Shown one piece after another: positions 1-52,518 of a stretch of 52,518 bases of DNA (the stretch's first letter is position 1; every line of letters starts with the position of its first letter). This stretch comes from Candidatus Pacearchaeota archaeon. Its GTDB lineage: Archaea > Nanobdellota > Nanobdellia > Pacearchaeales > GW2011-AR1. Position numbers and translations under genes: made by a program. The DNA lies in assembly GCA_018303885.1 (NCBI GenBank), contig JAGVXG010000008.1, positions 1-52,518 on the forward strand. The letters run 5' to 3'. The notes beneath the pieces are model-generated. The model searched no databases. It was given only the letters and a program-made list of their open reading frames with translations, and was not told the origin of the DNA.

Positions 1-2280
1 AGCATGTGATCCAAACCAATCAGCATATTCTGTGAAATCACTATCGCTTGATCTTGTTGCAGAGGCATTGTAATAGTCAGATGAAAGCAGTATTCCGCTT
101 ACTCCGACTCCATTTGTACTTGAACCCATACTTGCAGCATTGTCTTCAAGATCCACAACTATTACATGATATTCGTTTTTATTGTCTTTATTTTCCCAGA
201 CAATAAGCGCAGGTTGGTCAATATTTCCAGTTCCTGCTGGATTAACCATGTATAGTGTTGTTACGTTAACACCTGCTACGCCTCCACTTCCGTAATTAGA
301 ACCATTTGTTGCATTGTTTGTGAAGTTGTATCTAACTGCACCAACTGTAATAACCGAATAGTTCAACGTGTGAATTGCGTTGGCTGCACCTGTTGTGTTC
401 AATATCGTACTTCCAACTGTCCAATTACCATCTGTTGCATTGCTTCCTACATTATATGTGAAAGTTGTAGCTGTGTAGCCATCTCCATCAGGGAGCAGTA
501 AGTCATTAGTAGCACTCATGTGGTCGCCAAATACAGAGTTGTTTGTTCCATTCACATCAGACAAGTTTATTGACGTTGGCTGATAGAACTGAACTAAAGC
601 TCCTGATTTGGTTTCTATTGTTGGGAATACCACAAATTTATTTGTAGCAGATGAGTCGCTTGTTGGATACTTCAGTTTAACACTAGCACTTTCTCCTGTT
701 CCATTAAAGTAAACAGTATATCTCTTACCGTCAACATCTAATGTTCCTTCAGCTTCTGTACTTGTGAAAGTCGTTTCATATATTGCTCCATCAAATACAT
801 CTCTGAATTTGACTCTGTCATTTGTTGTAGCGCTTGAGCCACTTGTCTGGTTGTAAACATCGTACAACTCCAAAAGATGTCCATAGTCTTCATTTCCAAC
901 TACAACATATTTTGTAGTTCCGCTTGCATAAGAAAGATTTTCCATTTCTCTTATAGCAATGCTGAAGTTTGAGTCATCAGCAAGTCTCCACATCAAACTT
1001 TCATTGTGTGCAAAGTCAACGCTTTTTTCATTTCCGCCTTGTTCTGTGAATTTCACGCTTACAGTATCATCTCCAGCTGTTGTAACAGAAATCATGTCTC
1101 TGCTTGCATCATCTAAAGGTGAAGTTAAGCCAGCAAAGTCAATTTTGAAGCTTCCGAATACAGGATCCACAAAGGATGTTCCTGGAAGGATAGCGTCATG
1201 TGTTGAATCAGGCCTGAAAACAGCTATTGCAATCTCAGTTGTTGAGTTAGCAGGATCACCACCACCAGTATTACCTCCATTGAGATATACTAATGTTCCG
1301 TCAATAGGATCATTGCTTTCTCCTACTGTAACTGTTGCGGCATCTTCTAAAGTAATCTTTTCAGAACCAGCAATAACAGTTGCAGATAACTTCAAGTTTG
1401 TTTCATCTGCAGTTTGAACTGCAATTGTAACGCCATTAATCTTCTTAGATGCAGCTTCGTTAACTTCTTTACTCTCACTAGCGCCGGCACTATTTGTTAC
1501 TTTTACTGTAGCAGCAGTGTCAGAAGCAGATACAAGTTCAATTGTATATTGGCTTCCGCCAACTGTAACTGTTGAAGCAGGTGTATCACTTGATAAACTA
1601 ACCTTTTCAGCTTGTTTTAACAAAACTAAAGTGTCAGTGTCTGTTGCCGAAGCAACTGTGAATGTTTGCCCAAAAAGAACAATTTCCTCACCTTCTGAAT
1701 CTGCATTCGTGAAGTTGATTGCAGCCATTGTCGCACTTGCGTTATATAATGGCTGTGCCGCAGCGCTTGTACCCATGCTTATACCAATAACAGGGTCATC
1801 ACTACTCGATGGCTGTTTTACAAAAATAACTTTTCCAGAGTTCTCTCCACCAGCAGCTGTTCCCGCTATAAGCTTTATTGTTGATGTAACTTTGGAATCA
1901 ACATTCCCAGAGAAAGTATAGTCTCCAAGAATAGTTGGAAGATCACTCTTTGTTATAGTTGACTTTACAGCATTCAAAGATGTATTAAGCCAGATTCTGT
2001 CAGCGCTTGTATCTAATGATACTACTTCACCGCTTGTTGAAGCTGTTGTACCTCCAGTTGTTCCACCCATGAAGGATTGAAGGCTGGATTGTATGTTTCC
2101 TGCCTGAACAACGTCAAGTGCAGAAACACCTGTACCTGTACCATAGACAACTGCTACATCTGCTGTTCCTCCAACAACGAAAGGTGCTGGATAGTTTGCA
2201 GCAGCAGCAATACCTGCAGTCATGCCAATCATCAATGCACTACTAGCTAAAGCCGATATTTTCCTAAAATTAAATCTCAT
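1..2280 (-). CDS. S-layer protein (partial, C-terminus off window)
   Basis: This open frame is absent from the ORF track because it has no stop inside the window: 760 codons run from ATG at 2280 leftward off the edge. The N-terminus reads MRFNFRKISALASSALMIGM, a secretory signal, followed by ANYPAPFVVGGTADVAVVYG, which resembles the start of methanogen and DPANN S-layer proteins. The rest is rich in Thr, Ser, Gly, Val and NxS/T sequons, with almost no Cys, as expected of a glycosylated surface-lattice protein. A GGAGGT ribosome-binding site lies 16 nt before the ATG. It probably forms the cell coat to which the neighbouring surface proteins relate. The family call rests on the signal and YPAPFV region plus composition. 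Confidence 0.85.
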   Translation of the reverse strand, partial: MRFNFRKISALASSALMIGMTAGIAAAANYPAPFVVGGTADVAVVYGTGTGVSALDVVQAGNIQSSLQSFMGGTTGGTTASTSGEVVSLDTSADRIWLNTSLNAVKSTITKSDLPTILGDYTFSGNVDSKVTSTIKLIAGTAAGGENSGKVIFVKQPSSSDDPVIGISMGTSAAAQPLYNASATMAAINFTNADSEGEEIVLFGQTFTVASATDTDTLVLLKQAEKVSLSSDTPASTVTVGGSQYTIELVSASDTAATVKVTNSAGASESKEVNEAASKKINGVTIAVQTADETNLKLSATVIAGSEKITLEDAATVTVGESNDPIDGTLVYLNGGNTGGGDPANSTTEIAIAVFRPDSTHDAILPGTSFVDPVFGSFKIDFAGLTSPLDDASRDMISVTTAGDDTVSVKFTEQGGNEKSVDFAHNESLMWRLADDSNFSIAIREMENLSYASGTTKYVVVGNEDYGHLLELYDVYNQTSGSSATTNDRVKFRDVFDGAIYETTFTSTEAEGTLDVDGKRYTVYFNGTGESASVKLKYPTSDSSATNKFVVFPTIETKSGALVQFYQPTSINLSDVNGTNNSVFGDHMSATNDLLLPDGDGYTATTFTYNVGSNATDGNWTVGSTILNTTGAANAIHTLNYSVITVGAVRYNFTNNATNGSNYGSGGVAGVNVTTLYMVNPAGTGNIDQPALIVWENKDNKNEYHVIVVDLEDNAASMGSSTNGVGVSGILLSSDYYNASATRSSDSDFTEYADWFGSHA

Positions 2281-2505
2281 TTTTTATCTCTTTTCAACCT
2301 CCTTTCAACTCTTTTGAAGAGTTGTCAAAGACAACTTTCACCAACTCGACAGCTATAGGGTAAGCCATCGTGCCGTGTGAATATGATCTTCTGATCGTTT
2401 TTCTAATCCCTATAAAGAACACCTTGGATAGGTGTTGTCGGTGCCTGAGTAAAAGCCAATTTCTGTTTAAAAAGCTTACTGTCTTTTTTCTTTCCAAGCC
2501 TCATC
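2281..2505 (-). promoter_or_regulatory. long structured 5' leader of the S-layer gene
   Basis: Between the predicted start of transcription (about 25 nt past the TATA box) and the ATG lie about 220 nt with no convincing gene; the 67-aa ORF here looks accidental. Several hairpins can be drawn: AACACCT/AGGTGTT (2418-2436), a longer-range TATAGGG/CCCTATA pairing (2354-2360 with 2408-2414), and two that exclude each other, AACTCTT/AAGAGTT (2307-2323) and AGTTGTC/GACAACT (2320-2336), directly before the GGAGGT site. A long leader on an abundant surface protein may control stability or translation; that is inference. Confidence 0.5.
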
Positions 2506-2528
2506 AAAGCCCAATTTTTAAGGTTTTA

Positions 2529-2536
2529 TTTATAAA
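2529..2536 (-). promoter_or_regulatory. TATA box for the S-layer gene
   Basis: TTTATAAA on the minus strand is followed by an A-rich stretch. Initiation about 25 nt downstream would be near 2505, giving a leader of roughly 220 nt. Confidence 0.5.
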
Positions 2537-2700
2537 GCTTCTGTTGTTACTTCATTATTAATACTCAAAATAGGGAGACGAAAACCACAATCTTTATTAA
2601 CATATACTACTTATTTAGTAATATATAATAAAAAATAATAGATATTCAGATATTTGGAATAATACCCGAATAATATCCAATAAAACCAATAAATAATAAC

Positions 2701-3078
2701 ATGGCAGGCACAAAAACAAGGGAAATAACTATAACTGAATCAAAAGGAGCTTTTTCCTTGCCAAAAGGAGCTCTTTCACTGTTCAAAAAATCAGCAACAA
2801 CGTCTAAAAAAGACTATGATTTTGAAGGCATCTCTGCGTTGAGGCATCTTTTAAGCAATGAAAAAGCACGGATGTTAAACGTAATAAAAACGCAAAATCC
2901 GGGTTCTATTTATGAACTAGCTAAAAAACTTAATCGTAGGTTTAAGCCAGTGGCTGATGACATAAGGCTTCTTGAAAGGTTTGGCTTCATAGAGCTTTCA
3001 GAAGAAAAGATAAAAGGCAGGATTCGCCACAAGCCAGAAGTGATTGTTGATACTGTTACAATACATATTAAGGTTTAG
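2701..3078 (+). CDS. winged-helix DNA-binding protein (COG4190/HVO_A0114-like)
   Basis: This is a 125-aa basic protein with a winged-helix domain at about residues 45-110. The stretch KARMLNVIKTQNPGSIYELA followed by VADDIRLLERFGFIEL matches the helix pattern of the archaeal COG4190 family of MarR-like regulators. The first 40 residues are Lys/Ser-rich and probably unstructured. It is transcribed divergently from the S-layer gene with about 420 nt between the starts, so it could act on that promoter. It is followed 53 nt later by an unknown small gene. The fold is fairly sure; targets are unknown. Confidence 0.7.
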   Translation: MAGTKTREITITESKGAFSLPKGALSLFKKSATTSKKDYDFEGISALRHLLSNEKARMLNVIKTQNPGSIYELAKKLNRRFKPVADDIRLLERFGFIELSEEKIKGRIRHKPEVIVDTVTIHIKV

Positions 3079-3131
3079 GATTGTGATTAATTACAATAAA
3101 TAATAAAAAGGAGCAATACCTATAGATTATA

Positions 3132-3368
3132 ATGAATTTAGAATATAAAGCAGAATTTAAAAAATCTGACTTAATAGGAGATATTGCCGAATCTATAAGA
3201 CATAGAAGACCGGGTGTAGACATATCAAGTAGCAGAAATCTTGCAGAGCTTTCTTTAGCCGATCTAACTTTACAAGGAAATATGTTAATATATAGAATGT
3301 TAGTTGAATCAGGCACAAATTATGCACTTATTAGAGCTGATGGTGGTGAAATAGAACCTGCAATTTAA
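3132..3368 (+). CDS. hypothetical protein
   Basis: This 78-aa protein of mixed charge has no signal peptide or membrane segment, and I do not recognise a family. It follows the winged-helix gene in the same direction, so the two may form an operon. An AAGGAG sequence lies about 20 nt before the ATG, farther than usual. It ends 9 nt before the convergent pilin-like gene. Confidence 0.45.
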   Translation: MNLEYKAEFKKSDLIGDIAESIRHRRPGVDISSSRNLAELSLADLTLQGNMLIYRMLVESGTNYALIRADGGEIEPAI

Positions 3369-3377
3369 CTGCTATTT

Positions 3378-3875
3378 CTAGTAATAAGCCGTAAATGTAA
3401 CATTAGCTCCAGGCAAGTCCTGAAGCGCCCCTTTATAGTTCGATGTTAAATTGCCTTGCTTTACATATAGAATTTCTTTAGTGTTTGAAGCTATTTTAAG
3501 TTCATAGCCTTTTACGGGCTGATTTTGCCCGGTTTTCCAGCTTTGCGCCAAAATCCCTGCCAAAGTTTCGTTAAGGAGGTCACAGCTATTTATCTCTTCT
3601 AAATCCCGTTCAGGAGCTGCCTCAAAACAGGCTTTCTCACTGTCACAAAGGAAAATAAGCTCTTGAACAGAGAAAACTCTTTTTTCAGGACCGCATTCAG
3701 CAGTGTATTGCAACGTGGCTTGTATAAAACTATCGGCTTCGTAGCTTTCCACATTCTCTTTTCCCGACTTCTTCAGAGAAAAACTCAGCAAAAAAAGGAT
3801 GACAATAGCCACGATTATGATAATTAAGGCAAATCCAACCATTTCTTCCTGTCCTCGCTTGTTTGTTTTTGTCAT
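3378..3875 (-). CDS. pilin-like protein with class III signal
   Basis: The 165-aa product starts MTKTNKRGQEEMVGFALIII: a short basic leader, an RGQ/E processing-type site and a ~20-residue hydrophobic helix, the arrangement of archaeal type IV pilin and flagellin precursors processed by a FlaK/PibD-type peptidase. After the helix comes a 120-aa domain with four Cys (CGPEKR, CDSEKAC, SCDLL), which could form disulfides outside the cell. It heads the leftward surface cluster. Its leader carries the 32-nt hairpin shared with the gene at 4718. The pilin-like architecture is seen directly; assembly into a pilus is inference. Confidence 0.7.
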   Translation of the reverse strand: MTKTNKRGQEEMVGFALIIIIVAIVILFLLSFSLKKSGKENVESYEADSFIQATLQYTAECGPEKRVFSVQELIFLCDSEKACFEAAPERDLEEINSCDLLNETLAGILAQSWKTGQNQPVKGYELKIASNTKEILYVKQGNLTSNYKGALQDLPGANVTFTAYY

Positions 3876-3888
3876 GTTTTAACTCACT

Positions 3889-3920
3889 CGCTCTCGAACG
3901 ACCACGCTTGGGCGTTCGTT
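3889..3920 (-). repeat. 32-nt leader hairpin, copy 1
   Basis: CGCTCTCGAACGACCACGCT continues to GGGCGTTCGTT, identical over 32 nt to the copy at 5703-5734. CGAACG/CGTTCG arms enclose a CCA/TGG inner stem. It lies 13 nt upstream of the ATG at 3875, within the likely mRNA leader. Confidence 0.7.
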
Positions 3921-4036
3921 TTCGTTATTTATTTTACTTTTAATGTGAAAACCCATAAGGTTCAATTTACATAAACTTGATTTTACTTCTATTAACAACT
4001 TACTTTCTTTCCTTCTATAACCAAAATTATCATTTA

Positions 4037-4615
4037 TCATTTTATCTTCTTATATGTAACTATAATCTTTGCTATTTCACACACGTCAGCAATATAAGGA
4101 TATGCTGCCACAAAATTTCCCTCTTCATCATAAACTTCGTCACTTTTGGCTTGTTTTCTGCATAAAGCCACGAAGTTTGGAACTCCTGTTCCACCTTGTG
4201 GTTTCAAAATTTCTATTTTATTGCAATCTGGATAATTTTCCACAGTGCATAACTTACTTCCGCCTGTTGAAGGATAAATCTTTACTATTTCTATTCCAGA
4301 AACCCCCCAAAAATCAGCATCAGAGTACTTTTTTATGTTTTTCTTTAAAGCCATGACCTTGTCGAAATCTATACAATTTACCTTTGTAGTGCCGAAAGCC
4401 TCTCCACATGAAAACTCTGGCGAGTTTGCAAGTTTTGAAACCAAAAGTATCGCATTCCTTTCTTCGAGAACAGCCGCAGACTCTTTTAAGCCAGAAAACA
4501 AAACATTGGCTATAAACAACCCAACCAAGGCGAAAAACAAAGTCACAGCTATAAGCATGAAAGCCATCTGCTGAATCTTCATTTGTCCGCGTTTTCCTTT
4601 ATTTTGTTTTTTCAT
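4037..4615 (-). CDS. pilin-like protein with class III signal
   Basis: The 192-aa protein begins MKKQNKGKRGQMKIQQMAFM and continues into a ~25-residue hydrophobic helix, again basic leader + RGQ + helix. The extracellular part has paired Cys (FSCGEAFGTTKVNC, LCTVENYPDC, LCRKQ, VCEI) and no recognisable enzyme motif. It sits between two other pilin-like genes in the same direction. The class III signal is convincing; the function of the globular part is unknown. Confidence 0.7.
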   Translation of the reverse strand: MKKQNKGKRGQMKIQQMAFMLIAVTLFFALVGLFIANVLFSGLKESAAVLEERNAILLVSKLANSPEFSCGEAFGTTKVNCIDFDKVMALKKNIKKYSDADFWGVSGIEIVKIYPSTGGSKLCTVENYPDCNKIEILKPQGGTGVPNFVALCRKQAKSDEVYDEEGNFVAAYPYIADVCEIAKIIVTYKKIK

Positions 4616-4717
4616 TCTAATTTGCTCAATTCTCTTAAATTTAAAATGATAAGCTTCAATTCAACTTATTTTTAACTTTTTTACTTTAATTAACATTTTT
4701 ATTTTTCCTATTATTAA

Positions 4718-5677
4718 TCACCATAACTTAACCGTGAACCTGTCAAAGCACATTATATAATTTTTAACACCTATTTCTTCAGATACCTGAACTACAGATG
4801 CTAAGTCTCTAGAATCTCTTAGGGAATTTGCCGAGTTAGCCAAAAGCAAGAGATTTACGCTTGGAATACATCCTTGTTTCATTAGGAGTTGTTGTTTTTC
4901 ATCGTACAGTTTCGAAAGTTCGCTTGTTCTTTTCATAAGTCTTTTTACTTGGCACTCATATATGCTCTTGTCTGAAAAAACAGCAGCATACATTAGGGAA
5001 TCAGCCTCATAATAAACAATCTGCCCGCGTTTCTCCACAGACTTCTGAAATTCATCAACATTTATATCACAATTGTCGTCGCTAGACCCAAAACAAACCT
5101 TTATGCTGTTTTCAGGACATGCACCATCTTCAACAAGAATATTTTCCTGATTCAAATCAGAAAGTTCTTCTTTTATTTCTCGCGGAGGCTGAAAGAAACA
5201 ATACTTTTTCTCTTTTGACATAAGATAAATCAAATCAGAAACCTTAAAGGGAAATTCAAAAGGCTTCGCAAAAATAATGAAATCTTTTCCTTGTTCAACA
5301 CCTTCAGAAAAAATATATTTGTTTGAAAACTCTGTTTGCAGGTCTGTTTCTGTCCATTTTTCGAAGCTTTTCTGGGATATTTTTATTATCTGGCTTCCAA
5401 AATTTTCAGAAGTGCTGCACTCGTTGTAGATTCTTGTTTCTACAGGCATGGTAAGCAGCGTGACAACACTTGTTTCAAATCCCGTTTCTAAAGGGCTTAA
5501 TAAAACAGAAATTTCCTTTCCTGTTTTCGCCGTTGTTGCTTCTCCACCTGTCTTGATAACTTTTGTAGAAATGTAAATTGCAAGAAACAAGATAACTGCT
5601 CCAACGATGATTGCAAAAATCCATGCAAAAGAAATCTGTAATTGCCCTTTTTTGTTTTTGCCTCTTTTTTTTATCAT
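4718..5677 (-). CDS. large pilin-like protein
   Basis: I prefer ATG at 5677 (319 aa) to the track start at 5719, because it gives MIKKRGKNKKGQLQISFAWI, a basic leader, KGQ site and hydrophobic helix, and because the upstream sequence then forms a leader like that of the gene at 3378, with an AAAGGAG motif. The ectodomain (about residues 50-319) contains an internal TMPVETRIYNECS segment, several Cys and a region rich in aromatic residues; no known enzyme motif is visible. A family of such larger KGQ proteins seems common in DPANN genomes, to my knowledge without an assigned role. Confidence 0.65.
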   Translation of the reverse strand: MIKKRGKNKKGQLQISFAWIFAIIVGAVILFLAIYISTKVIKTGGEATTAKTGKEISVLLSPLETGFETSVVTLLTMPVETRIYNECSTSENFGSQIIKISQKSFEKWTETDLQTEFSNKYIFSEGVEQGKDFIIFAKPFEFPFKVSDLIYLMSKEKKYCFFQPPREIKEELSDLNQENILVEDGACPENSIKVCFGSSDDNCDINVDEFQKSVEKRGQIVYYEADSLMYAAVFSDKSIYECQVKRLMKRTSELSKLYDEKQQLLMKQGCIPSVNLLLLANSANSLRDSRDLASVVQVSEEIGVKNYIMCFDRFTVKLW

Positions 5678-5702
5678 GTTTAGCTCACCCACTCCTTTCA
5701 GT

Positions 5703-5734
5703 CGCTCTCGAACGACCACGCTTGGGCGTTCGTT
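5703..5734 (-). repeat. 32-nt leader hairpin, copy 2
   Basis: Identical to 3889-3920. On the transcript it folds as CGAACG-C-CCA-AGCG-TGG-T-CGTTCG. It lies 25 nt upstream of the preferred ATG at 5677. Confidence 0.7.
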
Positions 5735-5935
5735 CCCATAATTGGTTTTATTGTTAATGTAAAAGCCAAACTGATATTATAAATTTTCATATGATATTAT
5801 TAATTATCACGTTTAATTTTATATGAACCCACTTCGATTTTATTTTAAGTTTTTAATGTAAACAACTTAAGTTATTTAATTAACACTTATTCTATAGTAA
5901 TATTATTTACAATTTATTTTTATTTAATACCTTTG

Positions 5936-6445
5936 TTAACCACCAATTCTTGTAATCCTAACCAACCTATCACTGAAATCTTTTACCAGCCTTAACTTTA
6001 CTTTCCCATTAACGTTTGATATGCAAAAAGGATTTTCATTTTCAGTAATTGATGCTAAGTCTATATACTTTATTTCTGCCGATTCAGTTCCTTCAAAATC
6101 TAATGGATAAAAAACAATGTTTTCTTTTCCATAATAAGCTCTTTTTAGCTCATTGTAAATTCCGTTTTTTGCACCTCTTGCCGAAGAACTAAAGTCAACA
6201 AAGCAGGCAAATGACTTTTTTCCAGGTAAGGAGTATTCTTCATTTTCCGAGGATTGTTCGCTTTTCCATACTTTCTCTACGTCTGATTGAAAGTCATTCA
6301 AGAATTTGGCTGTTTTTGCAGAATCCTGGACACCAAGAAAAGCCCTTATTCCAAAAAAAGCAAATGCAAGAAAAAACACTATAAGAATTATGGAAAAAAT
6401 CATCCCAAATGAAAGTTGCATTTGTGCATTCTTTTTTGTTTTCAT
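5936..6445 (-). CDS. pilin-like protein with class III signal
   Basis: The 169-aa product starts MKTKKNAQMQLSFGMIFSII followed by a long hydrophobic helix. The leader is Lys-rich and the processing-type site is NAQ rather than RGQ. Two Cys (FACF, FCIS) lie in the ectodomain. A gap of about 260 nt separates it from the gene at 4718, so it may have its own promoter. It closes the first run of four pilin-like genes before the TrmB-type regulator. Confidence 0.65.
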   Translation of the reverse strand: MKTKKNAQMQLSFGMIFSIILIVFFLAFAFFGIRAFLGVQDSAKTAKFLNDFQSDVEKVWKSEQSSENEEYSLPGKKSFACFVDFSSSARGAKNGIYNELKRAYYGKENIVFYPLDFEGTESAEIKYIDLASITENENPFCISNVNGKVKLRLVKDFSDRLVRITRIGG

Positions 6446-6480
6446 GTTATAATATTATGTAATTTGATATTTAAAATATG

Positions 6481-7227
6481 TTATTTCTTAGCGATTCTCC
6501 AAAAAGCATCAAAGTAAGATTTAAAACCCTTGGCTATTTCTTCATTTTCTACTAAAAATCCGACTGGTTCTTCTGATAAGAAAAAAATAAAAGATTTATT
6601 TTTATAAAAAACGATAGTCATATTAGAAACTAAATATTCTGGCAAAAATTTTATTTCTGATTTTAATGAGGTTGTTTTAACCAATTTACTTTTTATATCA
6701 TAGTTTGCCAACATTTTTACTTTTATTTTCTTTTTTGCCCTTTGTTTATGATAATTTTCAAAGAACTCTTTAACTCCCGGTTTATTTTCTCCGTAAGTAG
6801 CACCTATAACATAATAAGTACTTCTTGGCGATAGTTCATCTAAAATATTAAGATAGAAGTTCTTTATTGCCTTAAATCCCAAGTATAATATGGCTTCCGT
6901 TTGTTGTTTTCTGGCCCTTTGTTTTAGTTCTGGGAGTATTTTTTGAATTATCTCTTTTTGCTGGTTAAAATGTTTAGTTTTTTCCTCTAAATAATTAATA
7001 ATTCTTTTTGGCTCCATAGCACTAAAATAGGCTACTTTCCCCCTTATTAAGGAGCCTACTAATCCTTTTTTAGTTAGTTTATCAAGAATAATATATAATT
7101 TAGATCTGGAAACCTGAGACTCCTTGGTTATAGCTCCTGTAGAACTTTGGCCTATTTTTAAAAGAGCCAAGTATACCTTAGCTTCGCCAGGCGTTAGTCC
7201 AATCTCTTCCAGTATCTTAGTGTCCAT
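6481..7227 (-). CDS. TrmB-family transcriptional regulator
   Basis: In this 248-aa protein, residues 1-75 form the TrmB winged helix (EEIGLTPGEAKVYLALLKIG, then a second helix ending SRSKLYIILDKL and a wing KGLV). A coiled-coil linker follows at about 80-115. The C-terminal domain (IGATYGENKPGVKEFFENYH) resembles the TrmB effector domain but is short, with no obvious sugar-binding signature. In Thermococcales relatives control sugar transport; here the neighbours are surface genes, so it may control the pilin-like cluster and the divergent gene at 7323. Confidence 0.8.
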   Translation of the reverse strand: MDTKILEEIGLTPGEAKVYLALLKIGQSSTGAITKESQVSRSKLYIILDKLTKKGLVGSLIRGKVAYFSAMEPKRIINYLEEKTKHFNQQKEIIQKILPELKQRARKQQTEAILYLGFKAIKNFYLNILDELSPRSTYYVIGATYGENKPGVKEFFENYHKQRAKKKIKVKMLANYDIKSKLVKTTSLKSEIKFLPEYLVSNMTIVFYKNKSFIFFLSEEPVGFLVENEEIAKGFKSYFDAFWRIAKK

Positions 7228-7270
7228 ATCTTAAATTTAATTTCCAAATATAAAAATCTTTCTATTTTTA

Positions 7271-7284
7271 TCCCCCTAAGGGGA
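7271..7284. promoter_or_regulatory. inverted repeat, candidate operator
   Basis: TCCCC-CTAA-GGGGA lies between the divergent TrmB-type gene and the gene at 7323, just upstream of the latter's TATATAAAAA box (7291-7300) and upstream of a TTTTTATATTT box for the TrmB gene (about 7247). The position fits a regulator binding both promoters. A similar CCCC/GGGG hairpin occurs at 29078-29090. Confidence 0.4.
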
Positions 7285-7322
7285 ACACAATATATAAAAA
7301 GATAATTTTATGCCGTTTAATT

Positions 7323-7736
7323 ATGGAAACTAGAATAGGAAAAATTAATAAGAATTTGAAAGATATTTTGAGAGAAAGCGATGAACTAGCTGGAAGATTT
7401 AGCCCAAAATTAAGAAAAAAAATCGCAGATGTGAATGATATTAACAATAAATATTCTAAATGGGCCCTGATTATTGGGGGCTTAGTAGGAACATCAATTG
7501 GTTATTCTACTGGATTTTTAAGGGATTCTGGAGCACCAGAAATAGTGAATTATATTTCTTATTTTATTGGAGGATCTATGCTTTCAGCTCTTCCTGGTTT
7601 ATTTATTGGGGATAAAATAAAAGAAAGAGCATATCTTAGACTGCAAGATGAATATCCAGAGAAAGCTCAAGATATAGAGAGATTCCAAGATTTAGCTAGA
7701 GACTTTAATGCTCTCAGATCCATGTTAACTCCATAA
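7323..7736 (+). CDS. small two-TM membrane protein
   Basis: This 137-aa protein has about 45 N-terminal soluble, charged residues, two hydrophobic segments (about 47-66 and 76-97, Gly-rich), then a charged tail. I recognise no family. A TATATAAAAA box at 7291-7300 predicts a nearly leaderless transcript. Its divergence from the TrmB regulator and tight linkage to the gene at 7765 suggest a small two-gene unit. Confidence 0.55.
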   Translation: METRIGKINKNLKDILRESDELAGRFSPKLRKKIADVNDINNKYSKWALIIGGLVGTSIGYSTGFLRDSGAPEIVNYISYFIGGSMLSALPGLFIGDKIKERAYLRLQDEYPEKAQDIERFQDLARDFNALRSMLTP

Positions 7737-7764
7737 TAACTTACGTAAATAGTAAAAAATCAAA

Positions 7765-8265
7765 ATGAAATATAAAATAAAACAACAGAAAAGAAAAGAT
7801 AAAAAGAAAAACGCGCTAAGAAAAATAGCGGATGCTGGATTAAGTGCTTTAGCTATTTTGAGTTTAAGCGGGGCTGGACTGGGATTTTTATATCTGAGTG
7901 GGATTATAGGTAAAGAAGAATATATGCGAAGATGTTATTATAGTAGCTATAGTGGGGTCCCAACTAAAACAATTCAAATAGCACGAGTAAGGTTTCCCTT
8001 CAGTCTTTATGTTACAAACTACAGAGATTTTTGGGAAGACGGTAGCTTAGACATTTATGAAAGAGGTTCTTTAGATATGGGTGAAAACGTTCTTGGAGAA
8101 AGATTAACAATAGTATCAGACACCATACCTCTTATTAGGTATGCTAAAGAAGGAAGAACATTATTAAGAATTTCTCAAGAAGCAAAAGAATTACAAACAA
8201 GATTTGACAATTCCTTAAAATTAAAATCTTATTTCTACCATCAAACGAAGTGTAAAGCGATTTAA
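7765..8265 (+). CDS. membrane-anchored hypothetical protein
   Basis: The 166-aa product has a very basic 25-residue N-terminus, a single hydrophobic helix at about 27-47, and a Tyr/Arg-rich outside domain with YMRRCYYSSYSG near its start. No family is recognised. It starts 28 nt after the previous gene and ends 2 nt before the convergent large surface gene. Confidence 0.5.
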   Translation: MKYKIKQQKRKDKKKNALRKIADAGLSALAILSLSGAGLGFLYLSGIIGKEEYMRRCYYSSYSGVPTKTIQIARVRFPFSLYVTNYRDFWEDGSLDIYERGSLDMGENVLGERLTIVSDTIPLIRYAKEGRTLLRISQEAKELQTRFDNSLKLKSYFYHQTKCKAI

Positions 8266-8267
8266 AA

Positions 8268-10394
8268 TCAATCACTCCTAACTTCAAACGGCTTCGCAAT
8301 AATATTACATGCGTTAGGGAAAGGCTGGTTTCCAAACTCGTCAGAGCATTTTATGTAAAAAATCTTGTTTGTGTTCCATGCAGTTGAATGCTCTGTTCCA
8401 TTAACAGCCTTAGTCATGTTTGTGCCATCCTTAAACAAGTAATCACAGCCAAAGTTTCCATATACGCATTGTGCTTTTTCATTCGTAATCACCTTCAGAC
8501 TGTTTTCTTGTCTGAAGACACGAACAACTGTAGGTGCGATTGTGTCTGTTTCTACTTTGAAACTAATTGTTTTTGTGTCTACATTTCCTCCAAGGTCTAT
8601 GCATTGAATATCATAAATGTAGTCTCCTGCTGTAAGGAATAAATCCTGAGAATGTTCGTGTGTTCCTGTATTGAAAAATTCATTGAAGTTTCCACCTGTT
8701 CCAGGTCCTTCATAAGAGCACAATGCCTTTCCTTCATCATATCCTGCAGAGGTCTTTACTTCAAGCTTTACTTTTATCACATCTGTCGAATCTTTTATCG
8801 TCGTTGAGTTTGGTTTTGCAGAATCTATTACCAAAGGCTCTGTCCCCTTCAATGTGAATTTGTATGACTGTTTGTTTGTATTTCTTTTATTTTCTTCAGG
8901 AGTTCCTTTCAAATGTGGCTGATCTTTGCATCTGAAATAAAATTCGTTATCTGCTCTATCTATCAAGCCAGTTAAAGTCGTTGCACATTGATAAAGCATC
9001 TGTGCATTGAATTCAAGTGCTCCTGTTTTGCATGTCATTTGGTTTTCCATATCATCGTAGGCTCTATCAAGTCTGTCCCACTTACATTCACTTGGTTCAT
9101 TTACATAAACCTGGAGATTTACAGAAGTTTGTCCAAATGGTATTGGAGAATTGTTTAAAATACTTGTTGTTACTATTTCTGGCTGTCTTTTATCTGGCCC
9201 ATTATCAACACAGAATTTAAAGATCGTAAAGGCTGATGGAGAGTCTCCTTTTGGATTTCCGTTTTCATCTTGACATCTGAAATAAATTGAGAATCGTCCC
9301 CCATTTGCAAGGGTTATGCCTTCCGCCTCAAGAGCATCAGGACTTTGGATATTTGTTTGGAATGAATGGTTATACCTTGTTCTACCTTCACTTAAGAAAT
9401 GTTCCATTGTATCAAAATTATTTTTATTTGAGAAATCAACTTTACATTTTCCCGCTTTATTAAGAGTGACACCAAACCTTAAAGCAATGAAGGGGGCCAC
9501 GCATCCATTATCGTTTGTTTCAGGCACAATTTTCCATCCCCTGTTTGGAGGAGAAGTTGTACTATCTGGAATATATTTGTAACCTGTTGTAAGGATTTGC
9601 TGCCATGGTTGCATTATAGGAGGTGTTACGTCGTCTCTGTTTTTCCAGATACAAAGTTCTTCTGTTGTCCCCTTATTAACAAGTTCACATGCCTGCCCAA
9701 GACTTTCACATTGATATTCTGTGCATGGCAAACCCCCTTTATTACACCTGTCACAATACTGTCCGCCCAAAGGCGCGTCCCAAGGATAACATGTAAAAGA
9801 ATAAAGATCATATTTTACATCTTTGGCAAAAACCGCAAAAATTACCACAGCAACTATAAGACCAATAACTGGAGCGCTAATCCCCAAAATTGCATTTATT
9901 CCTAGGTCTTTTAATGTCATTGAGGCAAAAACACCGATAGAAACCCCAGCTGAAATTGCTTTTTCAATTGATGGATCTAAAAAATCAACTTGGCTAAAGA
10001 ACCCTCTAAGGCCAGCGTAAATACCTGCAGCTGTAAAAGCATTGCCACCCACTTGCCCAATATTTTTACCTACTGATTCTCCAATTGCTCCACCCCTCCT
10101 ACCACCAGGCTCGGCTACCCCCCTAGCTCCTCCTCCACCAAGTCTGGTTACCTCACCAGTTACTTGTATCGATGTTGTTTCAGTCTGCTCCGCTCTCTCT
10201 AAACCAGACAAATCGCTGCCAGACTCTGATGGCGCTAACGCTTTTATAGTGGATTTTGTAGTGGGAATAGGCACTGGAGATAAAGCATTTACAACACGAA
10301 ACTCGCTTCCAACAAAATAAGAAAAGGCAATAATACTTACTAATAGAATAATTATCTGGCTTATTACAACACTTTTTTTTATTTTATTTTTCAT
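8268..10394 (-). CDS. large Cys-rich membrane/surface protein
   Basis: The 708-aa protein has an N-terminal hydrophobic segment (IIILLVSIIAFSYFVGS), a Gly-rich linker, two or three more hydrophobic helices around residues 115-190, and a long ectodomain. The ectodomain begins with a Cys-dense stretch (YCDRCNKGGLPCTEYQCESL) and continues with repeated beta-rich units ending in FRCQD, FRCKDQ or IKCSDEFGN, like Ig-type or bacterial surface repeats. It lies 9 nt from the next Cys-rich gene, so the two are probably co-transcribed. It may be a large pilus-associated or adhesin-type subunit. The architecture is direct; the role is unknown. Confidence 0.65.
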   Translation of the reverse strand: MKNKIKKSVVISQIIILLVSIIAFSYFVGSEFRVVNALSPVPIPTTKSTIKALAPSESGSDLSGLERAEQTETTSIQVTGEVTRLGGGGARGVAEPGGRRGGAIGESVGKNIGQVGGNAFTAAGIYAGLRGFFSQVDFLDPSIEKAISAGVSIGVFASMTLKDLGINAILGISAPVIGLIVAVVIFAVFAKDVKYDLYSFTCYPWDAPLGGQYCDRCNKGGLPCTEYQCESLGQACELVNKGTTEELCIWKNRDDVTPPIMQPWQQILTTGYKYIPDSTTSPPNRGWKIVPETNDNGCVAPFIALRFGVTLNKAGKCKVDFSNKNNFDTMEHFLSEGRTRYNHSFQTNIQSPDALEAEGITLANGGRFSIYFRCQDENGNPKGDSPSAFTIFKFCVDNGPDKRQPEIVTTSILNNSPIPFGQTSVNLQVYVNEPSECKWDRLDRAYDDMENQMTCKTGALEFNAQMLYQCATTLTGLIDRADNEFYFRCKDQPHLKGTPEENKRNTNKQSYKFTLKGTEPLVIDSAKPNSTTIKDSTDVIKVKLEVKTSAGYDEGKALCSYEGPGTGGNFNEFFNTGTHEHSQDLFLTAGDYIYDIQCIDLGGNVDTKTISFKVETDTIAPTVVRVFRQENSLKVITNEKAQCVYGNFGCDYLFKDGTNMTKAVNGTEHSTAWNTNKIFYIKCSDEFGNQPFPNACNIIAKPFEVRSD

Positions 10395-10403
10395 TTCAAC
10401 TTA

Positions 10404-12128
10404 TTAAGACTCCTCAGGTTCATAGTTTTTAGTTCTTACAACAGGGTTTTCGCTGTGATAGCCTTTAATTTCTATGTAATTGCTTTTGTTTCCACAATCT
10501 CCGAGAGCAACGCACATGTTATTTCTATCATTCGCCCATTTATTACGTGAGAATTCTAATATGAATTTGTTCGGAGGATCGCCCTTTCTTAATCCAGCAC
10601 ATTCACAATTTTCTTTGCAGTCCCAATCCAAACCACCGAGCAAACTTTTTTCAAATTTCACTAAGCAATTATCACTTGCAAGCAGGCATATATCTGTTGC
10701 CTTACTTTCAGGAGCCCAAAAATCAAATCCGGGAGGATAAAGAGGTACACATGCAGCACCCTTTTTCTCATCGTCGTCACCAGAAACCTCTGCTTTTGGC
10801 ACAAGTTGCCCTTCACTATTGACTACAAAGGGTTTTCCTTCGTCGTCACGAAATCCTGATAATGATAAAGTTTGCCCTTCTAACCATTTACAGTCTCTTT
10901 TATCGCGATTTTCACAGTCTTTTTTATTATCCATAGAAGTACATTCTTGCCATTCATTTGCCCTGCATCTTGCTGAACTAAATCCAGGAACAACTTCATC
11001 TTCAATACAGAGTGTTCCCCTAAAAGGATCACATAACTCTGTGGTAACTTCCCCATTATAGCAAACAAATTTTCCATGCTGGCTTCCAGGCAAGTTTTGA
11101 CTTATTCCTGTAGAGGTAGCACACCATGTTTCTCCGTGCTCATATTTTTTGCCCTGATATTCACAACTTAAATCCGCACAGACAAAACTTCCGTATTGTG
11201 GTTGTGGTGTTGCCTTGTTGCCACGCTCAAAAGGCTTGCAAGTACTACCGGGTACAGCTGTATAATCACAGCTTCCACATGTAGTAGAGCCAGCATTGCC
11301 TTCATCTGGGTTGCAGCTTTCATCCCTTTCTTTTATATTGGTCCAGTATTCCTGATTGTTTATTTTTGATGCATCGTAAATATTTGCAAGATTCCCGCAC
11401 GTGTCTAAGAAATAAACCTCAAATTTATTTTCAACACATGTTGTTTTCTGTGATCTTCCGCAATTTGTAGCAAGAGATTCTGCAGAACACAAAAGCCCCT
11501 CATGAAATTCTATTGTTGTATCCTCAGAACTTCCAGAATTTGATTCAAGTTTTTGGCATTCTGATTGCGTTAAAAGTTTGCATTTTCTTTCGATGCCATC
11601 ATCAATAACACAAGCACCCTTTACGTCAGGATTTGCACTTGCAAGACAGGCTTCATTGCTTTTTATATCTGACCTGAAATTTGATGGAATTCCATAATCA
11701 GAAGAAAGAGTTTTACATTCGTTTTGTGTTACAAACGCTCCTTGGTCTCCAAGCAAACAACAACCCAATTGGCATTGAATAATCTCATCTGGTTTTCCGG
11801 GAAGCCAGACTCCGTTGCTTTCTTGACAAACTACTTGAGGAACGTTAGGACGGCATTCTCCTGCTCTGTTATTAACACATGTTCCAAGCTTGCAAAATGC
11901 AGTGGCTTCACATGAAGTTGAAGCTTGGCGATAACGCTGGCCAGTGATAGGGTTTATAGCTGTGTTAACCTGATTTGCAGGAACATTCTGACACCATGCA
12001 CCGCTCAATGTTTTTTCAGCGCAGACAAAAGTTTCTCCGACAGCAGATACTTGATTAATTGATAAAAATACTAAAATTGTTAATATAAATACTCCGAGTA
12101 TCAACATAGACCAACTTTTTTTTACCAT
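10404..12128 (-). CDS. Cys-rich secreted protein
   Basis: I prefer ATG at 12128 (574 aa) over the track start at 12158: it gives MVKKSWSMLILGVFILTILV, a clean signal or anchor, and an AAGGAGCGAG site lies upstream. The mature part contains dozens of Cys in short spacings (CQLGCCLLGDQGAFVTQNEC, CGSCDYT, CKENCECAGL), indicating a disulfide-knotted extracellular protein. The motif GCCLLGDQG-x-C recurs with variations, suggesting tandem small modules. No catalytic motif is seen. It is transcribed between a pilin-like gene and the 708-aa surface protein. Confidence 0.65.
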   Translation of the reverse strand: MVKKSWSMLILGVFILTILVFLSINQVSAVGETFVCAEKTLSGAWCQNVPANQVNTAINPITGQRYRQASTSCEATAFCKLGTCVNNRAGECRPNVPQVVCQESNGVWLPGKPDEIIQCQLGCCLLGDQGAFVTQNECKTLSSDYGIPSNFRSDIKSNEACLASANPDVKGACVIDDGIERKCKLLTQSECQKLESNSGSSEDTTIEFHEGLLCSAESLATNCGRSQKTTCVENKFEVYFLDTCGNLANIYDASKINNQEYWTNIKERDESCNPDEGNAGSTTCGSCDYTAVPGSTCKPFERGNKATPQPQYGSFVCADLSCEYQGKKYEHGETWCATSTGISQNLPGSQHGKFVCYNGEVTTELCDPFRGTLCIEDEVVPGFSSARCRANEWQECTSMDNKKDCENRDKRDCKWLEGQTLSLSGFRDDEGKPFVVNSEGQLVPKAEVSGDDDEKKGAACVPLYPPGFDFWAPESKATDICLLASDNCLVKFEKSLLGGLDWDCKENCECAGLRKGDPPNKFILEFSRNKWANDRNNMCVALGDCGNKSNYIEIKGYHSENPVVRTKNYEPEES

Positions 12129-12277
12129 ATTAATAACTCGCTCCTTCCAGTCGTTCATAATTTACGCTTTTGTTAATGTAAAAACCCACAGAATTGAAAT
12201 TTATAACCATACTATTTTCTTTTAACTTATTAAAACTCTTTTTCTCTTTTTTATCATCAAAATATATTTTCATCATT

Positions 12278-13078
12278 TTAATTCGTTGCAACTTCATCAA
12301 TTCCATAGCCAGGAGGCCATGCAACGCTTCTTGATGCAAACTGGAATTTATTTCCCGTGTTTCTGTCTGTTAAGATATAAATTGTTGAGCCATCTACCTG
12401 ATTGAGCTTTTCAACTTTTAAATCCGGATAATAACTCATGTAAAGTGTTGTTTCTGCATCTCCGAATTCTGATTCCCAATCAATTATGCTATTTGCTATG
12501 CTTACCAATTCATAAAGACCATTGTTCAAAACAACATTGAAAGAATCATACCTTTCTGTATCTGTTTTCGTCGTAGTTAAAGTATAATTAAATCTTGCCA
12601 CAACTCTTTTTGGAAGCAATTCAACTCTTACATTTCCAGGCCGCAAGTTCACAGTATATCCTCTTGATTCATAACTGTTTTTCAGCTCGTTAAAACAATT
12701 GACTACAGCAGGTTTTATTTCGTTTTCAATTTCTGATTCAATATGTTCTTTTAGCAATGGCCGTTGAACGCTGCAAGTTTTGTAATATTCTGTCGTGTAG
12801 CAAAGATATTCTATTTTATCATCTTGGTAAAGAATGAAATTTTCCGGATTCACACTGCCGCCTTGTGATGAAATAAGATTGACAGTATCCTCTAAATCAT
12901 TTTCAATACATATCTGTATGAACTCATTAGGGCTTTTTTCATCGAACCCTGTCGTGACTGTTGTTCCCGGCCTCAAAAAATAAATCAACACAACAAGCGC
13001 CACAATCAAAATAGCAGCAATAATGAAAACAGTTACTTGTCCGCCTTTATTTACTATAAAAGAATCACCTCTTTTCAT
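12278..13078 (-). CDS. pilin-like surface protein
   Basis: The 266-aa protein starts MKRGDSFIVNKGGQVTVFII and continues into a ~22-residue helix ending YFLRPG, so it has a KGGQ-type class III signal. The ectodomain starts FIQICIENDLEDTVNLISSQ, with Cys in CYTTEYYKTC and NCFNEL, and ends PPGYGIDEVATN. Relatives with this GGQ plus CIE pattern occur widely in DPANN genomes, to my recollection as hypothetical proteins. A TTTATAAA box precedes the start by about 20 nt. Confidence 0.65.
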   Translation of the reverse strand: MKRGDSFIVNKGGQVTVFIIAAILIVALVVLIYFLRPGTTVTTGFDEKSPNEFIQICIENDLEDTVNLISSQGGSVNPENFILYQDDKIEYLCYTTEYYKTCSVQRPLLKEHIESEIENEIKPAVVNCFNELKNSYESRGYTVNLRPGNVRVELLPKRVVARFNYTLTTTKTDTERYDSFNVVLNNGLYELVSIANSIIDWESEFGDAETTLYMSYYPDLKVEKLNQVDGSTIYILTDRNTGNKFQFASRSVAWPPGYGIDEVATN

Positions 13079-13137
13079 GTTTTATACAAGGAAATTTTAT
13101 TTATAAATCTTGTTGGGATTTCGTTGAATTTTACGAT

Positions 13138-13863
13138 TCAATCTTCAGTTTCAACTCTTGGCGCTAAAAGAAAAGAAAGTTCCATGAAGCCGTTTTTTAT
13201 ATCTATTTTAAGAGGGTGGTCATCTGCAAATTTTAAAAGCGTCCGGTCAGAAAGTTTCGCACCTTTGACGAATTTTTGCAAATACTCCAAGCTGTATCGT
13301 GATTTGCAGTTTTCTGCCTGAATCTTGGCCTCGTCTCCTGAAAATTCAGACATCGCAGAATTCAAGCCGCGCGCTTCTATGATAAATTTCCCTTCCCGAA
13401 CGATAAATGAGCACGCGTCTGCAACAACCATGCAGTCTTCAACAGAATCCACGAAATCAGATGAATTTAATTCTATTACAGAGCTGAATTCAAGATTTGG
13501 TATTTCTTTTTCCTCGCTTTCAATTTCTATTAAAGCCAAGTTGAAATTTCTTTTTATTCTGTCATGAATTTGAATGTTGAGCACATTGCCTTTTTTTTCC
13601 ATAATCAAAGAACTTCCGGGCCCGCTTCTTTTTAAAACTCTTTTTAGGTTTTCAAGATTAATTCCAAGAACTTCGTTGTCTGTCTCAAACATTGAGAAAG
13701 AACTTTTTGGAAGAACAAACTTAACCATTGAAACATTTGCAGGATCCATGGCAGTTATGCTCAACCCTGATTCGTTGACTTTCATTCTTACTTCTGTCAC
13801 AAGCTCGGAAATAATTTCCACTACCCTAGATAAAAGTCCTGGATTTTCAAGTCTGACTAGCAT
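13138..13863 (-). CDS. pcn: DNA polymerase sliding clamp (PCNA)
   Basis: The 241-aa length is normal for archaeal PCNA. Typical features are LSITAMDPANVSMVKFVLPK in the first domain, an interdomain region around IEIESEEKEIP, and the C-terminal LKIDIKNGFMELSFLLAPRVE with the APR motif that joins PIP-box partners. It forms a ring on DNA that tethers polymerases, ligase and nucleases. The primase gene is transcribed divergently 136 nt away, so replication genes are grouped here. The call is secure. Confidence 0.95.
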   Translation of the reverse strand: MLVRLENPGLLSRVVEIISELVTEVRMKVNESGLSITAMDPANVSMVKFVLPKSSFSMFETDNEVLGINLENLKRVLKRSGPGSSLIMEKKGNVLNIQIHDRIKRNFNLALIEIESEEKEIPNLEFSSVIELNSSDFVDSVEDCMVVADACSFIVREGKFIIEARGLNSAMSEFSGDEAKIQAENCKSRYSLEYLQKFVKGAKLSDRTLLKFADDHPLKIDIKNGFMELSFLLAPRVETED

Positions 13864-13969
13864 TTTAATTATAGGAGCGGAACCTCAACACCAAAAAACA
13901 GGTTCTGCTTTTAAGTATTGTTATCATGAAGTATATTTATATCTATAGCACCGATTTCATATTGTATAA

Positions 13970-13979
13970 TTATATAAAT
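13970..13979 (+). promoter_or_regulatory. TATA box for the primase gene
   Basis: A TTATATAAAT element about 25 nt before the ATG at 14000 predicts a leaderless or nearly leaderless mRNA. Confidence 0.5.
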
Positions 13980-13999
13980 GTTTTACCTTTAAATTTGAC

Positions 14000-15382
14000 A
14001 TGGAAAAAGATGTGGGAAAAGACTTAGAGAAAAGCACCAAAGAACAAAGAATAAGAAAAATAACACAGCTTTACTATTCAAGGCCAGACGTCCAGAAAGC
14101 GATATTTGAATTTTCAAAAAACAGAGAAGTTGTCCCAAGCTACATGATGGAGGCCTTTGGAAAGCGCCCGGACGCGTTTGAGTACTTAGGGGATATTTTT
14201 GAACTTGTCAAGGGAGGAGCAACAAGCTTTCACTGTTCTGAAGAGCTTTGGTCACAGCCTCTTTCTCTCCTTACAGGAATGACTGAAAAACAGCTCAACG
14301 AACTGCGAATTGGCTGGGATCTTATCTTGGATATAGACAGCAAATATCTTGACTACAGTAAAATCCTTGCACAAATAATAATACGTGTTTTGAAATTTTA
14401 TGGAGTTAAAAACATAGGAATCAAGTTCAGCGGCAGCAAGGGATTCCATATAATCGTGCCGTGGAAAGCATTCCCCAAGGAAATTAATCAAGTAAAAACC
14501 AGCGAAATGTTTCCCACATGGCCGCGAATTTTAACACAATTTATAATGGAAGCATGCAAAGATGACTTGATTAAAAAAATAACAGAGACAACAGAGGCCC
14601 AATATGCGACTGTTAAAAAATACATTAAGGGCGATGAAACTTCAGGAGACTTCGCGAAAAAAGTCATGCCTGATTTAATTCTTGTTTCATCAAGGCACCT
14701 TTTTCGTGCCCCTTACTCATTACATGAAAAAACAGCTTTGGCCAGCGTTGTTTTAAATCCAGAAGAAATAAAAGACTTCGAGCCAAGAGATGCAGATCCG
14801 TTAAAAGTAAAAATTAGGGCCTTCATGCCGGATTCCAAAGAAGGCGAAGCCACAGAAATTCTCAGAGAAGCTTTAGATTGGTACAAAAACAAAAACCCTG
14901 ATGAAATACAAGGAGACGTAAACCAAAGAAAAGAATTTGACTTTAAGCCCATTAAGCTTTCTGATTTTTCAGAAGAACTTTTGCCGCCATCAATAAAGAA
15001 AATTCTGCAAGGCATGGCAGACGGGCGCAAAAGAGCGTTGTTTGTTCTAATAAATTTTTTTAGATCAATAGGACTCGACAAAGACATCTTTGAAAAGAAA
15101 ATTTATGAATGGAATGAAAAAAACGAAATTCCATTAAAAAAAGGCTACATACAAACTCAGATTTCATGGAGTTATAGAAATAAAACCGCACCGCCGCCAA
15201 ACTATGACAAAGACTATTACAAAGGAATCGGGATTTCACCGACAGAGGAAGAACTCCGCTATAAAAATCCCGTGAATTACATGGTAAAAAAAAGCATGCA
15301 GAAAAACTTCCAAAATTCTCAGGATGCTCAAAATACAGATAATTCAGTAAAAAGAAGAAAGGCAAAACGCGCAGAAAACTAA
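14000..15382 (+). CDS. priS: DNA primase small subunit with extra C-terminal domain
   Basis: Residues ~20-300 are the archaeo-eukaryotic primase fold: GATSFHCSEELW near the start, the DxD metal motif in LILDIDSKYLDY, SGSKGFHIIVPW for nucleotide binding, and SSRHLFRAPYSLHEKT. At 460 aa it is about 100 residues longer than usual PriS. The extra part (LPPSIKKILQGMADGRKRAL ... WNEKNEIPLKKGYIQTQISW) looks like a PriL-C/PriX-type helical domain, but lacks the Cys that bind Fe-S. No separate PriL is in the window. It makes RNA or DNA primers for replication. The C-terminal domain assignment is inference. Confidence 0.88.
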   Translation: MEKDVGKDLEKSTKEQRIRKITQLYYSRPDVQKAIFEFSKNREVVPSYMMEAFGKRPDAFEYLGDIFELVKGGATSFHCSEELWSQPLSLLTGMTEKQLNELRIGWDLILDIDSKYLDYSKILAQIIIRVLKFYGVKNIGIKFSGSKGFHIIVPWKAFPKEINQVKTSEMFPTWPRILTQFIMEACKDDLIKKITETTEAQYATVKKYIKGDETSGDFAKKVMPDLILVSSRHLFRAPYSLHEKTALASVVLNPEEIKDFEPRDADPLKVKIRAFMPDSKEGEATEILREALDWYKNKNPDEIQGDVNQRKEFDFKPIKLSDFSEELLPPSIKKILQGMADGRKRALFVLINFFRSIGLDKDIFEKKIYEWNEKNEIPLKKGYIQTQISWSYRNKTAPPPNYDKDYYKGIGISPTEEELRYKNPVNYMVKKSMQKNFQNSQDAQNTDNSVKRRKAKRAEN

Positions 15383-15418
15383 AGATAATTTTAAAAAGAA
15401 GAGAAAGTTAGTAATAAA

Positions 15419-15601
15419 ATGGCTAATCATAAACTTCCAGTTTTCATTCTCTTCACCGTTGCCGGTCTTGCGCTTAGCGCTTTATCATTGGGCTCAACAG
15501 GGCATGTTATTTCAGATGTAACTGGAACAACTCAAGGCTTAGCAGGAGTTTTTCTTTTTATTCTTGGGTTGGCGGGAATAGCTTTTGGTTCGAAGAGATA
15601 A
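15419..15601 (+). CDS. small two-TM protein
   Basis: This 60-aa protein consists of two hydrophobic helices around LSLGSTGHVISDVTGTTQGL and ends in GSKR. The whole protein resembles the last 55 residues of the gene at 18258 (LSLKSTGNAIGTLGTTTGLL). It lies 36 nt after the primase gene. It could be a free-standing copy of a C-terminal membrane module. Confidence 0.6.
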   Translation: MANHKLPVFILFTVAGLALSALSLGSTGHVISDVTGTTQGLAGVFLFILGLAGIAFGSKR

Positions 15602-15651
15602 AAAATATCGCACCAGAAAACATTTAAATATATCTTCTGTTTGAAATAAAT

Positions 15652-15864
15652 ATGAAATTAACGGTTGATATACATAAAGGAGAAAAATTCTTCATTGCAA
15701 GAGTTCCTGAGTTAGGAGTTACTACCCAAGGCAAGACAAGACAAGAAGCAAAGAAAAACCTAAAAGAAGCAGTTCAATTACATCTTGAATCAATGGTTGA
15801 ATATATGATAGAAAAAGGAAATGTCAAATTTAGTAATAATAGAGTGATTTCTTTAAGTAAATAA
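15652..15864 (+). CDS. hicB: HicB-family antitoxin
   Basis: The 70-aa HicB fold has VDIHKGEKFFIARVPELGVT, then TQGKTRQEAKKNLKEAVQLH, the usual partial RNase-H-like antitoxin core. The TAA is followed by a single base and the ATG of hicA, a typical coupled pair in B-A order. HicB binds HicA and represses the operon. A TATA-like ATTTAAATATA lies about 25 nt before the ATG. Confidence 0.85.
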   Translation: MKLTVDIHKGEKFFIARVPELGVTTQGKTRQEAKKNLKEAVQLHLESMVEYMIEKGNVKFSNNRVISLSK

Positions 15865-15865
15865 A

Positions 15866-16084
15866 ATGCCCAAATTGCCTAGAATATCAGGCGTAGAAGT
15901 AATAAAAATTCTCACTAAATTTTTTGGTTTCAGAACATTACGACAAAGAGGAAGTCATGTTACTCTCACGAATGACTTGGTTTTTCTTACAGTTCCTTTG
16001 CATCCCGAGTTAGACAGGGGAACACTATTAGCAATTCTAAGAGATGCCCATATTTCAAGAGAAGATTTTTTAGAGTATGTGTAA
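15866..16084 (+). CDS. hicA: HicA-family mRNA interferase toxin
   Basis: The 72-aa protein has the HicA dsRBD-like fold: LPRISGVEVIKILTKFFGF, then RQRGSHVTLTN with the catalytic His of GSH, and the end of the fold TLLAILRDAHISREDFLEYV. It would cleave mRNA when free of HicB. Length and motifs are intact, so the pair is probably active. Confidence 0.87.
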   Translation: MPKLPRISGVEVIKILTKFFGFRTLRQRGSHVTLTNDLVFLTVPLHPELDRGTLLAILRDAHISREDFLEYV

Positions 16085-16266
16085 ATTAACTCTTCCCCAC
16101 CCGCCCCACCCTTAAAACACATTTTTAATAGAAGCCCAACAGATTTTATATTAACAATTTTTAGTATATATCTGAGCGTAGCGAAGCAAACCAGCGAACG
16201 AAGCGAGCGATACCAATATTCAAATATCTCAAAAATATTTAAAAACAAGAATTAACTCTAGATACT

Positions 16267-18165
16267 ATGAAAAAAGAGGTGTTGTTTTTATTTCTCTTCA
16301 TGGTTTTGGTCTTTGCAATCCTTAGTTCAGTTAATGCCGCATTGAACACAACCCAAGAAAAGCAAAAAATTGATTTGGCTTATACTTGTCTAAAGGACAA
16401 AGTTAACACTTCGACACTATGTTCGTCACTTACAACAGAAGAAAAAATATTTACGCTTCTTGCGGTTAATCAATGTAAAACAGAACTTATTTCTGATTCT
16501 TCCAACAGCGAGGAATGCTGGCCAACAGGAAACTGCAGATTAAAAACAACTGCGCAGGCAGTTCTTGCCTTGGACGATGCTGGCGCAAACACAGAAAAAG
16601 CACAGTCCTGGCTTCTTAATCAATCAAGAGGAACAACAGATTTAACATGGTTTTTGGAAATCGAAAGCGCGCAACCTACGACATGCACAATATCTTATTC
16701 TTCACAATCATTTAATGTAAACATCGGCGCCGACAAAAAAATAACAAGTAACGCAGGAAGTTGTTTAACTCTTGCAGAAAATGATTATTGGCTTAGAATA
16801 GCTCCTTCGTGTTTTGACGAGGAATTTGAAATTTCCTGCAACGAAAGATTTCTTACAACTTTGTTATTCAAAAAGCCTTCGTCGTCAACAATCCATGTTT
16901 CACCAGAATCTTCGTCTGCAGCAGCCAGCGGCACAACATCAGAAAAAGTAGATTCTTCCTGTTTCATACAAAACAACGTATGCAACTACGAAGGAACTCT
17001 TTGGGCGTCACTTGTTTTGGATTCCTTGGGCAAAGACGTTTCTTCTTATCTGCCTTACCTGCTCACAGTTGCAGAAGATAACAAAGTGTTTATTCCAGAC
17101 GCATTCCTTTATACCATAACTTCAAATTTAGACCACAGAACCTCTCTTCTTTCAAAACAAAAAAGCAAGAAATACTGGTCTGAATCAGGAGACAAATTTT
17201 ACGATACAGCATTAGCACTTTTCCCATTCCAGCAGGAAACATTACAGGAAAAAACAAACTCTAAAGAATGGCTGCTTTCTGTTCAAAACCCAAATGGTTG
17301 CTGGGAAAATAACGTAAGAAACACAGCATTTGTTTTATCTTCTATTTGGCCAAGAAGTTTTTCAGGCGGAGGCGGTGGTGGAGGAGACGGAGACGACGAG
17401 GGCGACGGAGAAAATGACACAGGAACAGAAATCTTTAGTTGTGGAGAAGCAGGTTTCTCTTGCACTACTTTTTCAGCCTGTGATGAAAACTTTGGCGACG
17501 TTCTTTCAGAATATGATTGCCCAGCGCCAAAAGTATGCTGTACTGTTGAACCAGCACAACCAACATGTGCTGAGCAAGGCGGAAATGCCTGTTCTTCTAA
17601 TAAAGTATGCATAGACGGGATTCCTCTAAGCGCTTCTGATGTCGTCGGGCAGAATTGTTGTACCAGTGGTGGCACTTGTGAAGCTCAAGAAACAGGAGGA
17701 GAAACTCTTTCTGATTGTGAGGCAAATAAGGGTATTTGCAGGTCTTATGGCTGTGATTCAGGAGAAGAAAGTGCTTCATATAGTTGCGAATTTACGGGCA
17801 ACACTTGTTGCGTATCAAAACTTTCAACGACAGACGACAAAGGAAGCCTTCTTTGGATATGGATCTTACTAATCTTAATCGTTTTAGTGGTAGTAGGAAT
17901 AATCTTCAGAAACAATTTAAGAATGCTTTGGCTTAGAATGTCTAAAGGACGTGGCTCAAAATCATCACCGCCATCATCGCCATTTTCAATGTCAAGACCG
18001 CCAGGTTATCCCCCATTTAGATCAACACAAAGTGCTCCAATGCATCGTGCTTATGAGGCCTATGGAGAGAAGAATTATGCTTCCGCCTTCACAATCATCT
18101 CAAGCGCGAGCACCACAAAGACCAGCACCAAAACCAAAATCAACAGCGCAGAAAGAACTCGATGA
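16267..18165 (+). CDS. Cys-rich surface protein with TM anchor (apparent C-terminal frameshift)
   Basis: The frame gives 632 aa: a signal peptide (VLFLFLFMVLVFAILSSVNA), an alpha-helical repeat-like region (residues ~20-360, with WLLNQSRGTTDLTWFLEIES and EWLLSVQNPNGCWENNVRNT, recalling prenyltransferase/alpha-toroid repeats), a Gly/Asp linker, three Cys knots ending in CC pairs, and a TM helix (LLWIWILLILIVLVVVGIIF). After about residue 595 the sequence turns to low-complexity Ser/Thr, while the +1 frame reads PSQSSQARAPQRPAPKPKST and then a Lys/Glu helix ELDEVLKKLKEMAK stopping at 18199. The real C-terminus is therefore probably in the other frame. Confidence 0.65.
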   Translation: MKKEVLFLFLFMVLVFAILSSVNAALNTTQEKQKIDLAYTCLKDKVNTSTLCSSLTTEEKIFTLLAVNQCKTELISDSSNSEECWPTGNCRLKTTAQAVLALDDAGANTEKAQSWLLNQSRGTTDLTWFLEIESAQPTTCTISYSSQSFNVNIGADKKITSNAGSCLTLAENDYWLRIAPSCFDEEFEISCNERFLTTLLFKKPSSSTIHVSPESSSAAASGTTSEKVDSSCFIQNNVCNYEGTLWASLVLDSLGKDVSSYLPYLLTVAEDNKVFIPDAFLYTITSNLDHRTSLLSKQKSKKYWSESGDKFYDTALALFPFQQETLQEKTNSKEWLLSVQNPNGCWENNVRNTAFVLSSIWPRSFSGGGGGGGDGDDEGDGENDTGTEIFSCGEAGFSCTTFSACDENFGDVLSEYDCPAPKVCCTVEPAQPTCAEQGGNACSSNKVCIDGIPLSASDVVGQNCCTSGGTCEAQETGGETLSDCEANKGICRSYGCDSGEESASYSCEFTGNTCCVSKLSTTDDKGSLLWIWILLILIVLVVVGIIFRNNLRMLWLRMSKGRGSKSSPPSSPFSMSRPPGYPPFRSTQSAPMHRAYEAYGEKNYASAFTIISSASTTKTSTKTKINSAERTR

Positions 18166-18257
18166 AGTTTTGAAAAAACTGAAAGAGATGGCGAAGTAAA
18201 TAAAAAATATACAAAATAAGCACAATAAATAAAAAGAGGAAAATATTAGGATAAAAG

Positions 18258-18926
18258 ATGAGTGACTACTTAAAAAAATTGGACGAACTTAAGGTGAGTG
18301 ACTACTTAAAAAAATTGGACGAACTTGAGGGGAAAAAGTCATCAGGAAAATCTGCCCCATTTAGAAAAAGTTATGAAGGAGTTTCTAAAAGGGCGGCAAG
18401 TCATATCCCTAGTTTTTATAGTGAAGCAAAAGGTTACGCACATATTACAGGCGGAATTGATGGATATCTACAAATTGAAGGCCATGCATTAGATGAAGTA
18501 GATTTGAGAGCTTTAGCCCGCAGAACGATGGAGCAAGCTAAAGAAGATAGTTATATTAGTGGAGCGATTTATGCTGCAGAAATATATGCTGGACTTGGGA
18601 AAAGCCATATAGCTTTAAGTAAATTAATGGCTGTTGTTGAAAAAGCAGCCAAAGAAGGTAAGGCAAAACCAGGGGATTTTGAAGATGTGAGATATTTCGT
18701 AGAAAGAATGGAAAGAGAAAAACAAGGAAAACAACAGAAACCAAGCGGCATCGAAGGCCGCGTCGGCGTTTTCTTTGCCTCAATCATCGCCGGCATTGCT
18801 ATCGGTGCCTTATCTCTGAAGTCAACAGGAAACGCAATAGGAACATTAGGCACGACAACTGGTTTGCTTGGAGTTTTTCTCTTTATTTTTGGATTGGCTG
18901 GGATGGTTTTTGGCAGAAAAAAATAA
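18258..18926 (+). CDS. surface/membrane protein with duplicated N-terminus
   Basis: The 222-aa protein starts with a repeated 12-residue unit SDYLKKLDEL(K/E) produced by a 36-bp tandem DNA duplication. The middle (residues ~65-165) is soluble and helical (LRALARRTMEQAKEDSYISG), with no known family. The C-terminus (~170-222) is a two-TM module, IIAGIAIGALSLKSTGNAIG and GLLGVFLFIFGLAGMVFG, shared with the 60-aa gene at 15419. The second repeat begins with GTG at 18294, which could be an alternative start. Confidence 0.6.
   Translation: MSDYLKKLDELKVSDYLKKLDELEGKKSSGKSAPFRKSYEGVSKRAASHIPSFYSEAKGYAHITGGIDGYLQIEGHALDEVDLRALARRTMEQAKEDSYISGAIYAAEIYAGLGKSHIALSKLMAVVEKAAKEGKAKPGDFEDVRYFVERMEREKQGKQQKPSGIEGRVGVFFASIIAGIAIGALSLKSTGNAIGTLGTTTGLLGVFLFIFGLAGMVFGRKK
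18259..18330 (+). repeat. 36-bp tandem duplication
   Basis: TGAGTGACTACTTAAAAAAA and the following 16 bases recur exactly 36 bp later with only one or two changes near the end (AAG versus GAG). It keeps the reading frame and looks recent. Confidence 0.85.
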
Positions 18927-19211
18927 TTATTTACCAAACCTATCTTTTTTGTATATAACATCGTGATGGTCAAAATCTACAAACTTAATCTTATTGTTTA
19001 TTTTTTCAAATTTAAAAACAAGAACAAAATGCCCGATATGAACCCCTTTGTAGTCGCTTAAATCATATCTTAAATTTTTGTAATGTTCCACATCTAGCGA
19101 ATTAATAATCTCTTCAATTTTATTCATAACCTGTCTACAGTGAGCCTTATCTTTCTTTAGTAATTTGTTAAGAATTCTTTGTAAATTGGGCATCACCTCA
19201 TAATTATACAT
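18927..19211 (-). CDS. RelE/ParE-family toxin
   Basis: The 94-aa RelE-like ribonuclease has NLQRILNKLLKKDKAHCRQV as the first helices, LRYDLSDYKGVHIGHFVLVF as the central strands, and KFVDFDHHDVIYKK at the end. Its ATG directly follows the TAA of the antitoxin gene, so translation is likely coupled. RelE toxins cut mRNA at the ribosome. Family length is normal. Confidence 0.8.
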   Translation of the reverse strand: MYNYEVMPNLQRILNKLLKKDKAHCRQVMNKIEEIINSLDVEHYKNLRYDLSDYKGVHIGHFVLVFKFEKINNKIKFVDFDHHDVIYKKDRFGK

Positions 19212-19451
19212 TTAGCCCTCTATTATTTTTCTCAATTCAGATATGTTCTTGAACTTAATTCCTTTCTCTCTTTCTATTTTCTGTAACTTTTCCAAATACT
19301 CTGGCCTTAATTCTGGCTCTAAAATACTTCCTCCACATTCAATAACGATTTTTGCAATGGCCTCACTTTTAGTTTTTAAGTTGTACCTTGCTTTCACTAT
19401 GTTTAATATTTGATTTGCTTCTTCAGGAATTTCAATCATTGCTTGTACCAT
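19212..19451 (-). CDS. DUF2683 antitoxin
   Basis: The 79-aa protein closely matches the archaeal DUF2683 pattern: MVQAMIEIPEEANQILNIVK, then a short helix, then LEPELRPEYLEKLQKIEREK. This family is typically paired with RelE-type toxins, as here. It probably binds the palindrome at 19465-19486 to repress its own operon. Confidence 0.82.
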   Translation of the reverse strand: MVQAMIEIPEEANQILNIVKARYNLKTKSEAIAKIVIECGGSILEPELRPEYLEKLQKIEREKGIKFKNISELRKIIEG

Positions 19452-19464
19452 TTTATTTGCTCTT

Positions 19465-19486
19465 TATGTTATATATACATAACATA
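19465..19486 (-). promoter_or_regulatory. palindromic operator/promoter of RelE-DUF2683 operon
   Basis: TATGTTAT-ATATAC-ATAACATA has perfect 8-bp arms 14 nt upstream of the antitoxin start and overlaps a TATA-like core. This is the expected place for autorepression by the antitoxin complex. Confidence 0.6.
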
Positions 19487-19635
19487 TATATTAAGTATAT
19501 AAATCTTGTGTCATGGAAAATACCAAAAAAGCACCCATCCTAAAACAAACCAAAAAACCACAACTTTCCAAGCTTTAAAAAATAAAATTAATCTAACACA
19601 TTAAAATTTATTAAGCTGTTTTTTCTTAATGTTAT

Positions 19636-21045
19636 ATGTATAATCCAAAAATAGGAATTGGTAATAAATATTTTAATAATAGCCGAGATAATTTAACTAT
19701 TAACAACAAAAACTCCGCTATATTATCTTTAAAATTATTTTTACTATTAGCAATCTTTTTTGTTTCTTTGTCTCTCATTTCAGCCGCAGAAATAAACTTT
19801 ATAAGAGCAGAAAATTCCTCTGGTTTCAGCCAAGGCGAAGCTTTGATAGCAAAGCTTTCTGGAAATTTTATTGACAAGCCAACAAGCAATAATGTCTTTT
19901 TTTATCGCGGGCATGTGCGAATTCCTATGGTTTACGAAATTTCAGAGATGAATGATGATTTTTACATTTATGCATTACTCATTGGAAAAAGCCAAGGAAA
20001 TTACTCTTTAGCTTTAGAAAATGTAAGATACATGACTGGAGCACAGGAAAGTGAAGAAGATATCGTAAAAAACTTCACAATCAATGAAAATATTTCTGAT
20101 TTCTCTATAGAACCTGGATTTGTAATTAATGACACTGATTTTTCGATTGAAGTTCAGAATTTGCAAAATAATCAAATTACAATAAATATCGATACCAGTG
20201 ACAACCTTTTAGTTCAAGATTCTGTAAATGTCAATTCAGGCGAGATAAAAGAAATAAGCTTTCAGCTAAAAAATCAAGAGAAATCGTTTTCAGAACAAAT
20301 AAAACTGAGCTCTGAAAAAACATCTTACACAATCCCTATTTTTATAACTTCAAATTTAACTAGTGGAGAAGAAATAAATAATTCTGGAACAACTAATGGC
20401 GGAACAAACAATTCTGGAACAACTAACGGGGAAACAACCCCTGGATCAGAACCAGGCACTAGCTTCAAATTCGAGCCAGGTATTGTTAGAGTTTCAATGG
20501 CTACAGACTCAAAATCCAAGAGAATTATTTACATTATGAATACCGGAGAAACAGAAATAAAAGATATGGTTTTTTTCGTCCCATTAACGCTAAGCCCTTA
20601 TGTCACCATAACTTCTTCTAAGAACATCAAAGTAAATTCTTCAGAGAAGGTTGAAATAACAATAGAGTCAGACACAGAAGAAAAGCTTGTCGAGGGAGAG
20701 ATAAGTGCAGAATCAGAGAATTTCACGTCTGATTTCAAACTCATTCTAAATTTTACCAAAGATTACACGCCACCAGAAGACGAACAAGGCAAAGAGGTGG
20801 TGATTGTGACAACATGTGTTCAGTTGAAAGGAACAGTTTGCACTGAAAACTATAAATGCAGCGGAGAAACTGCAGACACAAAAGATGGCGTTTGCTGTAT
20901 TCAACCAGCAACGTGTCAAGAAGTTAAAAAAAGCTCAACAGGAAAAATAATAGGATGGTTATTAGTGGTCTTTGTGGTTTTGCTTTTATTCTGGTTCTTT
21001 AAAAGATATAAAAAAGTAAAACCCCAAATTAAATTCCCTAAGTAG
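19636..21045 (+). CDS. single-pass surface protein with Ig-like domains
   Basis: The 469-aa protein has a signal at residues ~30-50 (LFLLLAIFFVSLSLISA) preceded by an unusually long polar N-terminus, so the true start may lie inside. The ectodomain is beta-rich, with NNSGTTNGGTNNSGTTNGET as a linker between two Ig-like parts. A C-terminal Cys knot (CVQLKGTVCTENYKCSGE, then DGVCCIQPATC) is followed by a TM helix and a basic tail. The knot resembles those of the protein at 16267, which suggests a shared module. Confidence 0.65.
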   Translation: MYNPKIGIGNKYFNNSRDNLTINNKNSAILSLKLFLLLAIFFVSLSLISAAEINFIRAENSSGFSQGEALIAKLSGNFIDKPTSNNVFFYRGHVRIPMVYEISEMNDDFYIYALLIGKSQGNYSLALENVRYMTGAQESEEDIVKNFTINENISDFSIEPGFVINDTDFSIEVQNLQNNQITINIDTSDNLLVQDSVNVNSGEIKEISFQLKNQEKSFSEQIKLSSEKTSYTIPIFITSNLTSGEEINNSGTTNGGTNNSGTTNGETTPGSEPGTSFKFEPGIVRVSMATDSKSKRIIYIMNTGETEIKDMVFFVPLTLSPYVTITSSKNIKVNSSEKVEITIESDTEEKLVEGEISAESENFTSDFKLILNFTKDYTPPEDEQGKEVVIVTTCVQLKGTVCTENYKCSGETADTKDGVCCIQPATCQEVKKSSTGKIIGWLLVVFVVLLLFWFFKRYKKVKPQIKFPK

Positions 21046-21102
21046 AGGTAAGATACTTTTAACCTCATAAATACTTATAAATAATTTTTGTCTATTTCTT
21101 AA

Positions 21103-21429
21103 ATGGGAATTGAAAGATTCTTAAGATTAAGCAAAAAAGAAATAGAAAGACGCATTGAAGAAGAAAGAAGGAAAATCCCAAAAACTCTTGGAACAGAATA
21201 TTTAGAGCAAAGACTTATGAGATTTAAAAGCCCGGAATGGCAATTTTTAGATTATCATGCTCATTACAACCCAGATTTATTAGCCCAAGCTTTAGAACAA
21301 TATTCTTGTTATGATGGTAATGAAGTTAAGGCAGCAATAATTGAAAGTTTAAGAGAAAAATATATCTTAGCAGAATTATTAACAGAACAAAAAATCCTTA
21401 AAGCAAATAGAATTATCGCTTCTTCTTAG
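21103..21429 (+). CDS. hypothetical protein
   Basis: This is a 108-aa, soluble, mostly helical protein (IEERRKIPKTLGTEYLEQRL, EVKAAIIESLREKYILAELL). No family is recognised. ACTTATAAAT about 25 nt before the ATG is a likely TATA box. Its last 17 nt overlap the convergent gene at 21413. Confidence 0.55.
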   Translation: MGIERFLRLSKKEIERRIEEERRKIPKTLGTEYLEQRLMRFKSPEWQFLDYHAHYNPDLLAQALEQYSCYDGNEVKAAIIESLREKYILAELLTEQKILKANRIIASS

Positions 21430-21928
21430 CCTTTCCCTTTGCTTTCTTTTTCACTGGTTTTTCTTCTTGCATTGGCACTTGAGGTCTCGGCATCAAATCC
21501 TGAATGTTTCCGCCAAGTTCTTCAATTTTTTTCAATAATATGATTTTTTCGTTCTGCATGATTCTCGCAATCTCGTCATACGCGTGTAAACGCCTAGTAA
21601 GTTCATTTAGTATGTCATTCCAGCTGTTATTCGAAATTGCAATAATCTCAGGAGAAATAATCTCGAGATGTGCCGGCATATACTTGAAAAGAAGTATAGC
21701 TAGATTCAAAACCTCGTCAATCTCTACTTCAACCTCTGCAAAAGTTGTGTAAAAATCTTTCTGGTCTTTCATAAAAGTCGGCTCTTTTATGTCTTTCATT
21801 TTTACCTTAACACCCTTTTCCTTGTCTATTTCTTCTATCAGTTTTTCCAGGCTTTCTATAAGATGTTTTGGAGGCCTGCCTATTACGTCAAAAATCATAA
21901 TTACCCTTATTTTTGTATCATCTGTCAT
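21413..21928 (-). CDS. conserved DPANN-type hypothetical protein
   Basis: The 171-aa protein starts with a beta-alpha core (KIRVIMIFDVIGRPPKHLIE, a strand-loop-helix), has a central acidic region with FAEVEVEIDEVLNLAILLFK, a long helix with HAYDEIARIMQNEKIILLKK, and a Lys-rich tail KPVKKKAKGKAKKKR suited to binding nucleic acid or the ribosome. I believe proteins of this shape recur in Woesearchaeota/Pacearchaeota without a known role. Confidence 0.6.
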   Translation of the reverse strand: MTDDTKIRVIMIFDVIGRPPKHLIESLEKLIEEIDKEKGVKVKMKDIKEPTFMKDQKDFYTTFAEVEVEIDEVLNLAILLFKYMPAHLEIISPEIIAISNNSWNDILNELTRRLHAYDEIARIMQNEKIILLKKIEELGGNIQDLMPRPQVPMQEEKPVKKKAKGKAKKKR

Positions 21929-21948
21929 TTGAACACCTTTATTTTTGC

Positions 21949-22518
21949 TTACCTAAACTCGTTTTTATACCTCTTTCTTTTTATTATAAACAAAACAGCA
22001 ATCAAAACACAAAAAACCGCAAATCCCCAGAGAGCGATGTTTTTCTGTAAACCTTTGGCTTCATCTGTTTTTATAACTTTTGGATTCAATGGATTTAATA
22101 CTATTGTTTCTTTTTCTACTTCCTGATTAGATGATAAATTGTTAATAGTTGGCTCTTCTATTTCAGATCTATTTTCATTATTGGTGCTGTTATTTGCATC
22201 ATCTTTATTTTTTTCTTTCAAATCTTTTTCTGTACCACTATCTTCATTTTCTTCGTCTTCAACACAAGCCAATCCTTGAGTTTTTATGTTACTAAGAGTT
22301 ACTTCTCCTATTCCTTTAACTTTTATTAAATCGTCAACAGAACTAAATGGCCTTGAATTTATTATTTCTTGTGCTTTTGCAGGACCTATTCCAGTTAGTT
22401 TATCAAGTTCTTCCAAAGAAGCAGAATTTATGTCGACTTGCCCTTCTTCACAAATAGCAGAGATAAATTGGACAAAAGAGATAATAGCCAATATCAATAA
22501 CAAAACCTTTCTCTCCAT
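21949..22518 (-). CDS. secreted ComEA-like helix-hairpin-helix protein
   Basis: The 189-aa protein has a signal peptide (VLLLILAIISFVQFISA), an HhH pair (VDINSASLEELDKLTGIGPA and VDDLIKVKGIGEVTLSNIKT) like the bacterial DNA receptor ComEA, an acidic Asn/Glu linker, and a C-terminal TM helix (WGFAVFCVLIAVLFIIKRKR). The HhH domain would face outside and bind double-stranded DNA without sequence preference. In ComEA the anchor is N-terminal and the HhH C-terminal; here the order is reversed. A DNA-uptake role is inference. Confidence 0.75.
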   Translation of the reverse strand: MERKVLLLILAIISFVQFISAICEEGQVDINSASLEELDKLTGIGPAKAQEIINSRPFSSVDDLIKVKGIGEVTLSNIKTQGLACVEDEENEDSGTEKDLKEKNKDDANNSTNNENRSEIEEPTINNLSSNQEVEKETIVLNPLNPKVIKTDEAKGLQKNIALWGFAVFCVLIAVLFIIKRKRYKNEFR

Positions 22519-22577
22519 AAATTACTTATACAAAATAAGATTATAAGATTTATTGCTTCAGAATATAGCAATTAAAC

Positions 22578-23003
22578 CTACTCTTTGTCTTTGAATTCTA
22601 TAAATTCAATTTCTCCGCGTTTTTTCCCTTTTTTTGCTACTAAAATCCTTGAAAAAATCCTATTTTCAATTAGCCAATGACACATCCCTCTTTCAACTTT
22701 ATCCAGATAGCCGTTTCCTTTTGCCTCTAAGCCAATGACCTCATAATTTCCATTTGCAACTTTTTTAAAGCAAATAAAATCAGGAAATCCTACTCCGATT
22801 CCAAGAACTTTTAGAAAAGGATTGTATTTTCTTTTAGCAGGAACCAGCTTTCCAGTTTTACCTTTAGCTTCATAGTCAACAGTATTCATCCATTTGCTTA
22901 CTGTCCAGCCCATTTTTTCAATTTCAGATCTTACCTTAGCTTCAAACCTCGTTCCCGCAGCCCTATTCTTCCTGCCCTGTTCTCTCTTTTTTCTAGTTGG
23001 CAT
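22578..23003 (-). CDS. PD-(D/E)XK/VRR-NUC-type nuclease
   Basis: The 141-aa protein starts with a basic stretch, then FEAKVRSEIEKMGWTVSKWM, VGFPDFICFKK and YEVIGLEAKGNGYLDKVERG. The E...D...E-x-K spacing is that of small PD-(D/E)XK nucleases such as VRR-NUC or Holliday-junction-type resolvases. Catalytic residues appear intact. It is next to the secreted DNA-binding HhH protein but has no signal peptide itself. Substrate is unknown. Confidence 0.65.
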   Translation of the reverse strand: MPTRKKREQGRKNRAAGTRFEAKVRSEIEKMGWTVSKWMNTVDYEAKGKTGKLVPAKRKYNPFLKVLGIGVGFPDFICFKKVANGNYEVIGLEAKGNGYLDKVERGMCHWLIENRIFSRILVAKKGKKRGEIEFIEFKDKE

Positions 23004-23040
23004 GACTTGTAAAATAAGAAGCAGTTTTTATATTTTAAGA

Positions 23041-23427
23041 TTAGCCTTCTTTTATTAATTCCTCTAAATGGCTATTTGGGACATTATCTCCCTCTGATAT
23101 TGGAATCTTAGAATCATCCAGCTCCTTTTTTCCATTTGCCCAGTAATACCAATTTTGTAGCTCGTGTACATGTTTTATCCAAGAAGGAAATTCAAAATTT
23201 ACATTTAATAGCTCTTTCCACTTTCTGTTTAATGGAATTGGTGTTAAATCCTCTAAACTAGCATACTCTTCCTCCAATGATTCAGAATCAGGATAGTCTA
23301 CTAAATAAGAGATTTGTCCAGAGCCTAAAGCTTTAACTTTTATTATAGCAATATCAAATTCCCTACATCCTACTTGTAATTGGGTTAGAATATAGTTATT
23401 AGGTCTTAACTCATCGTGACTAATCAT
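23041..23427 (-). CDS. Bacteroidetes/phage-like hypothetical protein
   Basis: The 128-aa protein contains LTPIPLNRKWKELLNVNFEF and WIKHVHELQNWYYWANGKKE. This closely recalls a small unnamed family common in Bacteroidetes genomes and their phages, with consensus like PIPLTEEWLLKFGF and YVHQLQNLYFALTG. The likeness is from memory. If right, the gene was acquired from bacteria or a phage. Function is unknown. Confidence 0.55.
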   Translation of the reverse strand: MISHDELRPNNYILTQLQVGCREFDIAIIKVKALGSGQISYLVDYPDSESLEEEYASLEDLTPIPLNRKWKELLNVNFEFPSWIKHVHELQNWYYWANGKKELDDSKIPISEGDNVPNSHLEELIKEG

Positions 23428-23487
23428 AAAAAATCTTGATTTTCTTTGTTTAAAACTTTTTATATACTCTGTTTTATCCTTAATAAG

Positions 23488-24075
23488 TTACTTTCTTTTT
23501 TTCATAACAAAAATAGCTAAAAAAGCCCCGATTGCGTTTGCTATTAAATCAAGAGCAGTATTGTAATATCCTCCGACGTTGACTTCTGTAATGCTTACTG
23601 TTGCAATGAATTCAACAATTTCATTAACTGCTCCAAGTCCCATGCTAATCAAGGCAGAGAGAATGTAAACTAAAGTCCAATTAGGTTTTGTTTTTATCTG
23701 CCCTTGGATTAAATGAAAAGCAACTAAAGCCGTAACAAAGAAGCCGAACACATGGACTAATTGGTCAAATTTCAAAACAAAAGTGTCTCCAATATCAAAT
23801 AAGTGAATAATTTGGAAATTATATAGAACATTTCCATTGACAATTAAACCGCCGCCTGACATATGCAACAATCCCCAGATAGACAATCCCCATAAAATCA
23901 GATAATCGAATTTGCTTCTTTCAAGTGTGAAAAATATCAAAGCAAAAAAGAAAAGCAAAACAAGAATATACCACAAAAACTCATAATTCTTTATGCTAAT
24001 ATAATAAATTGAGTAAATTAGAACATAAGCAAGTGTGAATAATAAAATCAACCAATGCCCTCTTTTTAGTTTCAT
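23488..24075 (-). CDS. DUF2238/YjdF-like integral membrane protein
   Basis: The 195-aa protein has about six TM helices. Conserved-looking polar motifs are LWGLLHMSGGGLI, FDQLVHVFGFFVTA, GAVNEIVEFIATV and VGGYYNTALDLIANAIGA, which match the DUF2238 (YjdF) pattern of His, Asp and Glu inside the membrane. Role unknown in the family. It stands alone on the minus strand. Confidence 0.7.
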   Translation of the reverse strand: MKLKRGHWLILLFTLAYVLIYSIYYISIKNYEFLWYILVLLFFFALIFFTLERSKFDYLILWGLSIWGLLHMSGGGLIVNGNVLYNFQIIHLFDIGDTFVLKFDQLVHVFGFFVTALVAFHLIQGQIKTKPNWTLVYILSALISMGLGAVNEIVEFIATVSITEVNVGGYYNTALDLIANAIGAFLAIFVMKKRK

Positions 24076-24097
24076 GATATCAGAAACAAAATATTAT

Positions 24098-24283
24098 TTA
24101 TAAATCCCGTGCTTGTAGCGTCTTGCGCCCGTTTTCCTTGGCTCTTTTTATCCCATCAAGCAAAATCTCTTCAACCTTTCTTTCCAGCGCCAAGGCAACT
24201 TCATCTGCAATGCTGGAAATTGCGCCTTCTTTATCCAAGTCCTTGACAGTTTTTCTTATGTTTGATTTAACGATGAGGGGCAT
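24098..24283 (-). CDS. short archaeal histone-fold protein lacking helix 3
   Basis: The 61-aa protein has helix 1 (NIRKTVKDL), loop 1, the long central helix (ISSIADEVALALERKVEEIL and on to KRAKENGR) and the loop KTLQARDL, then stops. Usual archaeal histones of 65-70 aa continue with a third helix after the xxDI motif. The missing third helix resembles the alpha-3-truncated histone families described recently, which do not build ordinary nucleosomal filaments. It packages or bends DNA. Confidence 0.8.
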   Translation of the reverse strand: MPLIVKSNIRKTVKDLDKEGAISSIADEVALALERKVEEILLDGIKRAKENGRKTLQARDL

Positions 24284-24305
24284 TACTTATCATAGAAAAA
24301 ATCCT

Positions 24306-24563
24306 TTAAATTTCTTTTCCTCTTTCGATAGCTTTTTTCAGTTTTGGACTGGAGTTATAAATCCAAAGTATTCCCCTATGCCCCTCCATTATCTTTCCCT
24401 GTTTCTTAAAATAATCAAGAATAATATTAAGTGTTTTATAAGTAATTTTTTTAGACGTTTTTGCTTTAAGTTCTTCCTTAGTCATTACTATTTCGGCATT
24501 CTTCAACATTCTTTCTACCATTAAAAATGTTTTAAGACTTGGGTAATCTATTATATTATTCAT
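24306..24563 (-). CDS. winged-helix hypothetical protein
   Basis: The 85-aa product has SLKTFLMVERMLKNAEIVMT, a recognition-like helix KITYKTLNIILDYFKKQGKI and a wing GHRGILWIYN, so it is probably a small winged-helix DNA-binding protein. It lies 22 nt upstream of the histone gene in the same direction and may be co-transcribed with it. Confidence 0.6.
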   Translation of the reverse strand: MNNIIDYPSLKTFLMVERMLKNAEIVMTKEELKAKTSKKITYKTLNIILDYFKKQGKIMEGHRGILWIYNSSPKLKKAIERGKEI

Positions 24564-24574
24564 TTTGTATACTA

Positions 24575-25162
24575 TTAACTCAACCCAACTTCGTCTTTTA
24601 TATTTTTAATTCCTTCTATTGCAATTGAAAAAAATTCGTCAAGTGTTAAACCAAGAGCCTCAGCTTCCATTATAATATTTCTTTCAATTTTCGCTGCAAA
24701 AGTTTTGTCTTTAAATTTCTTTTTCAATCCAGAAGCTTCCATATCACTAATTCTACTGTCGCGCATTAAAGCATACGCGTGAACTAATCCCGTAATTGTT
24801 TCAGAAGAAGCTAAAGCGTATTCAATCTTTTGTGTTCGTGTTTTATCCGCTAAATGAGGCAGTTCATGAAATCCATAACCATGGCTTAAAATGGTTTCAA
24901 TAAATTCGTCGTCAAAACCAGCTTCTTTTAAAATTTCAGGAGCTTTTGTTAAATGCGTTTCAACATTATCTTTTGTGATCCCCCAGTCTACATCATGCAA
25001 CAAACCAAGCATTGCCCAATAATCTTCGTCTTCTCCTAGTTTTTTTGCCAGCTGCCTCATGACTGCTTCGCTTTCTAGATAGTGAATTAGGTCTTGGGGA
25101 TGAGAATTATATTTCTTAATAAGTTCTAATGCTTGTTCGCGTGTTATTGGAAGAGAAGTCAT
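24575..25162 (-). CDS. HD-domain phosphohydrolase
   Basis: The 195-aa HDIG-type protein has LIHYLESEAVMRQLAKKLGE with the first His, MLGLLHDVDWG with the HD pair, a further His in VETHLTKAPEIL and ILSHGYGFHEL, and a later Asp. The metal ligands appear complete. Members act on nucleotides or phosphate esters; the substrate cannot be told. Confidence 0.8.
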   Translation of the reverse strand: MTSLPITREQALELIKKYNSHPQDLIHYLESEAVMRQLAKKLGEDEDYWAMLGLLHDVDWGITKDNVETHLTKAPEILKEAGFDDEFIETILSHGYGFHELPHLADKTRTQKIEYALASSETITGLVHAYALMRDSRISDMEASGLKKKFKDKTFAAKIERNIIMEAEALGLTLDEFFSIAIEGIKNIKDEVGLS

Positions 25163-25163
25163 T

Positions 25164-25559
25164 TTAATTTAAAATTATTTTTCTAATCTCATCTATTTGA
25201 GAAAAATGATTATCTTTAGTTATTAAAAGATGATTCCCTTCATAAACTTGAGCCGCAATTAATAAATCAGTTAAGGACAAGGATATCCCCCTTTTATCAT
25301 ACTTTGCTTTTAATTCTGCCAATATCTCTGCTGTTCTTCTTGTAGTATTTAAGTACGCAAATTCTTTTAAAAAATTTATAGTCTCTTCTTTATTTTTTGG
25401 GCTTCTCTTTAACGCGCCGATTATCACTTCAAAATAAGTTATAAATGTTATTCCTGCGGGCCCATAATGTTTTTTCTTTATCTTTTCCAGTTCTTCTATT
25501 ATCTTTTTATTTCTTCTTTCTAATTCAATTACTATAGAAGTGTCAAGAATGTTTGTCAT
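25164..25559 (-). CDS. vapC: VapC-type PIN-domain toxin
   Basis: The 131-aa PIN ribonuclease carries the acidic set: ILDTSIVIELE, YFEVIIGALK, LTDLLIAAQV and LLITKDNHFSQI. It overlaps the upstream vapB by 4 nt (ATGA), so the pair is translationally coupled. VapC toxins cleave tRNA or rRNA. Confidence 0.87.
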   Translation of the reverse strand: MTNILDTSIVIELERRNKKIIEELEKIKKKHYGPAGITFITYFEVIIGALKRSPKNKEETINFLKEFAYLNTTRRTAEILAELKAKYDKRGISLSLTDLLIAAQVYEGNHLLITKDNHFSQIDEIRKIILN

Positions 25560-25798
25560 ATCCTAAATCCATATTCTTTTCTTATTTTACTAACCACTTT
25601 TAACATGTCTTCAGCTTCTTCGTCAGTTAATATTTTTTTACCACTTAAGATTTTCTTCCAGCTTTCTTCGGTTTTTCTTTTGTATTCTTCTAACATCATT
25701 CTAAATAAATTACCCAATCTTATGTTATTTTTAGCCGCTAAACTCTTAAATTCCGCCCATGTTTCTTCATCTACTCCTTTAATTGTTTTTATTTCCAT
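25556..25798 (-). CDS. vapB: VapB-type antitoxin
   Basis: The 80-aa protein starts with a short strand (MEIKTIKGVDEETWAEFKSL) and helix typical of ribbon-helix-helix antitoxins, then a charged C-terminal part that wraps around VapC. It lies just downstream of a perfect 12-bp palindrome. Context with vapC makes the call. Confidence 0.8.
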   Translation of the reverse strand: MEIKTIKGVDEETWAEFKSLAAKNNIRLGNLFRMMLEEYKRKTEESWKKILSGKKILTDEEAEDMLKVVSKIRKEYGFRI

Positions 25799-25811
25799 AA
25801 AGTAATACAGT

Positions 25812-25823
25812 AATACTAGTATT
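25812..25823 (-). promoter_or_regulatory. vapBC operator palindrome
   Basis: AATACTAGTATT is a perfect palindrome 14 nt upstream of vapB, flanked by a GTAATAC direct repeat and next to ATATTTAAAT, a TATA-like element. It is the likely VapB-binding site. Confidence 0.55.
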
Positions 25824-25837
25824 TAAATATTACTATT

Positions 25838-27283
25838 TCATTTTTCAGGTTTCATCAAAGGGAAAATAACTGTTTCCCTAATCGGTTTGTTTTCTAAGAA
25901 CGAAAAGAGCCTTTCAGAAACTCCAAAACCAAAAGCAGGAGGCATTCCATGCTTTAAAGCTTCAACATAATCCTTATCCATTCTTTGCGCTTCTTCATCA
26001 CCTTGTTCTCTTAATTTTTTTTGGTATTCAAACCTGTTCATTTGATCTAAAGGATCGTTCAATTCACTGAATCCTTTGCCTATTTCAGAGCCAGCTAAAA
26101 TAATTTGGAACCTTTCGACAACCCTTGGGTTTTTTTCTGATTTTTTTGCAAGAGGCTCTAATTCAACAGGCACATTAATCAAAAATCCAGGTCCAGAAAT
26201 CTTTTTTCTGCAGTATTTCCAAAGGTTGTCCATTGCCCTGTTGCGGTTTAAGCCCTTTTTATCATAATCAACTTTCAACTCTTTAAGTTTTTTTTCCATC
26301 TGGTTCAAATCCGCTTTTAAAACATCTATTCCCGTCATTTTTTTTATTATTGCAACATAATCATAGATTTCCCACTTTTTTGAAAAATCAACAGTAAACT
26401 CCCTTATCTTAAATTTTAAAGTTCCAAAAACATCTTTGGCAATTTTTTTATACATTTCCTCAACAAGCTTCATGCCATCATTGTAATCCGCATATGCCCA
26501 ATAAAATTCAACTTGTGTATAATCTTGCAAATGTTCTGCATCCATTCCTTCGTTTCTAAAAATCCTTCCTATTTCGAAAACTTTTGGATATCCAGCAACA
26601 ACGAGTCTTTTCAGCCACAATTCATCTGAAATTCGCAAATAAACATCAGTATTCAACGCGTTATGATGTGTGATGAATGGTTTTGCTTCTGCTCCCCCAG
26701 GAACATTCTCCAAAACAGGAGTATCTACTTCCAAAAACCCTTTATCAAGCAAAAATTCCCTGGTTGTTTGCCAGAACTTAGATTTTCTAACAAACATTTC
26801 TCTAATTTCAGGATTCATTGCTATGTCAAGATATCTTTTTCTTAGCCGATCATCTTCATCTTGCAAACCATGAAATTTTTCAGGCAAAGGCAAAACGCTT
26901 TTGCTTAGCATTTCAACCTTATCCACAAGAATTGAAATTTCTCCTGTTTTTGTCTTTATTACTTTGCCAAAAATACCAATTATATCCCCAGAATCAAAAA
27001 ACTTATCAAAGAATTCAAAAGTTTTTTTGGGCGTTTCTCCAGCCTGGAAAACAATTTGTATGTCGGAAGTTTCATCTCTAAGAACACAAAATGTAATCTT
27101 CCCCAAATTTCTTTTCCTTATCAGCCTGCCTGCAGTTATAACTTTTGCACCCAGCTTTGACTTTAAAGCCTGAAGGCAAGTATGCTTTTTATCGAATCTT
27201 GTCGGATAAGGATTTATTTCTGCTTTTCTTAGCTGTTCAAGTTTCCTCTTTCTTTCATCGGTTATCTGTTCTTCGCGCCCCAT
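25838..27283 (-). CDS. lysS: lysyl-tRNA synthetase, class II
   Basis: The 481-aa enzyme has an N-terminal OB fold (EINPYPTRFDKKHTCLQALK start), motif 1 around TREFLLDKGFLEVDTPVLEN, motif 2 VFEIGRIFRNEGMDAEHLQD, and motif 3 GFGVSERLFSFLENKP. PGGAEAKPFITHHNALNTDV and the LysS N-terminus separate it from AspRS. It charges tRNA-Lys. Many euryarchaea use the unrelated class I enzyme, so the class II form points to bacterial ancestry, as in many DPANN. Small oddities are DAEHLQDYT and SERL in places usually reading HNPEFT and IDRL. Confidence 0.92.
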   Translation of the reverse strand: MGREEQITDERKRKLEQLRKAEINPYPTRFDKKHTCLQALKSKLGAKVITAGRLIRKRNLGKITFCVLRDETSDIQIVFQAGETPKKTFEFFDKFFDSGDIIGIFGKVIKTKTGEISILVDKVEMLSKSVLPLPEKFHGLQDEDDRLRKRYLDIAMNPEIREMFVRKSKFWQTTREFLLDKGFLEVDTPVLENVPGGAEAKPFITHHNALNTDVYLRISDELWLKRLVVAGYPKVFEIGRIFRNEGMDAEHLQDYTQVEFYWAYADYNDGMKLVEEMYKKIAKDVFGTLKFKIREFTVDFSKKWEIYDYVAIIKKMTGIDVLKADLNQMEKKLKELKVDYDKKGLNRNRAMDNLWKYCRKKISGPGFLINVPVELEPLAKKSEKNPRVVERFQIILAGSEIGKGFSELNDPLDQMNRFEYQKKLREQGDEEAQRMDKDYVEALKHGMPPAFGFGVSERLFSFLENKPIRETVIFPLMKPEK

Positions 27284-27291
27284 TTTATAGA

Positions 27292-27567
27292 TTAAATATG
27301 CAATACTTTGAAGCTTTTAAAATCTTGGAACTTCTCATCTTTAACTTCAACATTTTTTATTTGAGAATGCTTTGGCCCCTTTTTTGCAAGTCCTATCATT
27401 TTATCAACGTCTTCTGGCTTTCCCTCAAGAAAAATTTCAATGCGTCCGTCTTCAAGATTTCTGACAAAACCTTTTACATCATATCTTTCTGCATTTTCTT
27501 TGATAAAAGCCCTGAAAAATACGCCTTGAACAACGCCGCCAATGTAAAGCCTCACCGATTTTTTCAT
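27292..27567 (-). CDS. acyP: acylphosphatase
   Basis: The 91-aa protein has the full family signature: RLYIGGVVQGVFFRAFIKEN with the catalytic Arg, then VKGFVRNLEDGRIEIFLEGK with the catalytic Asn. It hydrolyses acyl phosphates in the cytoplasm. It lies 8 nt upstream of lysS and is probably co-transcribed with it. Confidence 0.93.
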   Translation of the reverse strand: MKKSVRLYIGGVVQGVFFRAFIKENAERYDVKGFVRNLEDGRIEIFLEGKPEDVDKMIGLAKKGPKHSQIKNVEVKDEKFQDFKSFKVLHI

Positions 27568-27593
27568 AAAACAGGAAAAGAATTCAGGATTTA

Positions 27594-27917
27594 TTAAGTT
27601 TTATCTGGCTCTGATCTAGTTTGCTCTTCTAATTTACTTATACTTCTTTTGACTTTTCCCCTAACAAACTCTGTGGTTCCAACCATTAAAGTAGTTACCA
27701 ATCCTGCTGCAAGCCATTCTGGTTTCTCTGTCCAAAATCCATAAACAGAAATGCCCCCTGTTAATGTTAAACCCCCATAAGTTAAATATTTCATCTTTTC
27801 AATAGGCTTATTATTAAATTTTTTAGCCATATTTCTAATTGGATTTGGTGTATGTCTGTCTACAAATCTAGCAAAGGAATCAAATGCCCTGTACCCAAAA
27901 CCATAATTTTCTTCCAT
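27594..27917 (-). CDS. small membrane protein
   Basis: I use ATG at 27917 (107 aa, MEENYGFGYRAFDSFARFVD), because the track start at 27974 would overlap the end of the winged-helix gene. Two hydrophobic stretches (YLTYGGLTLTGGISVYGFWT, WLAAGLVTTLMVGTTEFV) follow a basic N-terminus. No known family. It ends just before acyP. Confidence 0.5.
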   Translation of the reverse strand: MEENYGFGYRAFDSFARFVDRHTPNPIRNMAKKFNNKPIEKMKYLTYGGLTLTGGISVYGFWTEKPEWLAAGLVTTLMVGTTEFVRGKVKRSISKLEEQTRSEPDKT

Positions 27918-27951
27918 ATTTTTATTTGAACTTACCCATTTAAAAACCTTC

Positions 27952-28224
27952 TTATAACCCAAACGTCTTCTCAAATTCCCTCATTCTATGATATTGCAAC
28001 AGAAAATCCCTACCTTGTTTTGTTATAATTATCCTATTGCCTTTTTTTCCCATTTCTTTATCAACAAGTTTTTTACTCGTTAACTCCTCAAGATATGATT
28101 TCATCTGGTTATGCGATAAATTTGCCTTGTACATCAGATGCGTTGGTTTAATGCTTCCGTTTTTCTCTTGTATTATTGCCAGCATATCTGATATTATATC
28201 CATGCGGCCCCTTTTTCTTTCCAT
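27952..28224 (-). CDS. archaeal winged-helix regulator (HTH_45-like)
   Basis: The 90-aa protein reads [40 protein letters not shown], a wing [20 protein letters not shown]. This is the small archaeal winged helix of the HTH_45 type. Its first 77 nt overlap the end of the upstream seven-TM gene in another frame, a strong sign of coupled expression. Confidence 0.75.
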
Positions 28225-28897
28225 GTTTCAGTATTTTTATGACTAAAAACAACAAACCAACATAACTTATGAGTTCTATAGCGCTTGCCAAAACAAACAA
28301 AGCATCAATAGTGGAAAGAACAAATATAAGCTGGCTTAAGGCAAGCATTGAAAAAGCAATGATAAGTATTTTTGTATTAACAAACCTATTCTCCTTATAA
28401 ATTTCATAGTAATTTCCGATGATTAATATCAGAAGAATTAAAGAGGTTAGGTAATAAAGATAATAAAAGCTAGAACCAACAATTGCTGAAAGTAGAATAA
28501 AGTACAGCACAAGGAAGTAATCTCCAACAGATTTATGTTTTCTAGGAAGGCGATATATGATATAAAGTCCGCAAAGTGTTAAAAATCTCTGGAAGAAAAA
28601 ACCAGCATAGTAAAAAATGTCCACAGAATTGAGAATTTGGCTCGTGATTATTGCATTCCCTATTGCTTGAGTCGGTCCGATGTCATAGTATAAGACAAGT
28701 TTTGTAATAACTGCTGCTAATTGCGCAAGCGCAATCAGTCCGAAACCCCAACCAAGATAAAGGAAATTTCTATTTTTATTCATCTTATAGCTTCTAATGG
28801 CAAGAATGGAAAATATGATTAAAACTATAAAACTAAAGAATTCTATAAAAACATCTTTCCCCAAAAACCAATCAGGAGTGAGAACTATTTTCACCAT
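28148..28897 (-). CDS. seven-TM membrane protein
   Basis: The 249-aa protein has about seven hydrophobic helices ([40 protein letters not shown], ...[15 protein letters not shown]) and a basic C-terminal tail with [12 protein letters not shown]. No transporter motif is evident. It shares a long overlap with the downstream winged-helix gene. The pair looks like a membrane sensor and its DNA-binding partner; this is inference. I think similar pairs exist in other DPANN genomes. Confidence 0.65.
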
Positions 28898-28990
28898 TTT
28901 AAGCTTATTCTTCCTTTAAAAAGCTTTTCGTTTAAAAAGCTTGTGGAGGCTTACTCTTTATAAGCCCTCTTTATCATTTTTTCACAACCG

Positions 28991-29211
28991 ATTTATAAAG
29001 TGATTTCCTTGTTATTTCACCTAAAAACCTCAACTCTCTTTTCAACAATTCCCTTCAAGGAGGGAATTCGCATTCAGCCCCTTAATGGGGAACATTCACA
29101 ACAAAAAAAGAGCAAATGTAAAATTTGCTACGCTTTCCCATAAAAAGAATATGGTAAAAGAGCAAATGTAAAATTTGCTACGCTTTTCCATTTAAAAAAT
29201 GAAAAAAGAGC
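28991..29211 (+). ncRNA. candidate structured RNA/leader with four hairpins
   Basis: The gap from 28898 to 29211 holds no clear gene. ATTTATAAAG at 28991 is a good plus-strand TATA box. Downstream come AATTCCC/GGGAATT (29047-29068), CCCC/GGGG (29078-29090), and two copies of AGCAAAT-GTAAA-ATTTGCT (29111-29129 and 29161-29179). They may be a small RNA or the leader of the 46-aa ORF at 29212. Upstream, 28915-28945 holds a TTTAAAAAGCTT direct repeat. No known RNA family is recognised. Confidence 0.35.
29107..29191 (+). repeat. two direct repeats, 50-bp period, each a hairpin
   Basis: AAAGAGCAAATGTAAAATTT...GCTACGCTTTCCCAT occurs at 29107-29141 and again at 29157-29191 with one C/T difference. 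Each unit contains the perfect stem AGCAAAT/ATTTGCT with loop GTAAA. Confidence 0.85.
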
Positions 29212-29352
29212 ATGAAAAAAATTTACCTTGAAGAAATTCCAACAAATACAAAAGAGGAAATCTCAATGCTTTACAATTTGGGCGTTGGATTGGAAGAACT
29301 TGAATATTTGATAGATGTTAAGTTTAATAAAGCTCTTTCAGAGTCCTCTTAA
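29212..29352 (+). CDS. 46-aa hypothetical small protein
   Basis: This frame is below the track cutoff: MKKIYLEEIPTNTKEEISML and on to LEYLIDVKFNKALSESS. Codon choice and the hydrophobic-acidic pattern look protein-like. Its last 15 nt overlap the convergent trmY. It lies right after the paired hairpins, with a promoter about 220 nt upstream. No family is known; it may also be a chance frame. Confidence 0.35.
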   Translation: MKKIYLEEIPTNTKEEISMLYNLGVGLEELEYLIDVKFNKALSESS

Positions 29353-29919
29353 ATCAAGTTCATTATTTATCAAAGTCGCTACCTGACTGGCGAAATAAAT
29401 TTTTGGCCCGACCGAGACTGTTTTCGCAATGCTTTTCAGTCTTTTCAGTTCTTTCTTTGGAAAGCCGTTATGATCTCCCACAATGAAGACACTTTCCTCA
29501 GGGATTTTTATTTTTCTTATGCTCTCGCCTTTCTTATCCAGAATAAATAGCTCTTTTCCCTCGGCAGAAAGATTTTCAATTACTTTCAAAAAACTCTTTT
29601 TCTCTATGAAACAACCAGGAAAAACCTCTGCCTTAATCCCAGGTTTGTATTTGTAGAGGATTCTCTTTAACAAACCAGCCACATCTTTTTTGCTGAGCTT
29701 TGTTTCTTCTTTGATTTCAATTTCAATGTGTTTTGGCGGATCAGGAGCCCCGTAAAAAACAAGATGTAATTTAACATCATCTCTCAAGCTATGAGATAAA
29801 AAAAACGCGTTTATTATAAAATGAACTGCAATATCCATTCTTCCTGCTTTCATCAGTTCATTTACATCAAAATTCCCAGAAGTTACGGCTTCGCCGGAAA
29901 AATAAACAAAGTGTCTCAT
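29338..29919 (-). CDS. trmY: tRNA pseudouridine(54) N1-methyltransferase
   Basis: The 193-aa SPOUT enzyme has MRHFVYFSGEAVTSGNFDVN, GRMDIAVHFIINAFFLSHSL, and the knot sequences VFIVGDHNGFPKKELKRL and VSVGPKIYFASQVATLINNE. TrmY makes m1-pseudouridine at position 54 of archaeal tRNA with SAM. Full length. Its presence near Cbf5/TruB groups tRNA and rRNA modification genes. Confidence 0.92.
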   Translation of the reverse strand: MRHFVYFSGEAVTSGNFDVNELMKAGRMDIAVHFIINAFFLSHSLRDDVKLHLVFYGAPDPPKHIEIEIKEETKLSKKDVAGLLKRILYKYKPGIKAEVFPGCFIEKKSFLKVIENLSAEGKELFILDKKGESIRKIKIPEESVFIVGDHNGFPKKELKRLKSIAKTVSVGPKIYFASQVATLINNELDLRGL

Positions 29920-29942
29920 CTCATATCAAATAAAGAATAGTT

Positions 29943-30686
29943 TTAAAATCTTCTTTTTAAGAATTGCCTTGCAAAAAAATATGCTGTTGACGCATGATCT
30001 CCAAAATTATGAGTCTGCGTAGTTACAGTTAAGTCTGTTCTAGATCTAGATTGCTCTTCTAAGCTTAGTGCTAACTCTCTTCCTAAATAATAAGGTATCA
30101 TTCTATCATATTTTCCAAGATAAACCTCAACATGACCAGATATTTCAGAAACATATTCAATTGGATTAAAAGAAATTAGCTGCTCTTTAAAATCTTCCAG
30201 TTTAAAGCCCAGCCTTTTTGCTTCTTTTACTTGTTCCCGCGTAACATTGCTTTCCCATATGCTTTCTGATAATCTACTTCCCGGAACAACAGAGATTAGT
30301 CTTTTGGCTTGGGTTTGAGCTGCAAACCTGTATGCTGGACAATTTCCAAGACTTATTCCTAAAACAATTAAGTCTTCTGGATTTATATCATGAGAAGAAA
30401 CTTTTAGTAGAGCATCTTCATAAACGTTTTCAAGTAGCTCTCTTGTATGAGAAGGATTTGGCCGCACAACTCGCCTTGGCGATAACATATATGCCAAAAC
30501 ATTTCTTGCAGAATCTAAAAATTTATTTCCTAGAATGCTTTCTCTTAACATTATTTCAGGAAGAAAACACACAAGAGTTTTCCCATTTTGAGATAAATTT
30601 GTTGAGACCAATTCTGTAGCTTTTTTAACAGAGCCATTATCTTTTCTACTTAAAGAAACCAACAAACTATCTAATAATCCAAACAT
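29943..30686 (-). CDS. alpha/beta-hydrolase-like protein
   Basis: The 247-aa protein has LIVLGISLGNCPAYRFAAQT with a G-x-S-x-G nucleophile elbow, an acid-bearing loop VYLGKYDRMIPYYLG, and a His in HNFGDHASTAYFFARQFL, so the catalytic triad seems complete. No signal peptide. The substrate is unknown. It sits between trmY and truB in the same direction. Confidence 0.65.
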   Translation of the reverse strand: MFGLLDSLLVSLSRKDNGSVKKATELVSTNLSQNGKTLVCFLPEIMLRESILGNKFLDSARNVLAYMLSPRRVVRPNPSHTRELLENVYEDALLKVSSHDINPEDLIVLGISLGNCPAYRFAAQTQAKRLISVVPGSRLSESIWESNVTREQVKEAKRLGFKLEDFKEQLISFNPIEYVSEISGHVEVYLGKYDRMIPYYLGRELALSLEEQSRSRTDLTVTTQTHNFGDHASTAYFFARQFLKRRF

Positions 30687-30710
30687 GTTTTTATCAAACC
30701 CAGACTATAT

Positions 30711-31616
30711 TTAATTTTTTCCTATCGGCTGCAAAACAAACTCTGGCTTTGCAAAAATCTTGCCTTCTGAAACAACCTTGTAAATGCCTAAAAATATATC
30801 TTTACTAAAAGCGCAAAACTTCCTATCCATTTCAATATTTTTATCTTTGGCACTTTCGATATACTCATGGTAAATCGGGCTGCCTCGTAAAATTCTGTCA
30901 GTAAACTCGTTTTTTACCAGAACAACAGGATACAATTCTGAAATCACCTCGCCAGGAATTATCATTTTTCTTAAAGGTTGTTCATTTCCTTTGACAAACT
31001 CGCCAACAGCGTTTTCAAAATCATATAAATTCACCGAAGGATATTCCTTACCATGTTCTTTAAAAATTCCAGCTCTTATTCTTCTAAGCTCAAGCATGTG
31101 TGCTCCAAAACCCAACGCCTCCCCTAAGTCATGAACCAATTTTCTTATGTATGTTCCTCCTTGAACTCCTGTTTTAAATAAAAAGCCTTTTTTATCTTCA
31201 TCTTGCTCTAAAATCTCAAAAACTTTCACTTCGCGTTCTCGCAAAACCCTGGCAACTCTCGACTTAACAGGCGGCAGCTGTTTTATTTTTCCCAAGAACT
31301 TTTTATTAATCATTTCCTGCAAATCTTTTACTGAAATTTCTTCGTGAATCCTCATAATTCCAACATATTCTTTATCTTCTCCAAGAAAAAATCCTGTTAG
31401 TTTGCATGCCCTGTTTAAGGCTATTGGCAGAACGCCAGTTACTTGAGGATCTAAAGTTCCAAAATGACTCGTTTTCCTAAGCTGAAGCTTTTTTCTCACA
31501 AAATCAGAAATATCAAAGCTTGTTGGTCCCGATGGCTTGTCAATATTGATAATTCCGAATTCTAAAAGTTCTTTAATGTCTTTTTGCGACTTGATTTTTT
31601 CTATGTTTATTTTCAT
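30711..31616 (-). CDS. truB: tRNA/rRNA pseudouridine synthase Cbf5/TruB
   Basis: The 301-aa protein has INIDKPSGPTSFDISDFVRK, the catalytic Asp in HFGTLDPQVTGVLPIAL, TGVQGGTYIRKLVHDLGEAL, and a C-terminal PUA domain. This is the archaeal Cbf5 layout, acting with H/ACA guide RNAs and also alone on tRNA position 55. Length is slightly short of the usual 330. Confidence 0.93.
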   Translation of the reverse strand: MKINIEKIKSQKDIKELLEFGIINIDKPSGPTSFDISDFVRKKLQLRKTSHFGTLDPQVTGVLPIALNRACKLTGFFLGEDKEYVGIMRIHEEISVKDLQEMINKKFLGKIKQLPPVKSRVARVLREREVKVFEILEQDEDKKGFLFKTGVQGGTYIRKLVHDLGEALGFGAHMLELRRIRAGIFKEHGKEYPSVNLYDFENAVGEFVKGNEQPLRKMIIPGEVISELYPVVLVKNEFTDRILRGSPIYHEYIESAKDKNIEMDRKFCAFSKDIFLGIYKVVSEGKIFAKPEFVLQPIGKN

Positions 31617-31676
31617 ATTAGATATAATTTTTTGATAGATATAAAGATTTTTAATACTCTATAAATTTAACCTTAT

Positions 31677-32288
31677 ATGGATTTTAAAACAGCCCTTAAA
31701 CAGCTGAAGGCCATGGAAAAAAACAGCAAAGGCATGAGACTTGCCGCAGAATCTTGGAGCTCTGATTTTCAAGTCCTCATTTCCACAATTCTTTCTGCAA
31801 GAACACGTGATGAAGTTACAATAGTTGTCGCAGAGAATTTATTTAAAAAATATCCAACGGCAAAAAGTTTGGCAAAGGCAAAGGTAAGCGATGTTGAGAA
31901 GATAATCAAGCCAGTAAATTTCTACAGGAACAAGACAAAAAACATAATTAACTGTTCAAATGAATTAGTAGAAAACTTCAATGGAACCGTGCCTCATGGC
32001 TTAGATGCTTTAATTTCTCTCTCCGGCGTCGGCAGAAAAACCGCAAATGTATTTTTGGCCGAACACGGAAAACACGCATTGCCTGTAGACACCCATGTTT
32101 TTTACTTATCAAGAAAACTTGGTTGGGCCAAAGATAAAAATCCGCATAAGGTTGAGGAAGAATTAAAAAAACTGTTTCCCAAAAAATACTGGAACAGAAT
32201 AAATTCAACTCTTGTTAGATTCGGGAAAACACACACAAGCAGAAAACAAAAAGATAAACTGCTGGAAGAAATAAAAAAAATAAAATGA
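31677..32288 (+). CDS. nth: endonuclease III without Fe-S ligands
   Basis: The 203-aa HhH glycosylase/AP lyase has SSDFQVLISTILSARTRDEV, the HhH with catalytic Lys LSGVGRKTANVFLAEHG, and the catalytic Asp in PVDTHVFYLSRKLG. The C-terminus stops at FGKTHTSRKQKDKLLEEIKK, where other Nth proteins carry four Cys binding a 4Fe-4S cluster; no Cys remain there. It removes oxidised pyrimidines. Its stop overlaps the next glycosylase by 4 nt. Confidence 0.88.
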   Translation: MDFKTALKQLKAMEKNSKGMRLAAESWSSDFQVLISTILSARTRDEVTIVVAENLFKKYPTAKSLAKAKVSDVEKIIKPVNFYRNKTKNIINCSNELVENFNGTVPHGLDALISLSGVGRKTANVFLAEHGKHALPVDTHVFYLSRKLGWAKDKNPHKVEEELKKLFPKKYWNRINSTLVRFGKTHTSRKQKDKLLEEIKKIK

Positions 32289-32908
32289 ATGTGATAAATT
32301 TGATAGAAGAGCTTAGAAACTCTCCAATAAGAAGTACAATAGACTCAAGAATAAAAGAATTTGATGAATTAGGTAAAAAATCAGATCAAGAGATATTTAA
32401 AGAACTTTGTTTCTGCTTTTTAACAGCTAATTTTAGTGCCTCCGGCGGAATTAAAATACAAAATGACGTTAACGACGGATTTTTATATCTTTCAGAAGAA
32501 GAGCTGGCAGAAAAACTCTCTTCTTTAAGTCATAGATTTCCAAATGCAAGGGCAAAATTTATTGTTGAAGCAAGAAAGCATAAAGATACCATAAAACAAA
32601 CCCTAAAAAATTTTTCTGATGAAAAGACTATGAGAAATTGGCTGGCAGAGAATATTAAAGGACTGGGAATGAAAGAATCCAGTCATTTTTTAAGAAATAT
32701 TGGATACAACAATGTGGCAATAATTGACTTTCATATAATTGATTTCCTTTCAAATCATGGTCTAATCGAAAAACCAAAAAATCTGAACAGAAGAAAATAT
32801 CTTGAAATTGAAAATATTCTTGAAGAGCTAGCAGAACAGACCGGTACTTCATTAGGAGAACTTGACCTTTATCTTTGGTATCATGAAACTGGAAAGGTTT
32901 TGAAGTAA
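32285..32908 (+). CDS. ogg: N-glycosylase/DNA lyase, Ogg2-type (8-oxoguanine)
   Basis: The 207-aa protein matches archaeal Ogg2: FKELCFCFLTANFSASGGIK, the HhH with catalytic Lys ENIKGLGMKESSHFLRNIGY, the catalytic Asp in VAIIDFHIIDFLSNHGLIEK, and a C-terminal LYLWYHETGKVLK. It removes 8-oxoguanine. The ATGA overlap with nth makes a two-gene oxidative-damage repair operon. Confidence 0.9.
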   Translation: MNVINLIEELRNSPIRSTIDSRIKEFDELGKKSDQEIFKELCFCFLTANFSASGGIKIQNDVNDGFLYLSEEELAEKLSSLSHRFPNARAKFIVEARKHKDTIKQTLKNFSDEKTMRNWLAENIKGLGMKESSHFLRNIGYNNVAIIDFHIIDFLSNHGLIEKPKNLNRRKYLEIENILEELAEQTGTSLGELDLYLWYHETGKVLK

Positions 32909-32990
32909 AAAACGATTTCTTCAAATTAAACACAATTTTTTATAAAAAATTGCTAAAAATTGCATTTTTTCTCCAAAAACCACAGAAATA

Positions 32991-32998
32991 TTTATAAA
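32991..32998 (+). promoter_or_regulatory. TATA box for the lytic transglycosylase gene
   Basis: TTTATAAA about 45 nt before ATG 33043, followed by a CGGAGAA site, predicts a ~20-nt leader. Confidence 0.5.
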
Positions 32999-33042
32999 GT
33001 CTAAATTTAGAATAATATCTCGGAGAATTTTTTCACCAAATT

Positions 33043-33693
33043 ATGAAAAAAACAACAAAAACTATCAAGTATGTACTGGCACTTTCCTTAGTTGGAAATC
33101 TTGCTCCATTAGAAAATAATTTTTCTTTACCAAATGAAAATTCTTTGGAAAAGAAAGTTTTAGAATGCTATTCTGAAATTCCTAACCCTGTTGGCCAAAA
33201 TAGCACCGCCAAAAGAAATTACAGTGAAGACGAAATTCTTAAAACTATTAACAATGTCTATAACTGTTTGCCTTCTAAACCAGAATACTTTTCAGAAAAA
33301 TTCATAAAGGAAATGGTGAAAAAGGAATCATCATATAACCCTAGATCAGTTAGTGAAAAAGGAGCTCTTGGTCTTATGCAAATAATGCCAGAAACATGGA
33401 AAGAGCAAACAAAAAGGCTTTACAGAAGAGAACTTTCTTTTGACCTCGCTTTCAATCCAAAAACCAATCTTGAAGTTGGCCTTAGCTATTTGCTGTGGAT
33501 TGACGAATTCTCAAAAAATCGTTATCAAAATTGGGAAAGCCTAAGTGACAAAGAAAAAAGAGAAAAAGTTATGGCCGCATATCACGGCGGTATTTCAAGA
33601 CTTTATTCATTGAATGGGAATATAAATGATATGCCTAGAGCAACTCGTGATTATATTAAGACGATAGAAGCAGGAATGGAAGTTAACGATTAA
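33043..33693 (+). CDS. secreted lytic transglycosylase (SLT domain)
   Basis: The 216-aa protein has an N-terminal basic-hydrophobic signal-like segment (TIKYVLALSLVGNLAPLENN), then an SLT lysozyme-like domain from about residue 80: the catalytic Glu in VKKESSYNPRSVSEKGALGL, MQIMPETWKE, NPKTNLEVGLSYLLWIDEF, and VMAAYHGGISRL. All SLT landmarks are present. Archaea lack murein, so the target is probably bacterial peptidoglycan, or the enzyme is used to open a host or prey wall. A single-gene unit with its own promoter and terminator-like hairpin; likely acquired from bacteria. Confidence 0.85.
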   Translation: MKKTTKTIKYVLALSLVGNLAPLENNFSLPNENSLEKKVLECYSEIPNPVGQNSTAKRNYSEDEILKTINNVYNCLPSKPEYFSEKFIKEMVKKESSYNPRSVSEKGALGLMQIMPETWKEQTKRLYRRELSFDLAFNPKTNLEVGLSYLLWIDEFSKNRYQNWESLSDKEKREKVMAAYHGGISRLYSLNGNINDMPRATRDYIKTIEAGMEVND

Positions 33694-33708
33694 TTACTTC
33701 TGTAGCGC

Positions 33709-33730
33709 CATTCTTCAGAATGACTTTTTA
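33709..33730 (+). terminator. hairpin and T-run after the transglycosylase gene
   Basis: CATTCT-TC-AGAATG is followed by ACTTTTTA, 16 nt after the stop codon. It is a plausible terminator; the tight 2-base loop would force some opening of the stem. Confidence 0.45.
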
Positions 33731-33745
33731 GGCGTTCGCGAATGG

Positions 33746-34351
33746 CTATTTCTGCAACGCCATTCTTCTTTGCCTTTTCGGCTGCTTTGATATCTTAGTT
33801 TGATGCTTCATTGTTTTCGCTGCAACCTTTTCCATTTCTTTGCCGGCTTCGACAACAGAGGCTTTCTTCGACTCGGCTTCGCTAAGACGAGTTTCTTCAT
33901 CGGCTTCCTTTTTCTGCTGTTCTTTTTCTTCTGCGGTTTCTTCGGCTTTTTCAGGCGCTTTTTCTTCCTCAGCTTTCTTTTTGCTGACGACTTCAGAAGC
34001 TTTTTTATCTCTTTTTTCGAGTTTTGTCTTTTTGAATCCCAATTCTTTAGGAAGCTCAAAAAGTTCTACTTTTACTATGTCTCCTTCTTTCCTTGCTTTT
34101 ACTTTAATCCTTGCAGGCGGTTTTCTTATTCCTCTAAACCATACAAATTCGTTCAGATATCTGTCAATTTTAACCTTATTCAAGTCTCCATCACGAATTT
34201 TCATATGTCTTACTAAAAACTCTTTTATTGTTCTTATCGCTTTATTCGCTCTTTTGTATCTTGGAACTTTATTCCAGTTTCTTCTAAGAGGAATTACATA
34301 TTCTCTTTCCATACCACCGACGCTCGATGTTTTTTCTGTTTTGTCAGACAT
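33746..34351 (-). CDS. rpl31e: ribosomal protein L31e with long charged tail
   Basis: Residues ~14-100 are L31e: MEREYVIPLRRNWNKVPRYK, KANRA-type basic helix, NEFVWFRGIRKPPARIKVKA. The remaining ~100 residues are a Lys/Glu/Ala-rich tail (KKKAEEEKAPEKAEETAEEK) ending in basic KQPKRQRRMALQK. Typical archaeal L31e is about 90 aa, so the tail doubles it. It belongs to the 50S subunit near the tunnel exit. Confidence 0.9.
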   Translation of the reverse strand: MSDKTEKTSSVGGMEREYVIPLRRNWNKVPRYKRANKAIRTIKEFLVRHMKIRDGDLNKVKIDRYLNEFVWFRGIRKPPARIKVKARKEGDIVKVELFELPKELGFKKTKLEKRDKKASEVVSKKKAEEEKAPEKAEETAEEKEQQKKEADEETRLSEAESKKASVVEAGKEMEKVAAKTMKHQTKISKQPKRQRRMALQK

Positions 34352-34631
34352 GTTCGTGGGTTTTTTTAGGATTTTTTATTTCTGTTAATTTAATACCTTT
34401 TCTTTTTAATTTTGATTCCAAACCCCTTACTTCACGAGTTCTCCTCGCTCCTATTAAAAATACACCTTTTCCATAGGCTACGCTTTCTCCAGTTCTTAAT
34501 CTGAAAGCTTCAGCGTATGGGCTAATTAAACAAATTGTAGGATTGTGGATTTCTTCTCCTTTAGATTGCAAAAAAGGTCTTAATTTTTCTTTATATTCAA
34601 GTGCTAGTAAATAATAATATATCCCTACCAT
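34344..34631 (-). CDS. hypothetical protein in ribosomal cluster
   Basis: This 95-aa basic protein reads MVGIYYYLLALEYKEKLRPF, FRLRTGESVAYGKGVFLIGA and ends in THEHV. It overlaps L31e by 8 nt and follows the gene at 34633 by one base, so all three are read together. No family is recognised. Confidence 0.55.
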   Translation of the reverse strand: MVGIYYYLLALEYKEKLRPFLQSKGEEIHNPTICLISPYAEAFRLRTGESVAYGKGVFLIGARRTREVRGLESKLKRKGIKLTEIKNPKKTHEHV

Positions 34632-34632
34632 T

Positions 34633-34881
34633 TTAATTCAGGCTCCCTAATTTTAATCCAAGTTTACTTTCTAAATCAGATATAATTTCTTCAGCAAATA
34701 TTTCGTTGACCTCTATCGTGACTATATCTCTTCTATCATGACCGAAATACAGTTCATTGCTTTCTAAATAAAAAAGATTAACGCCTCTCGGATTTTCTAA
34801 TATCCGGCCGCCAGCATTTAATACCGCTTCTTTAAGTTTTTCTCTTTCTTCCCAACTAAAATAAAATCTTTTTTTTACCAT
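34633..34881 (-). CDS. hypothetical protein in ribosomal cluster
   Basis: The 82-aa protein starts MVKKRFYFSWEEREKLKEAV and ends LESKLGLKLGSLN, of alpha/beta type. It lies 3 nt after L39e. Unknown family; the tight spacing with L39e and L31e suggests a translation-linked role or simple hitchhiking. Confidence 0.55.
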   Translation of the reverse strand: MVKKRFYFSWEEREKLKEAVLNAGGRILENPRGVNLFYLESNELYFGHDRRDIVTIEVNEIFAEEIISDLESKLGLKLGSLN

Positions 34882-34884
34882 TTT

Positions 34885-35088
34885 TTATCCGAAATGAGAT
34901 TTTCTTTGTCTCCTTGGTTTAATATGTAACTTTGTGCGCCTCCATGAACGTTTGTGGCGCGTCATGCTTGAAGGATGTACTCTTTTTCCAACACCGTGTT
35001 TTTTCAATACAGCCCAAACAGGCGCCCACTTAGTCTGTCGTGCTTTTACAGCCAGTTTCGCCTTTTTCTGAGGATTTTTTATGCCCAT
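34885..35088 (-). CDS. rpl39e: ribosomal protein L39e
   Basis: The 67-aa, very basic protein has KLAVKARQTKWAPVWAVLKK and RHKRSWRRTKLHIKPRRQRK. The central WxxVWAVLKK-type and SWRRTKL-type segments are those of L39e, which lines the peptide exit tunnel. It is some 15 residues longer than the usual 50. The leader carries a TTTTTGCATTAA element (35126-35142) like that of two surface genes. Confidence 0.82.
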   Translation of the reverse strand: MGIKNPQKKAKLAVKARQTKWAPVWAVLKKHGVGKRVHPSSMTRHKRSWRRTKLHIKPRRQRKSHFG

Positions 35089-35223
35089 TTTATTTAAATG
35101 TTTGAATCGAAGAGTTTATTTTATTATTAATGCAAAAACCATTGGAGTTAAATTTATCTAAGCTTAATCTCGTCTTTATTAACAACTTATTTCTTATTCC
35201 CTTTGGGCTAAATATCTTTACCA

Positions 35224-35655
35224 TCATTTTACCTCCTCCAAAAACCTCTTTCCTTTATCTGTAAGCTGTCTTCCTGGTTTTTTTCCCTTGACGCCTTTAA
35301 CTGTCTTTGCAATTTCTGTAAAACCAGCTTTATCAGACTGCTGTAAAATCACGCGAATTATCTTTCCGCCGGCTTTTCTGAATTCCTCTGGACGCACACC
35401 ACGTTTTTTCTTGCTTCCGTAACGCGTCCTTAGCCGGCTAACACCAACAATTTTCTTTTTGTAAATCTGTCTCAGAATGCTCGCAGCCCTTTTATACCAG
35501 AAATCTTGATCATCTATTGGCCTGGATTTTCCTGGCCCGGATTTTACAAATTCAACCCAACCTGGTTTTTTAAACTCTGGAACATTTTTCAAAGCTTCTG
35601 CTAACTTTAAATTGTACTCTCCAGAACCTAATTCATAAACAGGATTTTTTTCCAT
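35224..35655 (-). CDS. rps19e: ribosomal protein S19e
   Basis: The 143-aa protein has DDQDFWYKRAASILRQIYKK, VGVSRLRTRYGSKKKRGVRP and AGGKIIRVILQQSDKAG, diagnostic of S19e. It is a 30S maturation protein of archaea and eukaryotes. Length is normal. It begins the leftward ribosomal cluster and its leader holds two hairpins. Confidence 0.94.
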   Translation of the reverse strand: MEKNPVYELGSGEYNLKLAEALKNVPEFKKPGWVEFVKSGPGKSRPIDDQDFWYKRAASILRQIYKKKIVGVSRLRTRYGSKKKRGVRPEEFRKAGGKIIRVILQQSDKAGFTEIAKTVKGVKGKKPGRQLTDKGKRFLEEVK

Positions 35656-35670
35656 TTCGTTCTTATAGCT

Positions 35671-35704
35671 ACGCTTTTCAGCGTTAGAATCGTATTAAAC
35701 GATT
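35671..35704 (-). promoter_or_regulatory. two hairpins in the S19e leader
   Basis: ACGCT-TTTC-AGCGT (35671-35684) and AATCGT-ATTAA-ACGATT (35688-35704) occupy most of the short leader between the TTTATAAA box (about 35731-35738) and the ATG. They are a possible site for autogenous control. Confidence 0.4.
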
Positions 35705-35753
35705 AAGCTAAATTCACACAGAAATGTTAGTTTATAAATCTTGTTGGATTTGT

Positions 35754-36059
35754 TTATGTTGTTTTAACATTTAGTTTTGTCACTCTTCTTGTATTTAACC
35801 TTGATTCAAGGAGGATAGATGTAATTGAGGACATCTCTCCTAGCACAGAAGAATCTCCAATAATTTTAAGGATGCCGGTTCCACTATCCAGGTTTGCAAC
35901 TATGACTTCCCCAAAAACTTCTTTATTTATGTAATAATAATTTCCAATTTCAGAGAATCTCGTGGCCATTTTTCTAGAGCATAATCCTTCTAAATAACGC
36001 TTAACTGCTCGATATTCCCTCCTTCCTAGTTCGTATTCTCTAAGTTCCTCGTTTGCCAT
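35754..36059 (-). CDS. hypothetical protein
   Basis: The 101-aa protein starts MANEELREYELGRREYRAVK, has a Cys (GLCSRK) and a beta-rich end (VLGEMSSITSILLESRLNTR). No family is recognised. Its first 34 nt overlap the end of the upstream gene, indicating a coupled pair. Confidence 0.5.
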   Translation of the reverse strand: MANEELREYELGRREYRAVKRYLEGLCSRKMATRFSEIGNYYYINKEVFGEVIVANLDSGTGILKIIGDSSVLGEMSSITSILLESRLNTRRVTKLNVKTT

Positions 36060-36403
36060 GGAAAAATCATCGTCCTACCATGTCCAGGTATGTAAAAATC
36101 AGGATGAGCATAAACTTCTAATTGTGATTTTATTTCTCTTAATTCATTTAGGGGGATTATTGTATCATTTCTGATAGCTCCAGGAGAAAGAACAAGATTA
36201 TATGCATAAGTTCCATCTTCATTCTTGCCATACCTGTACTGCAAAGTTGTGCCTGTTTTTTTCATTAGTTCGTCTATCTCTGTTTTGATTTCCGAAATTG
36301 GGTCTTTTTCTTCAATAGGATTAATCTCCCTAACTACTTTATCTAAGCCAGCTAAACTTACCATCCAAAATGCTGAGCTTCTAAAAAATTCCCTTCTTTC
36401 CAT
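36026..36403 (-). CDS. hypothetical protein with RR-type signal-like start
   Basis: I prefer ATG 36403 (125 aa), giving MERREFFRSSAFWMVSLAGL: a twin Arg followed by FF and a short hydrophobic stretch, which resembles a Tat signal. The rest (ISEIKTEIDELMKKTGTTLQ, GPIR-like loops, PGHGRTMIFPWQ) is unassigned. The hydrophobic part is short, so export is uncertain. Confidence 0.5.
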   Translation of the reverse strand: MERREFFRSSAFWMVSLAGLDKVVREINPIEEKDPISEIKTEIDELMKKTGTTLQYRYGKNEDGTYAYNLVLSPGAIRNDTIIPLNELREIKSQLEVYAHPDFYIPGHGRTMIFPWQTRNLENTN

Positions 36404-36458
36404 AGCATTTCTCACAAGTATTTACTTTAAATTAATTTATGTTATATGAAATAACACA

Positions 36459-36701
36459 CTATCTCATGTTTCTTCGCCACTTCTTCAGGAAAAGCGTGAA
36501 TCCTAGTCTTTTTGCCGTGTAATTTTTTCCTAAACCTTCCAAGATTTCTTCTGTAATCTTTTTCATTTCAGCCTTGTCCCTTGTTGCGCTCTTTAAAATA
36601 GAAACTTTAACATCATCATGATTTTTGAAATGTCCTCTTAGAGTTTCAATAAATTTTTCAGTTACTTTATTTTTTCCAAGCTGAATTTGACTTTGTGTCA
36701 T
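36459..36701 (-). CDS. YhbY/CRM-domain RNA-binding protein
   Basis: The 80-aa protein reads IQLGKNKVTEKFIETLRGHF, DDVKVSILKSATRDKAEMKK and LGFTLFLKKWRR, aligned by eye with the CRM fold of YhbY (IGKNGLT, IKVK, GRTLVLYR). Such proteins bind pre-ribosomes. It lies 2 nt after the kinase-like gene. Confidence 0.75.
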   Translation of the reverse strand: MTQSQIQLGKNKVTEKFIETLRGHFKNHDDVKVSILKSATRDKAEMKKITEEILEGLGKNYTAKRLGFTLFLKKWRRNMR

Positions 36702-36703
36702 GA

Positions 36704-37249
36704 TTATTTGGATTCATTTAGCCTTTTTAAAATCATTTCTAATGCAGAATCAATTCCTAGAAAATCATGATAAGGAATTTGTCTTCTTTTCAGTTCTTCT
36801 GTGATTAACCCGTCAATTTGTCTTTGAAATTCTCTATCCATGGCCCTTACGCCGTCATGTTTTAAATAATTCCCATTCAAAGGAACTCTAAAAATAAAAT
36901 CATAAGACTTAGCATGTCTATTAACAATTGGATCAAGATCGGCATCATAACCAAATTTATTTACACGATATAGATAATTACAAAGGCCTATTCTATCACA
37001 AATTAATACTTCAACATCCGGCCTTAATTCTTTAATTTCAATTTCATCCCTAATCTGAGTATATAAAATCCAATCCTGCGCCCCTCTAGTTGTTTCTTCA
37101 TTTAGTTTAAAACCTTTTTGCCTGGCCTCTCTTGCTACCTCACCAAGATATTCGGCATTAACATCTCTTTTTTTTAATCCAAAAATCAATTCATGGCAGA
37201 CTGTTGTTTTCCCGGCTCCATGAGTCCCTGTTATTCCTACTTTTATCAT
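36704..37249 (-). CDS. P-loop AAA-type ATPase/kinase (NadR-like)
   Basis: The 181-aa P-loop NTPase has Walker A VGITGTHGAGKTTVCHEL, a Walker B-like VLICDRIGLCNYLYRV, and ARxxR-like RAMDREFQRQIDGLI. It resembles AAA_28/NadR-type nucleoside or nicotinamide-riboside kinases, but the substrate is unclear. It lies 4 nt after the NFACT-R gene. Confidence 0.75.
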   Translation of the reverse strand: MIKVGITGTHGAGKTTVCHELIFGLKKRDVNAEYLGEVAREARQKGFKLNEETTRGAQDWILYTQIRDEIEIKELRPDVEVLICDRIGLCNYLYRVNKFGYDADLDPIVNRHAKSYDFIFRVPLNGNYLKHDGVRAMDREFQRQIDGLITEELKRRQIPYHDFLGIDSALEMILKRLNESK

Positions 37250-37253
37250 TCTC

Positions 37254-37610
37254 TCAAAATTTAATGATATCTTCTTTTTTAACTTTTATTATGCTGAATT
37301 TTTTTACTCCAAAACTTCCTATTTTCATTTCTTTTGTTTTAAAGATGTCTTTTCCTTTAAATCTATGAACAATAACATCTCTTTTGTTTTTTTTCCAGTT
37401 TCTGCTGTACTTTGCACAAAAAATTGCGGCAATCTTAATATCTTCTTTTTTTGGCTTCCCTTTTATGTTAACAAACGGGCTTCCAGGTGCTTCTGTATGA
37501 AAAACTTCCTCGTTTTCTCCAGCCTCCTTTACTAATTCCTCATTACTTTCTTCATCTTTCCCTGCCAGAATCCTAATTCCAGATTTTGTAATAAACTCTC
37601 TAAAATTCAT
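37254..37610 (-). CDS. NFACT-R (DUF814) RNA-binding domain protein
   Basis: The 118-aa protein reads REFITKSGIRILAGKDEESN, EEVFHTEAPGSPFVNIKGKP and IFCAKYSRNWKKNKRDVIVH. These match the stand-alone NFACT-R domain, related to the C-terminal domain of Rqc2/RqcH ribosome-quality-control proteins. It binds RNA. It begins a translation-linked minus-strand operon. Confidence 0.8.
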   Translation of the reverse strand: MNFREFITKSGIRILAGKDEESNEELVKEAGENEEVFHTEAPGSPFVNIKGKPKKEDIKIAAIFCAKYSRNWKKNKRDVIVHRFKGKDIFKTKEMKIGSFGVKKFSIIKVKKEDIIKF

Positions 37611-37683
37611 GCAAGAAAATACAAAGCTATCTTTTTATAATTTGCTAGAAACTTTTATTAATAAAGTTTCAGTGTTTAATACC

Positions 37684-38817
37684 ATGATACACACAATCGG
37701 AAATTTCTTCGGCTTTTTTAAGAACCGAGAGCTTAATGAACTGTATGTTAGCATTTCGATAAGGGCTTTTGCAATTTCCCTTATCGGCGTTTTTGTTCCG
37801 GTATATTTTTATTTGATTGGTTACCCCCTAATTTCTATATTCTTTTTTTATATGCTTCACAGCCTGGCTCATATAGCATTTTCTGTACCAGTTGCAAAGA
37901 TTTCATCAAGATTTGGAATAAAACATTCGATATTGTTTAGCATACCTTCTCTGATCATTTTCTTCTTTCTCCTCTACTCTATCGAGATTTTTAGCTGGCC
38001 TTTAGCTCTTCTTGCTATTTTCTCTGGATTAAGCACCTCGATGTTTTGGATACCTTACCATATTGAATTCGCCAAGTTCAGCGATAGAAAAAACAGGGGA
38101 AAAGAAATTGGTTTCTCTGCAGTAATTGCCTCTCTTTTCAGTATTCTTGGACCAGTTTTAGGGGGAATTTTCCTTACTATCTTTGGTTTCAAGATTTTAT
38201 TCATGGTTGTCTCTGCTCTTTTGTTTTTATCTGTAATTCCTTTATTTTTTTCAAAAGAAGTTCATGAGCCTGTTCCCCTTTCATTAAGCAGATTTTTTAA
38301 AGGCCAGAAAATAACAGATATTTTAAGCTTTTTAGGGCACGGGATAGAAAACAAACTAGGTACTATTGTTTGGCCCCTCTTCATTTTCATATTTATTTTA
38401 GGTGAAAAATACACTTCCCTTGGAATTGTAGCTTCTTTGGCTGTTGGAATGGCATTTTTATCTACTATTTTTGTCAGCAGATTCTCAGATCTTTACAGAA
38501 AAACTGTTCTTAAAATAGGTTCTGTATTTAATGCGGTTATTTGGGTAGCAAAGTCATTTATCGTTACTCCACTTCAGGTTTTTGTGGCCGGAGCTTTCTA
38601 CGGAGTCTCTCAAACGGCAATGCACATCTCTTTTGATGCAATAACCTACGACAAAGCCAAGAAAAATAACCTAGTTAAAATTATTCTAGAAAGAGAAATT
38701 TATCATCACATAGGTGTTCTTATACTATTCTTGATTTTGATATTTTTTACAGAATCTTTAACTGAAATTTTCAGATATGCTGGATCTCTATCAAGTCTTA
38801 TGAGATTTTTCTTCTAA
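37684..38817 (+). CDS. MFS transporter
   Basis: I prefer ATG 37684 (377 aa) to 37609, since a TTTTTATAATTT box at about 37630 is placed for this start and the earlier ATG overlaps the divergent gene. About 11-12 TM helices, with the MFS motif-A-like KISSRFGIKHSILFSIPSLI and a second SRFSDLYRKTVLKIG. The substrate is unknown. The end overlaps the convergent NUDIX gene by 20 nt. Confidence 0.8.
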   Translation: MIHTIGNFFGFFKNRELNELYVSISIRAFAISLIGVFVPVYFYLIGYPLISIFFFYMLHSLAHIAFSVPVAKISSRFGIKHSILFSIPSLIIFFFLLYSIEIFSWPLALLAIFSGLSTSMFWIPYHIEFAKFSDRKNRGKEIGFSAVIASLFSILGPVLGGIFLTIFGFKILFMVVSALLFLSVIPLFFSKEVHEPVPLSLSRFFKGQKITDILSFLGHGIENKLGTIVWPLFIFIFILGEKYTSLGIVASLAVGMAFLSTIFVSRFSDLYRKTVLKIGSVFNAVIWVAKSFIVTPLQVFVAGAFYGVSQTAMHISFDAITYDKAKKNNLVKIILEREIYHHIGVLILFLILIFFTESLTEIFRYAGSLSSLMRFFF

Positions 38818-39265
38818 CTGGCCACGCTTGGACAGTTGTTTTTAGCCAATCATTGACTATTTTCAGAGATTTTTTTTGATTTGGAAATTTTAACATTTTA
38901 TATGCTTTAAAAAAACCAGTCCACTTAAAGCCAATGTGCTCTCTTTTATCTATTTTTACTTTTCCTTGCTTAACTTGGGCAGAATAAAGATAAAATTCCT
39001 GTCCATCAAAGCCAAACCTATCTGATAAGTTTTTTTTATAACGATAACTTCCAGAGAAATTAAATCTTTTGAGGCTTAATGGTTTCAAGCCTGTTTCTTC
39101 GAAAACTTCACGCTTCGCGGCGTTTTTTTCAATCTCGTTCTTCTCAATACCACCTTTAGGAAATTCCCAGCCTCTCCAATGAAGCCTTCTTTTCAGAAGA
39201 AGATACCTAACCTCCACATTTGTTTTGGCGTAGACAACGATAAATACTGATTTTCTATATCTCAT
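38798..39265 (-). CDS. NUDIX hydrolase
   Basis: The 155-aa protein has the Nudix box GGIEKNEIEKNAAKREVFEE followed by TG, complete with catalytic EExGE-type Glu residues, and RWGWEFPKGG-like WRGWEFPKGG just before it. It resembles Ap4A-type or RppH-type hydrolases. It is the last gene of the cysS-RuBisCO run. The terminal residues VQAWPVRRK are encoded by a hairpin, AACTG/CAGTT. Confidence 0.88.
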   Translation of the reverse strand: MRYRKSVFIVVYAKTNVEVRYLLLKRRLHWRGWEFPKGGIEKNEIEKNAAKREVFEETGLKPLSLKRFNFSGSYRYKKNLSDRFGFDGQEFYLYSAQVKQGKVKIDKREHIGFKWTGFFKAYKMLKFPNQKKSLKIVNDWLKTTVQAWPVRRKIS

Positions 39266-39902
39266 TTTTATTTTTTAGTATCAAAGCTATAATAAACCAA
39301 ATAACAAGAACAGTTACCAAAATATAGGGGGTTTCTGCGCCTTTCGTTAGTATTGGTTTTAATTGATAAAATAGGTATGCCAATAAAAATCCATAGGGGA
39401 TAAGAATTAACGGGATAAAGATTACTTTCCAGGGGCTTTCTTTTTTTAATCCAAGATTAAAAAAATAAAATGCAAGAGAATTAGGATGCAATGCCGATAA
39501 AACAAGACCGCTAGAAATTTTTCTTTCTTTCTCAAGTTCTTTTTTCTCTCTTAAATTTTTTGATATGATGTATCTCCCTAAAACATAATTTACTAAAGAA
39601 ACCAAAGATAGCGCTAAGGCAACAACAACGCTTATACTAAGAAAACTGATAAGTTTTCCGTCTGAGAATAACACAACGAAAAGAATTATGAAAGAACCAG
39701 CAAAGTAAAGCCCGACATATACTAATCCTTCAAAAAATGCAGCCACAAATAATCCAATAAGCCCATAACTAGTGTATAAATTCTCCAGTATTTTTATTGC
39801 TTCATCAGGCTGCGGAAATATTCCAATTTGGACAAATATTACTGCAAGAAAATAGAATACAATCGCGCTTAAAGGAAGTAATGGGATTTTAAATTTCATC
39901 AT
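39255..39902 (-). CDS. DedA/VTT-like membrane protein
   Basis: The 215-aa protein has about six hydrophobic helices. YGLIGLFVAAFFEGLVYVGL looks like the VTT/DedA re-entrant region, followed by GSFIILFVVLF and VNYVLGRYIISKNLREKK. DedA relatives move lipids or maintain membrane potential. It overlaps both neighbours by 11-14 nt. Confidence 0.65.
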   Translation of the reverse strand: MMKFKIPLLPLSAIVFYFLAVIFVQIGIFPQPDEAIKILENLYTSYGLIGLFVAAFFEGLVYVGLYFAGSFIILFVVLFSDGKLISFLSISVVVALALSLVSLVNYVLGRYIISKNLREKKELEKERKISSGLVLSALHPNSLAFYFFNLGLKKESPWKVIFIPLILIPYGFLLAYLFYQLKPILTKGAETPYILVTVLVIWFIIALILKNKNEI

Positions 39903-40161
39903 TTTCTTTGATCTCTTTGATTGGTTCTACCGCTTCTCTTGTTATTACCATAATTGCCAATACAGAAAGAATTGTGATAATTAGGGCACTGATAACTTTT
40001 CCTTCTACAGGACTTAAGCCGGTTATTTTACTCAGATATTCTTGGATAACATCTTTCCAAGCCAAGGCAACAATAAGACCAAAAGCTGCAACAATCGCAG
40101 AGCTAATAGACTTTTTGAATTCTAAATTAAATTTCTTTGCAGATTCTACTACTCTTTTCAT
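39889..40161 (-). CDS. DUF5654 membrane protein
   Basis: The 90-aa protein has ISSAIVAAFGLIVALAWKDV and a second helix ALIITILSVLAIMVITREAV. The AFGLxxALAW motif is that of DUF5654, common in DPANN. Function unknown. It follows the RuBisCO gene by 9 nt. Confidence 0.75.
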   Translation of the reverse strand: MKRVVESAKKFNLEFKKSISSAIVAAFGLIVALAWKDVIQEYLSKITGLSPVEGKVISALIITILSVLAIMVITREAVEPIKEIKENDEI

Positions 40162-40170
40162 TTTTTATTT

Positions 40171-41472
40171 TTACTTCGGCTTAAGTCTTCCCCATTTTTC
40201 AAGAGCTTCTCTCAACTCTTTATTTTTCTTTGCAAATTCCTCAAGAGATATTTTTTTCTTTGTCGCTTCTAACGCCTGCATTGTTGCTTTTGCTCCAGCA
40301 CGCGTACCATGTGGATGTCCATGAATTCCTCCCGAAACCAAAAGAACAATATCTTTTCCATATATGTCCATTTCATCTGGAATTAAGCCTGGGTGAACAC
40401 CCCCAGAAGAAACCGGAAACGCCGGTTTTGTGTTTCCCCAATTTTGTTCAAGTAAAAATCCTTTTTTTGGTGCAACCCGCGCCTCTCTTAAAGTATCGGC
40501 AATCGCGGTTACTTCTTCTCTTGAACCAACGAGTTTTCCTACTGCTGTTCCAGAATGAATTTGATCAACCCCAATCATTCTCATAGTCTTGGCCAAAAAT
40601 TGCATTGAAATTCCATGGCGCGGATTCCTATCGAAAGAAGCATGCATTGCCCTATGTGCATGAATCGCCATTCCATAATCTCCCAATGTTTTTCTTAGGG
40701 TTTGCGTGGCTGCGGTTCCGCAAACAACCACATCAATCATAGCATATTTCCATCCATGTTCATGTAAAAACTTTGCGCGTTTTTCCATTTCTTTTGTTTC
40801 TGCGGTAATATTCAGCAAAGCATCCTTAACTTCTCCTGTTTCTTTTTCTGCTCTGTCTCTGAGTTTTGTCATAAGGGAAACACGTTTGTAAAAATTATTG
40901 AAACTCTGGCTTGTTAAATTTTCATCGTCTTTAACAAGGTCAAAACCACCGAGCCATGTTTCATAGCCAATTTTTGCATGCTCTTCTGCAGAAAATCCGA
41001 CTTTTGGTTTTGGAACAGCTCCTGTTAAAGGTCTATCATAAACTTTAAAGTATTTTCTTAATCCTTGAATACCAAGATTAGGTCCCTGAAAGCCCTTTAG
41101 ATACTCTTTTGGCAAAGAAACATCAACAAGTCTCAAATTTTTCAAAGCTTTCATTCCGAAAATGTTTCCCGCAATTCCGCTGAGAAGCTGTGGCATGTTT
41201 CCAGCTTCCCAAAGTCCAAGAGGATAAGCCACATAAACAAAGTTCCCTTCAATTTTGTATGCCGTCGCCATCAGACCTTTCATTCTCGATGGCAATGTGA
41301 AGAGTGTTGTCCACGTGCCTGTTGAACTTTCAGAAGCAATTCTTCCTATCGCCTCTTTAACAGACATTCCTTTTTCTGGCTCAAAATAAAACAAAACCTT
41401 TAAGTCTGTTTTCTTAGGCTTGTAACTTAAATCAACAAATTCATCATACCACTCTACTTTTTTTTCTGGCAT
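40171..41472 (-). CDS. rbcL: ribulose-bisphosphate carboxylase, form III large chain
   Basis: The 433-aa protein has the active-site sequence GGFDLVKDDENLTSQSFNNF with the carbamylated Lys and metal ligands, PLTGAVPKPKVGFS, the MHASFDRNPRHG loop, and loop 6 IHSGTAVGKLVG. The C-terminal GGIHGHPHGTRAGAKATMQA is archaeal. Form III enzymes work in AMP/nucleoside recycling, turning RuBP and CO2 into 3-phosphoglycerate; no AMP phosphorylase or R15P isomerase is in this window. It is in a run with cysS. Confidence 0.95.
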   Translation of the reverse strand: MPEKKVEWYDEFVDLSYKPKKTDLKVLFYFEPEKGMSVKEAIGRIASESSTGTWTTLFTLPSRMKGLMATAYKIEGNFVYVAYPLGLWEAGNMPQLLSGIAGNIFGMKALKNLRLVDVSLPKEYLKGFQGPNLGIQGLRKYFKVYDRPLTGAVPKPKVGFSAEEHAKIGYETWLGGFDLVKDDENLTSQSFNNFYKRVSLMTKLRDRAEKETGEVKDALLNITAETKEMEKRAKFLHEHGWKYAMIDVVVCGTAATQTLRKTLGDYGMAIHAHRAMHASFDRNPRHGISMQFLAKTMRMIGVDQIHSGTAVGKLVGSREEVTAIADTLREARVAPKKGFLLEQNWGNTKPAFPVSSGGVHPGLIPDEMDIYGKDIVLLVSGGIHGHPHGTRAGAKATMQALEATKKKISLEEFAKKNKELREALEKWGRLKPK

Positions 41473-41474
41473 TT

Positions 41475-41690
41475 TTATTTTTTAATAATTTTAATCAAGG
41501 ATGTGATACCTATAAAAGTATGCAGTCCAAATAAACTCCATGCCATTATAGATATTTCATATACAACTAAAAATATTGCCGCCATTAAATTTAAATGTGG
41601 AAAAAATTTACCTATTTTTTTATGATTCCAAGTTCCAAAAGCTATGATAGTTATTGCAAACCCAATCCATCCAAAAATTTGATAGTTCAT
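41475..41690 (-). CDS. small two-TM protein
   Basis: The 71-aa protein has FGWIGFAITIIAFGTWNHKK and LNLMAAIFLVVYEISIMAWS as two or three membrane helices and IKKIKK-like basic end. Unknown family. It is 2 nt after cysS and 2 nt before rbcL, so it is certainly in that operon. Confidence 0.6.
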   Translation of the reverse strand: MNYQIFGWIGFAITIIAFGTWNHKKIGKFFPHLNLMAAIFLVVYEISIMAWSLFGLHTFIGITSLIKIIKK

Positions 41691-41692
41691 TT

Positions 41693-43084
41693 TTACCTCT
41701 TTTTTACAACAAATCCCTTTTCTTTGTCTTCAACAACAAATCCAAGTTTATTAATTTTCTCCCGAATTTTATCAGCTGTTTTGAAATCTTTTTTCAATCG
41801 GTGCTTTTCTCTTTCTGCGACGAGTTTTTTAACATCTCCTGGAATGTTAATTTTCTCTTCTTTGCCTAAATCAAGCCCAAAAATCCCGTCAAACCTTAAG
41901 GCAAGCTCATACTTTTCTGCTTGATTTAATCTATCTTCTCTTAATATATCCCATAAATAAGAAAGAGCCTTAGGCATGTTTAAATCATCGTTGACAATTT
42001 CCAAAAACTGGCGGTAGGCAGCGTCAATATTTTTTTTGTTTTTCTTTTCTCTTGATTTTTTAAACTCAGATAAAATATTCTTTAGTTTTTCATAAGCGTT
42101 TTTCGCAGCGTCAAGATTTTCTAATGTAAAATCTAGTGGTTTCCTATAATGTCCAAGGAGATAAAAATATCGTAGATGCATTGGTTTGTATCCCAATTCT
42201 TCTAACTCCAACAAGGTATAAAGTCCTCCCTTAGATTTGCTTACTTTTTCACCTTTAAACATCAAAAATGCACCATGAAGCCAGTATTTCACAAAGGGTT
42301 TTCCTGTTGATGCTTCGCTTTGTGCAATTTCATTTGTATGGTGAACAGAAATGTGATCTTCTCCGCCGGTATGAATATCAAAAGTTTCTCCGAGATATTT
42401 CATAGACATCGCAGAACATTCAATATGCCACCCTGGAAAACCAACCCCCCATGGAGATGCCCATTCTTGTTGTCTCTTTCCCGGTTCTTCTGAAAATTTC
42501 CACAAGGCAAAATCTGTTTTATTCCTTTTTTCTCCGAAAGAAACTCTTTTTCCAGCTTCTAGTCCCTTAATATTAAGTTTCGCAAGTTTTCCGTAATCTT
42601 TTAATTTGGAAGTATCAAAATAAATTCCATCAGAAGTTTTATATGTAAAACCTTTTTTCTCGAGCTTCTTTATTATTTCAATTTGTTCTTTTATATTCTC
42701 TGTTGCTTTTGGCCAGAAATCAGGCTCATAAATATTCATTTTTTTTAAATCCTGTAAAAAAACTTTAAGATAATGTTCAGAAATCTCCTTTGCTGTTTTC
42801 CCTTCCTGTTTTGCAGCCTTTTCAATCTTGTCCTCTCCAGTATCTGCATCAGAAGTCAAATGTCCAACATCTGTGACATTAATAACATGTTTGACTTTGT
42901 ACCCATTAATTTTTAGAATTCTTTTTAAAATATCAGGAAAAACATAGCTTCTTAAGTTTCCTATATGCTGATACCAATATACTGTTGGTCCACAAGTATA
43001 CATTCTTACTTCTTTGTCTTTCAGCGACTTGAAAACTTCTTTTTTTCTCGATAAGGTATTATAAAATCTTAACTTTTCCGGCAT
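41693..43084 (-). CDS. cysS: cysteinyl-tRNA synthetase
   Basis: The 463-aa class I enzyme has [20 protein letters not shown] (Zn Cys and HIGH-like HIGN), [40 protein letters not shown] and the KMSKS-like motif [10 protein letters not shown]. It charges tRNA-Cys. Full length. It begins the RuBisCO-containing operon. Confidence 0.95.
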
Positions 43085-43130
43085 GATTACTCAAAGAAAA
43101 AGGAATTTAAAAATTTAAGTTATTGGCGCT

Positions 43131-43700
43131 TTACTTTATTGTGACAAAGACGTCTGCGCCCGTGTAAGATTCTGAACCCTTTCTAACATCCAGTTCATAA
43201 GTTATAGTGCATGGGGGAGCAGATTCTGGGACAACAAATTTAACCATTCTGGCTAATTCCAAAGAGTCTCCTGGCCCAAGGCTAAAACTTCCAGAGCCAC
43301 CCAAAAGCATTTGATTGGCGTCTTCTTCTTTAAATGTACTTCCGCATCTTGAAGCGTCAGATGCTGTTACAGTATATGAAAATTGCGCGCTTTCTACCTC
43401 ATTATTTCTCACTGAGAATGCAAATCCTTTAGGCGTATCCCCTTTCTTCAGAGTTATTTCCCGAGAAGTTGGGTAAACAGCTATTTTTCTTCCCTCTTGT
43501 GAAAAGAGTTTCTGTATTTGACTTTGAATCTCACTATCTACCGTGTCTATTGCACTTGTTCCACTGCTGAAAATCTTCTGTATGAAAAAAATCCCAAGGA
43601 CAAGAACCATCATGAGTAAAACAATTGTTACAATAGTGCCAACAGACATCTCCATTGCTGCACGTTTCGCATATTTTGAACTTCTGAAAAGCGTTTTCAT
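43131..43700 (-). CDS. pilin/flagellin-like protein
   Basis: The 189-aa protein starts with a basic leader SSKYAKRAAMEMSVGTIVTI followed by a long hydrophobic helix, a class III signal with A-A-M-E around the cut. The ectodomain is beta-rich (KGFAFSVRNNEVESAQFSYT) with two Cys pairs. It is away from the main cluster, next to a DUF4190-like gene. Confidence 0.65.
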   Translation of the reverse strand: MKTLFRSSKYAKRAAMEMSVGTIVTIVLLMMVLVLGIFFIQKIFSSGTSAIDTVDSEIQSQIQKLFSQEGRKIAVYPTSREITLKKGDTPKGFAFSVRNNEVESAQFSYTVTASDASRCGSTFKEEDANQMLLGGSGSFSLGPGDSLELARMVKFVVPESAPPCTITYELDVRKGSESYTGADVFVTIK

Positions 43701-43701
43701 T

Positions 43702-43968
43702 TTATATTGAAGGGAAAAAATCAGTCAACCCGCTGTTTATGGAATAAATCAATGCGATAACAGAAATTATAAGGAAGACAATGCTTAGGATTATTCCGAT
43801 AGTGTTAAGCTTTCTTGCCTTTGCTACACTGTATTTTCTGCTTTGAACCAAACCTATGATTCCAAGAATTAATCCTGCAAGCGGCGAGACAAATGCAAAT
43901 ACGATGCTTAAAATTCCGAGAGCATAACTCACTGATGCTATGTCTATTTTGTCAGTTTTACTAACCAT
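43702..43968 (-). CDS. DUF4190-like two-TM protein
   Basis: The 88-aa protein has YALGILSIVFAFVSPLAGLI-LGIIGLVQSRK and a second helix pair LNTIGIILSIVFLIISVIAL, the layout of DUF4190 membrane proteins. It ends 2 bases before the pilin-like gene, so the two are read together. Confidence 0.65.
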   Translation of the reverse strand: MVSKTDKIDIASVSYALGILSIVFAFVSPLAGLILGIIGLVQSRKYSVAKARKLNTIGIILSIVFLIISVIALIYSINSGLTDFFPSI

Positions 43969-44036
43969 TTAATCACCTTTTTATATCATGCTTAATAATT
44001 TCTATTTTATAAATGTTTTTGATGAATTTATAAAAA

Positions 44037-44107
44037 TGGGACTACTGGGAGTCGAACCCAGGCATCGCGAGCTTCAGTCGCGTGTTCTCCCGTTGAACTA
44101 TAGTCCC
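44037..44107 (-). tRNA. tRNA-Phe (anticodon GAA)
   Basis: The minus strand folds as a complete cloverleaf: acceptor GGGACTA/TAGTCCC, D stem GTTC/GAAC, anticodon stem CGCGA/TCGCG with loop CTGAAGC (GAA), T arm CTGGG-TTCGACT-CCCAG, discriminator A. No intron. CCA is not encoded. ATTTAAAAGC at about 44132-44142 is its promoter. Confidence 0.95.
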
Positions 44108-44144
44108 CCAAGTATGGGAGATTATTTTGCTTTTAAATCTTTTA

Positions 44145-44636
44145 CTATCTCAAGTAAACAGAATCCCCCTCTTCAAAACCATAGGCATCTGAAAGTCCTG
44201 AGTTTATCTCAAATACATACATTATATCTCTGCTTGGATAAAAAACAGGACATTCTTTTCCTTCTTCACATGGTTGCATGTTCTTCTCAATTCCCACTAT
44301 TTTCTTATTTTCATCAATCCATAATATGTCTATTGGAAATTTCATATCTTTCATCCAGAATCCTGGCAGCGTCTCTTCCTCAAAAATAAACAGCATCCCT
44401 TTATCATCACCAAGAGATTGTTTTCCGCTTAATCCTCTTTCTCTCTCGCCAAGAGTATCTGCAATCTCAGCATAAAAACATGTTTTGCCTTCTATGCAGA
44501 TTTTATTTGATTTAGAAGAAGAATTTTTATACATAAAATAGCCAGCAATTATTATTATAACTGATAATACCAAGAACGCCAAAATAAATGCCTTCTTATT
44601 TAATACTATTTTCACCGCTGTTTTTTTAATCTTCAT
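44145..44636 (-). CDS. DUF192 protein with N-terminal anchor
   Basis: The 163-aa protein has an N-terminal TM helix and a DUF192 domain: IADTLGERERGLSGKQSLGD, GMLFIFEEETLPGFWMKDMK, FPIDILWIDENKKIVGIEKN. The domain is anchored outside and its biochemical role is not known. Intact and full length. Confidence 0.88.
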   Translation of the reverse strand: MKIKKTAVKIVLNKKAFILAFLVLSVIIIIAGYFMYKNSSSKSNKICIEGKTCFYAEIADTLGERERGLSGKQSLGDDKGMLFIFEEETLPGFWMKDMKFPIDILWIDENKKIVGIEKNMQPCEEGKECPVFYPSRDIMYVFEINSGLSDAYGFEEGDSVYLR

Positions 44637-44681
44637 CTTTATATCAATAAATTAATACTAAAAAATGTTTGTAAATGTCGA

Positions 44682-45287
44682 CTAACCAGAAACCAGTGCT
44701 TTAATCTTTTTAATATAATCTCTTCTATCAACGCTAACTACTGGAAAACCATACTTTTTCGCTTCTTTTTTGATAAATTCGTTAAATTCAATAACCCATT
44801 CAACTTCTTTTTCTTTCACACTATCTGGATATTTTCTCGCTTCATCCCACAAGCCCCGTGTAAAGACCGTTTTTCTTACTCTATCAATATTTTCATCAAT
44901 AAGAAAAACCGCTTTTATTTTCTTTTTCTTAACTAAATTATGAATAAGGTTAGGAATTATTGCTATCCCTTCGATTATATAAGAACTCCAGACATAATCT
45001 GTTTCAATTAAAGCTTTCACCCCTTTCCAAACATCTTCTCCTTCTTTATTTACAATTTCTACAATTTTCTTTGCTGAATTTTTCTTTAGAAATTCAACAC
45101 CCATTTCTGGAGTTGCTTTATGATGGTAAAATAATACAGGGTAATCTTTTTTTCTTACTAACTCTCTCATCTGTTCTCTTATTGTGTCTGTAGAAATCCA
45201 GGGCAACTTTAGTTCCTCTGCAATTTTTCTCGCAGCATAGCTTTTTCCAGCTGTTGGAGATCCTCCAATAAGAATTATTTTTCCCAT
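44682..45287 (-). CDS. P-loop kinase (2-phosphoglycerate kinase-like)
   Basis: The 201-aa protein has Walker A LIGGSPTAGKSYAARKIAEE, LPWISTDTIREQMRELVRKK, YIIEGIAIIPNLIHNLVK and an R-rich lid RKTVFTRGLWDEARKY. It resembles AAA_33/2-phosphoglycerate-kinase-type enzymes. The substrate is uncertain. Confidence 0.7.
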   Translation of the reverse strand: MGKIILIGGSPTAGKSYAARKIAEELKLPWISTDTIREQMRELVRKKDYPVLFYHHKATPEMGVEFLKKNSAKKIVEIVNKEGEDVWKGVKALIETDYVWSSYIIEGIAIIPNLIHNLVKKKKIKAVFLIDENIDRVRKTVFTRGLWDEARKYPDSVKEKEVEWVIEFNEFIKKEAKKYGFPVVSVDRRDYIKKIKALVSG

Positions 45288-45343
45288 AGAATAAAAAGTC
45301 GAGATAGCTATTTATTGTTTTCCTTTAAGATATTATTAAAATT

Positions 45344-45709
45344 TTATTCCACAAATTCAACATTTTCTTTATTTTTGAATTTTTCATCACCAGTTAGAAA
45401 TTTTACACCCATTTCCTTAGCAGTTATATACCCAATACAATCAGCATATGATAAATTTTCCTTTTTATTCTTAAATCTTAATCTAGCGGCTTTAATTGCG
45501 GCATCAAATTTTATTATATTTACAAGTTTAAAATTGAGTTTCCTTATCCAATAATCGGCTGTTTGCTCATCGTGCTCCTTTAAAAAATAAAAATAAACTT
45601 CAGAAATATTAAGAGTTGTAGTAATTATTGGAAGATTTTTAAACCTCAAATAATTTTCAGCCCCTTCTATAAGATCTATAATTGCGCCGCTATCGAAGAA
45701 ATATTCCAT
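45344..45709 (-). CDS. vapC: VapC-type PIN-domain toxin
   Basis: The 121-aa protein has FDSGAIIDLIEG, LNISEVYFYFLKEH, LSYADCIGYITAKE and FLTGDEKFKN, the PIN acidic residues. Its ATG shares one base with the antitoxin stop. Likely active. Confidence 0.85.
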   Translation of the reverse strand: MEYFFDSGAIIDLIEGAENYLRFKNLPIITTTLNISEVYFYFLKEHDEQTADYWIRKLNFKLVNIIKFDAAIKAARLRFKNKKENLSYADCIGYITAKEMGVKFLTGDEKFKNKENVEFVE

Positions 45710-45960
45710 TATTCATCCTCTGGCCAAAATTCTCGGTCAATTTCATCCATAACCTCTTGAGTAGATTTTTTAGATTTTCTTTTTATTTTAAATTTTTTAG
45801 CTAATTCCATAATATCCCCTACAGTTGTGTATTTTTTTGGTTGCACAGTTACAAAAACTTCATTATCTTCTTTTAAACCCTCCCTACTAATTATTTCTTT
45901 AGGAATTATTATCCCAAACGAATTTCCCCATTTTTTTACTTTAGTTCTTATTTGTTCCAT
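45709..45960 (-). CDS. vapB: AbrB/SpoVT-type antitoxin
   Basis: The 83-aa protein has an AbrB swapped-hairpin domain IRTKVKKWGNSFGIIIPKEI and a charged C-terminus with STQEVMDEIDREFWPEDE that would block VapC. A perfect 14-bp palindrome sits 3 nt upstream of the start. Confidence 0.87.
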   Translation of the reverse strand: MEQIRTKVKKWGNSFGIIIPKEIISREGLKEDNEVFVTVQPKKYTTVGDIMELAKKFKIKRKSKKSTQEVMDEIDREFWPEDE

Positions 45961-45963
45961 TAA

Positions 45964-45977
45964 TTATACATGTATAA
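45964..45977 (-). promoter_or_regulatory. operator palindrome of AbrB-VapC operon
   Basis: TTATACATGTATAA is a perfect 14-bp palindrome between the TTTATAAA box (about 45981-45988) and the start codon. Confidence 0.65.
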
Positions 45978-46021
45978 CTTATTTATAAAACTTTCTATTT
46001 GAAGAAAAAATAGAAAATAAC

Positions 46022-46374
46022 GTAAGTCGGGAATAGGCCAGCTTCTGTCAAACCCTGTAATCAGACGGTTTGTGTTAACATTCAACTAAGCGGCTTAAAG
46101 CCTTGCACCGGTTGAGACAGCCGTTTCATCAAATCTTTCACTTCGCAGTTCAACTCACGTTTCATAACTCTGTGAAAGCTGTGTCGTTTCTCTTCTGGAG
46201 CTTTCCTTCGCAGGAATCTTCCTTTCGAAAGACAACCTTAATGTGGTGGCCGGACCTTACCTCACGACGAGAACATTACTGTTCGCGAAGTCCCCGAAGG
46301 GCGAACTTAGAAATCATTTCTTTGATTTCTTGCTTAATTAAAAGCAAAGTCCCGAAGTTAACTACCCGACTTAC
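46022..46374 (-). ncRNA. rnpB: RNase P RNA
   Basis: The minus strand has a 10-bp terminal helix P1 (GTAAGTCGGG at 46374-46365 with CCCGACTTAC at 46031-46022), the P4 5' region GTGAGGTAAGGTCCGGCC and the matching 3' conserved sequence ACAGAAGCTGGCCTATTCCC. Several stems, such as GTTCGCC/GGCGAAC-type pairs and AAGCGGCTT, fill the centre. The size of about 350 nt is normal for archaea. It is the catalytic RNA that cuts tRNA 5' leaders. Confidence 0.88.
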
Positions 46375-46393
46375 AAAAACCTAGAGAAATAAG

Positions 46394-46404
46394 AGTTTTT
46401 AAGG
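46394..46404 (-). promoter_or_regulatory. promoter of RNase P RNA
   Basis: CCTTAAAAACT lies about 24 nt before the first P1 base, which fits transcription starting at 46374. Confidence 0.5.
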
Positions 46405-46429
46405 TTGTTGGTATAAGAATTTTGAAATG

Positions 46430-46651
46430 TTAATCCAAAATAAGGCCTTCAAGGCCACCATCTAAAAAGAATTCATCCCCTTCTTCGTAACGGCATTTTA
46501 AATTATCATTCAGTTTCTTTATAACCTTCAATCCGACTTTTCTAATGGAATTAGATTCATCATAAGAAATAACTTCAACTCTTAGACTACAGTTTTCAGT
46601 AGCATAACCCCCCTTCATTCCAGCTTCAGGTTTCATTGCCATGAATTTCAT
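46430..46651 (-). CDS. hypothetical protein
   Basis: The 73-aa protein (GGYATENCSLRVEVISYDES, KCRYEEGDEFFLDGGLEGL) has no recognised family. It lies directly upstream of the rnpB promoter. Cys are two. Confidence 0.45.
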   Translation of the reverse strand: MKFMAMKPEAGMKGGYATENCSLRVEVISYDESNSIRKVGLKVIKKLNDNLKCRYEEGDEFFLDGGLEGLILD

Positions 46652-46741
46652 TAGGTTGTTGCATTAAAAAACATTTATATTCAAACAAAAAACAGAATAA
46701 AATTAAAAAATAAAAATTATTGGACTTATTTAAAGGAGATA

Positions 46742-47086
46742 TTAAAATCTTCTTCCTCGTCCGCCACCGCCACCAAAGTCCCTTCCTCTTCCGCCTCCAC
46801 CGCCGAAATCTCTTCTTGGTGGTCTTGGTCTGTCAGGGTCCATTGGCTTTGCCTCATTGACCTTCAGATTTCTGCCTTCTGTTTCCTTATCATTCATTTT
46901 TGCGATGGCTTTTTCTGCGTCTTCTTTGTTGGCAAAGGTTACGAAACCAAATCCTTTCGATCTGCCTGAAAACTTATCTTTGATAACTTGGACTTCTTCT
47001 ATGTCTCCAAAAGGAGCAAAAAGCTCTCTAAGTTTCTCATCGTCAACGCTAAAAGGCAGATTGCCTACATACACTTTCATACTCAT
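46742..47086 (-). CDS. RRM RNA-binding protein with RGG tail
   Basis: The 114-aa protein has RNP2 KVYVGNLPF, RNP1 SKGFGFVTF, and a tail with two copies of DFGGGGGRGR. An AGGAGG site precedes the start. Single RRM proteins with Gly-rich tails are usual in bacteria and eukaryotes but scattered in archaea. The role could be an RNA chaperone, perhaps on cold. Confidence 0.9.
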   Translation of the reverse strand: MSMKVYVGNLPFSVDDEKLRELFAPFGDIEEVQVIKDKFSGRSKGFGFVTFANKEDAEKAIAKMNDKETEGRNLKVNEAKPMDPDRPRPPRRDFGGGGGRGRDFGGGGGRGRRF

Positions 47087-47270
47087 GTTATATCCTCCTT
47101 ACAGTTGTATCATCTTAGAACTAGTTCAAACCGAAAACCGAATCTCCCTATTTCTAACATCTGACTTTATGATAAAACAAGGCTATTTAAAGGTTTTTAT
47201 GTGGGATTTTGGGTTTTTTGTGTTGGTGAATTATAGACAAATATTTAAACTTTGAATTTGAAGAATTTTT

Positions 47271-47966
47271 ATGAGATTAATAGGAGCGGAAACAGAAGTT
47301 ATATGGAAATTGTCCTCAGCTTATGAAGCATGCACCCTTTCTGCATGTGATCCTGTTTCTGTTCCAGTAGGAGGCACTTCAAGAAAGGGAGCTTTTTCTC
47401 ATATGTTTTATGATTGCACAGATCCAGAGAAAGAGGGTATAGAAATAATGAGGCAGAGAATTAAAGATGGAAGAGATGATATTCTGGCTCACCTCAGGAT
47501 TCACGATAATCTTCTTAGTGGTTTTTATTCTGTTGATGATGCATTAAAAACAGAAAATAGAGAAAGAATTGTTGAAGAAGGCAGGCGTATTTTTGAAAAT
47601 TTGGAAAATTATGGAAAGCACGTTGGAGAACATTCTGTAAGATTCGCAGAAAAAGCATTCCTTTATTATCCGACATGTCTTTCAGGACATTACTTCGTTC
47701 CTAAAGGTGCAGGCGTAATAATGGAGAAAGTTTTTAATCCTCAACAAAATGAAGAGGGATTAAAAGAAGAGATAACAAATGGAATTATAGCTCTAGAAAA
47801 TTTTCCATTATTCTCATTAAACGACGAACTTAGAGTACTAAGAATGTATGAAGGATATGATTCAGGTGAGGGATCTTTCGGAACCTCATTCAGGGGAAGA
47901 CTTGAACTTACAAGATTGCTTTTGGAAAGAGCAGGCTTTTACCATCAAGAAGCTGTTTCCAGATAA
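47271..47966 (+). CDS. hypothetical protein
   Basis: This 231-aa soluble protein has helical content (IVEEGRRIFENLENYGKHVG, FAEKAFLYYPTCLSGHYFVP, ARLELTRLLLER-like end) and His/Cys at HVGEHSVRF and YPTCLSGHY that might bind metal. No family is recognised. ATATTTAAAC about 25 nt before the ATG is a likely promoter. Confidence 0.6.
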   Translation: MRLIGAETEVIWKLSSAYEACTLSACDPVSVPVGGTSRKGAFSHMFYDCTDPEKEGIEIMRQRIKDGRDDILAHLRIHDNLLSGFYSVDDALKTENRERIVEEGRRIFENLENYGKHVGEHSVRFAEKAFLYYPTCLSGHYFVPKGAGVIMEKVFNPQQNEEGLKEEITNGIIALENFPLFSLNDELRVLRMYEGYDSGEGSFGTSFRGRLELTRLLLERAGFYHQEAVSR

Positions 47967-48076
47967 TTTTTTATGATTTCTGAAAGAGGGGGTTTTTATG
48001 GGTGTTTTTAGGAAGTTTTTACATGGCTTTAGATTCTTAACCCAATTTTTATAAAGCCCCCTTCTTTGAAATTTTT

Positions 48077-48301
48077 ATGACAGAAGAAAGGTATGTTCGT
48101 GTTTTTGATTCTAGGGAATTAGGAATTCGCACGCCCTCAGATAGTTATTGCATAGAGCTAGTACTAGGAGGATATAGACACGTGATGCCAAAAATGACTA
48201 GACAACTCCAAACACCAATGTTAGTGCCCAAGGAAATAGCAAATGAAATAGCAAAAAGATGGGCTTCTAAGGTTGGAGTAGAGGCAAAGCTTAAGGATTA
48301 A
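48077..48301 (+). CDS. hypothetical protein
   Basis: This 74-aa protein reads YVRVFDSRELGIRTPSDSYC, VLGGYRHVMPKMTRQLQTPM and VPKEIANEIAKRWASKVGVE. Unknown family. TTTTATAAAG at 48047 is a TATA box giving a short leader. Confidence 0.5.
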   Translation: MTEERYVRVFDSRELGIRTPSDSYCIELVLGGYRHVMPKMTRQLQTPMLVPKEIANEIAKRWASKVGVEAKLKD

Positions 48302-48363
48302 AACTTATGAAACGAATTTTTTGCTTACACAACTTTTATAAACATCGCATTTAATTAAAAAAC

Positions 48364-48849
48364 ATGACTGAAGATAATTTAGAGAATTTGGCATTTGATG
48401 ACGATGTTGAGTTAATTGTGGAGGGGGTTGACTTTGAAAGTTTCAAGAGATTAGCACGCGAGGAGCTTTCGCCTTTATCCCCCAATGAACTTGCCAAATA
48501 TTTTATACAAGGATCAGAAGACCATAGAATTATTTATAGAGATTTTTTAAGCACACGGCCAAAAGAATATCAAAACGAGTTTAGGAGTCATTTAGAAGAT
48601 TTATCTAAACATCCATCACAAAGTTTTAGTGGTTTAAGTGGCAAAACTCCTGTAGAAGTTGCAGAACGTTTTTTAGACATCCCCTTCAGTGTCTCTTCCG
48701 ATTCTGCTCGAATGGCGATAAGAGAATATGTTGAAAGACAACCTCAAGAATTTGTAGACCAATTCAACTCTTACATTCTTTCTAAAACTCAACCAATTAG
48801 AGAAGAATTGGCTAGAACCTCAGGAGATTACGAGTTAGACTGCGCTTAG
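48364..48849 (+). CDS. hypothetical protein
   Basis: This 161-aa acidic, helical protein (VDFESFKRLAREELSPLSPN, STRPKEYQNEFRSHLEDLSK, ERQPQEFVDQFNSYILSKTQ) contains an apparent internal repeat around P-xE-(F/Y)-x-(N/D)-x-F. Unknown family. TTTTATAAAC at 48334 is its promoter. Confidence 0.5.
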   Translation: MTEDNLENLAFDDDVELIVEGVDFESFKRLAREELSPLSPNELAKYFIQGSEDHRIIYRDFLSTRPKEYQNEFRSHLEDLSKHPSQSFSGLSGKTPVEVAERFLDIPFSVSSDSARMAIREYVERQPQEFVDQFNSYILSKTQPIREELARTSGDYELDCA

Positions 48850-48882
48850 AAATTTTAAGGAAGAATTAATTACATTAAAAAC

Positions 48883-49179
48883 TTAAATTACAGCGCGATA
48901 AAGCCGGTATTTAACTTTATTTGTTCCCATATCTCCAATTACAAAATGCGCTTTACCTTCGTCCACTAATTCTTCTAAAACAGCATGAAAAACCTTGTTT
49001 TTTAACCCGCCTATAGAGAAATTAATTTGCTGAGCTTCGCTGCCCATTATTTCTTGAGCCTTTTCTTCAGCATATCTAAAAATCCTTGGTGCAGAAAAGT
49101 ATCTGTTAGGTTCTTCAGCTTTATTTGTTAAGTCTAATAATGCTTCATATACTAAATCCTTTTCTGCTTTTGATTGCAT
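48883..49179 (-). CDS. winged-helix-like hypothetical protein
   Basis: The 98-aa protein has KDLVYEALLDLTNKAEEPNR, KNKVFHAVLEELVDEGKAHF and a beta end VIGDMGTNKVKYRLYR, in the order of a small winged-helix fold. It follows the 23S gene in the same direction after a T-rich terminator-like stretch. Confidence 0.5.
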   Translation of the reverse strand: MQSKAEKDLVYEALLDLTNKAEEPNRYFSAPRIFRYAEEKAQEIMGSEAQQINFSIGGLKNKVFHAVLEELVDEGKAHFVIGDMGTNKVKYRLYRAVI

Positions 49180-49227
49180 TATTTTGAAAAGGTTTTTTGC
49201 TTAATAAAATCTATGGCGATGTTTTAC

Positions 49228-49259
49228 AAAAAAGATTAAGAAATAATTATTATAAAAAA
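49228..49259 (-). terminator. T-rich terminator after 23S rRNA
   Basis: Two T6 runs (TGTTTTTTATAAT, TTAATCTTTTTTG) on the minus strand lie about 80-110 nt past the 23S 3' end. A hairpin AGATTTT-GTTTAC-AAAATCT (about 49311-49330) lies between. Archaeal termination uses such T-tracts. Confidence 0.5.
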
Positions 49260-49335
49260 CAACAGATAAGCAAGAGAAGTTTTCCTGATGTGTTCTGAAA
49301 CATACTAATAAGATTTTGTAAACAAAATCTCAATA

Positions 49336-50260
49336 AAGCTTTTAGTAGTTGTCTGCTGAAATTCTCGCCGAAGCTTGAATCTTACACAGCAACTCTATCA
49401 ACGTCGTCTTCTACGACGGCCTTAGTTGTCTCGTTTTGCGTGTGGCTTCGAGCTTAGATGCATTCAGCTCTTATCCAGATGACGCGTAGCTATGCAGCCT
49501 GCCATTTGACAACTGCTCACCAGAGGCGTCCGAGCCTGGTTCCTCTCGTACTACAAGCTCGTTACACTCAGACAACAACACACCTAGTAGATATCATACA
49601 AACTGTCTCGCGACGTTCTTAACCCAGCTAACGATACCTTTTAATGCGTGAACTCCGACACCCTTGCACGCTTCTGCACGCGCAGGATAGGTAGAGCCGA
49701 CAGCGATGTACCAAACCGCCCCGTCAATATGGACTATCGGGGGCGACAAGCCTGTTATCCTTGGGGTAACTTTTCTATCAGACACGGCTTCTATTAAAAA
49801 AGCACGTGGGTTCACTAGGCCAATCTTTCGATCATGCATTCCTTGCTAATCAGAATACATTCAGACAAGCTTTTGCCCTCGCACTCAACTCCGGGTTTCC
49901 AAGCCGGATGAGCTTGTCTTAGGGTCCTATCGATATTTTTTCGACAGGGCGCCGCCCCAGCCAAACTGCCCGCCTGTTACTGTTCTCATAAAGAGTAAGC
50001 AAAATTAAGAAAAACAAGTAGTATTACACTTTCGCTCCATCGCAACCTAAATTACGACTTCTACGCTCCTACTTATTCTATGTGTATCTCTTAAAATTAC
50101 AACAACAAGTTGCAGTAAAGTTCCACAAGGTCTTCGCTTCCCACTAGGTGTCCGTGGCATTTTCGCCACGAAGTGTGTTCAGAAGGTCCCAACTAGGGAC
50201 AGGGACAACCTCGTTAAACCATTCATGCACGTCGCCATTCAGACGACAAGGCATTACGCT
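49336..50260 (-). rRNA. rrl: 23S rRNA, 3' segment
   Basis: The minus strand carries recognised 23S domains IV-VI: AGCGTAATGCCTTGTCG (about E. coli 1932 on), GGCGGGCAGTTTGGCTGGGG, GATAACAGGCTTGTCGCC (peptidyl transferase), AACGTCGCGAGACAGTTTG, and the sarcin-ricin loop TAGTACGAGAGGAACC. The 3' end is near 49336 and is approximate. Confidence 0.93.
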
Positions 50261-50338
50261 TATATTTGTTGTTCAATAATTGATCACTCAATTATTTTGC
50301 TTTATGTCGCCATAAAGATCGCACTCTATCTTCACAAC

Positions 50339-50560
50339 TTATTCTTCAGAAACAGATTTTGCACTTTCAATGACTTTTCGTGCTTCTCCACGAAATAGCT
50401 TGCTAGCATTTAATATCTCAATGGATGTCATTGAACCATCTTTTGCTATGTCTATAACTACTCCGTTTCCAATCTCAATGCTTTTCCAATAATCTTTATC
50501 ATTTATTTCTACATTGAGCACGTCTGCTTCGTCATCATACCATATTTCTTTTGCTTTCAT
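50339..50560 (-). CDS. DUF2283 protein (antitoxin-like) inside the 23S insertion
   Basis: The 73-aa protein reads IWYDDEADVLNVEINDKDYW, NGVVIDIAKDGSMTSIEILN and ASKLF, the DUF2283 fold. DUF2283 genes are often paired with DUF4258 toxin-like genes, as here (1-nt gap). Two stems with GNRA loops follow its stop. Confidence 0.85.
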   Translation of the reverse strand: MKAKEIWYDDEADVLNVEINDKDYWKSIEIGNGVVIDIAKDGSMTSIEILNASKLFRGEARKVIESAKSVSEE

Positions 50561-50561
50561 A

Positions 50562-50795
50562 TTAATTTAACCAAAATGCCGTAATTATAAATACTTTTCC
50601 TTTTGATTTTTTATATACGACTTTTAAAGTTCTTCCAGATTGTGGAATTTTGGAAATTGCATTTAAAGCATCTTTCCACTCTTTATCTCTTAGTTCTTTT
50701 GAATTGCTAAGAGCATACTCTATCATATCATTGGTTATATCTTTTCTCTTCTTGAGTTTTTTCTTCAACCAATGCTTAGAATATTCTATTTCCAC
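50562..50795 (-). CDS. DUF4258 toxin-like protein inside the 23S insertion
   Basis: The 77-aa protein starts at GTG and reads EYSKHWLKKKLKKRKDITND, AISKIPQSGRTLKVVYKKSK and VFIITAFWLN, the BrnT/RelE-like DUF4258 pattern with a His early and a terminal strand. TTTATATAAA at 50817-50826 gives it a leaderless promoter, so the pair can be expressed apart from the rRNA. Confidence 0.8.
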   Translation of the reverse strand: MEIEYSKHWLKKKLKKRKDITNDMIEYALSNSKELRDKEWKDALNAISKIPQSGRTLKVVYKKSKGKVFIITAFWLN

Positions 50796-50862
50796 TAATT
50801 CTGAAATATGTTAGATTTTATATAAATTGTGTCGAGCGTATTAGTGTCTGAGGATTCTAGAA

Positions 50863-51165
50863 TTAATTTTTTCTTAATTTATCTTCAAGCTTTTCAGTTC
50901 CTAATGAGATATCTAATAAAGAATCTTTTGATAAAACATTAGACTCTAAAAGAGGTCTAACATCAACTAACTCATGATCAGTATTTTCTCTAGGAAAAAA
51001 ATTACCATATCTTTCTATTGTCTCCTTATCACCACATACAGGTATTCTATATCTTCCTCTAGATGTTAAAGATACTGATTCACTCTTATATACATCATTT
51101 GTATGAAGGATTCTAAGTGTTCCATCATCTGCTCTAGTAGCATACGCGTATAATTCATATGTCAT
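50863..51165 (-). CDS. hypothetical protein inside the 23S insertion
   Basis: The 100-aa protein (YELYAYATRADDGTLRILHT, RGRYRIPVCGDKETIERYGN, LGTEKLEDKLRKN) has no LAGLIDADG, HNH or GIY-YIG motif and no recognised family. TTTATAAA at 51187-51194 lies about 25 nt before ATG, predicting a leaderless mRNA. Confidence 0.6.
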   Translation of the reverse strand: MTYELYAYATRADDGTLRILHTNDVYKSESVSLTSRGRYRIPVCGDKETIERYGNFFPRENTDHELVDVRPLLESNVLSKDSLLDISLGTEKLEDKLRKN

Positions 51166-51186
51166 GATTTTTTAATAGAAAAACAC

Positions 51187-51194
51187 TTTATAAA
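51187..51194 (-). promoter_or_regulatory. TATA box inside the 23S insertion
   Basis: GGTTTATAAAGTG on the minus strand, 22 nt before the ATG at 51165. Confidence 0.5.
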
Positions 51195-51568
51195 CCTTTC
51201 TCTTTGTTACCTTTTTAAAATAATAACTAATTCTAGTCTTTCCTGCATGGTTGTCCGCAATTTGAGATTTTTACCATCAATTTCTCGACGGTACTCAAAT
51301 ATTCTCGGACGTTCCAGCATATAGCTCGATTTTCTTCTTTGGTTTAACTCTTATTTTAATTCTGTAACTCTTAATTGCTCGCTGTTGCTCGATTAGTCTA
51401 AATTGCTAATAACAAAACCCCGCGAATTTTACATTAACATTTCTTATCAATCTTGCGAAGCACAATTTCATTTAACTATTTACTTTCTCTGACTCTTGAA
51501 GCGTTTTTCCCGTCGATAAAACGAGAAAACCGTAAGGCCACGTTTGTAACCACTTTCAAGTTACTGAA

Positions 51569-52283
<715 letters not shown>

Positions 52284-52518
52284 TATATTGTACTGGAGAA
52301 TTAAGTATCAACTTAACGTTGAATATGATTAAGGCTTAGTTGAAACCATGTGACGCATACCAATTTATAGAATCAATAGGAATTGTTTCAATTCCCTCTA
52401 TATTCAAATTTTCATCTCTCTGAGAACCATAAACCAAATGTTTTGGGGAATCGTTGCCAGGTCTTATTAAACAAACACCTGCAACATATGCTACCCTCAC
52501 AAATCCACCAGCTTCAAA
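52284..52518 (-). other. second insertion in 23S rRNA (partial)
   Basis: Upstream of GAATGTTCGAGTAAG (about E. coli 1205) the sequence stops matching rRNA. It contains a protein-coding frame and 3' stems such as TCAAC-GTTAA-GTTGA and TTAAG/CTTAA, and ends ...CAATATA, like the ...CAAATATA end of the first insertion. It runs off the window. Confidence 0.65.
52336..52518 (-). CDS. unknown ORF in second 23S insertion (partial)
   Basis: Sixty sense codons run from the window edge to TAA at 52336: FEAGGFVRVAYVAGVCLIRP, KHLVYGSQRDENLNIEG and SINWYASHGFN. The start is off-window, so the track misses it. No homing-endonuclease motif is visible in this part, and no family is recognised. Confidence 0.6.
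   Translation of the reverse strand, partial: FEAGGFVRVAYVAGVCLIRPGNDSPKHLVYGSQRDENLNIEGIETIPIDSINWYASHGFN

Follow-up and report, generated by a model that had tools for sequence, protein, structure and literature searches.

The gene cluster analysed here probably encodes the minor-pilin and tip half of a single type IV pilus-like machine that is conserved through most of this DPANN phylum. It lies in a window of 52,518 nucleotides (contig C4:1-52518; the whole stretch of DNA that was analysed) from the genome of a tiny uncultured archaeon (Pacearchaeota), which spans 720 kb in 17 contigs and is 85% complete, and it comprises a tetrad of pilin-like genes (D-C-B-A), a fifth pilin-like gene (E), and the genes of two large Cys-rich secreted proteins, G and F (Table 1). 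It is highly likely that D-C-B-A, E, G/F, the 781-aa secretion ATPase on contig C5 (ATP781) and the genes around that ATPase all belong to one pilus system. The original prediction raised a possible new surface structure; on the present reading the cluster does not stand alone but supplies one half of a type IV pilus-like system whose genes lie at two loci in this genome. The results computed here are gene content and order, conservation, linkage to the motor, signal-like N-termini and the domain type of F, and the filament is a prediction from these. This gene set bears on the question of how DPANN archaea hold other cells, and by which proteins. It names a concrete phylum-wide set of one motor, a fixed pilin tetrad and pairs of carrier pilins and giant proteins, so that roughly a dozen genes in each genome, conserved but hypothetical until now, become parts that can be tested.

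Table 1. Features of the cluster, in order along the window (strand +, - or, for the insert,.).
Feature	Position	Strand	Remarks
S-layer-like protein gene	1..2280	-	Truncated at base 1, the contig edge; conserved neighbour
Winged-helix (HTH) protein, HVO_A0114-like, 125 aa	2701..3078	+	Pfam PF25212, 1.6e-15; convergent to A
A, pilin-like, 165 aa	3378..3875	-	Last gene of the D-C-B-A tetrad; mature start QEEM; conserved N-terminus
B, pilin-like, 192 aa	4037..4615	-	Conserved N-terminus
C, largest pilin-like protein, 319 aa from internal ATG	4718..5677	-	Conserved N-terminus; confident AlphaFold2 model
D, pilin-like, 169 aa	5936..6445	-	First gene of the D-C-B-A tetrad; conserved N-terminus
Non-conserved insert in the F-D interval	6481..8265	.	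TrmB 6481-7227 (-); small ORFs 7323-7736 and 7765-8265 (both +)
F, secreted protein, 708 aa, 21 Cys	8268..10394	-	Signal helix and disordered linker, followed by hydrophobic helices, a knob rich in Cys and an Ig/FnIII-like chain
G, Cys-rich secreted protein, 584 aa, 41 Cys	10404..12158	-	N-terminal half of the G/F exoprotein; G-F fusion in paralogues and other families
E, pilin-like carrier protein, 266 aa	12278..13078	-	First gene of the tip module; class III-type N-terminus KGGQVTVFIIAAI

The pilin tetrad and its neighbourhood

The five pilin-like genes, the two genes of Cys-rich secreted proteins, the TrmB gene and the S-layer-like gene have the positions and strands first assigned to them. 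To place them in context, loci were compared from 20 regions of relatives (up to 20 kb each), 45 from named genomes, and more from other families of the class; the named relatives with gene C carry labels that are nearly all Pacearchaeota or Nanoarchaeota. Per-gene profiles were applied to 60 non-redundant C loci. The family gene upstream of C is D in 54 of these loci, with none within reach in the other six, while downstream of C stands B in 58 loci and then A in 57, so that the synteny named as a check in the original prediction is kept in 54 to 58 of the 60 loci, with E and a G/F-type giant alongside in many families. The median gaps between the four genes are 4, -7 and -4 nt, indicating that D, C, B and A usually touch or overlap. 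D, C, B and A make up a conserved operon, and the pilin-like proteins that it encodes contain Cys and begin with class III-type signals.

An HTH gene follows the tetrad in 44 of the 60 C loci, and 47 contain an S-layer-like gene. The HTH gene of the window, overlooked on the first reading, is a member of the neighbourhood and its product is a possible regulator. The S-layer-like gene, which the original prediction had correctly placed beside the cluster, takes its identity from a homologue in a relative whose protein matches S_layer_C (1.6e-06); a Pfam search of the window's own copy gave no match. In the case of TrmB, the regulator gene that had been counted with the cluster is present (Pfam match 2.5e-13) but does not belong to it, as it is missing from relatives' loci. 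TrmB and the two small ORFs next to it (p137 and q166) are private insertions in this genome and were rejected as parts of the system.

In Pacearchaeota, the tetrad is accompanied by E and a large secreted protein, which is either divided into G and F or a fusion of about 1140-1400 aa; two such cassettes are often present. In other families G/F is a single fusion, about 1000-1370 aa long and containing 54-71 Cys, and loci that have all of the genes read PCNA, E, G/F, D, C, B, A, SLP. In one family (f4), the halves are apart yet both are retained, as in a single-contig genome (G057) with E and the G/F gene at 37 kb and C at 642 kb. Among the 281 genomes of the class, 200 encode C and 216 encode proteins of the E family, and C is found in 293 of 370 sampled genomes of the phylum, where all those listed are of the same class. 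A comparison of the two lists indicates that nearly all genomes with C also have E, and two genomes of another family (f13; G068 and G081), within the 281, have neither.

The N-termini of A to E share one layout, a short basic leader followed by G or A and then a hydrophobic helix, that is conserved across dozens of relatives. With a slash before the predicted mature start, the conserved sequences are [KR][GAS]/QEEMVGF in A, [GA]/QxKIQQMAFML in B, [GA]/xLQISFxWLFAIIVGA in C, [GA]/QMxLSFGMIFSIILII in D and [KR][GA]/QVTIFIIIAI in E. The five putative class III-type signals of the original prediction reappear in the relatives as conserved leaders and helices, and the N-terminal helix is seen again at residues 17-65 of the C model. 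Conserved Cys number four in A, six in B, eight in C, two in D and four in E, with each position conserved in 86-100%. Together with the N-termini, these Cys argue that A to E are exported, disulfide-bonded and strongly constrained, and the retention of gene order, Cys and N-termini across dozens of genomes excludes chance.

Searches of Pfam and NCBIfam found no family that covers any of the pilin-like genes or G/F. C, which measures 333 aa when read from the GTG at 5719, gave an AlphaFold2 model with a pLDDT of 91.1 and a pTM of 0.85, consisting of the N-terminal helix (49 residues), a beta-rich portion and a helical domain at 226-304. Foldseek returned no match between this model and the PDB at E<=0.001, nor did the C ectodomain match any solved minor pilin. 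Sequence profiles of C, E, F and G also found nothing significant in the PDB.

None of the mature starts of A to E has Glu at position 5. This absence, in combination with the constancy of the S-layer-like neighbour in Pacearchaeota (the same 47 of 60 loci), would fit a static surface complex, in which five pilin-like single-span anchors hold G/F in or under the S-layer, in the manner of a bindosome or an S-layer anchor, with no polymerisation. However, the tip pilin PilX likewise lacks Glu5 (PMC7541494), the entire mature N-terminal helix is conserved here, and the genes are linked to a secretion ATPase and its candidate platform (see below), making a static complex distinctly improbable.

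Proposed carrier pilins and large secreted proteins

There are 88 non-redundant genes of the E family, and 87 of these have a next gene on the same strand. This next gene encodes at least 450 aa in 77 of the 87 cases, compared with 19% of the 1743 genes at the same loci, a non-random set of loci picked via E and C hits in which the non-G/F cases were not picked by their neighbours. G/F follows E in 52 of the 87, and of the other 35, 26 precede other large proteins of up to 3078 aa, which mostly overlap E or begin within about 30 nt of it and carry an N-terminal hydrophobic signal. Contig C5 of the window's genome holds two further pairs of E and a giant, of 624 and 2299 aa and of 272 and 809 aa. 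That a large secreted protein almost always follows E suggests that E-type pilins serve as carrier pilins for giants, and an E-type pilin followed by a giant offers a simple rule for finding more tip proteins.

Both of the large Cys-rich proteins of the original prediction are present; the length given for F is correct, while G has ten residues more than the 574 aa reported for it. Structure prediction, which had been suggested for the ectodomains and large proteins, was run on C and F. The F model (pLDDT 76) starts with an N-terminal helix and a disordered linker; further helices lie between residues 106 and 189, and beta domains occupy about 260-700. Foldseek matched it to Ig/FnIII chains, both from adhesion molecules and from bacterial adhesins of large size (best 8e-13); as whole-chain TM-scores are low, these matches give a domain type and not a particular relative. 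F is predicted to be a chain of Ig-like domains. Neither a PilY1 nor a DUF2341 domain was found, whether by Pfam and NCBIfam in the separate F and G proteins or by Pfam in fused G/F. G is fairly conserved, with 39-55% identity within the compared set, so the idea of a hypervariable adhesin is unsupported. G and F each bear their own N-terminal signal, and simple secretion could explain both.

The pairing of E-type pilins with giants as different as these, up to the longest of them, is what dedicated export predicts. It lends some weight to the unlikely alternative of a type II secretion-like pseudopilus, a short piston that would drive the exoproteins, G/F as well as the other giants paired with E, across the S-layer, with no long fibre and no role at a tip. 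The tetrad sizes of 169, 333, 192 and 165 aa, which we take to resemble the GspH/K/J/I set, would be a further point for this alternative. However, the fold of C is unlike GspK or any PDB chain at the threshold given above, and a search for a minor pseudopilin set (GspHIJK) through a GspK fold in C found neither a structural match, despite the high confidence of the model, nor a sequence match. Furthermore, the additional small pilins described below, among them p143-like genes, of which deep families have as many as four copies, fit a fibre of major pilins better.

The probable motor and its linkage to the tetrad

In agreement with the original prediction of no assembly motor in the window, a profile search of the window's contig found no match to T2SSE or T2SSF. 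The suggested search of the rest of the genome revealed two secretion ATPases, of 781 aa on C5 and 514 aa on C9, with both ATP781 and a prepilin peptidase located on C5. ATP781 matches T2SSE (2.2e-13) and has an intact Walker A motif (GTRSSGKT) and LIIGEVR motif. Its locus also contains a multi-span neighbour of 725 aa (PilC725) and the pilins p173, p256, p133, p172, p186 and p143, and near it lies the A24 prepilin peptidase (C5:45415-45753; PF01478, 1.5e-13), the only copy found. PilC725, a candidate platform protein, has eight hydrophobic spans and no Pfam T2SSF match; of 20 loci read in relatives, 19 have it adjoining or near the ATPase. A second system, located on C9, combines the 514-aa ATPase with two genes that match T2SSF in Pfam.

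ATPases of the 781 type were matched in 275 of the 281 class genomes and were not detectable in six, most of them with C or E, perhaps due to incomplete assemblies. Eight genomes with C or E (G048, G108, G204, G207, G224, G240, G278 and G303) encode just one T2SSE ATPase, which belongs to the ~770-aa type, making ATP781 the likeliest motor; for the same reason, the PilB/PilC pair on C9 is less likely to drive this cluster. The 781-type ATPase is also found in genomes with neither C nor E, suggesting that it is able to serve other pilin sets.

The two loci meet in some relatives. In a genome of the same family as the window's (L140 in G028), ATP781, PilC725, p173, p256, p133 and p172 lie about 3-13 kb from D-C-B-A on the opposite strand, and at another locus (L141 in G152) one strand carries in succession ATP781, E, a giant of 1993 aa and 138 Cys, and D-C-B-A. 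Among 19 further C loci, mostly deep, 14 contain p256 homologues, with E-values to 5e-44 in deep families, and 13 deep loci have them near D-C-B-A; p143-like genes occur in 12, where the deep-family assignments of p143 are weak profile matches (8e-4 to 3e-13). In Pacearchaeota, as in several other families, ATP781, PilC725 and p173, p256, p133, p172 and p143 are grouped as a single unit; in three deep genomes for which both loci were read (G201, G259 and G101), p256 and p143 are near the tetrad and missing from the ATPase locus. Given that the tetrad adjoins the ATPase or its pilins in some lineages, the simplest reading is one system with its parts arranged in one or two loci. Support for the proposal that a minor-pilin set primes a fibre bearing a tip protein comes from synteny, from the presence of an ATPase together with a prepilin peptidase elsewhere in this genome, and from the lineages in which the tetrad adjoins the ATPase or its pilins.

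Proposed assembly and comparison with known systems

In the proposed mechanism, the A24 peptidase would cut the leaders of the pilin-like proteins, and D, C, B and A would then form a priming complex on the putative platform, in which the largest of them, C, would sit near the top. E would hold the separately exported G/F protein, and the ATPase would add the major pilin, for which p143 is a candidate, from below, pushing G/F through the S-layer at the filament tip. On balance, display of G/F at the tip is favoured, where it would act as a disulfide-stiffened adhesin that cells may use to grip surfaces or other cells. The same pilus machine could instead serve DNA uptake or general adhesion rather than the holding of host cells, as its presence in most of the phylum and the fairly conserved, not variable, exposed parts would allow. 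This is very improbable, and an unsystematic look through the loci found no competence-type genes next to the tetrad.

The closest working analogue of the proposed tip-bearing pilus is the priming complex of PilY1 and minor pilins (PMC7541494), with a likeness in outline, the proteins here having no match to the PilY1 or GspK families. Clusters 1-3 of Myxococcus xanthus each encode four minor pilins and a large secreted tip protein, with one motor and several tip cassettes per genome (PMC7541494), and the system described here would share the four-minor-pilin cluster, the large secreted protein proposed for the tip, the single motor and the multiple tip cassettes. Unlike in M. xanthus, the pilins and G/F lack a family match, G/F is Cys-rich and Ig-like with its own carrier pilin, and the envelope is an S-layer and not an outer membrane.

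In archaea, type IV pili with predicted minor pilins and DUF2341 tip adhesins have been described (Makarova 2016, PMC4858521). Features in common are the secretion ATPase, the A24 peptidase, a TadC-type platform, for which PilC725 is the candidate here, many small Cys-containing pilins, S-layer and adhesin-like neighbours, and pilin sets that are modular with respect to the motor. In contrast to those systems, the tetrad, the E carrier and the Cys-rich and Ig-like giants have no family model, and DUF2341 was not found in F, G or fused G/F; the census names neither Woesearchaeota nor Pacearchaeota (PMC4858521). DPANN genomes also contain pilin islands, in which a variety of predicted pilins accompany genes for a secretion ATPase and TadC, and a DPANN-specific secreted family (cls.004306, NEQ255) beside S-layer-like proteins (Makarova 2019, PMC6393860). 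These islands were described in generic terms, with no mention of a tip module, a carrier-pilin rule or a tie between two loci. A literature search, with most subscription journals and preprints outside its range, returned no paper that describes the tetrad, the rule linking E to a giant or the two-locus tie, and these three elements appear to be new.

That the cluster is a host-attachment organelle, as originally proposed, is offered here as a hypothesis. The attachment organelle of the Nanobdellota (YN1, Nanobdella aerobiophila) is a surface structure with a 6-7 nm filament that takes the place of the S-layer where the cell touches its host (PMC11420986, PMC11104419), and its proteins were stated to be unknown (PMC11420986). 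The organisms are close relatives by name, and a link between their organelle and this cluster is hypothetical. A broader and rather unlikely extension is that throughout the phylum one motor and a fixed four-pilin priming complex are combined with interchangeable tips, each made of E and its own disulfide-rich or Ig-type giant, and that the module beside the S-layer gene forms the part of the Nanobdellota attachment structures, seen by cryo-tomography, that recognises the host, or else their filament tip. Two type IV pilus systems, one of them for host binding, have been found in Saccharibacteria, which are likewise tiny ectosymbionts (PMC12206443), and the Nanoarchaeota were earlier described as having two such systems, with a possible role in attachment (PMC6142677).

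Genes around the pilin-like cluster

The large secreted Cys-rich or Ig-like partner that follows E, the proposed carrier pilin, is split in the window into G and F. Among the genomes compared, only this one has a TrmB regulator and two small ORFs between F and D, the first gene of the conserved D-C-B-A tetrad of pilin-like genes; a TrmB paralogue lies on contig C5 (L003). Contig C5 also carries two pairs of an E-type pilin and a giant protein, additional to the E of the window. In the relative G152, the place of the G/F partner is taken by an extreme version of it, a secreted protein of 1993 residues. The entire archaeal cluster is present in the public record JAHYJW010000002.1 (L044), whose title, 'Patescibacteria group bacterium', is probably a mislabel.

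Elsewhere in the window, the genes for the 632- and 469-residue secreted proteins, neither of which has a Pfam match, are kept close to primase/PCNA in several relatives.

Features recorded in and outside the window
Feature	Length (aa)	Position	Strand	Remark
TrmB regulator, two small ORFs	ORFs 137, 166	window 6481-8265	TrmB -, ORFs +	between F and D
Secreted protein	632	window 16267-18165		30 Cys; C-terminal hydrophobic span
Secreted protein	469	window 19636-21045		C-terminal hydrophobic span
RuBisCO-like candidate	433	window 40171-41472		
Solitary pilin-like gene	189	window 43131-43700	-	matched by D profile
E-type pilin, then giant	624, 2299	in L115:5221-14761 (C5)		giant with 41 Cys
E-type pilin, then giant	272, 809	in L115:5221-14761 (C5)		
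Secreted protein (G152)	1993	L141:7630-13611		138 Cys; between E and tetrad
RadA-like recombinase	828	L009:1977-4463		

A second pilus system

A second pilus system is found on contig C9 of the same genome (L008, 10000-28000), with a PilB of 514 residues and a platform split between two neighbouring T2SSF genes (445 and 288 residues). Its pilin-like genes number about six and include one for a 454-residue product with Cys-rich repeats. No ATPase of this PilB type was found in G048 (single contig, estimated 77% complete).

Other genes

Judged by eye, the RadA-like recombinase seems to carry an insertion resembling an intein, and the 433-residue protein appears to resemble the RuBisCO large subunit.

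Follow-up and report, generated by a model that had tools for sequence, protein, structure and literature searches.

The 216-residue open reading frame at 33043..33693 on the forward strand of the window (the whole stretch of 52,518 nt analysed here), which starts with an ATG at 33043 and whose stop codon ends at 33693, is, judged by its sequence, a GH23/SLT lytic transglycosylase (family 1) with a predicted intact active site. We consider it probable that the product is a small single-domain GH23 enzyme, exported by the DPANN archaeon and directed at bacterial murein. SLT proteins in Pacearchaeota and Woesearchaeota, together with the idea of episymbionts living on bacteria, have already been published (Castelle 2021, PMC8204110; Vigneron 2022, PMC9723730). 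DPANN SLT proteins, and the proposal that bacterial walls are their target, are also covered by PMC10936187 and PMC11537232, and peptidoglycan hydrolases of a haloarchaeon have been shown to kill bacteria (PMC12352652). As far as the literature found shows, the novelty lies in the short SLT family, its two conserved loci, and the set of five genes, including L,D-transpeptidases, in one genome.

A Pfam scan identified an SLT domain (PF01464) at residues 83–187 with an E-value of 4e-19 and 68.7 bits, the curated cut-off being 21.3 bits, and the calls of the phage library and NCBIfam were concordant. No domain besides SLT, and no peptidoglycan-binding domain, was found in this Pfam scan. The top matches among solved structures, by sequence alignment, were MltC and Slt70. 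The segment KKESSYNP aligned on RQESAWNP of Slt70, with ES on the catalytic ES, and the alignments place the codon of the catalytic residue E95 at 33325..33327 (+). E95 and S96 were invariant across a 16-sequence alignment of the short family, and the catalytic Glu was kept in all aligned SLT domains from DPANN archaea (30/30), bacteria (67/67) and viruses (43/43), in agreement with the original prediction of an SLT domain with an intact catalytic Glu. A GLMQ motif at residues 110–113 (33370..33381, +) was recognized from the structure match and the family alignment. The family alignment also located AAYHGG at residues 178–183 (33574..33591, +), which corresponds to the GH23 motif AYNxG with His for Asn. 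This residue, H181, is the sole departure from the GH23 motifs, Asn being present there in at least 90% of the family in the 16-sequence alignment. The AlphaFold model had a mean pLDDT above 90 over residues 61–210, and Foldseek matched it to MltC, MltE and Slt, with a probability of 1.00 for MltC and MltE (TM 0.53 by query, at most 0.61 by target). The protein shares the predicted fold and the catalytic Glu with MltC, MltE and Slt70 of E. coli (GH23, lytic transglycosylase family 1), but is without their extra domains and is only 17–26% identical to them in structural alignments.

The GH23 fold includes enzymes of different specificities. The change from Asn to His at position 181 and the domain-only architecture would also fit an SLT fold turned to another polymer, such as a surface glycan of the archaeon itself, chitin-like material or an extracellular polysaccharide, or to the assembly of its own surface proteins. 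We regard such a substrate as improbable, because the remaining motifs are of the murein lytic transglycosylase type and the PG_binding_1 and YkuD domains co-encoded in the genome, described below, indicate murein.

The N-terminus of the protein has an n-region of charge +4 followed by a short hydrophobic core (YVLALSLVGNLA), and a Sec signal peptide (MKKTTKTIKYVLALSLVGNLAP) is predicted at 33043..33108 (+), with a charge of +4 and a hydrophobic core of 2.1 by simple scoring. A crude signal-peptide test was passed by 26 of 27 short-family members, the window protein being among the 27; the same test was also passed by 17 of the 43 window proteins, many of them clearly membrane or exported proteins. 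From these modest but family-wide signal-peptide-like N-termini we infer that the protein is exported, and secretion, as originally proposed, is probable. A TATA-box-like element, tttataaag, was read by eye at 32991..32999 (+), approximately 45–50 nt 5' of the ATG, and suggests a putative promoter of the gene's own.

The contig that carries the gene encodes the ribosomal proteins L31e and S19e, PCNA, a TruB/Cbf5-type pseudouridine synthase, an archaeal Methyltrn_RNA_2 protein and a RuBisCO large chain, as identified by Pfam. Pfam and synteny identify the neighbours of the SLT gene as an Nth/HhH-GPD endonuclease gene, conserved upstream (31677..32288, +), an 8-oxoguanine glycosylase gene (Ogg-HhH) immediately upstream and conserved in four genomes (32285..32908, +), and the convergent L31e gene downstream (33746..34351, -). 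A bacterial or chimeric contig might be suspected, since bacteria abound in SLT domains, which archaea normally lack (PMC8204110). We consider this extremely improbable and rejected bacterial contamination, because archaeal genes flank the SLT gene on the same contig, its gene order is common to three congeners, a second order recurs in 20 relatives, and its composition is typical (GC 0.333 as compared to 0.348 ± 0.034 for the neighbours, and GC3 likewise). The contig and its synteny with relatives thus support the archaeal origin that had been assumed. A prophage origin of the locus was also rejected, the flanking genes being housekeeping genes.

The genome of the window comprises 0.72 Mb in 17 contigs and is 84.75% complete and 0.31% contaminated. 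Its size and gene content, together with what has been published on SLT and RuBisCO in these archaea (PMC8204110), suggest a DPANN lineage close to Pacearchaeota and Woesearchaeota. No match to Mur_ligase_M was found in it, whereas the same model matched 13 of 14 control genomes, and no match to the penicillin-binding Transpeptidase, which matched 10 of the 14 controls. The genome is only 85% complete, so the missing murein genes are not proof of absence; the result is nevertheless consistent with the earlier claim that the archaeon has no murein of its own. A role against the bacterial wall, which had also been proposed, would be the most economical function.

Scans of the sequence collections were based on six close SLT sequences. 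The distribution of the gene was analyzed at three levels. A single-sequence search matched 25 of 138 genomes of the window's family, whereas the profile search gave matches in 51 of 200 genomes of the order, including large proteins with frames of 1300–2800 residues. In a sample of the phylum, 26 of 371 genomes matched at 1e-15, and strong full-length short matches were almost all from within the window's family. Four genomes of the window's genus (the window's own, G117, G155 and G158) have the SLT gene after Nth–Ogg; the convergent L31e gene follows next in G117 and G155, and the contig ends there in G158. Ogg adjoins L31e with no SLT gene between them in G097 and G047, and G097 has its SLT gene between the genes for ThrRS and TrpRS instead. 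The latter arrangement, with SLT next to ThrRS and/or TrpRS, was found in 20 related genomes from about 15 genera, whereas in the window's own genome ThrRS and TrpRS are adjacent with no SLT gene between them. The simplest account of these gene orders would be an old SLT gene at ThrRS/TrpRS that later moved to Nth–Ogg in part of the genus; a tree of the neighbouring genes in the genus, which bears on the alternative of a single gain within the genus, did not recover the branching order and gives no sequence of gain, loss and move. We conclude from the comparison that SLT is in all probability an old, mainly vertically inherited gene of the lineage, kept at conserved sites, for which a recent donor can therefore not be given.

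The same data bear on the alternative that the enzyme is an antibacterial weapon or a means of defence, released to kill or deter competitor bacteria and not to open a host. Among congeners, the SLT proteins are 34–41% identical, as compared to 49–64% for the neighbouring Ogg and Nth; such fast divergence, together with the patchy distribution, fits a conflict, and one tested archaeal case of bacteria-killing peptidoglycan hydrolases exists (PMC12352652). However, the protein has no binding domain, no immunity or delivery genes were seen beside the SLT gene, and the gene occupies a stable chromosomal site over about 15 genera and not plasmids or variable islands. That the gene has been retained at conserved chromosomal sites is slightly easier to reconcile with a constant element of the lifestyle than with a mobile weapon, and we consider the weapon or defence reading rather unlikely. 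Sequence does not discriminate between thinning of a partner's wall and defence, the two uses originally suggested.

The nearest relative outside DPANN by profile score was a phage gene, L106, with 140.9 bits, whereas the other viral and bacterial sequences fetched scored at most 88 bits by the same profile; single-protein scans for further viral relatives recovered L106 alone. The product of this endolysin-type SLT gene (187 residues; 4815-5378, +, on the 163-kb viral contig IMG/VR 3300031576_000004) resembles the archaeal protein in having a short hydrophobic segment at the N-terminus and a C-terminal motif of similar kind (WDISKMPTETRQYI), but the gene is a viral one, with a fused RNA polymerase of phage type as its neighbour. 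In a tree of the SLT domain, built from 90 rows and 126 columns and with many weak forks, 23 DPANN rows grouped with L106 with a support of 89, which is modest and under the star level, and the rest of the DPANN rows were scattered among other rows. The domain phylogeny that had been suggested as a way to find the donor shows no bacterial donor near the DPANN group, and recent transfer from a traceable donor was not supported.

Four more peptidoglycan-related genes were found on other contigs of the genome. Contig C6 (L239) encodes an MltB-like SLT_2 protein of the GH103 type (282 residues, probably exported; 6818-7666, -; E = 2e-31), with S24e and tRNA synthetases among its neighbours. Contig C5 (L238), which also encodes TFB, carries genes for two probably exported YkuD L,D-transpeptidases identified by Pfam (2167-2799, +, and 2789-5218, -; E = 3e-20 and 6e-16). 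The former is a protein of 210 residues (E = 3e-20) and the latter, of 809 residues, combines PG_binding_1 repeats with YkuD and has the motif SHGCIRM. Upstream of the 809-residue gene and on the same strand lies a gene for a 2299-residue surface protein (6052-12951, -) with a diverged C-terminal SLT domain below the Pfam cut-off, which reads GESSIQ...LGVMQIN...RYYNGW...NTRYVDYI. Among the 200 genomes of the order, 14 encode YkuD and 11 encode SLT_2, and genomes with SLT carry either of them above expectation (Fisher p ~0.02 each, own genome excluded), from small counts and with the genomes treated without correction for kinship. The conserved synteny and these four additional genes argue against regarding the SLT gene as a lone curiosity or as recently acquired.

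Several enzymes of murein type in a small genome could also serve to scavenge murein fragments of dead bacteria as a source of carbon, nitrogen or amino sugars, and the use of peptidoglycan from dead bacteria has been proposed for Pacearchaeota (PMC11537232). L,D-transpeptidases are ill-suited to a purely degradative role, and we consider scavenging unlikely. A more specific possibility, which we put forward tentatively, is that the exported GH23 enzyme, the GH103/MltB-like enzyme and the two L,D-transpeptidases cut and re-join the bacterial wall and could anchor the archaeon covalently, as an episymbiont of bacteria. No description of L,D-transpeptidases in DPANN was found in a limited search of the literature.

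Other exported-looking proteins were observed in these genomes. On the reverse strand of the window, 3378-6445 and 12278-13078 encode a series of short proteins that begin in a KRGQ-like manner and have a single hydrophobic helix (class III signal/pilin-like). Next to them, at 8268-12158, are two large exported proteins rich in Cys; those of these proteins that were scanned had no match in Pfam. Relatives of the 12278-13078 protein are encoded next to the giant SLT gene of contig C5 (34% over approximately 85 residues) and close to the short SLT gene of G009. The exported-looking helix-hairpin-helix protein at 21949-22518 (-) resembles ComEA-type DNA-binding proteins, with DNA uptake as a possible role. 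A Woesearchaeota SLT protein (L052, 5836-6660) has a C-terminus that looks LysM-like by eye.

The window protein was compared with three groups of archaeal proteins from the literature. The large DPANN SLT proteins of fam00969 (PMC8204110) likewise come from small-genome DPANN archaea, are predicted to be extracellular and were proposed to act against the bacterial walls of hosts, but they reach approximately 3,000 residues, whereas the 216-residue single-domain protein belongs to a separate short family. It is thus not the very large extracellular protein that defines fam00969; the 2299-residue protein fits that description. The GH23 proteins of the 'vampiristic' Woesearchaeota (Vigneron et al. 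2022, PMC9723730) also combine GH23, a DPANN genome and a predatory reading, but are described as large, with the pore-forming toxin gene tlyC in some. The modular hydrolases of Strock et al. 2025 (PMC12352652) are archaeal and directed against bacterial peptidoglycan, and Nanoarchaeota are rich in them; their definition requires a catalytic and a cell-wall-binding domain, and the 216-residue protein is without the latter.

Action on bacterial murein is the most likely function, because the active site and fold are conserved, murein-synthesis markers were not found, murein-type enzymes are co-encoded and the gene has long been retained. The modest signal peptide, AYHGG in place of AYNxG, the patchy distribution and the lack of a peptidoglycan-binding domain are points against this reading. 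If the enzyme follows the well-known reaction of GH23 lytic transglycosylases, E95 would serve as the general acid/base, and cleavage of the MurNAc-GlcNAc bond would leave 1,6-anhydro-MurNAc ends. Such anhydro-forming cleavage would locally loosen the wall of the bacterial cell. We infer that murein is the substrate and that the enzyme may be used where the archaeon touches a bacterial partner or prey cell.

The DPANN archaea in culture are known chiefly as episymbionts of other archaea (compare PMC8204110). The analysis names concrete proteins that are open to testing, and a lineage in which murein enzymes predicted to be exported have stayed at conserved chromosomal positions across many genera makes a good candidate for archaea that dwell on bacteria.
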